Source: a virus
DNA length: 34,706 nt
Strand: one strand, 5' to 3'
IMG/VR virus record: IMGVR_UViG_3300008110_000030
Location: 1 to 34,706 of that record
Made by a program: the position numbers and the translations under genes. The notes beneath the pieces were generated by a model, which was not told where the DNA came from, made no database searches, and saw only the letters and a list, made by a program, of their open reading frames with translations. Every line of letters begins with the position of its first letter. Positions within the stretch are counted from its first letter, which is position 1. Shown here piece after piece: positions 1 through 34,706 of this stretch.

Positions 1-40
1 GTTTAGCAAACTGCTGCCTTAACCACTCGGCCAACCTTCC
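1..40 (-). tRNA. tRNA-Ser(GCU), cut by window edge
   Basis: The 5' half of a minus-strand tRNA: acceptor strand GGAAGGT, a serine/leucine-type D arm (GGCCGAGTGGTTAA), and an anticodon arm with loop TTGCTAA, giving anticodon GCU. The variable arm and 3' half lie outside the window. It is the most downstream member of the transcript that also carries tRNA-Leu(UAG). Confidence 0.85.
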
Positions 41-205
41 ATTAGTTGATAGTACTCACCGTCTATGACAACGTGTCTATTTAGGAGTCCTGCGCTAACA
101 GTTCCAAAGCATCTAACAACAGTTATATCAGACTTCGCGCCATGCCAGCGGATGTCGTGTAGTATATGCGTCCATATACGATACCTGTCAAGTGCTATCA
201 ACTAA
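41..205 (-). ncRNA. inter-tRNA spacer RNA closed by a ~15-17 bp stem
   Basis: This 165-nt spacer sits exactly between the 5' end of tRNA-Ser and the 3' CCA of tRNA-Leu. Its ends are complementary: 41-55 pairs with 192-206 over 15 positions with one mismatch, and two more pairs extend into the tRNA termini (39-40 with 207-208). A weak 60-codon frame starting at TTG crosses it, but it runs into tRNA-Ser and has no ribosome site, so I read the spacer as structured RNA. Function is unknown; a processing stem or a small RNA are both possible. Confidence 0.45.
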
Positions 206-289
206 TGGTGCCCCAACCGAGACTTGAACTCGGACGCACTAGGCACTGGCTTCTAAGACCAGCGTGTCTACCAATTCCACCATCGGGGC
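206..289 (-). tRNA. tRNA-Leu(UAG)
   Basis: Complete cloverleaf of 84 nt with encoded CCA. Acceptor GCCCCGA pairs with TTGGGGC, discriminator A; the anticodon loop CTTAGAA gives UAG (reads CUA); a long variable arm is present as expected for leucine. It is the first gene after promoter 342-370. Confidence 0.93.
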
Positions 290-305
290 AAAAATTTATT
301 AACAG

Positions 306-335
306 TTTTAAAGAACAATCGTTAATTGCTTAACG
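306..335 (-). promoter_or_regulatory. rRNA-like leader: GCAA hairpin plus BoxA
   Basis: Immediately after the predicted transcription start (about 335) the minus-strand RNA reads CGTTAA-GCAA-TTAACG, a 6-bp hairpin with a GNRA tetraloop, followed two bases later by TGTTCTTTAAAA (306-317). That 12-mer resembles the BoxA element of bacterial rRNA leaders (E. coli TGCTCTTTAACA). The hairpin-then-BoxA order matches the boxB-boxA order in rrn leaders. An identical BoxA 12-mer with a similar hairpin occurs at 1901-1931. Confidence 0.6.
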
Positions 336-341
336 TGCTAT

Positions 342-370
342 ATTATAGCAAGAGTATTTAACTGTGTCAA
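342..370 (-). promoter_or_regulatory. consensus sigma70 promoter for tRNA-Leu/Ser transcript
   Basis: On the minus strand TTGACA (365-370) is separated by exactly 17 bases from TATAAT (342-347), a perfect consensus match. The predicted start is near 335. It lies between tRNA-Glu and tRNA-Leu, so the tRNA array is served by more than one transcript. Confidence 0.88.
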
Positions 371-384
371 CAAACTTGACACAG
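362..384. repeat. 9-bp inverted repeat containing the -35 box
   Basis: CTGTGTCAA (362-370) and TTGACACAG (376-384) form a perfect 9-bp inverted repeat with a 5-base loop, just downstream of tRNA-Glu. The left arm contains the -35 box of the next promoter. It could be the 3' hairpin of the tRNA-Glu transcript, although only a weak U-rich tail follows, or an operator over the promoter. Confidence 0.6.
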
Positions 385-389
385 TAATT

Positions 390-464
390 TGGTACACCGT
401 AGGAGAATCGAACTCCTCTTACCTGCGTGAAAGGCGGGTGTCCTAACCGATAGACGAACGGTGC
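390..464 (-). tRNA. tRNA-Glu(UUC), copy 1
   Basis: 75-nt cloverleaf with encoded CCA. Acceptor GCACCGT pairs with ACGGTGT; the anticodon loop CTTTCAC gives UUC. A second, different tRNA-Glu(UUC) occurs at 4668-4743. Confidence 0.93.
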
Positions 465-465
465 A

Positions 466-618
466 TTAACTTGCTACAATCTTTGGAATATATGGAACTG
501 CTCTTGGTCCACCATACAGTGACTCAAAAAGTTTTTTAGCTTCTTGCGGAGTATCCGCATAGACTCTTTTCTTTTCTTCACCTTGTGGTGTACGCACAGT
601 TGTTTCATACATTGGCAT
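466..618 (-). CDS. small conserved-type phage protein, 50 aa
   Basis: A 50-residue protein beginning MPMYETTVRTPQGEEKKRVY and ending in PKIVAS, lying between tRNA-Asp and tRNA-Glu. The ATG at 618 is chosen because AAGGAGA stands 5 bases upstream; longer frames would run into tRNA-Asp. The Shine-Dalgarno begins on the final A of the tRNA-Asp CCA, so maturation of that tRNA would leave an mRNA starting at its ribosome site. The stop is one base before the 5' end of tRNA-Glu. The middle (ADTPQEAKKLFESLYGG) looks helical. I do not recognise a function; short proteins of this style are common in marine phages. Confidence 0.72.
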   Translation of the reverse strand: MPMYETTVRTPQGEEKKRVYADTPQEAKKLFESLYGGPRAVPYIPKIVAS

Positions 619-629
619 ATTTTTCTCCT

Positions 630-704
630 TGGCGGTCTCAACGAGAATCGAACTCGTCCCTACGGCGTGACAGGCCATTATACTAACCGATATACTATGA
701 GACC
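630..704 (-). tRNA. tRNA-Asp(GUC)
   Basis: 75-nt cloverleaf with encoded CCA. Acceptor GGTCTCA pairs with TGAGACC, discriminator G; the anticodon loop CTGTCAC gives GUC. It lies directly downstream of the giant RNA region in the same direction. Confidence 0.93.
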
Positions 705-779
705 ATTCTGAAACACACTACGACAAATGCTATGCACCCTAACTCTATTTGTCTAGGCTGTGGCAATGTGTTTTAGAAT
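705..779 (-). ncRNA. stem-loop abutting tRNA-Asp 5' end
   Basis: Positions 705-717 pair with 767-779 over 13 positions with one non-Watson-Crick pair, starting on the base next to the tRNA-Asp 5' end. Inside, GACAAAT (722-728) pairs with ATTTGTC a further 18 bases on. It has the same architecture as the spacers at 41-205 and 3470-3555. It may be the 3' domain of the giant RNA or a processing stem that frees tRNA-Asp. Confidence 0.45.
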
Positions 780-833
780 AGTGCTAACGCTGAGATTACA
801 CGTTAGCCATAAGCACCTCTAGCATTATAGTTC

Positions 834-1269
834 GCCTTGCGAGCAAACCTTCTCTAGACATCCACTAGGGTCCTTGCGGATCTCCTAGTCTGCTTACAGC
901 ATCGCCGTTTTTAAAGCCAGGCAGTAGGCTTGTCGTCATGTGCTATTCTGCGGATTCCATTCCGTTGACCTTGCGAGCCATTCAAGTGCGCTAACACCTT
1001 ACGAACCCCCCTCCACAAATTAGTGTCACCTTGCGAGCTTCACTAAACTCAATTAGCTTTCGCCTTGAGTATTAGATACTTTTCACACATGACCGAGGCA
1101 GTCTTTGCTTTTTAATGATAGTTGGATTTGAACCAACTGCCGTCTGTTTAACATACAGATGCTCTACCAAATGAGCTATATCGAACCTACCGCGATGAGC
1201 TGCCTCTGTTGCTCCGTAAACTTTTGATCTACGGAATACAACTCACCACATACCTTTTGCCTCGCGAGC
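834..1269 (-). repeat. four copies of 11-nt motif GCTCGCRAGGY
   Basis: On the minus strand GCTCGC(A/G)AGG(C/T) occurs at 834-844, 968-978, 1028-1038 and 1259-1269. Three copies carry GCAA and one GCGA, a change that keeps the GNRA pattern. Related cores CCGCAAGG occur at 872-879 and 1454-1461. The spacing is irregular, so these look like repeated structural or protein-binding modules within one RNA rather than a tandem repeat. Confidence 0.6.
1114..1185 (-). tRNA. tRNA-Asn(GUU)-like domain inside the giant RNA
   Basis: D arm (GCTC/GAGC with TTGGTA), anticodon arm (TCTGT/ACAGA, loop ATGTTAA, anticodon GUU) and T arm (GTTGG/CCAAC, loop TTCAAAT) are canonical. The acceptor is not: only GATA/TATC (1117-1120 with 1179-1182) pairs, the next three positions are mismatched, and no CCA is encoded. 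Instead a 7-bp helix, GAGGCAG (1095-1101) with CTGCCTC (1200-1206), encloses the domain. A normal tRNA-Asn(GUU) is present at 4504-4581. I read this as a tRNA-shaped module of the large RNA, though a degraded or unusually processed tRNA is possible. Confidence 0.6.
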
Positions 1270-1900
1270 TACTCAGTGATGTTTTGCGATCAATGTAGCA
1301 ACGTTTCACAACGTGCCCCACCAACCACTTACATTGCATACGAGCTCTTAGGAGCGACCCTTCGAACCAATACACTACCCTTTCTCATACCAGCTGACTG
1401 ATTGGTTTCGCATGGAAGTCAGCACCACCTGTTACTTTTCATTGCCCCGTGTTCCTTGCGGCACGTCGAACAATGTTCTTTCCCATACATCAGCTTTGCT
1501 GTTACAACCACCGGTCTTATCAGTGATCGCTTCCTCACGGAAGTGAGCAGGCTTGTTTACATGAACCATTGCTGGCGCTAGTATGTAGGCATTCTAGCTT
1601 TGGGTGTATCGCTACACTTATTCTTTGTAAACGGCAAGCCGCCTACAGGACAATAAACTGCCCTTAATTTATCATATAAAAGTACAACTGGGTATCAGCT
1701 TATGTTGCAAGACCGTCTCTTGCTATTTCCGCTTCTACATTACAGTCCAGTAAACTCCACCGTGCCATACTTGGGTCCCCCCTCAGCTTTCGTGTACGTT
1801 AACCCGAGCTAGTCCGTCGACTAGTTGTACTCTGTTAACGCTACCTAGTGGTACTGGTAACCTTTTGTACTTTTATATGACAAATTGTCATATACCAACT

Positions 1901-1931
1901 TTTTAAAGAACATTTACTATTTGCTTAGTAA
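1901..1931 (-). promoter_or_regulatory. rRNA-like leader: 5' hairpin plus BoxA (second copy)
   Basis: The predicted transcript starts with TTACTA-AGCAAA-TAGTAA (1914-1931), a 6-bp hairpin with GCAA in its loop, then one base later TGTTCTTTAAAA (1901-1912), identical to the BoxA-like 12-mer at 306-317. Distance from the -10 box is within a base or two of the first copy. Such a leader would suit a long untranslated RNA that must resist premature (Rho-type) termination. Confidence 0.6.
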
Positions 1932-1937
1932 GTATCT

Positions 1938-1966
1938 ATTGTAGCAACAATTTGCGACGTTGTCAA
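1938..1966 (-). promoter_or_regulatory. consensus sigma70 promoter for giant RNA, tRNA-Asp, tRNA-Glu
   Basis: TTGACA (1961-1966) and TACAAT (1938-1943) on the minus strand with a 17-base spacer. The start is predicted near 1931 at the base of the leader hairpin. The 16-base palindrome GTTGTATTTTTACAAC lies 20 bases upstream of the -35 box. Confidence 0.86.
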
Positions 1967-1985
1967 CAATAATTTTAAATTAATT

Positions 1986-2001
1986 CGTTGTATTTTTACA
2001 A
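1986..2001. repeat. palindrome GTTGTATTTTTACAAC, copy 1
   Basis: A 6-bp inverted repeat with an AT-only centre. An identical 16-mer occurs at 5658-5673, in each case a short distance upstream of a consensus minus-strand promoter. Exact repetition plus position suggests an operator or activator site, but an AT-rich palindrome could also be a weak terminator. Confidence 0.55.
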
Positions 2002-2011
2002 CAATTATGAA

Positions 2012-2040
2012 TTACTATCATTTTAACATGCCTGTATACT
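2012..2040 (+). promoter_or_regulatory. weak plus-strand promoter before the 2065 gene
   Basis: TATACT (2035-2040) has a good -10 match and TTACTA lies 17 bases upstream. The -35 match is poor. It is the only plausible plus-strand start before the oxygenase gene at 2065, which is otherwise isolated among minus-strand RNA genes. Confidence 0.4.
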
Positions 2041-2064
2041 AGTGAAAATTAAATAAGTTTTACA

Positions 2065-2658
2065 ATGATAACATCAATTTTCCCAATTAACATTTTGGTC
2101 AAAGACTTTGATATGCAAGACTCTTGGACACAAGATATTATTGGTATAGCTAAAGCAGTTTTCGCTAACGATCAAGCAGAAAAAGGATCAGAATCTGCTA
2201 CTGGCAATAACAGAGTCATTTTCTTTACTGAAGAGAATTTATCAACATTCTCAGCAATAGCAGAACTTAGACAAATGTTTGCAGACTCTTTTTATGAACT
2301 TGCATCATCATATCCTAACAATAAATTAACTAAAGATATACTTGAAGAACGCATTAAAAATAATTCAGGTTATCTAAATTTTATGAAAAAAGGTGAACAT
2401 CAATCAGTGCATACACACGATCCTGAAGTGTTTGCTTTTGGTATATTTTACCTAACTGACATTGACAATCACCAATTTGGTGGCGAACTTGTTTTACATA
2501 ATCCTAGCTTTTCAGGAGCTTGGCATTTCAATCATGGACATACGTATAGTGTTCCTACTAAAAAGAACCGTATGGTAATATGTCCCAACACCATATGGCA
2601 TGAAGTCACTCCGTATTCAGGAGAATCAGACCGTATGGCAATTGTAGTAAATCTTTAA
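2065..2658 (+). CDS. 2-oxoglutarate/Fe(II) oxygenase, prolyl-hydroxylase-like
   Basis: A 197-aa protein with the C-terminal double-stranded beta-helix signature of 2OG/Fe(II) oxygenases: a His/Asp-rich strand (SVHTHDPEVF, about residues 114-123), GGELVLHNP in the middle, a distal iron-binding His in IWHEVTPY (about 177-184), and an Arg (DRMAIVVNL) suited to bind the 2OG carboxylate. The fold family hydroxylates or otherwise oxidises protein, nucleotide or small-molecule substrates; the substrate here is unknown. It is the only convincing large protein gene within the tRNA/RNA array and is encoded opposite to it. Its stop is one base from the 3' CCA of tRNA-Arg(UCU) on the other strand. It is a diverged relative of the oxygenases in the 5.7-16.5 kb block. 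Confidence 0.85.
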   Translation: MITSIFPINILVKDFDMQDSWTQDIIGIAKAVFANDQAEKGSESATGNNRVIFFTEENLSTFSAIAELRQMFADSFYELASSYPNNKLTKDILEERIKNNSGYLNFMKKGEHQSVHTHDPEVFAFGIFYLTDIDNHQFGGELVLHNPSFSGAWHFNHGHTYSVPTKKNRMVICPNTIWHEVTPYSGESDRMAIVVNL

Positions 2659-2659
2659 G

Positions 2660-2736
2660 TGGCGCGGCTGGAGAGATTCGAACTCCCGACCCACGAGGTA
2701 GAAGCTCGTTGCTCTAATCCACTGAGCTACAGCCGC
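2660..2736 (-). tRNA. tRNA-Arg(UCU)
   Basis: 77 nt with encoded CCA. Acceptor GCGGCTG pairs with CAGCCGC; the anticodon loop CTTCTAC gives UCU (AGA). It ends one base from the stop codon of the convergent oxygenase gene. Confidence 0.94.
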
Positions 2737-2739
2737 ATT

Positions 2740-2824
2740 TGGTACCCCTCCTCGGATTCGAACCGAGAAACCTACGGCACTCCTTTTGAGAGAGCTGACT
2801 TTACCAAAATTTGTCTAGAGGGGC
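2740..2824 (-). tRNA. tRNA-Leu(CAA)
   Basis: 85 nt with encoded CCA and long variable arm. Acceptor GCCCCTC pairs with GAGGGGT; the anticodon loop CTCAAAA gives CAA (UUG). It lies four bases upstream of tRNA-Arg in the transcript. Confidence 0.92.
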
Positions 2825-3046
2825 AAATTGAATTTGTAAGTAGTTGCCCCATCGTTATAGCAACCATTCACCCGTGTAACAAGCTCGAGCGGGACTCGGT
2901 ACGTCACTTGGGATTCATCCAGTCTGCCTCCTTTACAGGCCTCCGCCGTTCCCGGCAGGTGGGAGTTGAACCCAAAACCTTCTACTGTACAGTACCTTCG
3001 AAGAATACTGAACAGCGTGACTTCACTTGCTGACACTTACAAAACT
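2825..3046 (-). ncRNA. closed structured RNA between tRNA-Thr and tRNA-Leu
   Basis: The 222-base gap is closed by a perfect 9-bp stem, 2833-2841 with 3035-3043. Inside are GTTGC/GCAAC (from 2843), CGAG/CTCG near 2885, GTCAC (2903-2907) with GTGAC (3017-3021), CTGCC/GGCAG, a GCCG-GGAA-CGGC GNRA hairpin near 2950, and the 12-base palindrome TACTGTACAGTA. A T-arm-like segment (GGGTTCAACTCCC on the minus strand) recalls the tmRNA 3' end, but no acceptor or CCA follows, so I do not call tmRNA. Frames crossing it lack ribosome sites and overlap tRNAs. Identity unknown. Confidence 0.5.
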
Positions 3047-3121
3047 TGGTGCCCCAGGATGGAATCGAACCACCACACCCTGCTTACAAAACAGGACCTC
3101 TACCACTAAGGATACAAGGGC
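3047..3121 (-). tRNA. tRNA-Thr(UGU)
   Basis: 75 nt with encoded CCA. Acceptor GCCCTTG pairs with CTGGGGC with one mismatch; the anticodon loop TTTGTAA gives UGU (ACA). Confidence 0.92.
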
Positions 3122-3129
3122 AATAACAT

Positions 3130-3224
3130 TGGCGGAAAGCAGAGGAGTCGAACCCCACCCGGCTCGTCACCAGGACCCAGTTTTCAAGGCTGGTCGGGGA
3201 ACCAACTCCCCTGCATTACTTTCC
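3130..3224 (-). tRNA. tRNA-Ser(UGA)
   Basis: 95 nt with encoded CCA and the long serine variable arm. Acceptor GGAAAGT pairs with GCTTTCC; the anticodon loop CTTGAAA gives UGA (UCA). Confidence 0.93.
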
Positions 3225-3230
3225 ATTATT

Positions 3231-3304
3231 TGGCGTACCTCCAGGGACTCGAACCCCGACGAACAGTTTTGGAGACTGTCATGCTGCCATTACATTAGAG
3301 ATAC
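3231..3304 (-). tRNA. tRNA-Trp(CCA)
   Basis: 74 nt with encoded CCA. Acceptor GTATCTC pairs with GAGGTAC, discriminator G; the anticodon loop CTCCAAA gives CCA (UGG). Confidence 0.93.
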
Positions 3305-3309
3305 ATATT

Positions 3310-3387
3310 TGGAGTAGCGGGTGAGATTTGAACTCACGGTTTTTCGGATTTGCAATCCGATGCAATGGGCCGCTCTGCCACCGCTAC
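3310..3387 (-). tRNA. tRNA-Cys(GCA)
   Basis: 78 nt with encoded CCA. Acceptor GTAGCGG pairs with CCGCTAC, discriminator U as in bacterial tRNA-Cys; the anticodon loop TTGCAAA gives GCA (UGC). Confidence 0.93.
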
Positions 3388-3394
3388 ATTAATT

Positions 3395-3469
3395 TGGTGG
3401 TAATGAGTGGACTTGAACCACTAACAGTCTCCGTATGAAGGAGGTGGACTACCATTGTCCTACATTACC
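3395..3469 (-). tRNA. tRNA with CAU anticodon (elongator Met or Ile2)
   Basis: 75 nt with encoded CCA. Acceptor GGTAATG pairs perfectly with CATTACC, so it lacks the mismatched first pair of bacterial initiator tRNA. The anticodon loop TTCATAC gives CAU. Whether it is charged with Met or, after lysidine modification, with Ile cannot be decided by eye. Confidence 0.9.
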
Positions 3470-3555
3470 ATATGGAAGCACACTCATCACTTTTCGCAAC
3501 GGTGGTGTGAAGTCCTTACAACCTAAACTATGTTTAGGCAAAGTGTGCTTTCATA
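3470..3555 (-). ncRNA. inter-tRNA three-way-junction RNA
   Basis: The spacer between tRNA-Lys and the CAU tRNA is closed by 3466-3484 pairing with 3542-3560: 19 positions, one mismatch, running into both tRNA termini. Within it CATCAC pairs with GTGGTG (one wobble) and CCTAAAC-TAT-GTTTAGG is a perfect 7-bp hairpin, giving a three-way junction. It resembles the spacers at 41-205 and 705-779. Possible roles are a double-strand processing signal or a stable small RNA. Confidence 0.5.
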
Positions 3556-3630
3556 TGGTAGGGGCACAGAGAATCGAACTCTGATTAATAGGTTAAAAGC
3601 CTACTACTTTAGCCGTTAAGTTATACCCCC
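3556..3630 (-). tRNA. tRNA-Lys(UUU)
   Basis: 75 nt with encoded CCA. Acceptor GGGGGTA pairs with TGCCCCT; the anticodon loop CTTTTAA gives UUU (AAA). Confidence 0.93.
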
Positions 3631-3680
3631 GACATCTTATCACTCTTGTCACTTGTCATGACAGATCTCCTTTTTAAAAA

Positions 3681-3758
3681 TGGTCTGTGTGGTAGGATTT
3701 GAACCTACGGCCTCCTCGTTCCAAACAAGGCCGTCTACCGGGCTGACATTACACACAG
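3681..3758 (-). tRNA. tRNA-Pro(UGG)
   Basis: 78 nt with encoded CCA. Acceptor CTGTGTG pairs with CACACAG; the anticodon loop TTTGGAA gives UGG (CCA). Confidence 0.93.
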
Positions 3759-3783
3759 ATAAACTTTATTTCATAAATACAAG

Positions 3784-4026
3784 ATGACACGCTTATATGC
3801 ATATTACTGTATAAAGAAATTTATAATCTTCTTCCCTACACCAGTATTTTTAATACTGTCTTTGTGTAGTATTTTTTACTTTAAGTCGCCAATGTGCGGC
3901 GGCTTTTCATATGAAATGTCACTAATGTGGTTTCTTATGGCACTGGCACATTCAAAGCCTTGGATTGAATATATTGAAATCAAACGCTGTCCTAATGGAT
4001 GCGGTTGTGATTGCAATACTAACTAA
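3784..4026 (+). CDS. small hydrophobic plus-strand protein; true start uncertain
   Basis: An 80-codon frame on the strand opposite the tRNAs. The N-terminal half is hydrophobic, with one likely membrane span; the C-terminus is Cys-rich (RCPNGCGCDCN). No Shine-Dalgarno precedes the ATG at 3784. The first 100 bases also hold three hairpins with T-runs, so the real gene may be shorter: ATG at 3892 gives 44 aa beginning MCGGFSYEMS, and 3916 is another option. Its stop is two bases from the 3' end of tRNA-Gln. Function not recognised. I consider the Cys-rich C-terminal part more likely real than the first 36 residues. Confidence 0.45.
   Translation: MTRLYAYYCIKKFIIFFPTPVFLILSLCSIFYFKSPMCGGFSYEMSLMWFLMALAHSKPWIEYIEIKRCPNGCGCDCNTN
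3842..3907 (+). terminator. tandem plus-strand hairpins with T-runs, attenuator-like
   Basis: AATACT (3852-3857) pairs with AGTATT (3868-3873) followed by T-run 3872-3877. The same segment extended by one base (AATACTG, 3852-3858) can instead pair with CAGTATT (3842-3848), so two mutually exclusive hairpins exist. A third hairpin, AGTCGCC (3884-3890) with GGCGGCT (3898-3904), is followed by TTTT and holds the ATG at 3892 in its loop. It could stop antisense transcription into the tRNA array or attenuate the small gene. Confidence 0.4.
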
Positions 4027-4028
4027 CT

Positions 4029-4102
4029 TGGCAGAGGGTACTGGGATCGAACCAGTGATGACAGAGTCAAAGTCTGTAGTGTTACCGCTACACTAACCCC
4101 CA
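4029..4102 (-). tRNA. tRNA-Gln(UUG)
   Basis: 74 nt with encoded CCA. Acceptor TGGGGGT pairs with ACCCTCT except for an open first pair, as is usual for glutamine tRNAs; discriminator G; the anticodon loop CTTTGAC gives UUG (CAA). Confidence 0.92.
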
Positions 4103-4111
4103 ACAAAAACT

Positions 4112-4187
4112 TGGTGCTACCTAGAGGAATCGAACCTCTTTCAACGGTGCTTCAAACCGCCGCTATGACCACATCAGCTAAAGTAGC
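4112..4187 (-). tRNA. tRNA-Phe(GAA)
   Basis: 76 nt with encoded CCA. Acceptor GCTACTT pairs with AGGTAGC; the anticodon loop TTGAAGC gives GAA (UUC). Confidence 0.93.
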
Positions 4188-4189
4188 AT

Positions 4190-4263
4190 TGGGGTGAAGT
4201 GGGGAATCGAACCCTCTCTTACTGTTTCACAGACAGCAGTGCAACCACTACACTAACAACACC
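4190..4263 (-). tRNA. tRNA-His(GUG)
   Basis: 74 nt with encoded CCA, including the histidine-specific extra 5' G opposite C73. The anticodon loop CTGTGAA gives GUG. The acceptor has two U-U mismatches in its middle, so the stem is weaker than usual. Confidence 0.88.
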
Positions 4264-4269
4264 ATTGTT

Positions 4270-4346
4270 TGGCCGGCCCGGAGAGACTCGAACTCCCAAC
4301 CTCTAGTTTCGAAGACTAGCACTCTAATCCATTGAGTTACGGACCG
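4270..4346 (-). tRNA. tRNA-Arg(UCG)
   Basis: 77 nt with encoded CCA. Acceptor CGGTCCG pairs with CGGGCCG through one wobble; the anticodon loop CTTCGAA gives UCG (CGA). Confidence 0.93.
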
Positions 4347-4353
4347 ATAAATT

Positions 4354-4427
4354 TGGTACCTCCACCGGGTAACGATCCCAGGACTGCCGGTTATCAGCCG
4401 ACTGTTATTCCATTTAACTACAGAGGT
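4354..4427 (-). tRNA. tRNA-Ile(GAU) with unusual T loop
   Basis: 74 nt with encoded CCA. Acceptor ACCTCTG pairs with TGGAGGT; the anticodon loop CTGATAA gives GAU. The T loop reads ATCGTTA rather than TTCRANN: positions 54 and 58, normally T and A, are A and T. Confidence 0.85.
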
Positions 4428-4503
4428 AAATTGCTAAGGGACACATTCTAATGTTGTTTGAGACTGAGCTGGGGGTCTGTGTTCAGCAAGTCTCCCATTT
4501 AAT
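4428..4503 (-). ncRNA. structured spacer between tRNA-Asn and tRNA-Ile
   Basis: A 76-base spacer. GAGACT and AGTCTC, with CTGA/TCAG inside, form a stem at about 4460-4495; GGGA/TCCC and AAAT/ATTT can extend it towards both tRNA ends. No open frame or ribosome site is seen. Support is weaker than for the other spacers. Confidence 0.3.
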
Positions 4504-4581
4504 TGGCTGTCCGACTAGGGATCGAACCTAGCTCATTCTTCGTTAACAGCGAAGCGCCTACACCATGCTTGCTCTCGGACA
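4504..4581 (-). tRNA. tRNA-Asn(GUU)
   Basis: 78 nt with encoded CCA. Acceptor TGTCCGA pairs perfectly with TCGGACA; the anticodon loop CTGTTAA gives GUU. This is the normal asparagine tRNA, in contrast to the acceptor-defective domain at 1114-1185. Confidence 0.93.
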
Positions 4582-4588
4582 ATAAAAC

Positions 4589-4663
4589 TGGCGCCGTGGA
4601 CGGGGATCGAACCCGCCTTAATTGGATAGACAATCCAGTGCCCTCCCAGAGGACTACCACGGC
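4589..4663 (-). tRNA. tRNA with apparent GUC anticodon (Asp), atypical loop
   Basis: 75 nt with encoded CCA. Acceptor GCCGTGG pairs perfectly with CCACGGC, and the D and T arms are normal. The anticodon loop reads TTGTCTA, giving GUC but with a pyrimidine at position 37, where tRNAs nearly always have a purine. A conventional tRNA-Asp(GUC) already exists at 630-704, so identity is uncertain. Confidence 0.75.
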
Positions 4664-4667
4664 ATAT

Positions 4668-4743
4668 TGGTATCGCGGACGGGAATCGAACCCGCCTAGT
4701 CACCTTGAAAGGGTGATGACCTAACCCAGAAGTCCACCGCGAT
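4668..4743 (-). tRNA. tRNA-Glu(UUC), copy 2
   Basis: 76 nt with encoded CCA. Acceptor ATCGCGG pairs with CCGCGAT; the anticodon loop CTTTCAA gives UUC. The sequence differs from the Glu copy at 390-464, so it is not a recent local duplication. Confidence 0.92.
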
Positions 4744-4749
4744 GTAATT

Positions 4750-4834
4750 TGGTGGAGTATCCTGGGATCGAACCAGGCGTACCCGAAGGTGGCGGATTTA
4801 CAGTCCACTGCATCACCATTGATGCTTCTACTCC
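4750..4834 (-). tRNA. tRNA-Tyr(GUA)
   Basis: 85 nt with encoded CCA and long variable arm. Acceptor GGAGTAG pairs with ATACTCC except at the last pair; the anticodon loop CTGTAAA gives GUA. It is the most upstream tRNA of the array. Confidence 0.92.
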
Positions 4835-4837
4835 ATT

Positions 4838-4948
4838 AAACACACTGTCTGCGACATTTCAGTCCATACCAGCTCAATGTGTGTATTAAAACATACTAAT
4901 TTACTCTGCACGGCAAATGACTGGCGTTCAAAAAGTATGCTTTAATAC
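4838..4948 (-). ncRNA. two adjacent stem-loops upstream of tRNA-Tyr
   Basis: Element 1 is closed by ACACAC/GTGTGT (about 4840-4884). Element 2 is closed by 4883-4897 with 4934-4948, 15 positions in which the single exception is a G-U wobble on the minus strand. No open frame of useful length is present. The rest of the gap (4949-5060) contains only short hairpins such as CAGGA/TCCTG near 5023-5040. These may be 5' processing elements of the tRNA transcript or small RNAs. Confidence 0.4.
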
Positions 4949-5060
4949 GAACTAATTTTTCCTCCCACACAAGGGATTCCATCCTAGCCGCCGCCCGTTT
5001 GCCCCATGTTTTAAGTGCGGAGCCAGGACCTCGTTTCCTGTATATTCACACTTTGTACTA

Positions 5061-5234
5061 TTAGTCTACACTAAACGTTGGTGCTTTCGCTAACGCTTCG
5101 TGATACTTTCTAGCACGATCGAACTTATCTTGAATAAGTTTTTGAAGTTGTTCTTTAGACATTTCTCCAAGAACAGCTTCATAAGCCTGTTCAACAACAC
5201 GTTCATTTAATTTTGCGTAATCTATCTTTTCCAT
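5061..5234 (-). CDS. small helical protein, 57 aa
   Basis: A 57-residue frame beginning MEKIDYAKLNERVVEQAYEA and ending APTFSVD. The start is supported by AAAGGAAAA directly upstream of the ATG. Composition is charged and helix-favouring with no Cys, signal or membrane segment. It stands alone between the tRNA-Tyr leader and a strong terminator that faces the same way, so it must be expressed by readthrough or an unseen promoter. Function not recognised; real coding is likely given ribosome site and codon texture. Confidence 0.7.
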   Translation of the reverse strand: MEKIDYAKLNERVVEQAYEAVLGEMSKEQLQKLIQDKFDRARKYHEALAKAPTFSVD

Positions 5235-5249
5235 TTTTCCTTTCCAAAA

Positions 5250-5281
5250 ACAAAAAACCCTAGGGTTTTTAATCCTAGGGT
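5250..5281 (-). terminator. factor-independent terminator
   Basis: Minus-strand RNA ACCCTAGG (5274-5281) pairs with CCTAGGGT (5257-5264) across a 9-base loop, followed by a run of six T. It would end the short transcript from the tandem promoters at 5522-5647 before the 57-aa gene and the tRNA array, unless read through. Confidence 0.75.
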
Positions 5282-5284
5282 CCT

Positions 5285-5515
5285 TGAAGTTTTGAAATGT
5301 TTCTAAGTTGTTACTTAGTCATCCCAGCCCTCCTGGACCCTGGTAATCTCTGATGTGCGATCATATCCTAGACTCATATTAATCGCAGACCAATAGGCTG
5401 GCAGAAAGCCGCCTACCTGGGGTTTGCAATTATGTTGTCTAAAATTCGATTGCGTTTGCATTTTGATTACCGTCTTAACCTTTTGTTTAAAATTTACACA
5501 CACTTTTAAGTGTAT
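5285..5515 (-). ncRNA. candidate small RNA between tandem promoters and terminator
   Basis: Two consensus promoters upstream and a terminator downstream bracket about 230-330 nt. Nested complementary segments are visible: CCAGCC (5324-5329) with GGCTGG (5396-5401), enclosing TGCGAT (5356-5361) with ATCGCA (5382-5387). ACACTTTTAAGTGT near 5502-5515 is palindromic at the 5' end. A weak frame (stop at 5315, GTG at 5503 or ATG at 5461, 48-62 aa) crosses it without a convincing ribosome site, so a short leader peptide cannot be excluded. Confidence 0.45.
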
Positions 5516-5521
5516 GTTCTA

Positions 5522-5550
5522 ATTGTACATTTTATTTAGTCTTTTGTCAA
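5522..5550 (-). promoter_or_regulatory. consensus sigma70 promoter (proximal of tandem pair)
   Basis: TTGACA (5545-5550) and TACAAT (5522-5527) with a 17-base spacer on the minus strand. The inverted repeat TTTGTC-TTTT-GACAAA (5558-5573) lies just upstream. Confidence 0.85.
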
Positions 5551-5618
5551 CCACTCATTTGTCTTTTGACAAAAACATTTATGACAATTAACAATGATTA
5601 CTTCTACAACTTGTCTCT

Positions 5619-5647
5619 ATTGTATAGCACTTACTTGCAGTTGTCAA
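5619..5647 (-). promoter_or_regulatory. consensus sigma70 promoter (distal of tandem pair)
   Basis: TTGACA (5642-5647) and TACAAT (5619-5624) with a 17-base spacer on the minus strand, about 97 bases upstream of the proximal promoter. The GTTGTATTTTTACAAC palindrome lies 11 bases upstream of its -35 box. Confidence 0.86.
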
Positions 5648-5657
5648 GAACTTTTTT

Positions 5658-5673
5658 GTTGTATTTTTACAAC
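5658..5673. repeat. palindrome GTTGTATTTTTACAAC, copy 2
   Basis: Identical to 1986-2001. It sits between the stop codon of the last gene of the radical-SAM block (5675) and the distal promoter. No T-run follows on the minus strand, so it is a poor terminator; a shared operator is an alternative. Confidence 0.55.
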
Positions 5674-5674
5674 A

Positions 5675-6268
5675 CTAGTCGTCTAACAACAAATTGAAGT
5701 CAACTGGGATCGCTAGACGAAATCTGTCATAGTAAGGGGTTACCCAATGATACAGAAAGCAAGGAAAAACTAGTAGGTCACCTGAGTTTGGTTGGTACTC
5801 AATAGACCTAAACATTGGTTGAATTTCTTGTGGATAGCCTCTATTGGCATTCACTCTAGGGTCATCAAAAACTATTGCCCCACCGTCTGCTTGATTGTCT
5901 GCTAATAGATAAAATACTGCTGATATGTGTGATCCAGAATGATTGTGTGTATTCATGTAGTATCCCTTTGAATATCCGGCAATCCAGCCACGAATACTAC
6001 TACCAGGATAATCTTTAATATCTAGTTTAAAAACTTCTTTTAAATATCTTGAAAATGCTGGAATCACCACGTCGTCTTTAAATTTTTGGATAATTTTGGA
6101 ATCAGTATCAAAAATGTTTTCTTGTCGAATATCACTAGGTGGATTTTCTAAATCATACATTGAAAATAACTCATTAATAACATTGCCCAATAATTCTTGA
6201 TCTTTGATTGTATCTTTAATTACAGTCGTAGGCCAAAGAGAATTAATTCCTTCATTTATCAAGATCAA
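5675..6268 (-). CDS. 2OG/Fe(II) oxygenase, TIGR02466/PF13759-like
   Basis: A 197-aa protein with the core of the putative 2OG-Fe(II) oxygenase family often found in marine phages: NTHNHSGSHISAVFYL (about residues 106-121) supplies proximal iron ligands, GGAIVFDDPR follows, LYHWVTPY (about 172-179) supplies the distal His, and RFRLAIP (R184) the 2OG anchor. It is the last gene of the minus-strand block and overlaps its neighbour by 17 bases. It resembles the 10995-11606 product throughout (WPT N-terminus, SHSGS/THNHSGS strand, RGY segment, GDxLxFP), so the two are probably paralogues. Expected chemistry is oxidation coupled to 2OG decarboxylation; substrate unknown. Confidence 0.87.
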   Translation of the reverse strand: MILINEGINSLWPTTVIKDTIKDQELLGNVINELFSMYDLENPPSDIRQENIFDTDSKIIQKFKDDVVIPAFSRYLKEVFKLDIKDYPGSSIRGWIAGYSKGYYMNTHNHSGSHISAVFYLLADNQADGGAIVFDDPRVNANRGYPQEIQPMFRSIEYQPNSGDLLVFPCFLYHWVTPYYDRFRLAIPVDFNLLLDD

Positions 6269-6653
6269 ACTCCTTTAAGAAATACATTTTTATATCTGGG
6301 ACAATGCCAATATCTTCATTAAAATTAAAACCCACTGCGTTCAGTATCTTGTTGTATGTATCCTTATCCTGCTCGTAGGGAACATAATATGGATCATTGC
6401 CATGTAGCAAATCAGGATCATTAAGTGATTCATAGAAATCTTCATTAAAATGCTGATTAAGCCAACGAGCATAGCATATGGCAACTACATAACTTTTAGC
6501 AGGGTAAACCCAGCCTAGTTCGTTGGTTGTAAAATACTTGATAGCATTTTCTAAGATATCATCTTTTATTTCAACCGTGTGTAAACTTAAATCATCATCG
6601 TGATCAGTATTAAGCCTGTGAAATATCTCTTGACGTATTTTCCATTCTTTCAT
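6252..6653 (-). CDS. unknown acidic protein of the radical-SAM block
   Basis: 133 aa, acidic and aromatic-rich, with the segment DPDLLHGNDPYYVPYEQDKD in the middle. No Cys cluster, signal peptide or membrane span is visible. The ATG at 6653 lies inside the 3' end of the radical-SAM gene (44-base overlap) and the 3' end overlaps the oxygenase gene, so it is translationally tied to both. It could be a substrate, carrier or adaptor of the flanking enzymes; I do not recognise a family. Confidence 0.7.
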   Translation of the reverse strand: MKEWKIRQEIFHRLNTDHDDDLSLHTVEIKDDILENAIKYFTTNELGWVYPAKSYVVAICYARWLNQHFNEDFYESLNDPDLLHGNDPYYVPYEQDKDTYNKILNAVGFNFNEDIGIVPDIKMYFLKEFDLDK

Positions 6654-7551
6654 AATATTCTAATAATCCTCTATAGCCGTTACAACTATTATTTAGATCC
6701 TTGACGTATCTATAATGCTCAGTTAGGCAGTGACCTTTAAACGGGCAACTTTGGCATATTGGGCTTAAACTTTTCTTTTCCTTTTCTGCCCATGTGATGT
6801 AATCGTCAAAGCTATCTAATTCTAAAAAATACTCGTTGTCATTAAGATCAAATTCTAAAACAGCAAATTTTCCGTTAGGAGTAATGTACACATGGTCATC
6901 ACTAAAACTGTTGTATATTTTATCTAAACTATCTTGTATATGATATTCATTAATAAACTCAAACTTTTTATCCACTGGACTCTCTAGCCATTTGATAACA
7001 AAGTTTTCAAAATCTCTGTGTGACACACTATGACAATTAGCTTGGTTGGTACTGTATGGTTTGATCTCAACACTGGTAATAGCAGTACACATGTTTAGTT
7101 CATTGATCATTTCATCAACATCAAGTCCAAGAACATCCTTACTGGCAAGTACCAATACTGATAGATTCTTTCTTGACTGCAACATATTATTGAATACCTG
7201 TCTACTCTTCTCCCTAGCAGTAAAATCATAACTAACACTTAGCGAGATGTCATCATCAAAAAACCAGTCGTGTATCATACTATAATTAGTGATAATGTTT
7301 ATGGCACCTGTATAATATTTTTTAATAACACGTTTGAGATCAAAAAACTCTTCACGTTTTAATACACCAATCTCTCCACCATACAAATCAACATGATCAA
7401 TTTTGGTATGTGTGACTATTTCTAACAGTTTTTCTTCTAGTTGTTTAGATGTAATGGTTTTTCTATCTTTAAGCTGATCTTTTGTCAAATAACAGAAGTT
7501 GCAACTAAAATTACAATAATAAGAAGGGTTAATGGATATGTTAATACTCAT
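6610..7551 (-). CDS. radical SAM protein with C-terminal Cys cluster
   Basis: 313 aa. An N-terminal radical-SAM motif, YYCNFSCNFC (Cys 13, 17, 20), would hold the SAM-cleaving 4Fe-4S cluster; LYGGEIGV is the GGE segment that contacts the SAM amino group. The C-terminus holds CQSCPFKGHC and a later SCNGY, a shortened SPASM/twitch-like auxiliary-cluster region. Such enzymes commonly modify peptides. It overlaps the upstream gene by 4 bases (ATGA) and sits beside an unknown acidic protein and a 2OG oxygenase. Substrate unknown. Confidence 0.88.
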   Translation of the reverse strand: MSINISINPSYYCNFSCNFCYLTKDQLKDRKTITSKQLEEKLLEIVTHTKIDHVDLYGGEIGVLKREEFFDLKRVIKKYYTGAINIITNYSMIHDWFFDDDISLSVSYDFTAREKSRQVFNNMLQSRKNLSVLVLASKDVLGLDVDEMINELNMCTAITSVEIKPYSTNQANCHSVSHRDFENFVIKWLESPVDKKFEFINEYHIQDSLDKIYNSFSDDHVYITPNGKFAVLEFDLNDNEYFLELDSFDDYITWAEKEKKSLSPICQSCPFKGHCLTEHYRYVKDLNNSCNGYRGLLEYYERMENTSRDISQA

Positions 7552-8024
7552 GACAAATACTTTTTTAATTTTTTTAAACGGGACGTAGTTCGTTTAATGA
7601 AGTAACTTCTAACAAGCCAAGAATTATTGAAAGGAAAGGTGAATTGATTAGGATTATATACCCAAATCATAACACATTTATAATCTGTATATTGGCGAAG
7701 AAATAATTTATTAATCTCTTCAATGCCAAAATGATCAAAAGAGTGATCTATAGTTGATATAATTCTTAACTGACTTAGATCAAACATTAACTTTTTAGCT
7801 GAAGTTGATGAGTCCACTACCACAACAACATTGGCAACTGGATATTCACCGTGTGTCCCTTGACAACTGGAAATAGTCAAATATCCCAATTCTAATAATA
7901 CCTGCACTGTCTCTTTGATGCCGTCTTCTATTTCATCATAAAAATTAGCAAAATAAGGACTAACAACGATGTTGACACCATCGTCTATTTTGATTGATCC
8001 ATCACTATGTCGTTTATTGTACAT
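7548..8024 (-). CDS. unknown protein with SCQGTHGEY motif
   Basis: 158 aa between two radical-SAM genes, overlapping both. An alpha/beta-looking N-terminal half holds LLELGYLTISSCQGTHGEY and then VANVVVVVDSS; the Ser-Cys-x-Gly-x-His loop after a beta strand recalls small bacterial proteins with a conserved SC(Q/E)GH motif, whose function I cannot name. The C-terminus is basic (KRTTSRLKKLKKYLS). A metal or nucleotide site around Cys and His is possible but inferred. The start overlaps the preceding gene by 11 bases. Confidence 0.72.
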   Translation of the reverse strand: MYNKRHSDGSIKIDDGVNIVVSPYFANFYDEIEDGIKETVQVLLELGYLTISSCQGTHGEYPVANVVVVVDSSTSAKKLMFDLSQLRIISTIDHSFDHFGIEEINKLFLRQYTDYKCVMIWVYNPNQFTFPFNNSWLVRSYFIKRTTSRLKKLKKYLS

Positions 8025-9087
8025 CTTCGTTAATATACTCGGTGGCGAACATTTTATCAGTCATGCCATTGGCTTCTATAATAGAAGGCGCGAGTGCCTT
8101 CATGCGCACACAATGTGACTCTACTAGGTTAAAATCTTTTAGGTCTTTAATAGTTTTGCGACATCCATTACAAATTTCAAACATTGGACAAGTGTAGCAT
8201 GCCTGTTTTAAACTTTGTAATTCAGGCTGTACTTGTAAAGGGAAAACTTTTTTGCCTTTCATCTCTTCATCAAAATTGATTGAGTACAGTCTGTCATCAC
8301 CAAATGATCCGCAACTGTAATAATCCCCACTTGGCTGTAGTGTTCTAATACCAGCATCACATTTACGATTTTGTGGACATGACGTTGCACTGCCTCGTAA
8401 TCGTTGAACCATTTGTTTGGTATTGTATTCCCAATCAGTCAATCCAAGTTCCCAAATCTTAACATAAATTTCGTAAATCTTTGCCAACATATAAGGTTTG
8501 CCTTCTTGGCCCATTACTATGTTTTTAAATTTAACAGGAGGCCCGCTACTGAATGCGTAATTTAATTTACACTCAACATTCATTTTTTTAGCAAGTTCAA
8601 CGTTCTTAATTGCTAGGTGTTCATTTTCTTCTGAAATAACACTAATAAAATCTGGACGATAGCCAACGTGCTCTAACATAGCATCACTTACGGCCCAAAA
8701 GTCTTCCTCACTAAACTCTGTTAGGTCACCTTTTAGTCTTCCTCCACCATATTGAAAACTTGTAGTAATGCCCATGCGTTCGTGATTGAACAACTCTTTC
8801 CACTTGTTAGGGTTCTTATAAAATGGCCAAAGGTTAGATGTAAAACTTATAGTAGCACTAGACTCAATAGATTCTAAATGTTCAATAATTTTCCAATAAT
8901 AACTAGGATCCATCATTAATGGATCGCCACCATTAACAATGATAGTTTTTGTTTCTGGATATCGTTTTAAAAAGGTATAGACATATTCCAAATCTAATTC
9001 TAAAGATTTGTCTTCAGTAATATGAGTACTGCTACAGAACGTGCATTTAAAATTACATCGCTCTGTTGGTTTAATTATTAAATCCAT
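8014..9087 (-). CDS. radical SAM/SPASM protein
   Basis: 357 aa. The radical-SAM motif is ERCNFKCTFC at the extreme N-terminus (Cys 11, 15, 18), followed by VNGGDPLM. The C-terminal third is Cys-rich in the SPASM manner: SCPQNRKCDAG, YYSCGSFGDDR, then CYTCPMFEICNGCRK and a final HCVRM. SPASM proteins carry extra Fe-S clusters and typically act on ribosomally made peptides or proteins. A 97-aa protein lies immediately upstream and could be its partner. Length is typical for the class. Confidence 0.9.
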   Translation of the reverse strand: MDLIIKPTERCNFKCTFCSSTHITEDKSLELDLEYVYTFLKRYPETKTIIVNGGDPLMMDPSYYWKIIEHLESIESSATISFTSNLWPFYKNPNKWKELFNHERMGITTSFQYGGGRLKGDLTEFSEEDFWAVSDAMLEHVGYRPDFISVISEENEHLAIKNVELAKKMNVECKLNYAFSSGPPVKFKNIVMGQEGKPYMLAKIYEIYVKIWELGLTDWEYNTKQMVQRLRGSATSCPQNRKCDAGIRTLQPSGDYYSCGSFGDDRLYSINFDEEMKGKKVFPLQVQPELQSLKQACYTCPMFEICNGCRKTIKDLKDFNLVESHCVRMKALAPSIIEANGMTDKMFATEYINEDVQ

Positions 9088-9088
9088 G

Positions 9089-9382
9089 TTATTTTGACAA
9101 AGGACTGCCTACTTCTAAATTCCCATCGCCTCGTTCTAAACCATTTATTTGACGTATTACATCCATAATTAGATGTTTATACTTTTGTGTAGGACCTTCA
9201 AGTTCTTTAATTTTGGAATCCCAGTAGTCTCTTTTTTCTGGGATCTCCATATCTCGAACACAATTGTTAGCATACACCAAATATTCTTGACAATATATTT
9301 CACGTTGTGCTTCGTACTTTTCTTTTAAAGAAACAAGCTCTTCTGGACTAAGGGTGTCTAAATCTACTCCATGATCAATCAT
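9089..9382 (-). CDS. small helical protein, possible partner or substrate of radical SAM
   Basis: 97 aa, highly helical and charged, with DTLSPEELVSLKEKYEAQ near the N-terminus, two Cys (YCQEY, NNCVR) and a C-terminal GDGNLEVGSPLSK. The start is supported by AGGAG 6 bases upstream and an ATGA overlap with the B12-type radical-SAM gene; its stop is two bases before the next radical-SAM start. The LSPEEL-type helix recalls leader segments of some RiPP precursors, but this is weak. It could be a chaperone-like carrier. No family recognised. Confidence 0.7.
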   Translation of the reverse strand: MIDHGVDLDTLSPEELVSLKEKYEAQREIYCQEYLVYANNCVRDMEIPEKRDYWDSKIKELEGPTQKYKHLIMDVIRQINGLERGDGNLEVGSPLSK

Positions 9383-10995
9383 GTTATTCTCCTAAATAAT
9401 TCTGTGTATATTTCTAAATGATTTCTTTCAATAAACTCTGAAATAACTTCATTTCTTTCTCTACCGTTAATTCTCTTAATATTTCTAGCAGTTGTCTTAC
9501 TATTTAAAATATCATAGATGTCATCATATATTATTTTAAATCCGTTAAGTCCTGTAGAAATATCCCAACACATTTTGGTAAATTTCACTACATCAATATG
9601 TGCTTCAACTGCGTCATAATATTTGCCAATAAAGATATTACCTGCTATATTCATAAAAAACATCTCGCAAGCATCATCTATTGAATAAGAATAACAGTGT
9701 GAAATAGTTTTAAAGTGACTCTGACGATTAGAGTATAGCTCTCCCACTTTTACTTCCAACTCGTCAACATTATCAGTATACACGTTTACTAACTCAATGT
9801 CATATAATTTACAATAATCTGGATCATTGGCTGCACTATCTGGTAACACCATATAATCATAGCGCCAAGTTCCATTGTGTGCTTCTAATGTATAGATAAT
9901 TTCCCATTCGGCATAAAAATCTTCTAAGGTACTGCCAGGCATTCCTCGGATCAGTTCTAAAAAAGTTTTGTAACTGTATTTGTCACATTGTGTTTTGATG
10001 TGCTTACCTAACGCAATCTTGTCAGCAACTGACAAGTCTGTTCTCTTGGCCACTTTCATGGCTTCATCACTAATGCTTTGTATTCCAACATTTGGAATCA
10101 ACACTGAGCGTTGAGATTCATAGGGTTTGACTACATCAAACAATCTGTCAATTAGACGTATACGTTTTTTTAAATCTTTAGTTTTTGCTAGACTAGAATC
10201 AACAATGGCTACTCCATTTTCTTTTGCAAATTTTAATATATTAATGTCTCTGTCTTCAAACACACCAAAATTAGCATCAGCACAAACTACTTCTTTGTAT
10301 CCTGCTTGAGACAATGCTAGTAAATCATCATGTACCACTTCAACATCTTTTTTAATAATTTTTGTACCAATGCCGCCACCCCACTCACAAAATACACATG
10401 CAAATGGACAACCACGTGTGGTCTCGATTATAACATAAGGACGCATGTCATTGTCTTCTGCATATTTTTTAAGTTTTGATAGATAATCAAAATTTTGTCT
10501 GTATGCAGATGTCTTGGGAAATACCCAAGGCTTCTTTTTATAACTTCTTACTTCAAAACTAATATCTTCAATAACAGGCTTTTGATTATTTTTAAACCAG
10601 CTGTCAATGAAATCTTCCATAAACAGTTCGCCTGGACATGTAACCTTGCAAAAATAATCATACATTGGTCGTTTGTGTATTTCTTTCTCGCCAAGATGAG
10701 GACCACCAACTACAGTTATTGTTTTTGGGCTAATTTTTTTAACATACGTTGCAAGTTCATCTACTATATGATAATTCCAAATGTAAGAACTAAACATAAT
10801 GACATCAGCAGTTTTCACTTCTTCATAGATATCTTGAATAGTCTTGTATTTGTTGAATTTATATGGTGGTTCCATCCATTCAACTTGATCTTTATGTTGG
10901 CCCACTTCATCATAGTATGTTTTCATAAACATCCATGTAGCAGGATTTGACATTGAAGAATCAATTTGCGGAGGATTCACATAAGCAATACGCAT
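9379..10995 (-). CDS. B12-binding-type radical SAM enzyme, copy 2
   Basis: 538 aa. The N-terminal ~150 residues (MRIAYVNPPQ..., VIMFSSYIWN, TVVGGPHLG) look like the Rossmann-type cobalamin-binding domain of class B radical-SAM enzymes. The radical-SAM motif ETTRGCPFACVFCEWGGG (Cys 196, 200, 203) follows. Class B members include methyltransferases and other C-C bond-forming or rearranging enzymes. It aligns end to end with the 11603-13234 product, sharing VEW.EPPYK, CEWGGGIG.KIIKK and DEAMKVAKRTD, so the pair arose by duplication. The start overlaps the upstream oxygenase stop (TAATG). Confidence 0.9.
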   Translation of the reverse strand: MRIAYVNPPQIDSSMSNPATWMFMKTYYDEVGQHKDQVEWMEPPYKFNKYKTIQDIYEEVKTADVIMFSSYIWNYHIVDELATYVKKISPKTITVVGGPHLGEKEIHKRPMYDYFCKVTCPGELFMEDFIDSWFKNNQKPVIEDISFEVRSYKKKPWVFPKTSAYRQNFDYLSKLKKYAEDNDMRPYVIIETTRGCPFACVFCEWGGGIGTKIIKKDVEVVHDDLLALSQAGYKEVVCADANFGVFEDRDINILKFAKENGVAIVDSSLAKTKDLKKRIRLIDRLFDVVKPYESQRSVLIPNVGIQSISDEAMKVAKRTDLSVADKIALGKHIKTQCDKYSYKTFLELIRGMPGSTLEDFYAEWEIIYTLEAHNGTWRYDYMVLPDSAANDPDYCKLYDIELVNVYTDNVDELEVKVGELYSNRQSHFKTISHCYSYSIDDACEMFFMNIAGNIFIGKYYDAVEAHIDVVKFTKMCWDISTGLNGFKIIYDDIYDILNSKTTARNIKRINGRERNEVISEFIERNHLEIYTELFRRIT

Positions 10996-11606
10996 TACGA
11001 GTCTCTTACAGTTTTATCTAATACTATATTGTCGCCTAAATATAAATCAATTGGCATAGCAATACGCAGTCTAGATGTGTACCCTTGGACATGATGAAAA
11101 GTGTAGCTGGGAAATATTAGATAATCTCCTGTGCTTGGCATGTGAATCTCAGTATTAAAAAACTTTTGAAAATGATCATCATAGCCTCTATGACTGTTTC
11201 CTCTAGGATCAGTAAACACTATCTCTCCGCCTTGGGCATTATTCTCTGCCATTAGATAATATACTGATCCAATTTGGGATCCGCTATGGCTGTGAGATAC
11301 CATGCCTAGTCCATCTTTGTAACTGGCAATCCAGCTTCTTAGTCTATAGTTAGGATAGTTTTCAAGTGATGTTTCATACACCTTATTCAAATATTCTTCA
11401 AAGTTAGGTATAACAACTTCTTCCCTAAATTTAGTGATAGTTTTATCACTATCATAAATCATATCAACCCAGCCAAGATCGTTTGGGCCTACGTTCAAAT
11501 CATACGTTGAAATAATTTTATCTGCCAAGTCGTTTATTAACGTAGCATTGTCAACATTGCCTACTTGTATAAATGTAGGCCAACAAATGTTTAGGCCCTT
11601 GTTCAT
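10995..11606 (-). CDS. 2OG/Fe(II) oxygenase, TIGR02466/PF13759-like
   Basis: 203 aa, with VSHSHSGSQIGSVYYL for the proximal iron ligands, GGEIVFTDPRGNSHRGY, TGDYLIFPSYTFHHV for the distal His and SRLRIAMP for the 2OG-binding Arg. It is sandwiched between the two B12-type radical-SAM paralogues with ATGA and TAATG overlaps, so the three are co-translated. It is closest in the window to the 5675-6268 oxygenase. Substrate unknown. Confidence 0.88.
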   Translation of the reverse strand: MNKGLNICWPTFIQVGNVDNATLINDLADKIISTYDLNVGPNDLGWVDMIYDSDKTITKFREEVVIPNFEEYLNKVYETSLENYPNYRLRSWIASYKDGLGMVSHSHSGSQIGSVYYLMAENNAQGGEIVFTDPRGNSHRGYDDHFQKFFNTEIHMPSTGDYLIFPSYTFHHVQGYTSRLRIAMPIDLYLGDNIVLDKTVRDS

Positions 11607-13234
11607 TTTATTCTTCCAAATAGTTCATTCATTATGAGCAGTTTGTTACTTGCAACCCATCGTGGAATAGCTTCAGTTCTAACTACCCCATTTATAGTGT
11701 TAATATTTCTAGCTGGGGTGTCTGGATTCAGTATATCTTTTACTTCAGCATATATCTCATCAAAGCCATCTACTGTTTTAAGAATTTCCCAACAGTGTTT
11801 GGCAAACTGTGAAACTGTTACTGAATCTTTAAAAAGATCATACATCTCACGTATCAAATTATTACCTGCAAAATTCATAAAAAACATTTCAGCGACGTCT
11901 TCTCTTGAAAAAGAATAGCTACTAGCAACTGTCTTATAGAATGTTCTACGATTTTTAAATAATCCGCCAGTGTTGGCAATGTCTTGTTCATCTACATTAT
12001 CAGTGTAGACATCGACTAATTCAATAGCATAAATTTCTTGATAAACTGGATCGCTGATCTCACTATCAGGTAATGCCATTAAGTCATACCGCCAACTAGA
12101 CCATGCGCCTAAATCATAAAATAGTTCCCACTCGGCATAAAAATCTTCTAAGGTACTCCCAGGCATGGCCATAATCAGTTCCATGCCTGGATGGTAATCA
12201 TATTTGGCGCACAAGTCACGCATGTACTTGCCTAGTTTAATTTTGTCTGATACTTTCATATCAGTCCGCTTGGCCACTTTCATAGCTTCATCACTAATAC
12301 TTTGTATACTAATGTTAGGAACTATGGCAGCTCTATCTTTTCGTCCAAAAGGCTGTATGATTTCAAAGAAGCTATCAACTAGTCTTTTTCTTCTTTCGTA
12401 ATCTTTTGTTTTAACTTGGCTTATATCAATAAAGGTTAGTCCTGCGTCCTTGGCAAACTTTAGAAGTCCTAAATCACGTTCTTCAAAAACCCCAAAATTA
12501 GCGTCAGCACAGATTGCTTCAGTAAACCCTGCTTCTACAATAGCAACACAATCTCGTTGTGCCCACTCTACTTCTTTTTTAATAATCTTGCCACCAATAC
12601 CACCACCCCACTCACAGTAGGTACAACTAAACGGACAGCCTCTGGTAGTTTCAATAACCATCATCAGTTCCATTTCATTTTCTATACCATAGGCACTGAT
12701 CTTTTTTAGATAGTCTAAATTTTCTTCATACGCACTTGCTAGAGGAAACTCCCAACGCTGTTGTTTAGTAGAGCGCACTTCGTAAGTTATATCACTTGCA
12801 TCAAGTTTATTTTCAATAAACAGATCTAGAACGTCCTTAACAAAGAACTCTCCTGGAAACATAGGACGTAATATATAATCGTACATACTACGTTTGATCC
12901 ACAGTGCAGGATCCTTTGCCCCAATCATTGGACCGCCCAACAAATTTATTACAGACGGGTTCTGTTGTTTAGCGTATTGTGCTATTTGATCAACTAGGTC
13001 ATAATTCCAAACATAACTGCTGAACATTATGATATCAGCATCTTTTATCAGTTCATATATTTCTTCAATGCTTTGGTATTCGTTGTACTTGTAAGGAGGC
13101 TCTAACCACTCTACTTGATCAGAGTATTTTCCATTATGTTGGTAGAAACTCTTGCATAGCATCCATGTGACTGGGTTGATTAAACTCCAGTCGGCATGTG
13201 GCGGATTGATAAACGCTATTTTGATTCTTTTCAT
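11603..13234 (-). CDS. B12-binding-type radical SAM enzyme, copy 1
   Basis: 543 aa. A cobalamin-binding-like N-terminus (IKIAFINPPHADW, DIIMFSSYVWN, NLLGGPMIG) precedes ETTRGCPFSCTYCEWGGG (Cys 200, 204, 207). No DxHxxG is seen, which fits base-off binding in class B enzymes. It is paralogous with 9379-10995. The ATG lies 11 bases after a -10 box (13245-13250), giving an almost leaderless internal transcript. Likely chemistry is radical methylation or a carbon-skeleton change on an unknown substrate. Confidence 0.9.
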   Translation of the reverse strand: MKRIKIAFINPPHADWSLINPVTWMLCKSFYQHNGKYSDQVEWLEPPYKYNEYQSIEEIYELIKDADIIMFSSYVWNYDLVDQIAQYAKQQNPSVINLLGGPMIGAKDPALWIKRSMYDYILRPMFPGEFFVKDVLDLFIENKLDASDITYEVRSTKQQRWEFPLASAYEENLDYLKKISAYGIENEMELMMVIETTRGCPFSCTYCEWGGGIGGKIIKKEVEWAQRDCVAIVEAGFTEAICADANFGVFEERDLGLLKFAKDAGLTFIDISQVKTKDYERRKRLVDSFFEIIQPFGRKDRAAIVPNISIQSISDEAMKVAKRTDMKVSDKIKLGKYMRDLCAKYDYHPGMELIMAMPGSTLEDFYAEWELFYDLGAWSSWRYDLMALPDSEISDPVYQEIYAIELVDVYTDNVDEQDIANTGGLFKNRRTFYKTVASSYSFSREDVAEMFFMNFAGNNLIREMYDLFKDSVTVSQFAKHCWEILKTVDGFDEIYAEVKDILNPDTPARNINTINGVVRTEAIPRWVASNKLLIMNELFGRIK

Positions 13235-13244
13235 AGATTACACT

Positions 13245-13273
13245 ATTATACAACATAAAGTTAACAATTACAA
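13245..13273 (-). promoter_or_regulatory. internal promoter before B12-type radical SAM gene
   Basis: TATAAT (13245-13250) with TTGTAA (13268-13273) 17 bases upstream on the minus strand, in one of the few gaps of the block. The predicted start falls only 4-5 bases before the ATG at 13234, leaving no room for a Shine-Dalgarno. Confidence 0.6.
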
Positions 13274-13783
13274 GCCTTCTACATTATAAGTGAAACTGGC
13301 AAGTCTTCTTGTGATTTTGCTTTTACTGGCTCTGTGAAAAAAGCCAGGAGTTTGATTTAACAACATCAAGTCACCCTTTTTAGGATAGTACGTGTCAATA
13401 TTGCCTTCCCCAGGCCACTTAAATTGCACTTCACCTCCAGTTGCAGGATGCTGATCATCAAAGTAAAATAAGAAGAAGATATTACCACCTTCAAATCCAT
13501 CGTTGTGCCAAATACTGCTGTCAGCATCTACGCCTTCAGCAATAACGTAATTCATAAAAGTATTCTTTGGAAATGCCTGATTAATATATTTTTCAGTTAT
13601 ATATACCTTGGCTGCTTCCATTTGCAACATCACTTCTTTAGGTAAGTCGTCTTTAAAATTATCACGTAATCGTTCTTCATGATAGTGGAATTCTACACTA
13701 TCAATATCAATCATGTTGGCTAATTCTTCTTCTCTAAAATAAGCATACCCTTTGGTAAGTAAATCATTTTTCCAATCTAACAT
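13268..13783 (-). CDS. 2OG/Fe(II) oxygenase, prolyl 4-hydroxylase type
   Basis: 171 aa. A classical HxD...H site: SSIWHNDGFEGGNIFFLFYF carries His and Asp, GGEVQFKWPG follows, PKKGDLMLLNQTPGFFHRAS carries the distal His, and RRLASFTYNV the Arg. It differs from the other oxygenases of the block by using HxD and thus belongs to another branch (P4Hc/PF13640-like). It lies one base downstream of a radical-SAM/SPASM gene, suggesting both act on the same product. Confidence 0.87.
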   Translation of the reverse strand: MLDWKNDLLTKGYAYFREEELANMIDIDSVEFHYHEERLRDNFKDDLPKEVMLQMEAAKVYITEKYINQAFPKNTFMNYVIAEGVDADSSIWHNDGFEGGNIFFLFYFDDQHPATGGEVQFKWPGEGNIDTYYPKKGDLMLLNQTPGFFHRASKSKITRRLASFTYNVEGL

Positions 13784-13784
13784 C

Positions 13785-14807
13785 TTATTTCTCCAGTTTC
13801 ATTTGTACGTATTTAAACGACTTCTTAAAAACACATTCATCTAAATCTCTAGTTAATTCTTTATAATCACTGCTAATGAAACAACTGAACCCACATTTTT
13901 GATAAAATTCGCAAGTAAAGCAGTTGCGTTCTTTCATAAAGTTTTGAATAATAACTGTACCCTCTAAATTAGATGTGACGTTATTTTTCATCAACACACT
14001 TCCTGAGCACCCTTTAGGTGAAGTGTTATCGTACATAATAGTAAAACTACTACCACGTGTACAAGCCATCTTGTTATTAGGAGCAGTACCTAAGAATGAT
14101 TCTACGTTCATAGTCTCAGGATACTTATCAATCAATATTTTATAAAATTCGTATAACTCTGATTCTTTTGGCATCATTACTTTAAGAGCATTGTGTCCAG
14201 GTAATAAATGATCCCATGTCATAGTAAAATTATTATACAAATAATCGTGGTAGTCGTCACCCTTTAAAAGATTGGCAATATTTTGTTTAGTGATTACTAA
14301 ACTGATAAGTTTAACATAGGGTTTAAACAGTTCAATATTTTGTTTAAATATTTCAAATTGTACAGGATTAAATCTACCAGCTAGATCATAACTAACGCTC
14401 ATGGTCAAGTCGTATTTTTGACAAAACTGTATGACTTGGTCCATTCTGTCATTAACTAAATTTGTAACAAAGTTAAAAATTAAAACTTTATCCTTAGGAA
14501 CCTTATTGCGAACTTGCTCTATAAATTCGCTGTAATACTCAATGAACCCTTGATCAATTAGCTCGTCTTGAAATAGTTCTCCACCCATAATGTGAAGATG
14601 AAATTCTTTATTTTTGCTATTTGCAATCCAATTACATATTGGATCAACTTTCTTTAGAATTTCCTCTCGACTCAACCCAACACGACTATTGTGATCCTGT
14701 GGACAGAATACACAACTCATGTTACAGTGTTCAAAGAAATTAACCACAATTTCAGACCAGTCAATTACTTTGTCCTTTATTACGCCGTAAAAAAATTCAT
14801 CACTCAT
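13785..14807 (-). CDS. radical SAM/SPASM protein
   Basis: 340 aa. FFEHCNMSCVFCPQDHNS (Cys 28, 32, 35) is the radical-SAM motif and HIMGGELF the GGE segment. The C-terminal auxiliary-cluster region reads ACTRG, KGCSGSV, RNCFTCEFYQKCGFSC and DECVF. The organisation is that of peptide-modifying SPASM enzymes. It overlaps the upstream HLF-family gene by 4 bases (ATGA) and is followed by a 2OG oxygenase. Confidence 0.9.
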   Translation of the reverse strand: MSDEFFYGVIKDKVIDWSEIVVNFFEHCNMSCVFCPQDHNSRVGLSREEILKKVDPICNWIANSKNKEFHLHIMGGELFQDELIDQGFIEYYSEFIEQVRNKVPKDKVLIFNFVTNLVNDRMDQVIQFCQKYDLTMSVSYDLAGRFNPVQFEIFKQNIELFKPYVKLISLVITKQNIANLLKGDDYHDYLYNNFTMTWDHLLPGHNALKVMMPKESELYEFYKILIDKYPETMNVESFLGTAPNNKMACTRGSSFTIMYDNTSPKGCSGSVLMKNNVTSNLEGTVIIQNFMKERNCFTCEFYQKCGFSCFISSDYKELTRDLDECVFKKSFKYVQMKLEK

Positions 14808-15946
14808 GCGAACACCATTTGTTTTAATCTAGGATCGTTATTATTTTTTAACTCATAAACAAGTTGAAGAATATAATTGTTCCACTTTTGTACGTGTGTT
14901 AGTATATCAAATACAATACTAACATTGTCTTTTTCAAAATCTTTCTTTAGTATGCTGTTTATTTGTTCAGAAGTCATGTTGTCACGATTTTGGATCAGTG
15001 ATCTTAAGGTATCAAAAACAAAATGAGCATGGTTACTTTCAAAATAGTCTTCATCTAGCAGTCTTATTTTGTCATCGATCTGAATATCCTTGAACCAAAA
15101 TTCTTGTAGAAATTTTCCAAGTTCTAATATTTCGTCAATGTGTGCTAAAAAATAAGCACTATCCCTAGTTATAAATTTTAATTCATTATCAAACATCCAA
15201 TATAACTTTGGATGAGCTCTAAGTTTTTCCCTCCAACAATCGTCGTCCCAAGCGATATCTAATTTAAATGCTTCTTTGACATTTGCTTGCATGAAGTACT
15301 TGATAAAATAAAAGTACCATTCACTGACTTCCATTGCTAGTGCTTTTGACAGGACATAGATATATTTGTCTTTAAACACTTCAATATGACTTTCGTCATT
15401 GAAGAAGTTTGCAAGATGCCATTCAATACTAAAGCCTTCAATATGTTGTTTGACCCATTGTTGACGTACTATGTTATCACTCCACGGAGTTAACTGATTA
15501 AATAGCTCAATGAAATCTTTTTTGTTTAGAAACTCTATATCAAGTATGCTAGTCTTATTAAAATCCATGAAGCTACTGTTTAATACTATAGCAGGGAAAT
15601 GTAATTTTGACCTTTGCACTGATGCATTATAACAACAAAATGCCAAGTTAGCATCCATGTTAGGGAATATTGTCTTGATCCAATTTATAAAGACAATGTT
15701 GAATGCATCCATATCAACATAAAAGTTGAGTTTACTTTCATGTTCTAAACTGCATAGCAGTGAATGCCAATCTTTGTAAGCTCCGTTTACTCCCACTAAA
15801 TCTGTATAAGTCGTTGCTTGGTGCTTAATTGGATTTAGTGTAGACTTTTGCGCAACATTGGGGTTTTTACTAATAATGATTCTTTTTTTAGAATTATTAA
15901 CTAGATAGTCTGGGGAAACATATACCTTATTGAACAGATGTAACAT
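14804..15946 (-). CDS. HLF-VY family protein, paralogue 1
   Basis: 380 aa beginning MLHLFNKVYVSPDYLV. It shares with the products of 16488-17471 and 17478-18662 the N-terminal M-x-HLF-x-x-VY, a strand ending in Asp followed by a helix with WIKTIFPN, a SIEWHLANFF segment about the middle, a W-(M/F)-F/FD segment and a final MTSEQINSIL-like helix. No enzymatic motif, Cys cluster or signal peptide is visible. I know no family for it. Being interleaved with oxygenase and radical-SAM genes, the paralogues could be substrates, scaffolds or an uncharacterised enzyme type. Confidence 0.75.
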   Translation of the reverse strand: MLHLFNKVYVSPDYLVNNSKKRIIISKNPNVAQKSTLNPIKHQATTYTDLVGVNGAYKDWHSLLCSLEHESKLNFYVDMDAFNIVFINWIKTIFPNMDANLAFCCYNASVQRSKLHFPAIVLNSSFMDFNKTSILDIEFLNKKDFIELFNQLTPWSDNIVRQQWVKQHIEGFSIEWHLANFFNDESHIEVFKDKYIYVLSKALAMEVSEWYFYFIKYFMQANVKEAFKLDIAWDDDCWREKLRAHPKLYWMFDNELKFITRDSAYFLAHIDEILELGKFLQEFWFKDIQIDDKIRLLDEDYFESNHAHFVFDTLRSLIQNRDNMTSEQINSILKKDFEKDNVSIVFDILTHVQKWNNYILQLVYELKNNNDPRLKQMVFA

Positions 15947-16491
15947 TATGTGATCCTATTATATTGGTCTACATAAGATTCGTAACCATCAGTGTTAATA
16001 TACAGATCAAAAGGAAGACATAGTCTTGTTCCTGGACCTTGGTGTGTCAAAACTTCGTGTCCAAGATAACTTGGAAAAATTAAAAGATCGCCTGGCTCTG
16101 GGTGTATTTCAACTGGACTAAACCAGCTTTGATTAATATTGATCTGTTGTGTGGGCGGATGTAAAACAATCTCGCCTCCAGATGCCGTTTGGAGATAAAA
16201 TATCCCTGACAACCAGCCCCAAGGATGCCAATGCCATCGAGCACTATTGCCTGGTTCAATATACAACATGTTGCCGTTTAATTTTACTTCTGCATTTTTT
16301 GGCAACTCTTCCTTCCAGGTTTCAGAAACAGCACTCATGATTTTCTCATAAAGTTTTTCAGTAAACTCATCAGTGTCTTTGAACCATTTATTTTCATGCT
16401 GGCACACAACATTACTTTGAAACATAAGATTTACTAAATCTTCATTCCCGTGTTCATAGTGTATTTTGGTTGGCCAAATTTCTTTTTTCAT
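15946..16491 (-). CDS. 2OG/Fe(II) oxygenase, TIGR02466/PF13759-like
   Basis: 181 aa. ARWHWHPWGWLSGIFYL supplies the proximal ligands, GGEIVLHPP follows, PEPGDLLIFPSYLGHEVL holds the distal His and GTRLCLPFDLY the Arg. The N-terminus KKEIWPTKI shows the WPT start typical of the family. It overlaps HLF-family genes on both sides (ATGA with the upstream one, TAATG with the downstream one), so it is embedded in that gene set. Confidence 0.88.
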   Translation of the reverse strand: MKKEIWPTKIHYEHGNEDLVNLMFQSNVVCQHENKWFKDTDEFTEKLYEKIMSAVSETWKEELPKNAEVKLNGNMLYIEPGNSARWHWHPWGWLSGIFYLQTASGGEIVLHPPTQQININQSWFSPVEIHPEPGDLLIFPSYLGHEVLTHQGPGTRLCLPFDLYINTDGYESYVDQYNRIT

Positions 16492-17471
16492 TTTCTCAAT
16501 ACGTAATGCTGTAGGCTTACGTTTCCTAAGATAGTATTTACTGATATATCTTGATAGGTTTCTAAAATATGGTCCAAGAAGTAGACATTAAAATATTTTC
16601 TACCAAAATCTGAAAATGATGTTTGTCCAAGATTATGCAAATTGTATTGGATAATCGCATTTAAGTCTTCATCACTAATACTATCTTTTCTAATAATTGG
16701 TATCAAATTTAATTTAGTAACACACGGGTTCTCAGAATTAGAATGCACCCAACTGCCTAAAAAGTTAGAGCAATTTTCTACAAAATTAGATGAAAATTTC
16801 TCGTCATCAAAACATTGCCAGCTGAAAGACCCAGTTTTGAATACTTCAAAAAACCATGCTAGATTTGGATCACATATTAAATTCTCTAAATTTTTATATG
16901 TGTATTTTTTTGTTTTCAACAATTGTTGCAATTTTGTCTTAGCAGAATTAAGTAAAATTGTGTCACGTGTTTCTTCTATAAAGTTTTGCATATCCTTTTT
17001 TACAAGTTTATGCAATACGTTTTTTAATTCTTCTTTAAATGATTGGTTATAAAGATAGGAAGTTAATAAAAATTCAAAACTGATATCTTCTAAAAAATCA
17101 CAAGTATCCAATTTTTCTACACTGTCATATATGATGTTGTAGTCATCTTCTTTTATTACAGTGTCTTTTAATACATCAACACTCTTATCTAAACCAATTA
17201 ATTGATTTTCTTTTAATAGATGACATTTTAGAATCGTATAACATGATTCTGAAGTGGGAAATGCAAAAACTGACTTGTGCCATTGTGCTACAAGTTTAAT
17301 GAACAAAGTTTTGTCAGCAACAATGACAAGTTTTTTGTTATTCTTGATACAATTTAATTTAGCAATTAGTAAAAGTTCAAGCAGATCGATATCTTCAGTT
17401 GCAGTAATACTATTGAAATCTGAAGATGGATATTTAAAATCTATATAAACTTTCTTAAAAAGATGTAGCAT
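16488..17471 (-). CDS. HLF-VY family protein, paralogue 2
   Basis: 327 aa beginning MLHLFKKVYIDFKY. Family features: strand LVIVADKTLF followed by WHKSVFAFP, then SFEFLLTSYLYN, WFFEVFKTG and SISDEDLNAIIQYNL. It is the shortest paralogue, Lys- and Phe-rich and low in GC. The ATG at 17471 lies 7 bases after the stop of paralogue 3. No function recognised. Confidence 0.75.
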   Translation of the reverse strand: MLHLFKKVYIDFKYPSSDFNSITATEDIDLLELLLIAKLNCIKNNKKLVIVADKTLFIKLVAQWHKSVFAFPTSESCYTILKCHLLKENQLIGLDKSVDVLKDTVIKEDDYNIIYDSVEKLDTCDFLEDISFEFLLTSYLYNQSFKEELKNVLHKLVKKDMQNFIEETRDTILLNSAKTKLQQLLKTKKYTYKNLENLICDPNLAWFFEVFKTGSFSWQCFDDEKFSSNFVENCSNFLGSWVHSNSENPCVTKLNLIPIIRKDSISDEDLNAIIQYNLHNLGQTSFSDFGRKYFNVYFLDHILETYQDISVNTILGNVSLQHYVLRK

Positions 17472-17477
17472 TGCATG

Positions 17478-18662
17478 TTAAATCGGGAGTACGAATCCAT
17501 TTAACTTATTTTTTTCATCTTTCACTACACATCGGGTAATATAGTTTATTAGTGGCATATTAAATTTAGTGAGATCAATTCCCCCGAATTGACAGGCTGG
17601 ATCAGCGATTGGTCCAGATAGTTGTGTTTGTATTACAAAATCAAGATCACTATCTGTAAATTGATTTGAAATAACAATATCAAACATTCTGAATATATCA
17701 TTTTTCCAAATGGTAGCTCTAGGTCCTAGGTTTTCAATGTCGTCAAATAACCATAAACGTTTCCAATGGAATTCTAAATGAGATTTTAATTTTTGGAACT
17801 GGCTCGCAGTCAATTTTTCAAATTGAAATTCTGAATAAGAAGTGTGTGCAACTGGCACACCTTGAACTCCCCAAAGCGTACTATCAAACCAGATGTCAAA
17901 TGCCGGGTCCAAAGCTATTGTGTCTAGATTACCTAGATCATATGAGCCAGTGGGGGTACACTCTTCGGCCATACTGTTGTTGCTCAATAATTGACGCAAC
18001 ATAAATGCCTTTGCCTCATACACATATTGTTGAGCACCAAACTTCAATGTAGTTTTTAAAATATTTTTAATGATATCTTTATGTGTACCATTGACAAAGT
18101 AGGAAGCTAATAGATATTCAAAACTTATTGTAGGTGTAATTAAAGAAACAAACCCATCATAAACACCAGTTTCAACAACAGTGGAGTTATACTGTGCGTG
18201 AAACTCTTGTGGGCTCACATAGTGTTCAATTTGTGTTTGTCTATACGGGCGTGTGAAACTGTTATTGACACTTTGGGTAATACCAAACATTCTAGTCATG
18301 AACATGGAACTTGACACAAGACCATATGCATCATCTGGTGTGGCATTAGGCAAAATTATTTTGATCCACTTGGATGTCAGTTTTAAGTAAGTGTCTCTGT
18401 CACAATAGATAACAATTCTAGAATTGTAGCTGTCAGCTTTTCGATTGACATCATTTAAAAATAATAAAAAATTAGCATATTTTTTATCTGGACCAATCAA
18501 TTCGTCTAAGTTTCTAGCAAATGCGATAAGATCAGAATGTACCACTCCAGCCAGATCATGTAATAGATCAACACCATTTTCTTGTGAAATCACATACCTA
18601 TTGACGTTTAGATCGATTGAATCGTCTAAATCTAAATAAACTCTTTTAAACAAGTGGAACAC
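17478..18662 (-). CDS. HLF-VY family protein, paralogue 3
   Basis: 394 aa from a GTG start at 18662, chosen because AAGGAG lies 7 bases upstream and because the product then begins (M)FHLFKRVYLDLDD in register with its two paralogues; an ATG at 18731 would add 23 residues unlike the family. Shared features are RIVIYCDRDTY with WIKIILPN, SFEYLLASYFVN, a WFD segment and QFTDSDLDFVIQ. The start overlaps the previous gene by 17 bases. Function unknown. Confidence 0.75.
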   Translation of the reverse strand: MFHLFKRVYLDLDDSIDLNVNRYVISQENGVDLLHDLAGVVHSDLIAFARNLDELIGPDKKYANFLLFLNDVNRKADSYNSRIVIYCDRDTYLKLTSKWIKIILPNATPDDAYGLVSSSMFMTRMFGITQSVNNSFTRPYRQTQIEHYVSPQEFHAQYNSTVVETGVYDGFVSLITPTISFEYLLASYFVNGTHKDIIKNILKTTLKFGAQQYVYEAKAFMLRQLLSNNSMAEECTPTGSYDLGNLDTIALDPAFDIWFDSTLWGVQGVPVAHTSYSEFQFEKLTASQFQKLKSHLEFHWKRLWLFDDIENLGPRATIWKNDIFRMFDIVISNQFTDSDLDFVIQTQLSGPIADPACQFGGIDLTKFNMPLINYITRCVVKDEKNKLNGFVLPI

Positions 18663-19359
18663 TTTGAATCTCCTTGATATCTTTTTCCATTGCTTCAACG
18701 AAGGCGTCAGGATTAAACTGATCTGTAACAATTGCCCAAGTTAGAATGAAAATAGGATTGTTTGGGTTGGCCCAGTAATGGTATAAGTTCTTTCCCTTAA
18801 AAATATAATCGTTAAAATATACTTCGTGATACTTAAAACTATTTTGATCTACAGTGGTGTAGAAATCATAAAAATCATCATATTTCAACAAGGATACAAA
18901 ATTAATTCCAATAACCAAGTTGTTATCAAATTTTGGAGCCTGCTTAATTTGTTCTTTATAATTGTCGTCGTTGATTGAATATGTATTAAAATATAACAGA
19001 CTATCTAATATGCTAGCCCATACATTTAATTGTTCTTTGTTAGCACTAATAAACTCAGTATAACCAAAGTCATTTACTCCCTTATATTGGAGTAACATGC
19101 GAATAGCTTCTTTTTCTAAAAAAGGAATATTAACTAAAAATGGTGAATTTAAATAATCAAGTAATAATCCATCAGCTAATTCAGTATGCGCTTCTAATTT
19201 AATGTCAGATGGAATATCTAAATTACTCAAATAGGTCAGTAACTTCGTTCCTTTTAGATCGCTGTTTGCATAATCAATAAGATAAAACGTGTCCTTATCA
19301 GTAAAGTATTTTTTTAATTCTTCAATTTTAATTGGCGCCGTTGTTTCAATAATTTTCAT
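18646..19359 (-). CDS. unknown protein downstream of the CHxx protein
   Basis: 237 aa, aromatic- and Asp/Asn-rich, low GC, no signal peptide, membrane span or Cys cluster. Its ATG overlaps the stop of the CHxx protein (ATGA), with AGAGGTAGAAG as ribosome site, so the two are translationally coupled. Its C-terminal codons contain the ribosome site of HLF paralogue 3. It does not share the HLF start. A dedicated partner or immunity-like role for the CHxx product is possible but only inferred. Confidence 0.72.
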   Translation of the reverse strand: MKIIETTAPIKIEELKKYFTDKDTFYLIDYANSDLKGTKLLTYLSNLDIPSDIKLEAHTELADGLLLDYLNSPFLVNIPFLEKEAIRMLLQYKGVNDFGYTEFISANKEQLNVWASILDSLLYFNTYSINDDNYKEQIKQAPKFDNNLVIGINFVSLLKYDDFYDFYTTVDQNSFKYHEVYFNDYIFKGKNLYHYWANPNNPIFILTWAIVTDQFNPDAFVEAMEKDIKEIQSVPLV

Positions 19360-19961
19360 CTTCTACCTCTTGAGTTATGGCAGTTGCTATGACAACTGAC
19401 ATGACAAACTTCTTTATAATATGTGGTTCCATCATCACCTAAAATGTTGGGTCTAAGGGTTTGATATACTTGGCTCATGCTAAGAATAAAATTGTTTAGA
19501 TTTCCTCTAGAAATAATGCTATTTGCTTGTATGTCAAAATAGTTGTTGATCGTTGTAGGTTGTTCACCGTCAGCAGTAATGGCAATTCTAGTTAGGTCAA
19601 CGTTACTAGCAGTTGACGTATATGGACTTCCTGGGGCAGGTCTATTACCACCGCCACCTGTAACTTTCCTAACACATCGTATATTTCTAATTCTAGTATA
19701 ATACTGAATAATTTGACGAACACCTTCAGTTAGTGAATCAGCTTCAATTCGTTCAAGAGAACCATAACCAGCGTCAACTGATACTGGATCTAAACCTGCC
19801 CAGTCAGTACGATGAGCAAACCAGCCAGTATCTGCTTCAGGAAATGGTTTGATGTTTGTGCCCCAAACAATACCGGTTTTGGCAACACCGTTAATTTGTT
19901 CAATTGTACGTTGTACAAGGGTTAATCGTCTAATTGGTCCTGGATTCTCTAATGCTGGCAT
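19356..19961 (-). CDS. CHxx-tail protein, candidate radical-SAM substrate
   Basis: 201 aa. Residues 1-185 look like a folded, Gly/Thr/Asn-rich protein of virion type (VWGTNIKPFPEADTGWFAHR, a flexible TGGGGNRPAPGSPY linker near the middle). The last 19 residues are quite different: KEVCHVSCHSNCHNSRGRR, three consecutive CHxx units and a basic end. It is encoded directly after a radical-SAM/SPASM gene, with AAGGAAA six bases before the ATG, and is coupled to 18646-19359 by ATGA. A C-terminal Cys/His core next to a SPASM enzyme is what a RiPP-like modified protein would look like. Alternatives are a metal-binding virion tip or a metallochaperone. I do not recognise the family. Confidence 0.75.
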   Translation of the reverse strand: MPALENPGPIRRLTLVQRTIEQINGVAKTGIVWGTNIKPFPEADTGWFAHRTDWAGLDPVSVDAGYGSLERIEADSLTEGVRQIIQYYTRIRNIRCVRKVTGGGGNRPAPGSPYTSTASNVDLTRIAITADGEQPTTINNYFDIQANSIISRGNLNNFILSMSQVYQTLRPNILGDDGTTYYKEVCHVSCHSNCHNSRGRR

Positions 19962-19962
19962 G

Positions 19963-21018
19963 TTAAATTTCCTTGATTATGAACACTTTGTTGTTCTTTT
20001 TAGTATTTATGTTTTCTAACTCTAGCATCAAACTCTTTGGAGCCCCGCACACTTCCCCTTGCCACTCTAGTTGATGGCAATCTCCACCGCATTTATGAAA
20101 TACTGCACAGTCATAACATCTTGGATCCATGTTGCGTTCACAAGCCATGTTTTCCAATCTGCGCTCGCTAGTTAACAATACAGATAATTCGTCGTTGATA
20201 TGGCCAAACTGTTGCTCAGGAGCACTATTTGGGCATCCAGATATGGTCCCATCAGCGTTTAATGTGAATAATTTTTCTTCGCAATCTCTACAAAAAGTTC
20301 CACCACGAGTAAGATTGTGTTCAAACTTAGAATATACTGTTTCTAAAAACTCATTATTAAACCAAGTTCTGGCATTGTGCTGTTCACTCAAATGGTGCAT
20401 GTTTAAAAACCAAGCATCTTGTTCTTTATTAGTTGGGAATATATCAGGATATAGTCTAGCGTTTCCGTTGTTGGTCAATCGCTCTAAACTCATCTCTTTA
20501 ACACCTAAATCCCTAATCCACTCTAACAAGTCGAACGGATTCATTTTTACTGTTCCACTAGTAACACTTATGAACAGTTTAATTTCAACTCCTAAATCTT
20601 GTAAAGTTTGTAAATTCTTTCGCCATAAGTCATATTGTTTAGGATTGGCAAATCTAATATCTGGATCCCAACTAGTTCCAATTCTATTGCCTAGTGGACC
20701 TTGAATAAATGCAATAATTTCTGGAGTAAGTTTAAAAACTAAATTAGTAGTAACTCCCCAAGTCATATAGGGCCAAATATCTTTACATTGATCGTAAACA
20801 TATTGCATGGTACTTAGGTCAGCTAGAAAAGGTTCTCCACCATGGAATTCACAATGAACGTGTGGACTATCTGGAATTGCTTGTCCAAGCCTACCTAACC
20901 AATCTGCAACCTTGACGTGATCCCAGTAAATCTTTGCTCCGTTGGTTCCGCTAAAACAATGCTTGCAATTTAGGTTGCAAGTTTCTGTTGTTTTAAGGTA
21001 AATGCTTAATTCTTTCAT
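19963..21018 (-). CDS. radical SAM/SPASM protein, anSME-like
   Basis: 351 aa from the ATG at 21018, chosen because it forms an ATGA overlap with the cupin stop; the frame could extend 8 codons upstream. TTETCNLNCKHCFSG (Cys 14, 18, 21) is the radical-SAM motif and FHGGEPF the GGE segment. The C-terminal SPASM region holds FCRDCEEK, SGCPNSAP, ACERNMDPRCYDCAVFHKCGGDC and EVCGAP, arranged much as in anaerobic sulfatase-maturating enzymes and RiPP maturases. The CHxx protein follows it by one base, making a natural enzyme-substrate pair. Confidence 0.92.
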   Translation of the reverse strand: MKELSIYLKTTETCNLNCKHCFSGTNGAKIYWDHVKVADWLGRLGQAIPDSPHVHCEFHGGEPFLADLSTMQYVYDQCKDIWPYMTWGVTTNLVFKLTPEIIAFIQGPLGNRIGTSWDPDIRFANPKQYDLWRKNLQTLQDLGVEIKLFISVTSGTVKMNPFDLLEWIRDLGVKEMSLERLTNNGNARLYPDIFPTNKEQDAWFLNMHHLSEQHNARTWFNNEFLETVYSKFEHNLTRGGTFCRDCEEKLFTLNADGTISGCPNSAPEQQFGHINDELSVLLTSERRLENMACERNMDPRCYDCAVFHKCGGDCHQLEWQGEVCGAPKSLMLELENINTKKNNKVFIIKEI

Positions 21019-21473
21019 TGTAACCCAATGCTTATTGCCCACGTGTCCTTTTGATTGAACACACGGTGCTTGTGACCTTTTGGAATAGCCACACTGTCGC
21101 CCGACTTTAAGACGTACGTCTTGTTTTTAATTTGCACTCTTTTATGTCCCCTAATAACATACAGCATTACATTTGTGGTATCATGATGCCAACCAAAACT
21201 ATAATCAGTTTTGGGACTATAAAATAGATGAATATCTTTAATCTTATGTTTACTAAAATACTTTTTAATATGCGGGTTCTTTTCTAACCCTTCAACTTTA
21301 ATAGCAGAGTATTTACTAATACTATCTACATATTGAGAGTATGATAATTTTTGATTGGCATACCAAGACCACATGGTATGACCTGTCCTATCAATAACAA
21401 CGATTTCGTTATTGTCAAAATGCTCAAATGAAATTATTTCTTCTTTGAGCATTTTGTAAAGACTTTTTACCAC
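21015..21473 (-). CDS. cupin-domain protein
   Basis: 152 aa if started at the GTG at 21473, which overlaps the dehydrogenase stop; ATG at 21452 would give 145 aa. Neither has a strong ribosome site. The C-terminal half is a clear cupin barrel: WHHDTTNVMLYVIRGHKRV (motif 1) and GDSVAIPKGHKHRVFN, which fits G(x)5PxG(x)2H(x)3N (motif 2). The His/Asp/His set suits a bound metal, so dioxygenase, epimerase, isomerase or binding roles are possible. Position between sugar-type dehydrogenases and a radical-SAM enzyme hints at tailoring of a small molecule or glycan. Confidence 0.82.
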   Translation of the reverse strand: MVKSLYKMLKEEIISFEHFDNNEIVVIDRTGHTMWSWYANQKLSYSQYVDSISKYSAIKVEGLEKNPHIKKYFSKHKIKDIHLFYSPKTDYSFGWHHDTTNVMLYVIRGHKRVQIKNKTYVLKSGDSVAIPKGHKHRVFNQKDTWAISIGLQ

Positions 21474-22381
21474 TTGATAAAACCTCGACTATACCCTTCA
21501 GGACGATTAACACCATCTTCAAATGCCTGGCGCCATTCTGTATTTCTATCATATCCCTTAGTCCAAAATTGACTAACATCTAAGTCCCCACGCTCAATCC
21601 AACTCACAGCCAGTTTCATACAATTGTGGAATGTTTTAGCACGTGGGCTTGGCATAATGATAGTCACGGCCTTCCAAAGTAAGCTACCAAAGTTTGTTAC
21701 AAGTGCAGGCTTCTTTTCACAAGCCATAATCCAAAGAGCACCTGGAGCAAGTAAATCTTGTTCAATTACTAGATTGTTTTCTCTGATGTCTATAATAACA
21801 TCATACTGTTCATATTGAGGTTTATCAACTAGAACCCCATTGTACTTTTGCCACATGTCTTGATTACTGCTACCAACAACTTCAATACTCGCAAACTCTA
21901 CATGTGTCAAAGATAGTGTATGATAAGCAATCCAAGCAAGAAATCCACTGCCAATAATCAAACAACGACTTTCTGGACCACTACGGTCACACACAGCACG
22001 TAGATCTTGTTCAACTAAATTGATACCGCAAGCAACTGGTTCAATAATGTATTTTGGATCTGCTTCTGGAACACTAACCCATTCATTTATTTTTACATTA
22101 TAAAAGTCTGCATACGCAGGCTCACCACGTGTGGCTATGAAATCGCCTTCTTTGATTCCACCAACGTCTGCACCGACCCTAGTCACTTGACCAAGTCCTT
22201 CATGTCCTTGCATGTGTAATGGCAGTGGTCCAAACTCACCGCGCATCATGGCAATGTCACTACGACAAACGCCGGTCATTACTGCTTTGACTTCAATCTC
22301 GTTTGGTAAAGGTTCGGGCTTCTCCCAAATTTGTTCTTTGAAAGCCCCATTGCTGTCTGTGTAAAGTAGTCTAGTTTTCAA
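21467..22381 (-). CDS. zinc-type (MDR) alcohol/polyol dehydrogenase-like protein
   Basis: 304 aa from a TTG start at 22381 that overlaps the upstream stop as TTGA, with AAAGGA 10 bases upstream. GVCRSDIAM (catalytic Cys about 38) and MQGHEGLGQVTRVG (GHE) mark the medium-chain dehydrogenase catalytic domain; CLIIGSGFLAWIA is the nucleotide-binding loop. It is shorter than the usual ~350 aa and lacks the four-Cys structural-zinc lobe. Typical relatives oxidise polyols or sugars with NAD(P). It pairs with the Gfo/Idh/MocA gene upstream. Confidence 0.85.
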   Translation of the reverse strand: MKTRLLYTDSNGAFKEQIWEKPEPLPNEIEVKAVMTGVCRSDIAMMRGEFGPLPLHMQGHEGLGQVTRVGADVGGIKEGDFIATRGEPAYADFYNVKINEWVSVPEADPKYIIEPVACGINLVEQDLRAVCDRSGPESRCLIIGSGFLAWIAYHTLSLTHVEFASIEVVGSSNQDMWQKYNGVLVDKPQYEQYDVIIDIRENNLVIEQDLLAPGALWIMACEKKPALVTNFGSLLWKAVTIIMPSPRAKTFHNCMKLAVSWIERGDLDVSQFWTKGYDRNTEWRQAFEDGVNRPEGYSRGFIKW

Positions 22382-23265
22382 AACTTTTCAATCCTTTCAT
22401 GTATCCACATGTCCAATTCATATTGTTTCCCCCAAAAGTCATTATTACCTACATTACTGATAGCAACATCAATCATGTTCTTATATGCTTCTTCTGGGCA
22501 TAAGCCTAATTCAAAACGACGAACAGTTCCGTCTGACATTTCAAATTCTACTGCTCGGTTATCTGCCACACCATCCGCCCAGTTTGCTTCCATTTTCCAA
22601 ATACGACCATTTTGCATGTATTTGATTTTGCAAACGTCATCTACATCATATATACCATCACGTTTAACTACACCATACTCAGTGTCTTCAATTTTATCCA
22701 ATGTGTGTTTTTGTCTTGCTTCATGACCCGTAATAGTAGCAGTTCTCCAATTGTCATTTAGTGCAACATACAGACTAAGCAAGTGTGGCATAAGGTCTCT
22801 GCTGACGCCTCCATAGGATAGTTCTTTAGTTGTGAACCAAGTACCAGGACCTGGGATTCTATTTTTATTAACCCATTTGATTTTCACAGTACGTGCATCT
22901 GCAACACATTTACGCATTTCTTCAATGTTGTCACGGAACATATTGTTCTTGACCATTATGAATCGAGTGTTTGGAAAATCCTCAGTTAAGCACTGCCAGC
23001 ATTTGGCATCTTGCAAACCAGGCTTTTCAATAAAAACAATTTTAGCAACCTTTGCCACTCGCCTTGCTATTTCTTCATGTGTAAAGTTTGGTGTACAGAT
23101 ATGTGCTGTGGCAAATGGGCCATGTGCTAAAAATGCTGATTCAACTGTGGGCAAGTCAGCACGTTTGCCAATATCACTATCTACTGTAACCACATCAATT
23201 TTTAATTCTTCTAGCACTTTCTTATAGAGAGACCCAATTCCCATACCCACCACTAGGCTTTTCAT
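22378..23265 (-). CDS. Gfo/Idh/MocA-family oxidoreductase
   Basis: 295 aa. An N-terminal Rossmann fold (LVVGMGIGSLYKKVL), HICTPNFTH, and the hallmark VFIEKPG are followed by the alpha/beta C-terminal domain with GGVSRDLMPHLLSL. Family members are NAD(P)-dependent sugar or inositol dehydrogenases and related enzymes. It overlaps the upstream gene by ATGA. With the MDR dehydrogenase and cupin it suggests sugar or polyol chemistry at the head of the block. Confidence 0.88.
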   Translation of the reverse strand: MKSLVVGMGIGSLYKKVLEELKIDVVTVDSDIGKRADLPTVESAFLAHGPFATAHICTPNFTHEEIARRVAKVAKIVFIEKPGLQDAKCWQCLTEDFPNTRFIMVKNNMFRDNIEEMRKCVADARTVKIKWVNKNRIPGPGTWFTTKELSYGGVSRDLMPHLLSLYVALNDNWRTATITGHEARQKHTLDKIEDTEYGVVKRDGIYDVDDVCKIKYMQNGRIWKMEANWADGVADNRAVEFEMSDGTVRRFELGLCPEEAYKNMIDVAISNVGNNDFWGKQYELDMWIHERIEKF

Positions 23266-23735
23266 TGTTTATTTTCCTTAGTTAATTCACATACTAGCAT
23301 AAAGTGTTCATATGCTTTACGTACTGCTGGATTACTTAGTAGTATATCTGCTTCTTTCATCATGGCTTTGACTGCTTCTTCTGCGCACTCTCGAGCACTA
23401 GGCCATTCTAGTTGTTTGGCATCAGGACCAAACTCTTCTACAAGTTTATCCCATGCGGCTTTCTGTCCGGGAGTCAAGGGAGTTTCTTTGTTGCGGGTAT
23501 TGCGACGAATCTCAGTAGCATCCATGATGCGCTTAGAAATTATATCTTCTGCAACACGACCTGCGGCAATCATCGGAGCATAAGCCGGATCGATATTAAA
23601 CCTACGGCTACTACCACCAGGATAGCTTTGCACTAAATGAGTACCTTTAGGGAAGCTGTCACAAAACTCACTTGAGTACGTGCTGTGGGGAACGTAACGG
23701 CGACCTTTTTTAATATAAAAAATAATTTCTTTCAT
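23262..23735 (-). CDS. conserved-type phage protein, 157 aa
   Basis: Begins MKEIIFYIKKGRRYVPHSTY, with a basic N-terminus, a FPKGTHLVQSYPGGSSRRF segment and a helical C-terminal half. No catalytic motif or membrane span. Both ends overlap neighbours by ATGA, so it is part of the operon. It looks like a phage housekeeping protein of unknown role rather than part of the modification pathway. Confidence 0.75.
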   Translation of the reverse strand: MKEIIFYIKKGRRYVPHSTYSSEFCDSFPKGTHLVQSYPGGSSRRFNIDPAYAPMIAAGRVAEDIISKRIMDATEIRRNTRNKETPLTPGQKAAWDKLVEEFGPDAKQLEWPSARECAEEAVKAMMKEADILLSNPAVRKAYEHFMLVCELTKENKQ

Positions 23736-24040
23736 AGCAGTCCTGCGGAATCTTCTTTCAGTATCTTTGCATTTTGATTTGGAAATCGTTGTGTGAAAAT
23801 TTTGCTTATCTCTTCTATACTTTCTGCCTGTCCAACGAATTGGTTATCATCTTTTCTATAACAGTATAACACATTACCGTGTTTTTCCAAAGTCAAAAGA
23901 ACTTCTTCTGCTTGTTGCTGTTCTTTAATTTGTTTGACTACTAGATGTGTAATCATTTTGATCATAAGTTTTTGGATGGCCCAAGAAAATAATACCCAAC
24001 ATAGAACTCCTATCCAAAATCCATTCCAAAATTCGTCCAT
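23732..24040 (-). CDS. membrane-anchored small protein, first gene of the operon
   Basis: 102 aa from the ATG at 24040, supported by GGAG 6 bases upstream; the frame is open for 35 further codons but those overlap the promoter. An N-terminal membrane span (FWIGVLCWVLFSWAIQ) is followed by a charged helix (VKQIKEQQQAEEVLLTLEKH) and a small domain with YCYRKDDNQFVGQAESIEE. The role is unknown; it may anchor or regulate. Confidence 0.75.
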   Translation of the reverse strand: MDEFWNGFWIGVLCWVLFSWAIQKLMIKMITHLVVKQIKEQQQAEEVLLTLEKHGNVLYCYRKDDNQFVGQAESIEEISKIFTQRFPNQNAKILKEDSAGLL

Positions 24041-24067
24041 AAACACTCCAAATTGTTCAGTATCGCT

Positions 24068-24096
24068 ATTATAATATAGTAGACAACTTGTGTCAA
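24068..24096 (-). promoter_or_regulatory. consensus promoter for the radical-SAM operon
   Basis: TTGACA (24091-24096), a 17-base spacer and TATAAT (24068-24073) on the minus strand, about 20 bases before the ribosome site of the first gene. Its -35 box lies 42 bases from that of the divergent plus-strand promoter. Confidence 0.88.
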
Positions 24097-24138
24097 TCAT
24101 ATAAAAATATTTAACCAAACTGATTTTACCAAAAGGCA

Positions 24139-24167
24139 TTGACAAATGGTTGATATTACCTTATACT
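24139..24167 (+). promoter_or_regulatory. divergent consensus promoter for the plus-strand operon
   Basis: TTGACA (24139-24144), a 17-base spacer and TATACT (24162-24167). The start near 24174 precedes the first plus-strand gene at 24217. Confidence 0.85.
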
Positions 24168-24216
24168 AGTAAAACGCTTGCAAGGTGCAGGCTTTTACAA
24201 ACTTAGGAGAATAGGC

Positions 24217-24561
24217 ATGAATAAGGCAGAACACGTAATTGAACTTTTTAAAGACCACTGTGTAAAGAGCACTGGCGTTGCTAATCAGTGGATTGGTAAG
24301 AGCAATACGTATCAGTTTGAAATTGGTCGCCCAACAGCAAACGGTACAATTAACGGAGTGATCCGTAAGTTAGCTGGCACTGACGTCAGCGGTAAACAAA
24401 TTTGGGCAGTAGCAGGTTCAATCAAAGTTGACCTAGAAGGCGAGTTCCACCGCGGTACTGGTATCCCACGCAGTTTGATGAAGGATCTTACTTCACAAGC
24501 TGAGTTCTTGTACACACAAGAAAAGGCAGCATCAACCGCTAAAGCAACTGTTACTGTTTAA
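24217..24561 (+). CDS. unknown phage protein, 114 aa
   Basis: Begins MNKAEHVIELFKDHCVKSTG; the ATG at 24217 is preceded by AGGAG. The 13 codons upstream in the same frame are ignored. A beta-rich middle (GKQIWAVAGSIKVDLEGEF) and no signal or membrane segment. First gene after the divergent promoter, so likely expressed strongly and early. Higher GC than the radical-SAM block. No family recognised. Confidence 0.75.
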   Translation: MNKAEHVIELFKDHCVKSTGVANQWIGKSNTYQFEIGRPTANGTINGVIRKLAGTDVSGKQIWAVAGSIKVDLEGEFHRGTGIPRSLMKDLTSQAEFLYTQEKAASTAKATVTV

Positions 24562-24563
24562 CA

Positions 24564-24794
24564 GTGACCTACAGCGTACACAAGAGCCGTGTAAAAACTA
24601 TGCGGCAGGGCGACCCATCATTTATGCTTCAAGATGGGTTGACCCTTGTACCACGTGCCATGTTAGAGATTACTTCAGATTGTCCTACTCAAATTAGAAA
24701 TCATATTGTGTGGGCGTTTGATAAGGGTTATCTAAAATGCATGGCTAACGTATATACTGTAGAACATCTTAGAGACGTTTTGGCAGGAGATTAA
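24564..24794 (+). CDS. unknown phage protein, up to 76 aa
   Basis: The frame opens with GTG two bases after the previous stop; ATG at 24600 would give 64 aa (MRQGDPSFMLQDGL...). Neither has a clear ribosome site. The product is basic with a short CPTQIRNHIVWAFDKGYLKC segment. It ends two bases before the next ATG. Function unknown. Confidence 0.6.
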   Translation: MTYSVHKSRVKTMRQGDPSFMLQDGLTLVPRAMLEITSDCPTQIRNHIVWAFDKGYLKCMANVYTVEHLRDVLAGD

Positions 24795-24795
24795 A

Positions 24796-25188
24796 ATGAG
24801 TATGCATCTTGAAGGTCCTTGGCTTTCTACAAGTGGAAAGAAAAAGGGTAAACAAAAATTCCGTACTGCTGAACAAGCAAGGAAAGCTCGCGAGCAAAAA
24901 GAAAGCTGGCAAGATTTACTGAAACGTTATGATGTCAAACCTGTTACCAAAAAACAGAAGATTGACAGCACGTTGAGTTCGTGTTATAGTTTACAGATAC
25001 CAGAAGGACGTAACACTACTTCTCATATTAAAAGTTTGAACAGTGGCTTGGGTAGTGCTACACTGAAGGCTCCAAAAGTATATACTGGGACTAAGGTAAA
25101 AGGTATTGCTACTATGCACAAGTCAAATGCTGTTCCAGTGTTTAGTGATGAAGAAGCAGTGGAAATAAGTAAAATGCGAAGAGGTTAA
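24796..25188 (+). CDS. basic unknown phage protein, 130 aa
   Basis: Starts MSMHLEGPWLSTSGKKKGKQ with AGGAG upstream. The N-terminal third is very basic (KKKGKQKF, AEQARKAREQ) and carries WQDLLKRYD; the C-terminal part contains TGTKVKGIATMHKSNAVPVF. No catalytic signature recognised; its charge suggests nucleic-acid binding, which is inference. Confidence 0.75.
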   Translation: MSMHLEGPWLSTSGKKKGKQKFRTAEQARKAREQKESWQDLLKRYDVKPVTKKQKIDSTLSSCYSLQIPEGRNTTSHIKSLNSGLGSATLKAPKVYTGTKVKGIATMHKSNAVPVFSDEEAVEISKMRRG

Positions 25189-25189
25189 T

Positions 25190-26146
25190 TTGGAAAATAT
25201 ATCATGCCCGTTATGTGGGTCGAATCATGTGGTAGTGTTAGATACAATTGATAAAAATCTTTTGCGTAATGTTTACCTAAAAGAATACAATACTGATATT
25301 GGTCACATGGTTACCAGTGACATGACTGTGCGTGAATGCCAATCATGCGACTTAAAATGGTTTGACCCAATGTTTACAGGGGATCAAAACTTTTATTCAG
25401 ATTTGCAAAAATTTGATTGGTACTACAAAGATGATAAATTTGAGTACGAACATGTGGCTAACTTTATCAAATCAAAAGATAAAGTATTGGAAGTTGGCTG
25501 TGGTAAGGGAGCCTTCAGCTCACGCATTCCTACTAAAAAATATGTAGGATTGGAATTTAGTGAAACAGCAAGGGACTTGGGCATTGCTTTGGGGAGAGAC
25601 GTTCGAACACAAAGCATTGAAGATCATGCTGTGGAAAATGCAGAAAAGTATGATGTTGTTTGCAGTTTTCAAGTGCTTGAACATGTAACTGATCCCAAAA
25701 GTTTTATTGAAAGTTGTATTAAAACATTGAAGCCAGGTGGTACGTTGATACTAACTACTCCGTCAGAAGATAGTTTTTTACAGCATATTCAAGACTTTGC
25801 ATTGAACATGCCACCGCATCATGTGACCAAATGGAGTGATATGTGCTTGAATAATTTAGAGAAAGAATTTAACATTAAGTGCGTACATTTGTACCATGAG
25901 CCCCTAAATTCTTTCCATATTCGTTGGTTTTTCACCAGTATGGTGGTATACCAGTTAAATAAAACGTTGGGAATTGTTCACAGTCTAATAAAACAACCCA
26001 AACACTGGTTGAGCCATATGGTGGCTGAGTTACTGTATAAATTAATTGGTAACCAAATTCCAGACGCATATCAAGGACACGGCCATACCGTAATTGCCGT
26101 GTATAAAAAATCCGCGAACGGTACACTACCCAGAACAGAGCTATGA
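25190..26146 (+). CDS. SAM-dependent methyltransferase with N-terminal zinc ribbon
   Basis: 318 aa from a TTG start with GAGG seven bases upstream. The N-terminal CPLCG and CQSCDLKWF pairs form a zinc ribbon; VLEVGCGKGAFS is motif I of class I methyltransferases, YDVVCSFQVLEHV and LKPGGTLILTTPS follow. This organisation resembles methyltransferases that act on sugars or lipid-linked intermediates (C-methyltransferase-like). It overlaps no neighbour and lies in the early plus-strand transcript. Substrate unknown. Confidence 0.88.
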   Translation: MENISCPLCGSNHVVVLDTIDKNLLRNVYLKEYNTDIGHMVTSDMTVRECQSCDLKWFDPMFTGDQNFYSDLQKFDWYYKDDKFEYEHVANFIKSKDKVLEVGCGKGAFSSRIPTKKYVGLEFSETARDLGIALGRDVRTQSIEDHAVENAEKYDVVCSFQVLEHVTDPKSFIESCIKTLKPGGTLILTTPSEDSFLQHIQDFALNMPPHHVTKWSDMCLNNLEKEFNIKCVHLYHEPLNSFHIRWFFTSMVVYQLNKTLGIVHSLIKQPKHWLSHMVAELLYKLIGNQIPDAYQGHGHTVIAVYKKSANGTLPRTEL

Positions 26147-26185
26147 CAATTTATGTTGTCTAGCCTACTTTAAGGAGAACAAAGT

Positions 26186-26728
26186 ATGGATAAGATTCTT
26201 AGACCAGCAGTGTTATTTTTTGGCTTTTTAATAGCAATATTTTTAGTTCAAAATGTAACAGCTAATAAGATATACAAATTGCAAGATGGGGTGTTAATAT
26301 CTTCCAAAGATATTATTACTATCAAAGATAGAGAGCGCCAATTAGACTGTTTGGCAAAAAATATCTATCATGAAGCCGCAAGTGAGCCTTTTGAAGGCAA
26401 AGTTGCTGTTGCACAAGTAACAATGAACAGAGTTGAAAGTGGCAAGTATCCAGCCGACGTCTGTGGAGTTGTTTACCAAAAGAATGTCTTTATGGAAAAA
26501 GTAGTTTGCCAATTTAGTTGGTACTGCGAAAATGGAGGTAAAGCTCCAATTCGTTCAAACGAAATGTATCAAGAAAGCATGGCAGTAGCTAAAAAGGTTC
26601 TTTTAGAAAATTTTAGATTAGACATACTAAAGGATGCAATGTTTTATCATGCAGACTATGTCAATCCAAATTGGAAGAAAGAAAAAATTGGTAAGATAGG
26701 TCGTCATATTTTTTATAGGGGAAAATAA
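26186..26728 (+). CDS. SleB-type cell wall hydrolase, probable endolysin
   Basis: 180 aa with an N-terminal signal-anchor (AVLFFGFLIAIFLVQ), then the Hydrolase_2/SleB domain: CLAKNIYHEAASEPFEGKVA (catalytic Glu in YHEA), MNRVESGKYPADVCGVVYQ and CQFSWYC. Such enzymes cleave peptidoglycan. AAGGAGAAC precedes the ATG. The anchor would allow Sec export in the manner of signal-arrest-release lysins, which is inference. The following gene encodes a small membrane protein. Confidence 0.88.
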   Translation: MDKILRPAVLFFGFLIAIFLVQNVTANKIYKLQDGVLISSKDIITIKDRERQLDCLAKNIYHEAASEPFEGKVAVAQVTMNRVESGKYPADVCGVVYQKNVFMEKVVCQFSWYCENGGKAPIRSNEMYQESMAVAKKVLLENFRLDILKDAMFYHADYVNPNWKKEKIGKIGRHIFYRGK

Positions 26729-27055
26729 ATGGAACAAGTTTCATCAAAGATAGCAGTCTTTTTTCAACCAATTATGAAATTCATAAACGAAAAACTAGGT
26801 CATGTTTCAACAGAAGCATTGGGTTGGATGGCAGTTATCATAATTCATGCGGCTACATTGCCAACATTCCTCGCAGTAATGATGGGACTGTCTGACAGAT
26901 TGCCCCCTGTAGATGTAATTCTACTAGTTTGGGCTGGTTTGGCTTTATTGTTCTTTAAAGCAGTATTGCTCAAAGACATGCTGAACGTAGCCACAATTGG
27001 TTTTGGTTTTATGCTTCAGGCCACAATGATGGCTTTGATTTTCTTCAAATCATAA
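26729..27055 (+). CDS. small multi-span membrane protein, holin candidate
   Basis: 108 aa; the ATG begins at the base after the hydrolase stop. Three hydrophobic spans (about 32-52, 61-80 and 86-106) follow an amphipathic N-terminus. Size, topology and position next to a lytic hydrolase fit a holin, but sequence alone does not prove it. Confidence 0.75.
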   Translation: MEQVSSKIAVFFQPIMKFINEKLGHVSTEALGWMAVIIIHAATLPTFLAVMMGLSDRLPPVDVILLVWAGLALLFFKAVLLKDMLNVATIGFGFMLQATMMALIFFKS

Positions 27056-27079
27056 CTAAAAACTAATTTCACCAAAATA

Positions 27080-27109
27080 AAGGAATAGTGTTGACAAAAC
27101 CTATTCCTT
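27080..27109. repeat. 9-bp inverted repeat enclosing a -35 box
   Basis: AAGGAATAG (27080-27088) and CTATTCCTT (27101-27109) are perfect inverted repeats; the 12-base loop contains TTGACA. It may be the terminator of the upstream gene overlapping the next promoter, or an operator. Compare 362-384. Confidence 0.6.
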
Positions 27110-27119
27110 CTGTTATTAT
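27091..27119 (+). promoter_or_regulatory. consensus-like promoter for the lipoprotein genes
   Basis: TTGACA (27091-27096), a 17-base spacer and TATTAT (27114-27119). Confidence 0.8.
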
Positions 27120-27150
27120 TACTATACACATTAACACAGAAAGGTATTTT

Positions 27151-27273
27151 ATGAAATTTGCAATAATCACAATTATGGTAGTCATGCTTTCAGCATGTGG
27201 TACTGTTGGTGGTGCAGTAAGTGGCGCTGGACAGGATCTGTCCAAAGCAGGTGATTGGATTAAAAATCGTTAA
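27151..27273 (+). CDS. entericidin-like small lipoprotein, 40 aa
   Basis: MKFAIITIMVVMLSACGTVG: a short signal peptide with lipobox LSAC (Cys 16), then GGAVSGAGQDLSKAGDWIKNR. Length, Gly-rich mature part and GxGxDxxxxGxxI pattern match entericidin-type lipoproteins of bacteria. The start at 27151 (AAAGG upstream) is chosen because the longer frame would begin inside the promoter. In a phage it could affect envelope stability or superinfection; role not known. Confidence 0.78.
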   Translation: MKFAIITIMVVMLSACGTVGGAVSGAGQDLSKAGDWIKNR

Positions 27274-27291
27274 TAGGCATAGGAGAGGCAA

Positions 27292-27867
27292 ATGAAAAAG
27301 GCACTAGTATTACTTCCAGTTATTGCGGCATTGACCGCTTGTGGTACGTTTAGTTCAAAAGACCCTTATGAACGTAGGGCTGACGAACTTCGTGAACAAC
27401 GAGAAAAACTTGTTGAGCGTAGTTTGGACAAAGCTCCAAAATGGATGACTGAACTCCCAAAAAGTACAGGCGCAGTATATGCCGCAGGTACAGCAGTTAG
27501 TGGCGACTTCAGTATGGCAGATGACAAAGCCAAAACTATTGCACTAGGCAAAATTTGTATTGCCGCAGGTGGTACAGTAGACAAGCAAAGTAAAGTTTTT
27601 ATAATGGATACACAAAACGGTTCTACTGAAGCCAGTGAAATGGCCATCCGTAGCATGTGTAAAAATGTAGACGTTACTGGTGCAGTAGTACACGATATCA
27701 AACGCATGAGTGAAGGCGGTCGTTATCGTAGTTATATTTTGGTTGCATTGCCAATTGGTGAAGCCAATCAACTACGTCAACAACAAGTTAACGAGCAGTT
27801 GTCACGTACATCTGAAGCACGTTCACGTGAAGCTTTCCGTGAGCTTGATGTTAAATCGAAACAATAA
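27292..27867 (+). CDS. LPP20-like lipoprotein
   Basis: 191 aa. Signal peptide with lipobox LTAC (Cys 17), a charged helical linker (residues 25-45), then APKWMTELPKS...VYAAGTAVSGDFSMADDKAK, the W-x-x-x-P...GxG pattern of LPP20-type lipoprotein domains, with a C-terminal helix rich in Gln and Arg. AGGAGAGG precedes the ATG. Probably an outer-membrane or periplasmic protein made in the infected cell; its role in phage biology is not known. Confidence 0.78.
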   Translation: MKKALVLLPVIAALTACGTFSSKDPYERRADELREQREKLVERSLDKAPKWMTELPKSTGAVYAAGTAVSGDFSMADDKAKTIALGKICIAAGGTVDKQSKVFIMDTQNGSTEASEMAIRSMCKNVDVTGAVVHDIKRMSEGGRYRSYILVALPIGEANQLRQQQVNEQLSRTSEARSREAFRELDVKSKQ

Positions 27868-27875
27868 GGGAGAAC

Positions 27876-28028
27876 ATGATGTTTGAATCAATTGAAATTA
27901 GAAAAGCTGAAAACGGCATTATTGTGACCATCAAAACAGAAGATGAGGACAAGGATTTTGTTTTTGGTAATATTCCAAAAACTTTGAAGTTTGTTAAAGA
28001 ATATTTAGAAACAAAACCTCAATCATGA
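27876..28028 (+). CDS. small unknown protein, 50 aa
   Basis: MMFESIEIRKAENGIIVTIK... ending ETKPQS; AAGGGAGAA precedes the first of two consecutive ATGs, and the stop overlaps the next start (ATGA at 28025). Beta-rich first half and a helical end. Too small for family recognition, but the coupling on both sides supports a real gene. Confidence 0.75.
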   Translation: MMFESIEIRKAENGIIVTIKTEDEDKDFVFGNIPKTLKFVKEYLETKPQS

Positions 28029-28501
28029 AATGGCTCCTGGCATTAGTATTGCTCATGCCAGCAGTAGCGTGGGCCAACTGTACTTCTGAAACTACCGAAA
28101 AAACTGTTACAAAAACTATACAGCCAAACGGTAGGGAACTGGTTAATACCGAAAGTACGTATGTTTGCAAAAATGGTAAACGAGAAGTATTTTCCAATTG
28201 CAAAACTTACCAATGGAATACTTTTTTAGGAGAAACTAATTCTTCTAAATCTTGTTCAGAATGGAATGAACGTGAAGCAACTGATACAGCATTGACTTAT
28301 GCCCAAGATGGTGTTATGGTTGAATGGATAGATACTAGGGGTAAATTTAAAGGATCTATCATTGCTTGGACATTGCCAAAGTCGCAAGAAGGATGGTGTA
28401 GACAAATTGTTGTATCCAAAGATTACGGTAGTAGTCTTGATAATACCGTTAGAATAATGTGCTATCAAGAAGGAAGAGGATGGCAGTATTGGCGACGCTA
28501 A
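28025..28501 (+). CDS. secreted unknown protein, 158 aa
   Basis: Signal peptide MKWLLALVLLMPAVAWA with a likely cleavage after AWA; six or more Cys in the mature part (NCTSE, YVCKNG, SNCKTY, KSCSEW, GWCRQ, IMCYQ) suggest disulfides and a periplasmic or surface location. It ends WQYWRR. No enzyme motif. Part of the envelope-related gene group 26186-28501. Confidence 0.78.
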   Translation: MKWLLALVLLMPAVAWANCTSETTEKTVTKTIQPNGRELVNTESTYVCKNGKREVFSNCKTYQWNTFLGETNSSKSCSEWNEREATDTALTYAQDGVMVEWIDTRGKFKGSIIAWTLPKSQEGWCRQIVVSKDYGSSLDNTVRIMCYQEGRGWQYWRR

Positions 28502-28531
28502 TAGGCAATAAATATAGATGAGGAAAATTTA

Positions 28532-30103
28532 ATGACGTTAGCTTGGCTATTACTTATTACTGGTTTAACAATTTCAGCAGTGGCGATCTACTATTCTGTA
28601 GTAGGTCTTGCCGCTATTTTTAGTGCGGCAGTTATCCCCATCATAGTTATGGGCAGTGCCTTAGAAGTAGCTAAATTAGTTTGCGCTTCTTGGTTAAAGG
28701 ACAATTGGAGTAGAACTCCAATGTTAATGAAAACATATATGACCGTTGCAGTAATTGTGCTAATGGCCATAACATCAATGGGTATATTTGGATTCCTTTC
28801 AAAAGCCCACAGTGATCAAAGTCTAGTAAGTGGCGATGTAATGGGAAGAATTGCCATTTATGATGAGAAAATTAAAACATCAAAAGAAAATATCGATGCA
28901 AATAGAAAAGCACTTAGACAGATGGACGAAGCCGTTGACCAAAGTATGGCACGTTCTAACGATGAAAAAGGTGCAGACAAAGCCGTTGCCATACGAAGAG
29001 GACAGGCAAAAGAACGTGCTAGACTGCAAAAAGAAATTGCAGATGAACAAGCAACAGTTGCCAAACTCAACGAAGAATCTGCACCCATACGAGCCGAAGT
29101 TAGAAAAGTGGAAGCAGAAGTTGGACCATTAAAGTATATTGCCAAACTTATATACGGCGATGCTGGCGCTGATGAGAACATGCTAGAGCGAGCAGTGACG
29201 TGGGTTATTATTTTAATCGTAGTTGTATTTGATCCACTAGCAGTTATCATGTTGTTAGCCGCACAGATGACATTTGGTTGGAAAAAAGAGGATCCTGTAG
29301 TAGTCAAAGAAGAAGTAGAGAGTGAATCAGCAAAAGAACCATTTGTTGGTGTTATTGCTCAGGAAGTTGCTTCAGTAATTCCTGAAGCTGTAATACAAGA
29401 CTCTGAAAACTCTGTGACTATTTTGAAAGATGCAAAAGAAAAATTAGCACAGTTTGTTGACAAGGTTAGTTTAGACACTGGCAAAACACCACGTATATTT
29501 GAAACAGTAAAGAGCTTTAGTGTTCCTGAAGTAAAAGAAGTTGTTCAACCAGAAAAGTTAGAAACATACATACCAAAAGTCGATACAGATGTTGTCAATC
29601 AAGTGACCGAGACCGCTGATGATATTTCAGGTATTGGACTAGAAGCTTGGAACAAAATGATTGACGAGGCTGAAAAGGCCGCAGAGCTTGAAAAGAAACT
29701 AGCCAATGTGGTTTGGACTGATGCTCTACAATTATGGAGAGAAAAACATCTAGACGCTGACATTTATGAAATACAGAGATCCTATGATGCTGGTGAAATT
29801 AAAATTCTTCCATGGAATGAAGAAGATAAAAAATACAAGATACTTCCAGAGTTAATTAACACTAACTATGTTCAAAATGAAGAGCAAGTGGAAAGTGGTC
29901 TTTGGCAAGAAACTACTCAATCACTAAGTCAAAACGATTATCAACAAAAAGTACTTGAAGCCAATATTCGCACCCTTGTAAACTTAATCAATAACGGTTC
30001 AATTTTAGTCGAACAATTAAGCGAAGAAGAAGCGTTAGCAGTTGAAGAATATTTGAAAAAGGAAAGCAATGACGGGAAAGATAACGATAGTAAGTCCGCC
30101 TGA
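28532..30103 (+). CDS. membrane protein with coiled coil, 523 aa
   Basis: Three spans near the N-terminus (about 5-25, 28-48, 68-90), a long coiled coil (about 108-200, rich in Lys/Glu/Ala) and a fourth span (about 222-246, VIILIVVVFDPLAVIMLL) with a FDPLA motif, then an acidic, probably disordered region and a helical C-terminus. GAGGAAA precedes the ATG. It resembles uncharacterised coiled-coil membrane proteins of large phages; a role at the inner membrane is inferred. Confidence 0.78.
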   Translation: MTLAWLLLITGLTISAVAIYYSVVGLAAIFSAAVIPIIVMGSALEVAKLVCASWLKDNWSRTPMLMKTYMTVAVIVLMAITSMGIFGFLSKAHSDQSLVSGDVMGRIAIYDEKIKTSKENIDANRKALRQMDEAVDQSMARSNDEKGADKAVAIRRGQAKERARLQKEIADEQATVAKLNEESAPIRAEVRKVEAEVGPLKYIAKLIYGDAGADENMLERAVTWVIILIVVVFDPLAVIMLLAAQMTFGWKKEDPVVVKEEVESESAKEPFVGVIAQEVASVIPEAVIQDSENSVTILKDAKEKLAQFVDKVSLDTGKTPRIFETVKSFSVPEVKEVVQPEKLETYIPKVDTDVVNQVTETADDISGIGLEAWNKMIDEAEKAAELEKKLANVVWTDALQLWREKHLDADIYEIQRSYDAGEIKILPWNEEDKKYKILPELINTNYVQNEEQVESGLWQETTQSLSQNDYQQKVLEANIRTLVNLINNGSILVEQLSEEEALAVEEYLKKESNDGKDNDSKSA

Positions 30104-30482
30104 TATCTATATTAATCGAACATCCAGTATCATTCTTGTTAACACCACTGAAGCAGAACAAGAGCAGGTTAGTGAATGGTTTAATCAAAATCAACTAGCA
30201 CAAGAGCTTTCAATTTATTTTTACAACAACGAACGAAATCTTCAGTGGTTGGTGATGTCATTTGCTGTGGCACAATATCGATACATTAACTTAGACAACA
30301 CTCAAGATCAAAGTGGCTTGTTAGCAGGACATTTTTTAAGTTCTGATAACTGTTATTACACTCTATCAGATGCTAACTTATATGAGGTATACAGATTAGT
30401 AAATACTTCACGGTTAGAATCAATAACTGAATTTTTAGATAAGGTAATATCAATTGAGCACCCTGAAACATCAGAACTGTGA
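30069..30482 (+). CDS. unknown phage protein, 137 aa
   Basis: Begins [29 protein letters not shown] precedes the ATG, which lies inside the upstream gene (35-base overlap). Alternating strands and helices ([19 protein letters not shown]) and an EFLDKVIS end; no signal or Cys. Its last 29 bases overlap the ClpX start. Unknown function. Confidence 0.75.
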
Positions 30483-31674
30483 TTTTTGCGGCAAGGGCAA
30501 AGAAGACGTTGAAAAACTAGTCGTTGGATCTAACGGGTCTATATGCAATGAGTGTGTAACTCTGTGTGATAGGATCTTAAAAGATCAAAAGGGCAAGGTC
30601 AAAAATGACCACCTTAATCAATTCAATCCTGTCAGAATAAAAGAATATTTGGATGAGTTTATTGTAGGACAAGATGAAGCCAAAATATCTGTTTGTGTTG
30701 GAGTAAGTCAACACTATAAAAGAATTAGCAGTTATACCAGTTACGTTGATTTGGACAAAAGCAATGTGATGCTAATGGGTCCAACAGGGTGTGGGAAAAC
30801 TCTCATGGTAAAGAAGATTGCAGAGTTCATTGATGTTCCTTTCGCACACTGTGATGCAAACACACTGACTGAAGCAGGTTATGTTGGTGATGATGTAGAA
30901 ACAATAATTCAACAATTACTGCTCAGAGCTGACGGCGATATAGAAGCAGCCAGTCGTGGCATCATATATATTGATGAGATAGACAAAATAAGTAGGAAAG
31001 GCGAAGCCAATACTGCAACTAAAGATGTTGGCGGAGAAGGAGTACAGCAAAGTCTATTAAAAATGATTGAAGGTACTGTACTTAAAATACAGGTTGGCAA
31101 AAAACGTGAAGAAGTAGAAATAGATACTAAAAATATCTTGTTCATTGTTGGGGGTAGTTTTGTTGGACTTGAAAAAATTATTAATGATAGATTGAATCAT
31201 ACTGGGATTGGATTTAATAGTGCGTTAAAAAAGTCTTCGCAAACTAATTTGTTTTCCAAAGTGGATCAAAAGGATTTAATCACATATGGACTGATCCCAG
31301 AGTTTGTAGGTAGATTTAGTATCTTGACCACAGTTGATGATTTGACCAAAGAGGACTTAATCAAGATTTTGACAGTGCCTCGTAATAATCTAATTAATCA
31401 GTATAAGTATTTGTTTGATATGGATGGTTTAGAATTAGATTTTGAACCAGAAGCTCTAGAAGCAATTGCAGATAAAAGTATAGAATCTAAAACAAACGCT
31501 CGTGGCTTGAGAAGTACTTTAGAAAAATTATTAATACCTTATCAATTTGAAGCTCAAGAATTGGTCAAAAAAGGTCTAAAGAAAATATTGATAAGTAAAA
31601 ACACTGTGATTAAAGGAGAACTACCAATTTTTATGTTTAACCAGAGAAAGAAAGAAAATGCCAAAACAATATAA
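30454..31674 (+). CDS. clpX: ClpX, AAA+ unfoldase of the ClpXP protease
   Basis: 406 aa from a TTG start at 30454, needed to include the complete zinc-binding domain (Cys 9, 12, 31, 34). Walker A GPTGCGKT (109-116), Walker [11 protein letters not shown] (169-178), pore-1 loop GYVGDD (142-147), the ClpP-contact loop GIGF (251-254) and sensor-2 NARGLRS are all present. The conserved RKH loop, which reads substrates at the pore entrance in bacterial ClpX, is replaced ([12 protein letters not shown]). No clpP is seen here, so it would dock on host ClpP and redirect degradation; that consequence is inference. It overlaps both neighbours. Confidence 0.93.
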
Positions 31675-31906
31675 TTCATCTTCTCGAAATGGTATCAGAG
31701 GCAACTCTGTTACAGTTGACGGGGATTTTAATAAAGCACTTAGAAAATTCAAAAAACGTGTAGAAGAAAGTGGTATCTTAGAAGCAGTAAAGGCAAAGAT
31801 GTTTTACGAAAAACCAACCACTAGTCGCAAACGTGCTAAAGGAGCCGCAAGGGCTCGCTGGCTTAAAAAAGTCAGAAACGAACAACTTCCTAAAAAACTC
31901 TATTGA
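31658..31906 (+). CDS. rpsU: ribosomal protein bS21
   Basis: 82 aa. An N-terminal extension ([16 protein letters not shown]) precedes the S21 core: [18 protein letters not shown], then [20 protein letters not shown] with the hallmark FYEKPT, and a basic end. bS21 joins the 30S subunit near the mRNA platform and influences initiation; phage copies are known from aquatic phages and are thought to exchange onto host ribosomes. Its start overlaps clpX by 17 bases, so unfoldase and ribosomal protein are co-translated. Confidence 0.93.
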
Positions 31907-31931
31907 CATAAGTCTACAGTTTTGTTATAAT
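31903..31931 (+). promoter_or_regulatory. consensus promoter giving a leaderless exonuclease mRNA
   Basis: TTGACA (31903-31908), a 17-base spacer and TATAAT (31926-31931). The ATG of the next gene (31939) starts eight bases after the -10 box, at the expected transcription start, so the mRNA would be leaderless. Confidence 0.85.
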
Positions 31932-31938
31932 ATGTATT

Positions 31939-32478
31939 ATGGCAAAACACTTAATGGTAGATTTAGAAACAATGGCGACAGGTCCCAACTCTGTCATTCT
32001 TACAATCGGCGCGGTTAAGTTTGATCCTTGGGGTCCAAATGTAGACCGTAGCACACACAATATCTTTTATCGAAGAGTTGACACAGAGACTTGTGAAAAC
32101 TTAGGCATGGTCATTGATCCCGCCACATTAGACTGGTGGGGTAAACAAGCACCAGAAATTATTGAAGAAGCATTTCATCCAGACGACCGTATTTCTATTG
32201 AACAAACGATTGAGGAGTTCCATAAGTTTGCATGGAACTGTGAAGCATTTTGGAGTCATGGTGCTATTTTTGATATTGTAATTTTAGAAGAGTACTATCG
32301 AAGACTTAAAAAGGCTCTGCCATGGAACTTTTGGCAGATCCGTGATACACGCACAATTTTTGATTTAGGCTATGATCCTGAAATGCCTAAGGACGCTAAA
32401 CACAATGCATTGGAAGACGCATATCGTCAAGCAGTAGGCGTACAAAATATGTATAAAAAGGTTGCTAGACAAAAATGA
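31939..32478 (+). CDS. DEDDh 3'-5' exonuclease (DexA/RNase T-like)
   Basis: 179 aa. MVDLETMAT (Exo I with DxE), WSHGAIFDIVILEEYY (Exo II) and HNALEDAYRQA (Exo III with H....D) mark the DEDDh exonuclease fold; WNFWQIRDTRTIFDLGYD fits the phage DexA-like or Rv2179c-like 3'-5' exoribonuclease group. It would trim DNA or RNA 3' ends, possibly including phage tRNA precursors. No Shine-Dalgarno precedes the ATG. Its stop overlaps the next start (ATGA). Confidence 0.88.
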   Translation: MAKHLMVDLETMATGPNSVILTIGAVKFDPWGPNVDRSTHNIFYRRVDTETCENLGMVIDPATLDWWGKQAPEIIEEAFHPDDRISIEQTIEEFHKFAWNCEAFWSHGAIFDIVILEEYYRRLKKALPWNFWQIRDTRTIFDLGYDPEMPKDAKHNALEDAYRQAVGVQNMYKKVARQK

Positions 32479-32651
32479 ACGATCAATTAAGAGAACTAAT
32501 GTTAGAGGCGGGATATGCCGCACCTGAGATTGCCAAACGTGCCCATGTGTTGGCCGAATTAATTATTAGAAAATGTGCTGACGTTGCCGCTGAGCATGGT
32601 GCATTAGACATTTATGAAGAGATTCGAGAACATTTCGGAGTTGAAGAATGA
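32475..32651 (+). CDS. small phage protein, 58 aa
   Basis: MNDQLRELMLEAGYAAPEIA... with VLAELIIRKCADVAAEH. It overlaps the exonuclease stop (ATGA) and the following start (ATGA). The MND-xx-xx-LMLEAGY start and LAELIIRKC segment match the product of 33297-33509 (MNDRIIEMAIEAGF, FAELIVRECM), so the two are paralogues of a small family common in phages, role unknown. Confidence 0.78.
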   Translation: MNDQLRELMLEAGYAAPEIAKRAHVLAELIIRKCADVAAEHGALDIYEEIREHFGVEE

Positions 32652-32884
32652 GCGGCACACCAGCAAGCTCTAGTCCGGGCATAACGGGATTTATTGAAAT
32701 ATTCGAGGGTCGCTTGAACAAAATGAAGCTACACCTTAAAGAAGAACTGGGTAAAGCCAAAAGCGATAGGGACCGTAAAGCCATACGTAGGCTTACTGCT
32801 GATGCTCGTAAACTAAACAAGACACTGAAAGAGATGCGTAATGCGTCAGCTAGGCTGTGTCCGCACTGTGGAGAAAAGCTATGA
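32648..32884 (+). CDS. small zinc-ribbon-ended helical protein, 78 aa
   Basis: MSGTPASSSPGITGFIEIFE..., a long basic helix (LKEELGKAKSDRDRKAIRRL) and a C-terminal CPHCGEKL that could bind half a zinc site. ATGA overlaps at both ends. Unknown function. Confidence 0.75.
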   Translation: MSGTPASSSPGITGFIEIFEGRLNKMKLHLKEELGKAKSDRDRKAIRRLTADARKLNKTLKEMRNASARLCPHCGEKL

Positions 32885-32925
32885 CTGAAGGAGAACGAGC
32901 AGGATGCCACAATGTTTGCCCTTAA
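32881..32925 (+). pseudogene. truncated copy of the MTEGERAG membrane protein
   Basis: ATG overlapping the previous stop opens MTEGERAGCHNVCP and then stops. The first eight codons match those of 33181-33300, which lies exactly 300 bases downstream and encodes an intact small membrane protein. This copy has lost its membrane segment, so it is a remnant of a duplication. Confidence 0.55.
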
Positions 32926-32931
32926 ATGGGT

Positions 32932-32960
32932 TTGACTTTTTTTAAATTTGGTGCTATACT
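32932..32960 (+). promoter_or_regulatory. sigma70-like promoter
   Basis: TTGACT (32932-32937), a 17-base spacer and TATACT (32955-32960). It precedes the gene at 32994, with AAGGAG at 32980-32985. Confidence 0.8.
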
Positions 32961-32993
32961 ATATAGACACTAACACACTAAGGAGTGGTTTTT

Positions 32994-33184
32994 ATGAACG
33001 AACCTTTCTACATCACATACAAACTAGTTGAAGAGATACTACAAAAGCACGATGTCCACTGTGTGTTTGAACTAGATGCGCCCATGCAAATCTTTACCAG
33101 GGCCCACGATGCTTCTTGCGGTTTACCTACACCCAGAAAAACGGCAAGGCCATGTTCTCACATGTTGTTAGGTGTAAAGAATGA
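32994..33184 (+). CDS. small phage protein with apparent -1 frameshift
   Basis: The ATG at 32994 has AAGGAG eight bases upstream and opens MNEPFYITYKLVEEILQKHD...APMQIFTR. The starting frame stays open to 33254, but its last part is low-quality (PRKTARPCSHMLLG) and runs across the next gene. In the -1 frame, from after 33070, the sequence reads FTYTQKNGKAMFSHVVRCKE and stops exactly as ATGA on the next start (33181). Either a frameshift (mutation or sequencing) or programmed slippage joins the two; no classical slippery heptamer in the right register is seen. If unshifted, the product is 86 aa ending at 33254. Confidence 0.5.
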
Positions 33185-33300
33185 CCGAAGGAGAACGAGC
33201 AGGACGCTGGGCTATGCTGTATCTCTATACAGTGTTGTTTGCGTTATGGTTTAATATTGTTGCCATTGCGGCCTGGCACATTAAGGAGTGGTTTTTATGA
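33181..33300 (+). CDS. tiny membrane protein, 39 aa
   Basis: MTEGERAGRWAMLYLYTVLF... one membrane span and an IKEWFL end. The start makes an ATGA junction with the upstream -1 frame, and the stop overlaps the next start (ATGA at 33297); its last codons include the AAGGAG of that gene. Intact counterpart of the remnant at 32881. Confidence 0.65.
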   Translation: MTEGERAGRWAMLYLYTVLFALWFNIVAIAAWHIKEWFL

Positions 33301-33509
33301 ACGACCGAATTATAGAAATGGCGATTGAGGCTGGATTTAATCCTGTAAATTGTACGGGAAGTAATGTGCCGTTATTTGAAAAGTTCGCCGAGTTGATTGT
33401 GAGAGAATGTATGGCATGTTCTACTTGGGTTGGTAAGGTGAATAACTATGCGATAGAACCAGTGCATACTGCTCACACTATTAATCAGCGTGAGAAAGCG
33501 GTCGTGTAG
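33297..33509 (+). CDS. small phage protein, 70 aa
   Basis: MNDRIIEMAIEAGFNPVNCT...FEKFAELIVRECMACSTWVG; AAGGAG eight bases upstream. Paralogous to 32475-32651. Past its stop, the -1 frame continues open from 33494 to 33601 and ends as ATGA on the GMP reductase start, so a longer product by frameshift is possible. Confidence 0.72.
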   Translation: MNDRIIEMAIEAGFNPVNCTGSNVPLFEKFAELIVRECMACSTWVGKVNNYAIEPVHTAHTINQREKAVV

Positions 33510-33529
33510 AAGGTGCTGATCGTTCAAAC

Positions 33530-33601
33530 ATGTGGGGTGCTAAAAAAGCTGGTAGACCGCCTGCCGCAACTGTTGTTGAAATTGATGAGGACGATGAATG
33601 A
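33530..33601 (+). CDS. very short frame before GMP reductase, 23 aa
   Basis: [20 protein letters not shown], ending in acidic residues and overlapping the GMP reductase start (ATGA). There is no ribosome site, so it may be the C-terminal tail of the 33297 gene in the -1 frame (the frame is open from 33494) rather than an independent gene. Confidence 0.35.
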
Positions 33602-34617
33602 GAATTGAAGACGAAGTCAAACTTGATTTTAAAGATGTATTAATTCGTCCTAAACGAAGTACCTTAAGTAGTCGTAAAGAAGTAGATTTAACTCGCAACT
33701 ATAAATTCAAACATAGTGGTACAGAATGGCACGGCGTTCCTATTATGGCATCAAACATGGACGGTGTTGGTACGCTGACCATGGCAGAAGCATTGTACGA
33801 ACACAGGATGTTTACCTGTTTGATCAAAAACTATGACGAAGATGATTTGGGCAGTACAGTAGGAAATATTGGTGGTAACTATTTTGCTATAAGCACTGGT
33901 ACTAGTGACAGTGACTTTTTAAAGTTACGACGAATTATCAATGCCTATCCAGAAATACATGTTATCTGTATTGATGTTGCTAATGGTTATCAAGAACGCT
34001 TTGGGGATTATGTGCAAAAAGTTAGAGAAACATTACTCCATTGTACAATTATTGCTGGTAACGTAGTTACAGCAGACATGACACAGGAGTTAATTTTACG
34101 TGGCGCAGATATTATTAAAGTTGGGATTGGGCCTGGCAGCGTTTGTACTACTCGTATCCAAACTGGTGTTGGGTACCCTCAGCTTAGTGCAATTATTGAG
34201 TGTGCCGATGCCGCTCATGGTCTTGGCGGTCATATTATTGCTGACGGCGGATGTACTTGCCCTGGTGATGTTGCTAAGGCTTTTGGGGCTGGTGCGGACT
34301 TTGTAATGCTAGGCGGTATGTTAGCAGGACATGATGAGGGTGGTGGTGAAATTAAAGATGGTAACGTTACATTCTACGGAATGAGTTCAGATACTGCTAT
34401 GGAAAAGCATCATGGAGGTGTTGCTAGTTATCGTAGTTCAGAAGGACGTACAGTAACCGTGCCACATCGAGGTGCTGTTGAAAATACAGTGTTAGATTTG
34501 CTTGGCGGAATAAGAAGCACTTGTACTTACGTAGGTGCCAATTCACTCAAACAACTGTCAAAGTGTACTACTTTTATCAAAGTAGGTAGACAAATAAATG
34601 ATATCTTTGTAAAATAA
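33598..34617 (+). CDS. guaC: GMP reductase
   Basis: 339 aa TIM-barrel of the IMPDH/GMP reductase family. [10 protein letters not shown] replaces the usual start of the barrel site, [12 protein letters not shown] holds the catalytic Cys, [20 protein letters not shown] binds phosphate, and [20 protein letters not shown] with SEGRTV is the flap typical of GMP reductases. No CBS insert is present, as expected for GuaC. It converts GMP to IMP and ammonia with NADPH, feeding purine salvage towards adenylates, useful to an AT-rich phage. Length is near the usual 345. Confidence 0.92.
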
Positions 34618-34636
34618 AACATAAACAGGAAATACT

Positions 34637-34706
34637 ATGATTACTCTAAAAGAATTTTTTGAAGTTACTAATTACCGTATTAGTGAAGGTAGCGATTACC
34701 TTTGGG
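34637..34706 (+). CDS. 5' end of a phage gene cut by the window
   Basis: The ATG at 34637 is preceded by CAGGAAA; the frame reads MITLKEFFEVTNYRISEGSD and runs off the edge. The beginning resembles small phage proteins of unknown role. Nothing more can be said from 23 codons. Confidence 0.6.
   Translation, partial: MITLKEFFEVTNYRISEGSDYLW

Follow-up and report, generated by a model that had tools for sequence, protein, structure and literature searches.

The DNA analysed here (the window) is a 34,706-nt stretch that opens a virus record 214,617 bases long (IMG/VR IMGVR_UViG_3300008110_000030). ARAGORN predicts 20 tRNAs in it, all on the minus strand, and the interval 780–1931 lies inside this tRNA array. 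The initial annotation had described the 1.15 kb as one giant noncoding RNA of the phage GOLLD and ROOL group, possibly a new class, devoid of open reading frames of at least 60 codons on either strand. Such frames are indeed absent, the longest being 59 aa, and the RNA is real; what had been missed is that its gene lies on the minus strand. The folding z-score of 1250–1931, compared to shuffled sequences, is –8.4 for the minus strand and –2.4 for the plus strand. The consensus promoter reported at the start of the region is also confirmed, at 1966–1938 of the minus strand, hence the RNA begins at the high-coordinate end and runs from high to low coordinates. The interval consists of structured RNA, as proposed, but GOLLD occupies only ~877 nt of it, and three things are found instead of one: a GOLLD RNA, a tRNA-like element in the GOLLD linker, and a second structured RNA upstream (Table 1). 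Two checks had been suggested, and neither refutes the RNA reading: covariation is strong in the GOLLD 5′ domain, in the linker element and in the second RNA, and a hidden or split protein is rejected, as no 60-codon frame exists and stem covariation accounts for the conservation.

Elsewhere in the window, a gene cluster at 5675–21473 (minus strand) encodes several radical SAM proteins, some of them B12-binding, and 2OG-Fe(II) oxygenase proteins. A small open reading frame (MPMYETTVRTPQGEEKKRVYADTPQEAKKLFESLYGG...) with a Shine–Dalgarno-like AAGGAG is located at 466–618 (minus strand), between tRNA-Glu and tRNA-Asp.

Table 1. Features of the GOLLD locus, in the direction of transcription (window coordinates).
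Feature	Coordinates	Strand	Evidence and remarks
Promoter TTGACA-N17-TACAAT, extended –10	1938..1966	-	11 of 12 positions of the sigma-70-like consensus; best found
boxA-like antitermination element GTTCTTTAAAA	1901..1911	-	Fits GYTCTTTAANA (PMC5725501); begins 25 nt after the –10 box
Closing helix of the second RNA, 5′ arm	1854..1886	-	33-nt inverted repeat; pairing retained via double changes (helix 1)
Second structured RNA (R1), ~213 nt	1670..1882	-	No Rfam family; R1 model 217 bits (window in seed)
Closing helix of the second RNA, 3′ arm	1666..1698	-	33-nt inverted repeat, 85% complementary; ends one base before the GOLLD start
GOLLD 5′ domain	1250..1665	-	Conserved in ~60 loci; pairing and double changes
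Closing helix of the linker, 5′ arm GAGGCAG	1200..1206	-	7 bp
tRNA-like element in the GOLLD linker, anticodon GUU	1113..1185	-	ARAGORN tRNA-Asn; Rfam tRNA, positions 4–67 only
Closing helix of the linker, 3′ arm CUGCCUC	1095..1101	-	7 bp; 99.7% of cells paired in 41 relatives
GOLLD 3′ domain	787..1249	-	Rfam RF02032 positions 1–416, 213.5 bits (gathering 150), E 3e-59
Downstream stem, 5′ arm	758..782	-	Begins 6 nt past the GOLLD 3′ end; score 38 vs. shuffled maximum 22.5
Downstream stem, 3′ arm	702..726	-	Abuts tRNA-Asp (704–630)

A GOLLD RNA is encoded in this part of a large phage's tRNA array. GOLLD RNA, reportedly described by Weinberg et al. in 2009, is identified here by the Rfam covariance model RF02032, matched over its full length, which bears out the proposed group membership. 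ROOL, a giant cage-forming phage RNA that is likewise found near tRNAs (PMC12286853), has no match in the window at the gathering score, nor in 700–2060 at E up to 1, and no other Rfam family was found as the identity of the giant RNA. The suggestion of a new class thus does not hold for the whole, but part of it, 1882–1670, is a separate structured RNA absent from Rfam. The Rfam model covers the 3′ domain only; the 5′ domain (1665–1250), absent from the model, is common to relatives and adds ~416 nt ahead of the modeled part, so that the GOLLD extends over ~1665–789, or 877 nt. One GOLLD copy is present in the 214,617-base record. The GCAA tetraloop listed in the initial annotation (874–877) is a loop on the minus strand.

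The 3′ domain, the setting in a phage tRNA array, and the place of the linker are the same as in known GOLLDs. In the GOLLD solved by cryo-EM (env-38), the 5′ domain comprises residues 1–420 and the linker is a disordered stretch of 42 nt (PMC12286853). The window RNA has a similarly separate and less conserved 5′ domain, likened to that of env-38 by size (~416 and ~420 nt), but its linker holds a tRNA-like element lacking the acceptor end.

Relatives were collected from viral contigs by several scans. At least 120 stretches were found with a 3′-end pattern, and 91 (GOLLDs and chance matches together) with a pattern built on the sequence flanking the linker on its 5′ side rather than on the linker content, divergent members being missed by such pattern scans; a profile of the upstream part of the window matched 78 stretches, in which 5′ domains are conserved. 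A pattern scan of bacterial genomes for this clade yielded only chance matches among those listed, none with a convincing GOLLD context. Matches in cultured phages are weak, the best one being to Sinorhizobium phage Phosso. The region 5001–5696 of this cultured jumbo phage (PV764938.1, our locus L122) is GOLLD-like and unannotated, and the phage is a possible laboratory model.

Twenty-nine non-redundant 5′ domains were aligned, yielding a consensus of 110 pairs, 73 of them with double changes, and 98.9% of cells paired, figures that are favoured by the derivation of the structure from the same alignment. None of 500 shuffled alignments was as good, although such counts are not probabilities, as the aligned sequences are related, and slid controls were all at or near 41% or below. 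The GCGA tetraloop at 1609–1612, also noted initially, is a minus-strand loop, and all five stem pairs of its hairpin (helix 5) are supported by covariation. The predicted 7-bp loop–tail pseudoknot (1584–1590/1641–1647) fared worse and was rejected: just three to six of its seven pairs are left in 16 of the 29 relatives, and a competing local hairpin has all nine pairs in 22 of 29.

The 22-bp helix described initially (1666–1687/1865–1886) exists, with its G–U pair forming on the minus strand only, and extends to 33-nt arms, but it belongs to a separate RNA and not to GOLLD, as in three loci (L053, L137, L186) the GOLLD core follows the promoter at a distance of 8 nt, without anything in between. 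We regard the RNA closed by this helix (R1) as a separate, uncatalogued structured RNA. Its homologues were found first in L143 and L185 and then in further viral contigs, the loci being the window, L143, L185, L342, L343, L345–L355, L192, L172, and L116. The clear homologues are situated in tRNA arrays. Their usual neighbours on the two sides are tRNA-Leu(UAG) and tRNA-Tyr or tRNA-Glu and tRNA-Leu, and most of them start directly at the CCA end of a tRNA. An alignment of 13 sequences not fitted to the structure (A3) has 62 pairs, 21 with double changes, and 97.4% of cells paired, a result matched by none of 500 shuffles. The covariance model recovered its seeds as well as three unseeded members, L192 (88 bits), L172 (67 bits), and L116 (49 bits); with these added, double changes are observed in 42 of the 62 pairs, the alignment in this case being fitted to the model. 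No Rfam match to this RNA was found in the window (E up to 1) or in four homologue loci (E up to 0.5). R1 can be considered a candidate family, supported by covariation and already provided with a covariance model.

These data bear on the reading of 780–1931 as a single new class of giant RNA spanning the whole 1.15 kb. One promoter precedes the interval and the minus strand is structured without a break, as this reading would have it, but the RF02032 match speaks against it, and the two parts occur independently. The GOLLD 5′ domain stands directly at the promoter, the upstream part missing, in the three loci mentioned above, and the upstream part is found by itself in tRNA arrays: of 18 records with R1, Rfam detects a GOLLD in six, and R1 is present without a GOLLD match in a 285-kb record. 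A single class is hence practically untenable.

Promoters comparable to that of the window, identified, like the boxA elements, as consensus matches, are present upstream of most GOLLDs of the clade. The strict boxA consensus follows 7 of 12 GOLLD promoters, compared to 0.0014 expected by chance. This consensus, GYTCTTTAANA, is the one published for gamma-proteobacteria (PMC5725501). In 25 non-redundant upstream regions, the position of the promoter and the presence of a stem go together. All 19 loci whose promoter lies 60 nt or more upstream show a helix of 18–30 pairs that ends 1–12 nt before the GOLLD core, in one of them (L162) only marginally above its own shuffles, and 13 of these 19 have a boxA-like element 24–34 nt past the –10 box; no helix is present in the five loci with an adjacent promoter or in the one without a promoter call. 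The helix sequences differ between lineages. On the other side, a stem starts 3–8 nt past the GOLLD 3′ end in 18 of 27 non-redundant loci, and in several others (L006, L179, L184) terminator-like hairpins are found instead. Upstream and downstream helices were scored by a simple scheme with eight shuffles each.

This arrangement, with its strong promoter and perfect boxA, resembles the leader of rRNA operons, in which the mature RNA is flanked by boxA and by long helices that RNase III cleaves (PMC10250234, PMC5725501). A promoter, a boxA, and long helices beside a large structured RNA are common to both, and the stems here, like those processed by RNase III, reach ~20 bp or more and lie beside the ends of the structured RNA; the difference is that one leader–trailer helix encloses rRNA, while here each side has a separate stem. 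The available parts of the GOLLD literature do not mention a boxA leader or long flanking stems. As, in the window, the upstream stem also closes an RNA seen in arrays without GOLLD, processing of the GOLLD 5′ end is not its sole possible role.

The tRNA-like element inside the giant RNA had escaped the initial annotation. In the window, its acceptor positions 1–3 are unpaired and CCA is absent. The tRNA-like fold is found in 41 of 44 non-redundant linkers of the clade, the three exceptions being L126, L169, and L134. Below, two overlapping but not identical sets of 41 are used, that is, distinct elements called by ARAGORN and non-redundant aligned linkers. Among the ARAGORN-called elements, 3′ CCA is encoded in none of 41, compared to 745 of 780 (96%) tRNAs in the arrays at those loci. 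Pairs 1–3 of the acceptor stem form in these elements at frequencies of 0.49, 0.51, and 0.61, close to those in shuffled sequences (0.48, 0.55, and 0.49), with all three positions still pairable in five of 41, while positions 4–7 pair at 0.90–0.95, and the 780 array tRNAs at 0.93–0.98 throughout; as ARAGORN favours good tRNAs, the comparison of acceptors and CCA is conservative.

The rest of the molecule is maintained. In the 41 aligned linkers, 98.8% of cells in the closing helix and in the four stems that remain are paired, with 205 double-change cells vs. 56 in shuffled alignments, a level reached by none of 500 shuffles. The D, anticodon, and T arms are present together with the elbow nucleotides: A14, G19, U54, U55, C56, and C61 are found in 41 of 41 elements, G18 and A58 in 40, U8 in 39, and the U33/A37 signature of the anticodon loop is retained almost perfectly. 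The anticodon itself varies, position 34 being G in 16 elements, U in 16, C in seven, and A in two, and the types include Asn, Lys, Arg, Ile, Thr, Trp, Gly, and stop. An NUU anticodon is found in 25 of 41 ARAGORN-called elements; this majority may reflect mere ancestry, or some function of the anticodon could be involved. For 34 of 41 elements the nearest relative is another linker element, often with a different anticodon. Three elements carry stop anticodons, UUA or CUA (L024, 1065–1139; L027, 10652–10726; L129, ~6487–6570). In L134 (4739–4878, plus strand) the tRNA halves are permuted, with a T arm and CTCCCCC-ACCA followed by GAGGGGG and a D-arm-like part; the CTCCCCC and GAGGGGG segments pair as a 7-bp acceptor. 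GOLLDs outside the clade, few of which could be parsed, have short AU-rich linkers without a tRNA; together with the three clade linkers lacking the normal fold, they indicate that a GOLLD does not in itself require the mimic.

Thus, the linker element is neither a tRNA nor simply a decaying one, but a conserved mimic that retains the elbow and the D, anticodon, and T arms, whereas CCA and the outer part of the acceptor stem are gone. It is classified as a tRNA by both ARAGORN and Rfam, and phage tRNAs are mentioned as sometimes present in the GOLLD linker (PMC12286853), as expected if a genuine tRNA gene were nested in GOLLD, excised, and used in translation. We consider this very improbable and reject it on the acceptor stem and CCA, given the absence of CCA from all 41 elements next to array tRNAs that nearly always encode it and the random pairing of positions 1–3; moreover, no CCA-adding enzyme was found in the phage record, the array already has a tRNA-Asn(GUU) at 4504–4581, and the degenerate pseudo-tRNA predicted inside a mycobacterial GOLLD could not be detected as an RNA of its own (PMC6582537). 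The name given to the latter would rather suggest a decaying, functionless pseudogene, and the missing acceptor end and variable anticodon are compatible with it. Yet decay would break all stems alike, and the stems other than the outer acceptor, with their closing helix, are almost completely paired and rich in double changes over 41 divergent sequences, so we assign this explanation a very low probability as well. The mycobacterial case is a report of a single pseudogene, whereas here the element is kept with covariation in 41 phage sequences, its acceptor end lost. Hence, for linkers of this type, the reading as holders of phage tRNAs is corrected.

The main rival to capture of a factor by the mimic is a passive structured filler, a compact nuclease-resistant fold derived from an inserted tRNA that binds no ligand, with selection acting only on its shape and on the missing processing signals. 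Loss of CCA and of the outer acceptor fits selection against excision, AU-rich linkers suffice in other GOLLDs, and anticodon position 34 drifts; however, the elbow tertiary nucleotides and the U33/A37 signature are retained beyond the needs of a filler, which we consider possible but rather doubtful. Capture of a tRNA-binding factor is the reading we favour, with about an even chance of being correct. A tRNA-imitating module within a larger RNA is also present in YrlA and other bacterial Y RNAs (according to a title cited in PMC9569102); YrlA has no match in the window and its context is unrelated.

In the solved env-38 structure, 14 chains form a cage with the linkers pointing inward (PMC12286853). 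By analogy, GOLLD chains of this clade would assemble into a similar cage, and its interior would then be lined with tRNA mimics. Without CCA and the outer acceptor pairs, these mimics could not be aminoacylated. RNase P and RNase Z rely, in excising tRNAs, on features that are missing here, so the mimics would probably resist cutting and the linker would stay intact. The mimic would most likely act as a sponge for a host factor or enzyme that binds tRNAs, capturing it in the cage interior. Evidence pointing directly to one captured target was not found; among phage genes of tRNA repair, which would support a role against nucleases, neither RtcB nor a CCA-adding enzyme was found. The solved cage is empty except for the linker; for a large clade with a selected mimic as the linker, the question of what GOLLD cages do turns into a test of what binds tRNA-shaped RNA inside the cage.

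As for synthesis, the boxA would recruit Nus factors and thus allow for completion of the long untranslated transcript, and processing of the long stems to either side would release GOLLD from the tRNA transcript with defined ends, as in pre-rRNA. Cage formation, the function of the mimic, and stem cleavage are inferred for this RNA. Tentatively, one may combine these elements into cages of the clade in which selected, inward-facing, unchargeable mimics trap a host factor, e.g., an anticodon nuclease or a modification enzyme, with rRNA-like boxA and stems for making and trimming the RNA, and with R1 in the same arrays. The boxA leader and the flanking stems suggest that the virus uses the host rRNA machinery to make and trim a long untranslated RNA.

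A second promoter (TTGACA–TATAAT) followed by a perfect boxA is located at 308–370 (minus strand), ahead of the tRNA-Leu at 206–289. Directly after this tRNA-Leu, a region at ~38–205 (minus strand) is closed by the stem CCATTAGTTGATAG.../...CTATCAACTAATGG, which resembles the stem upstream of GOLLD in L096 and L106, and the interior of the region looks different.
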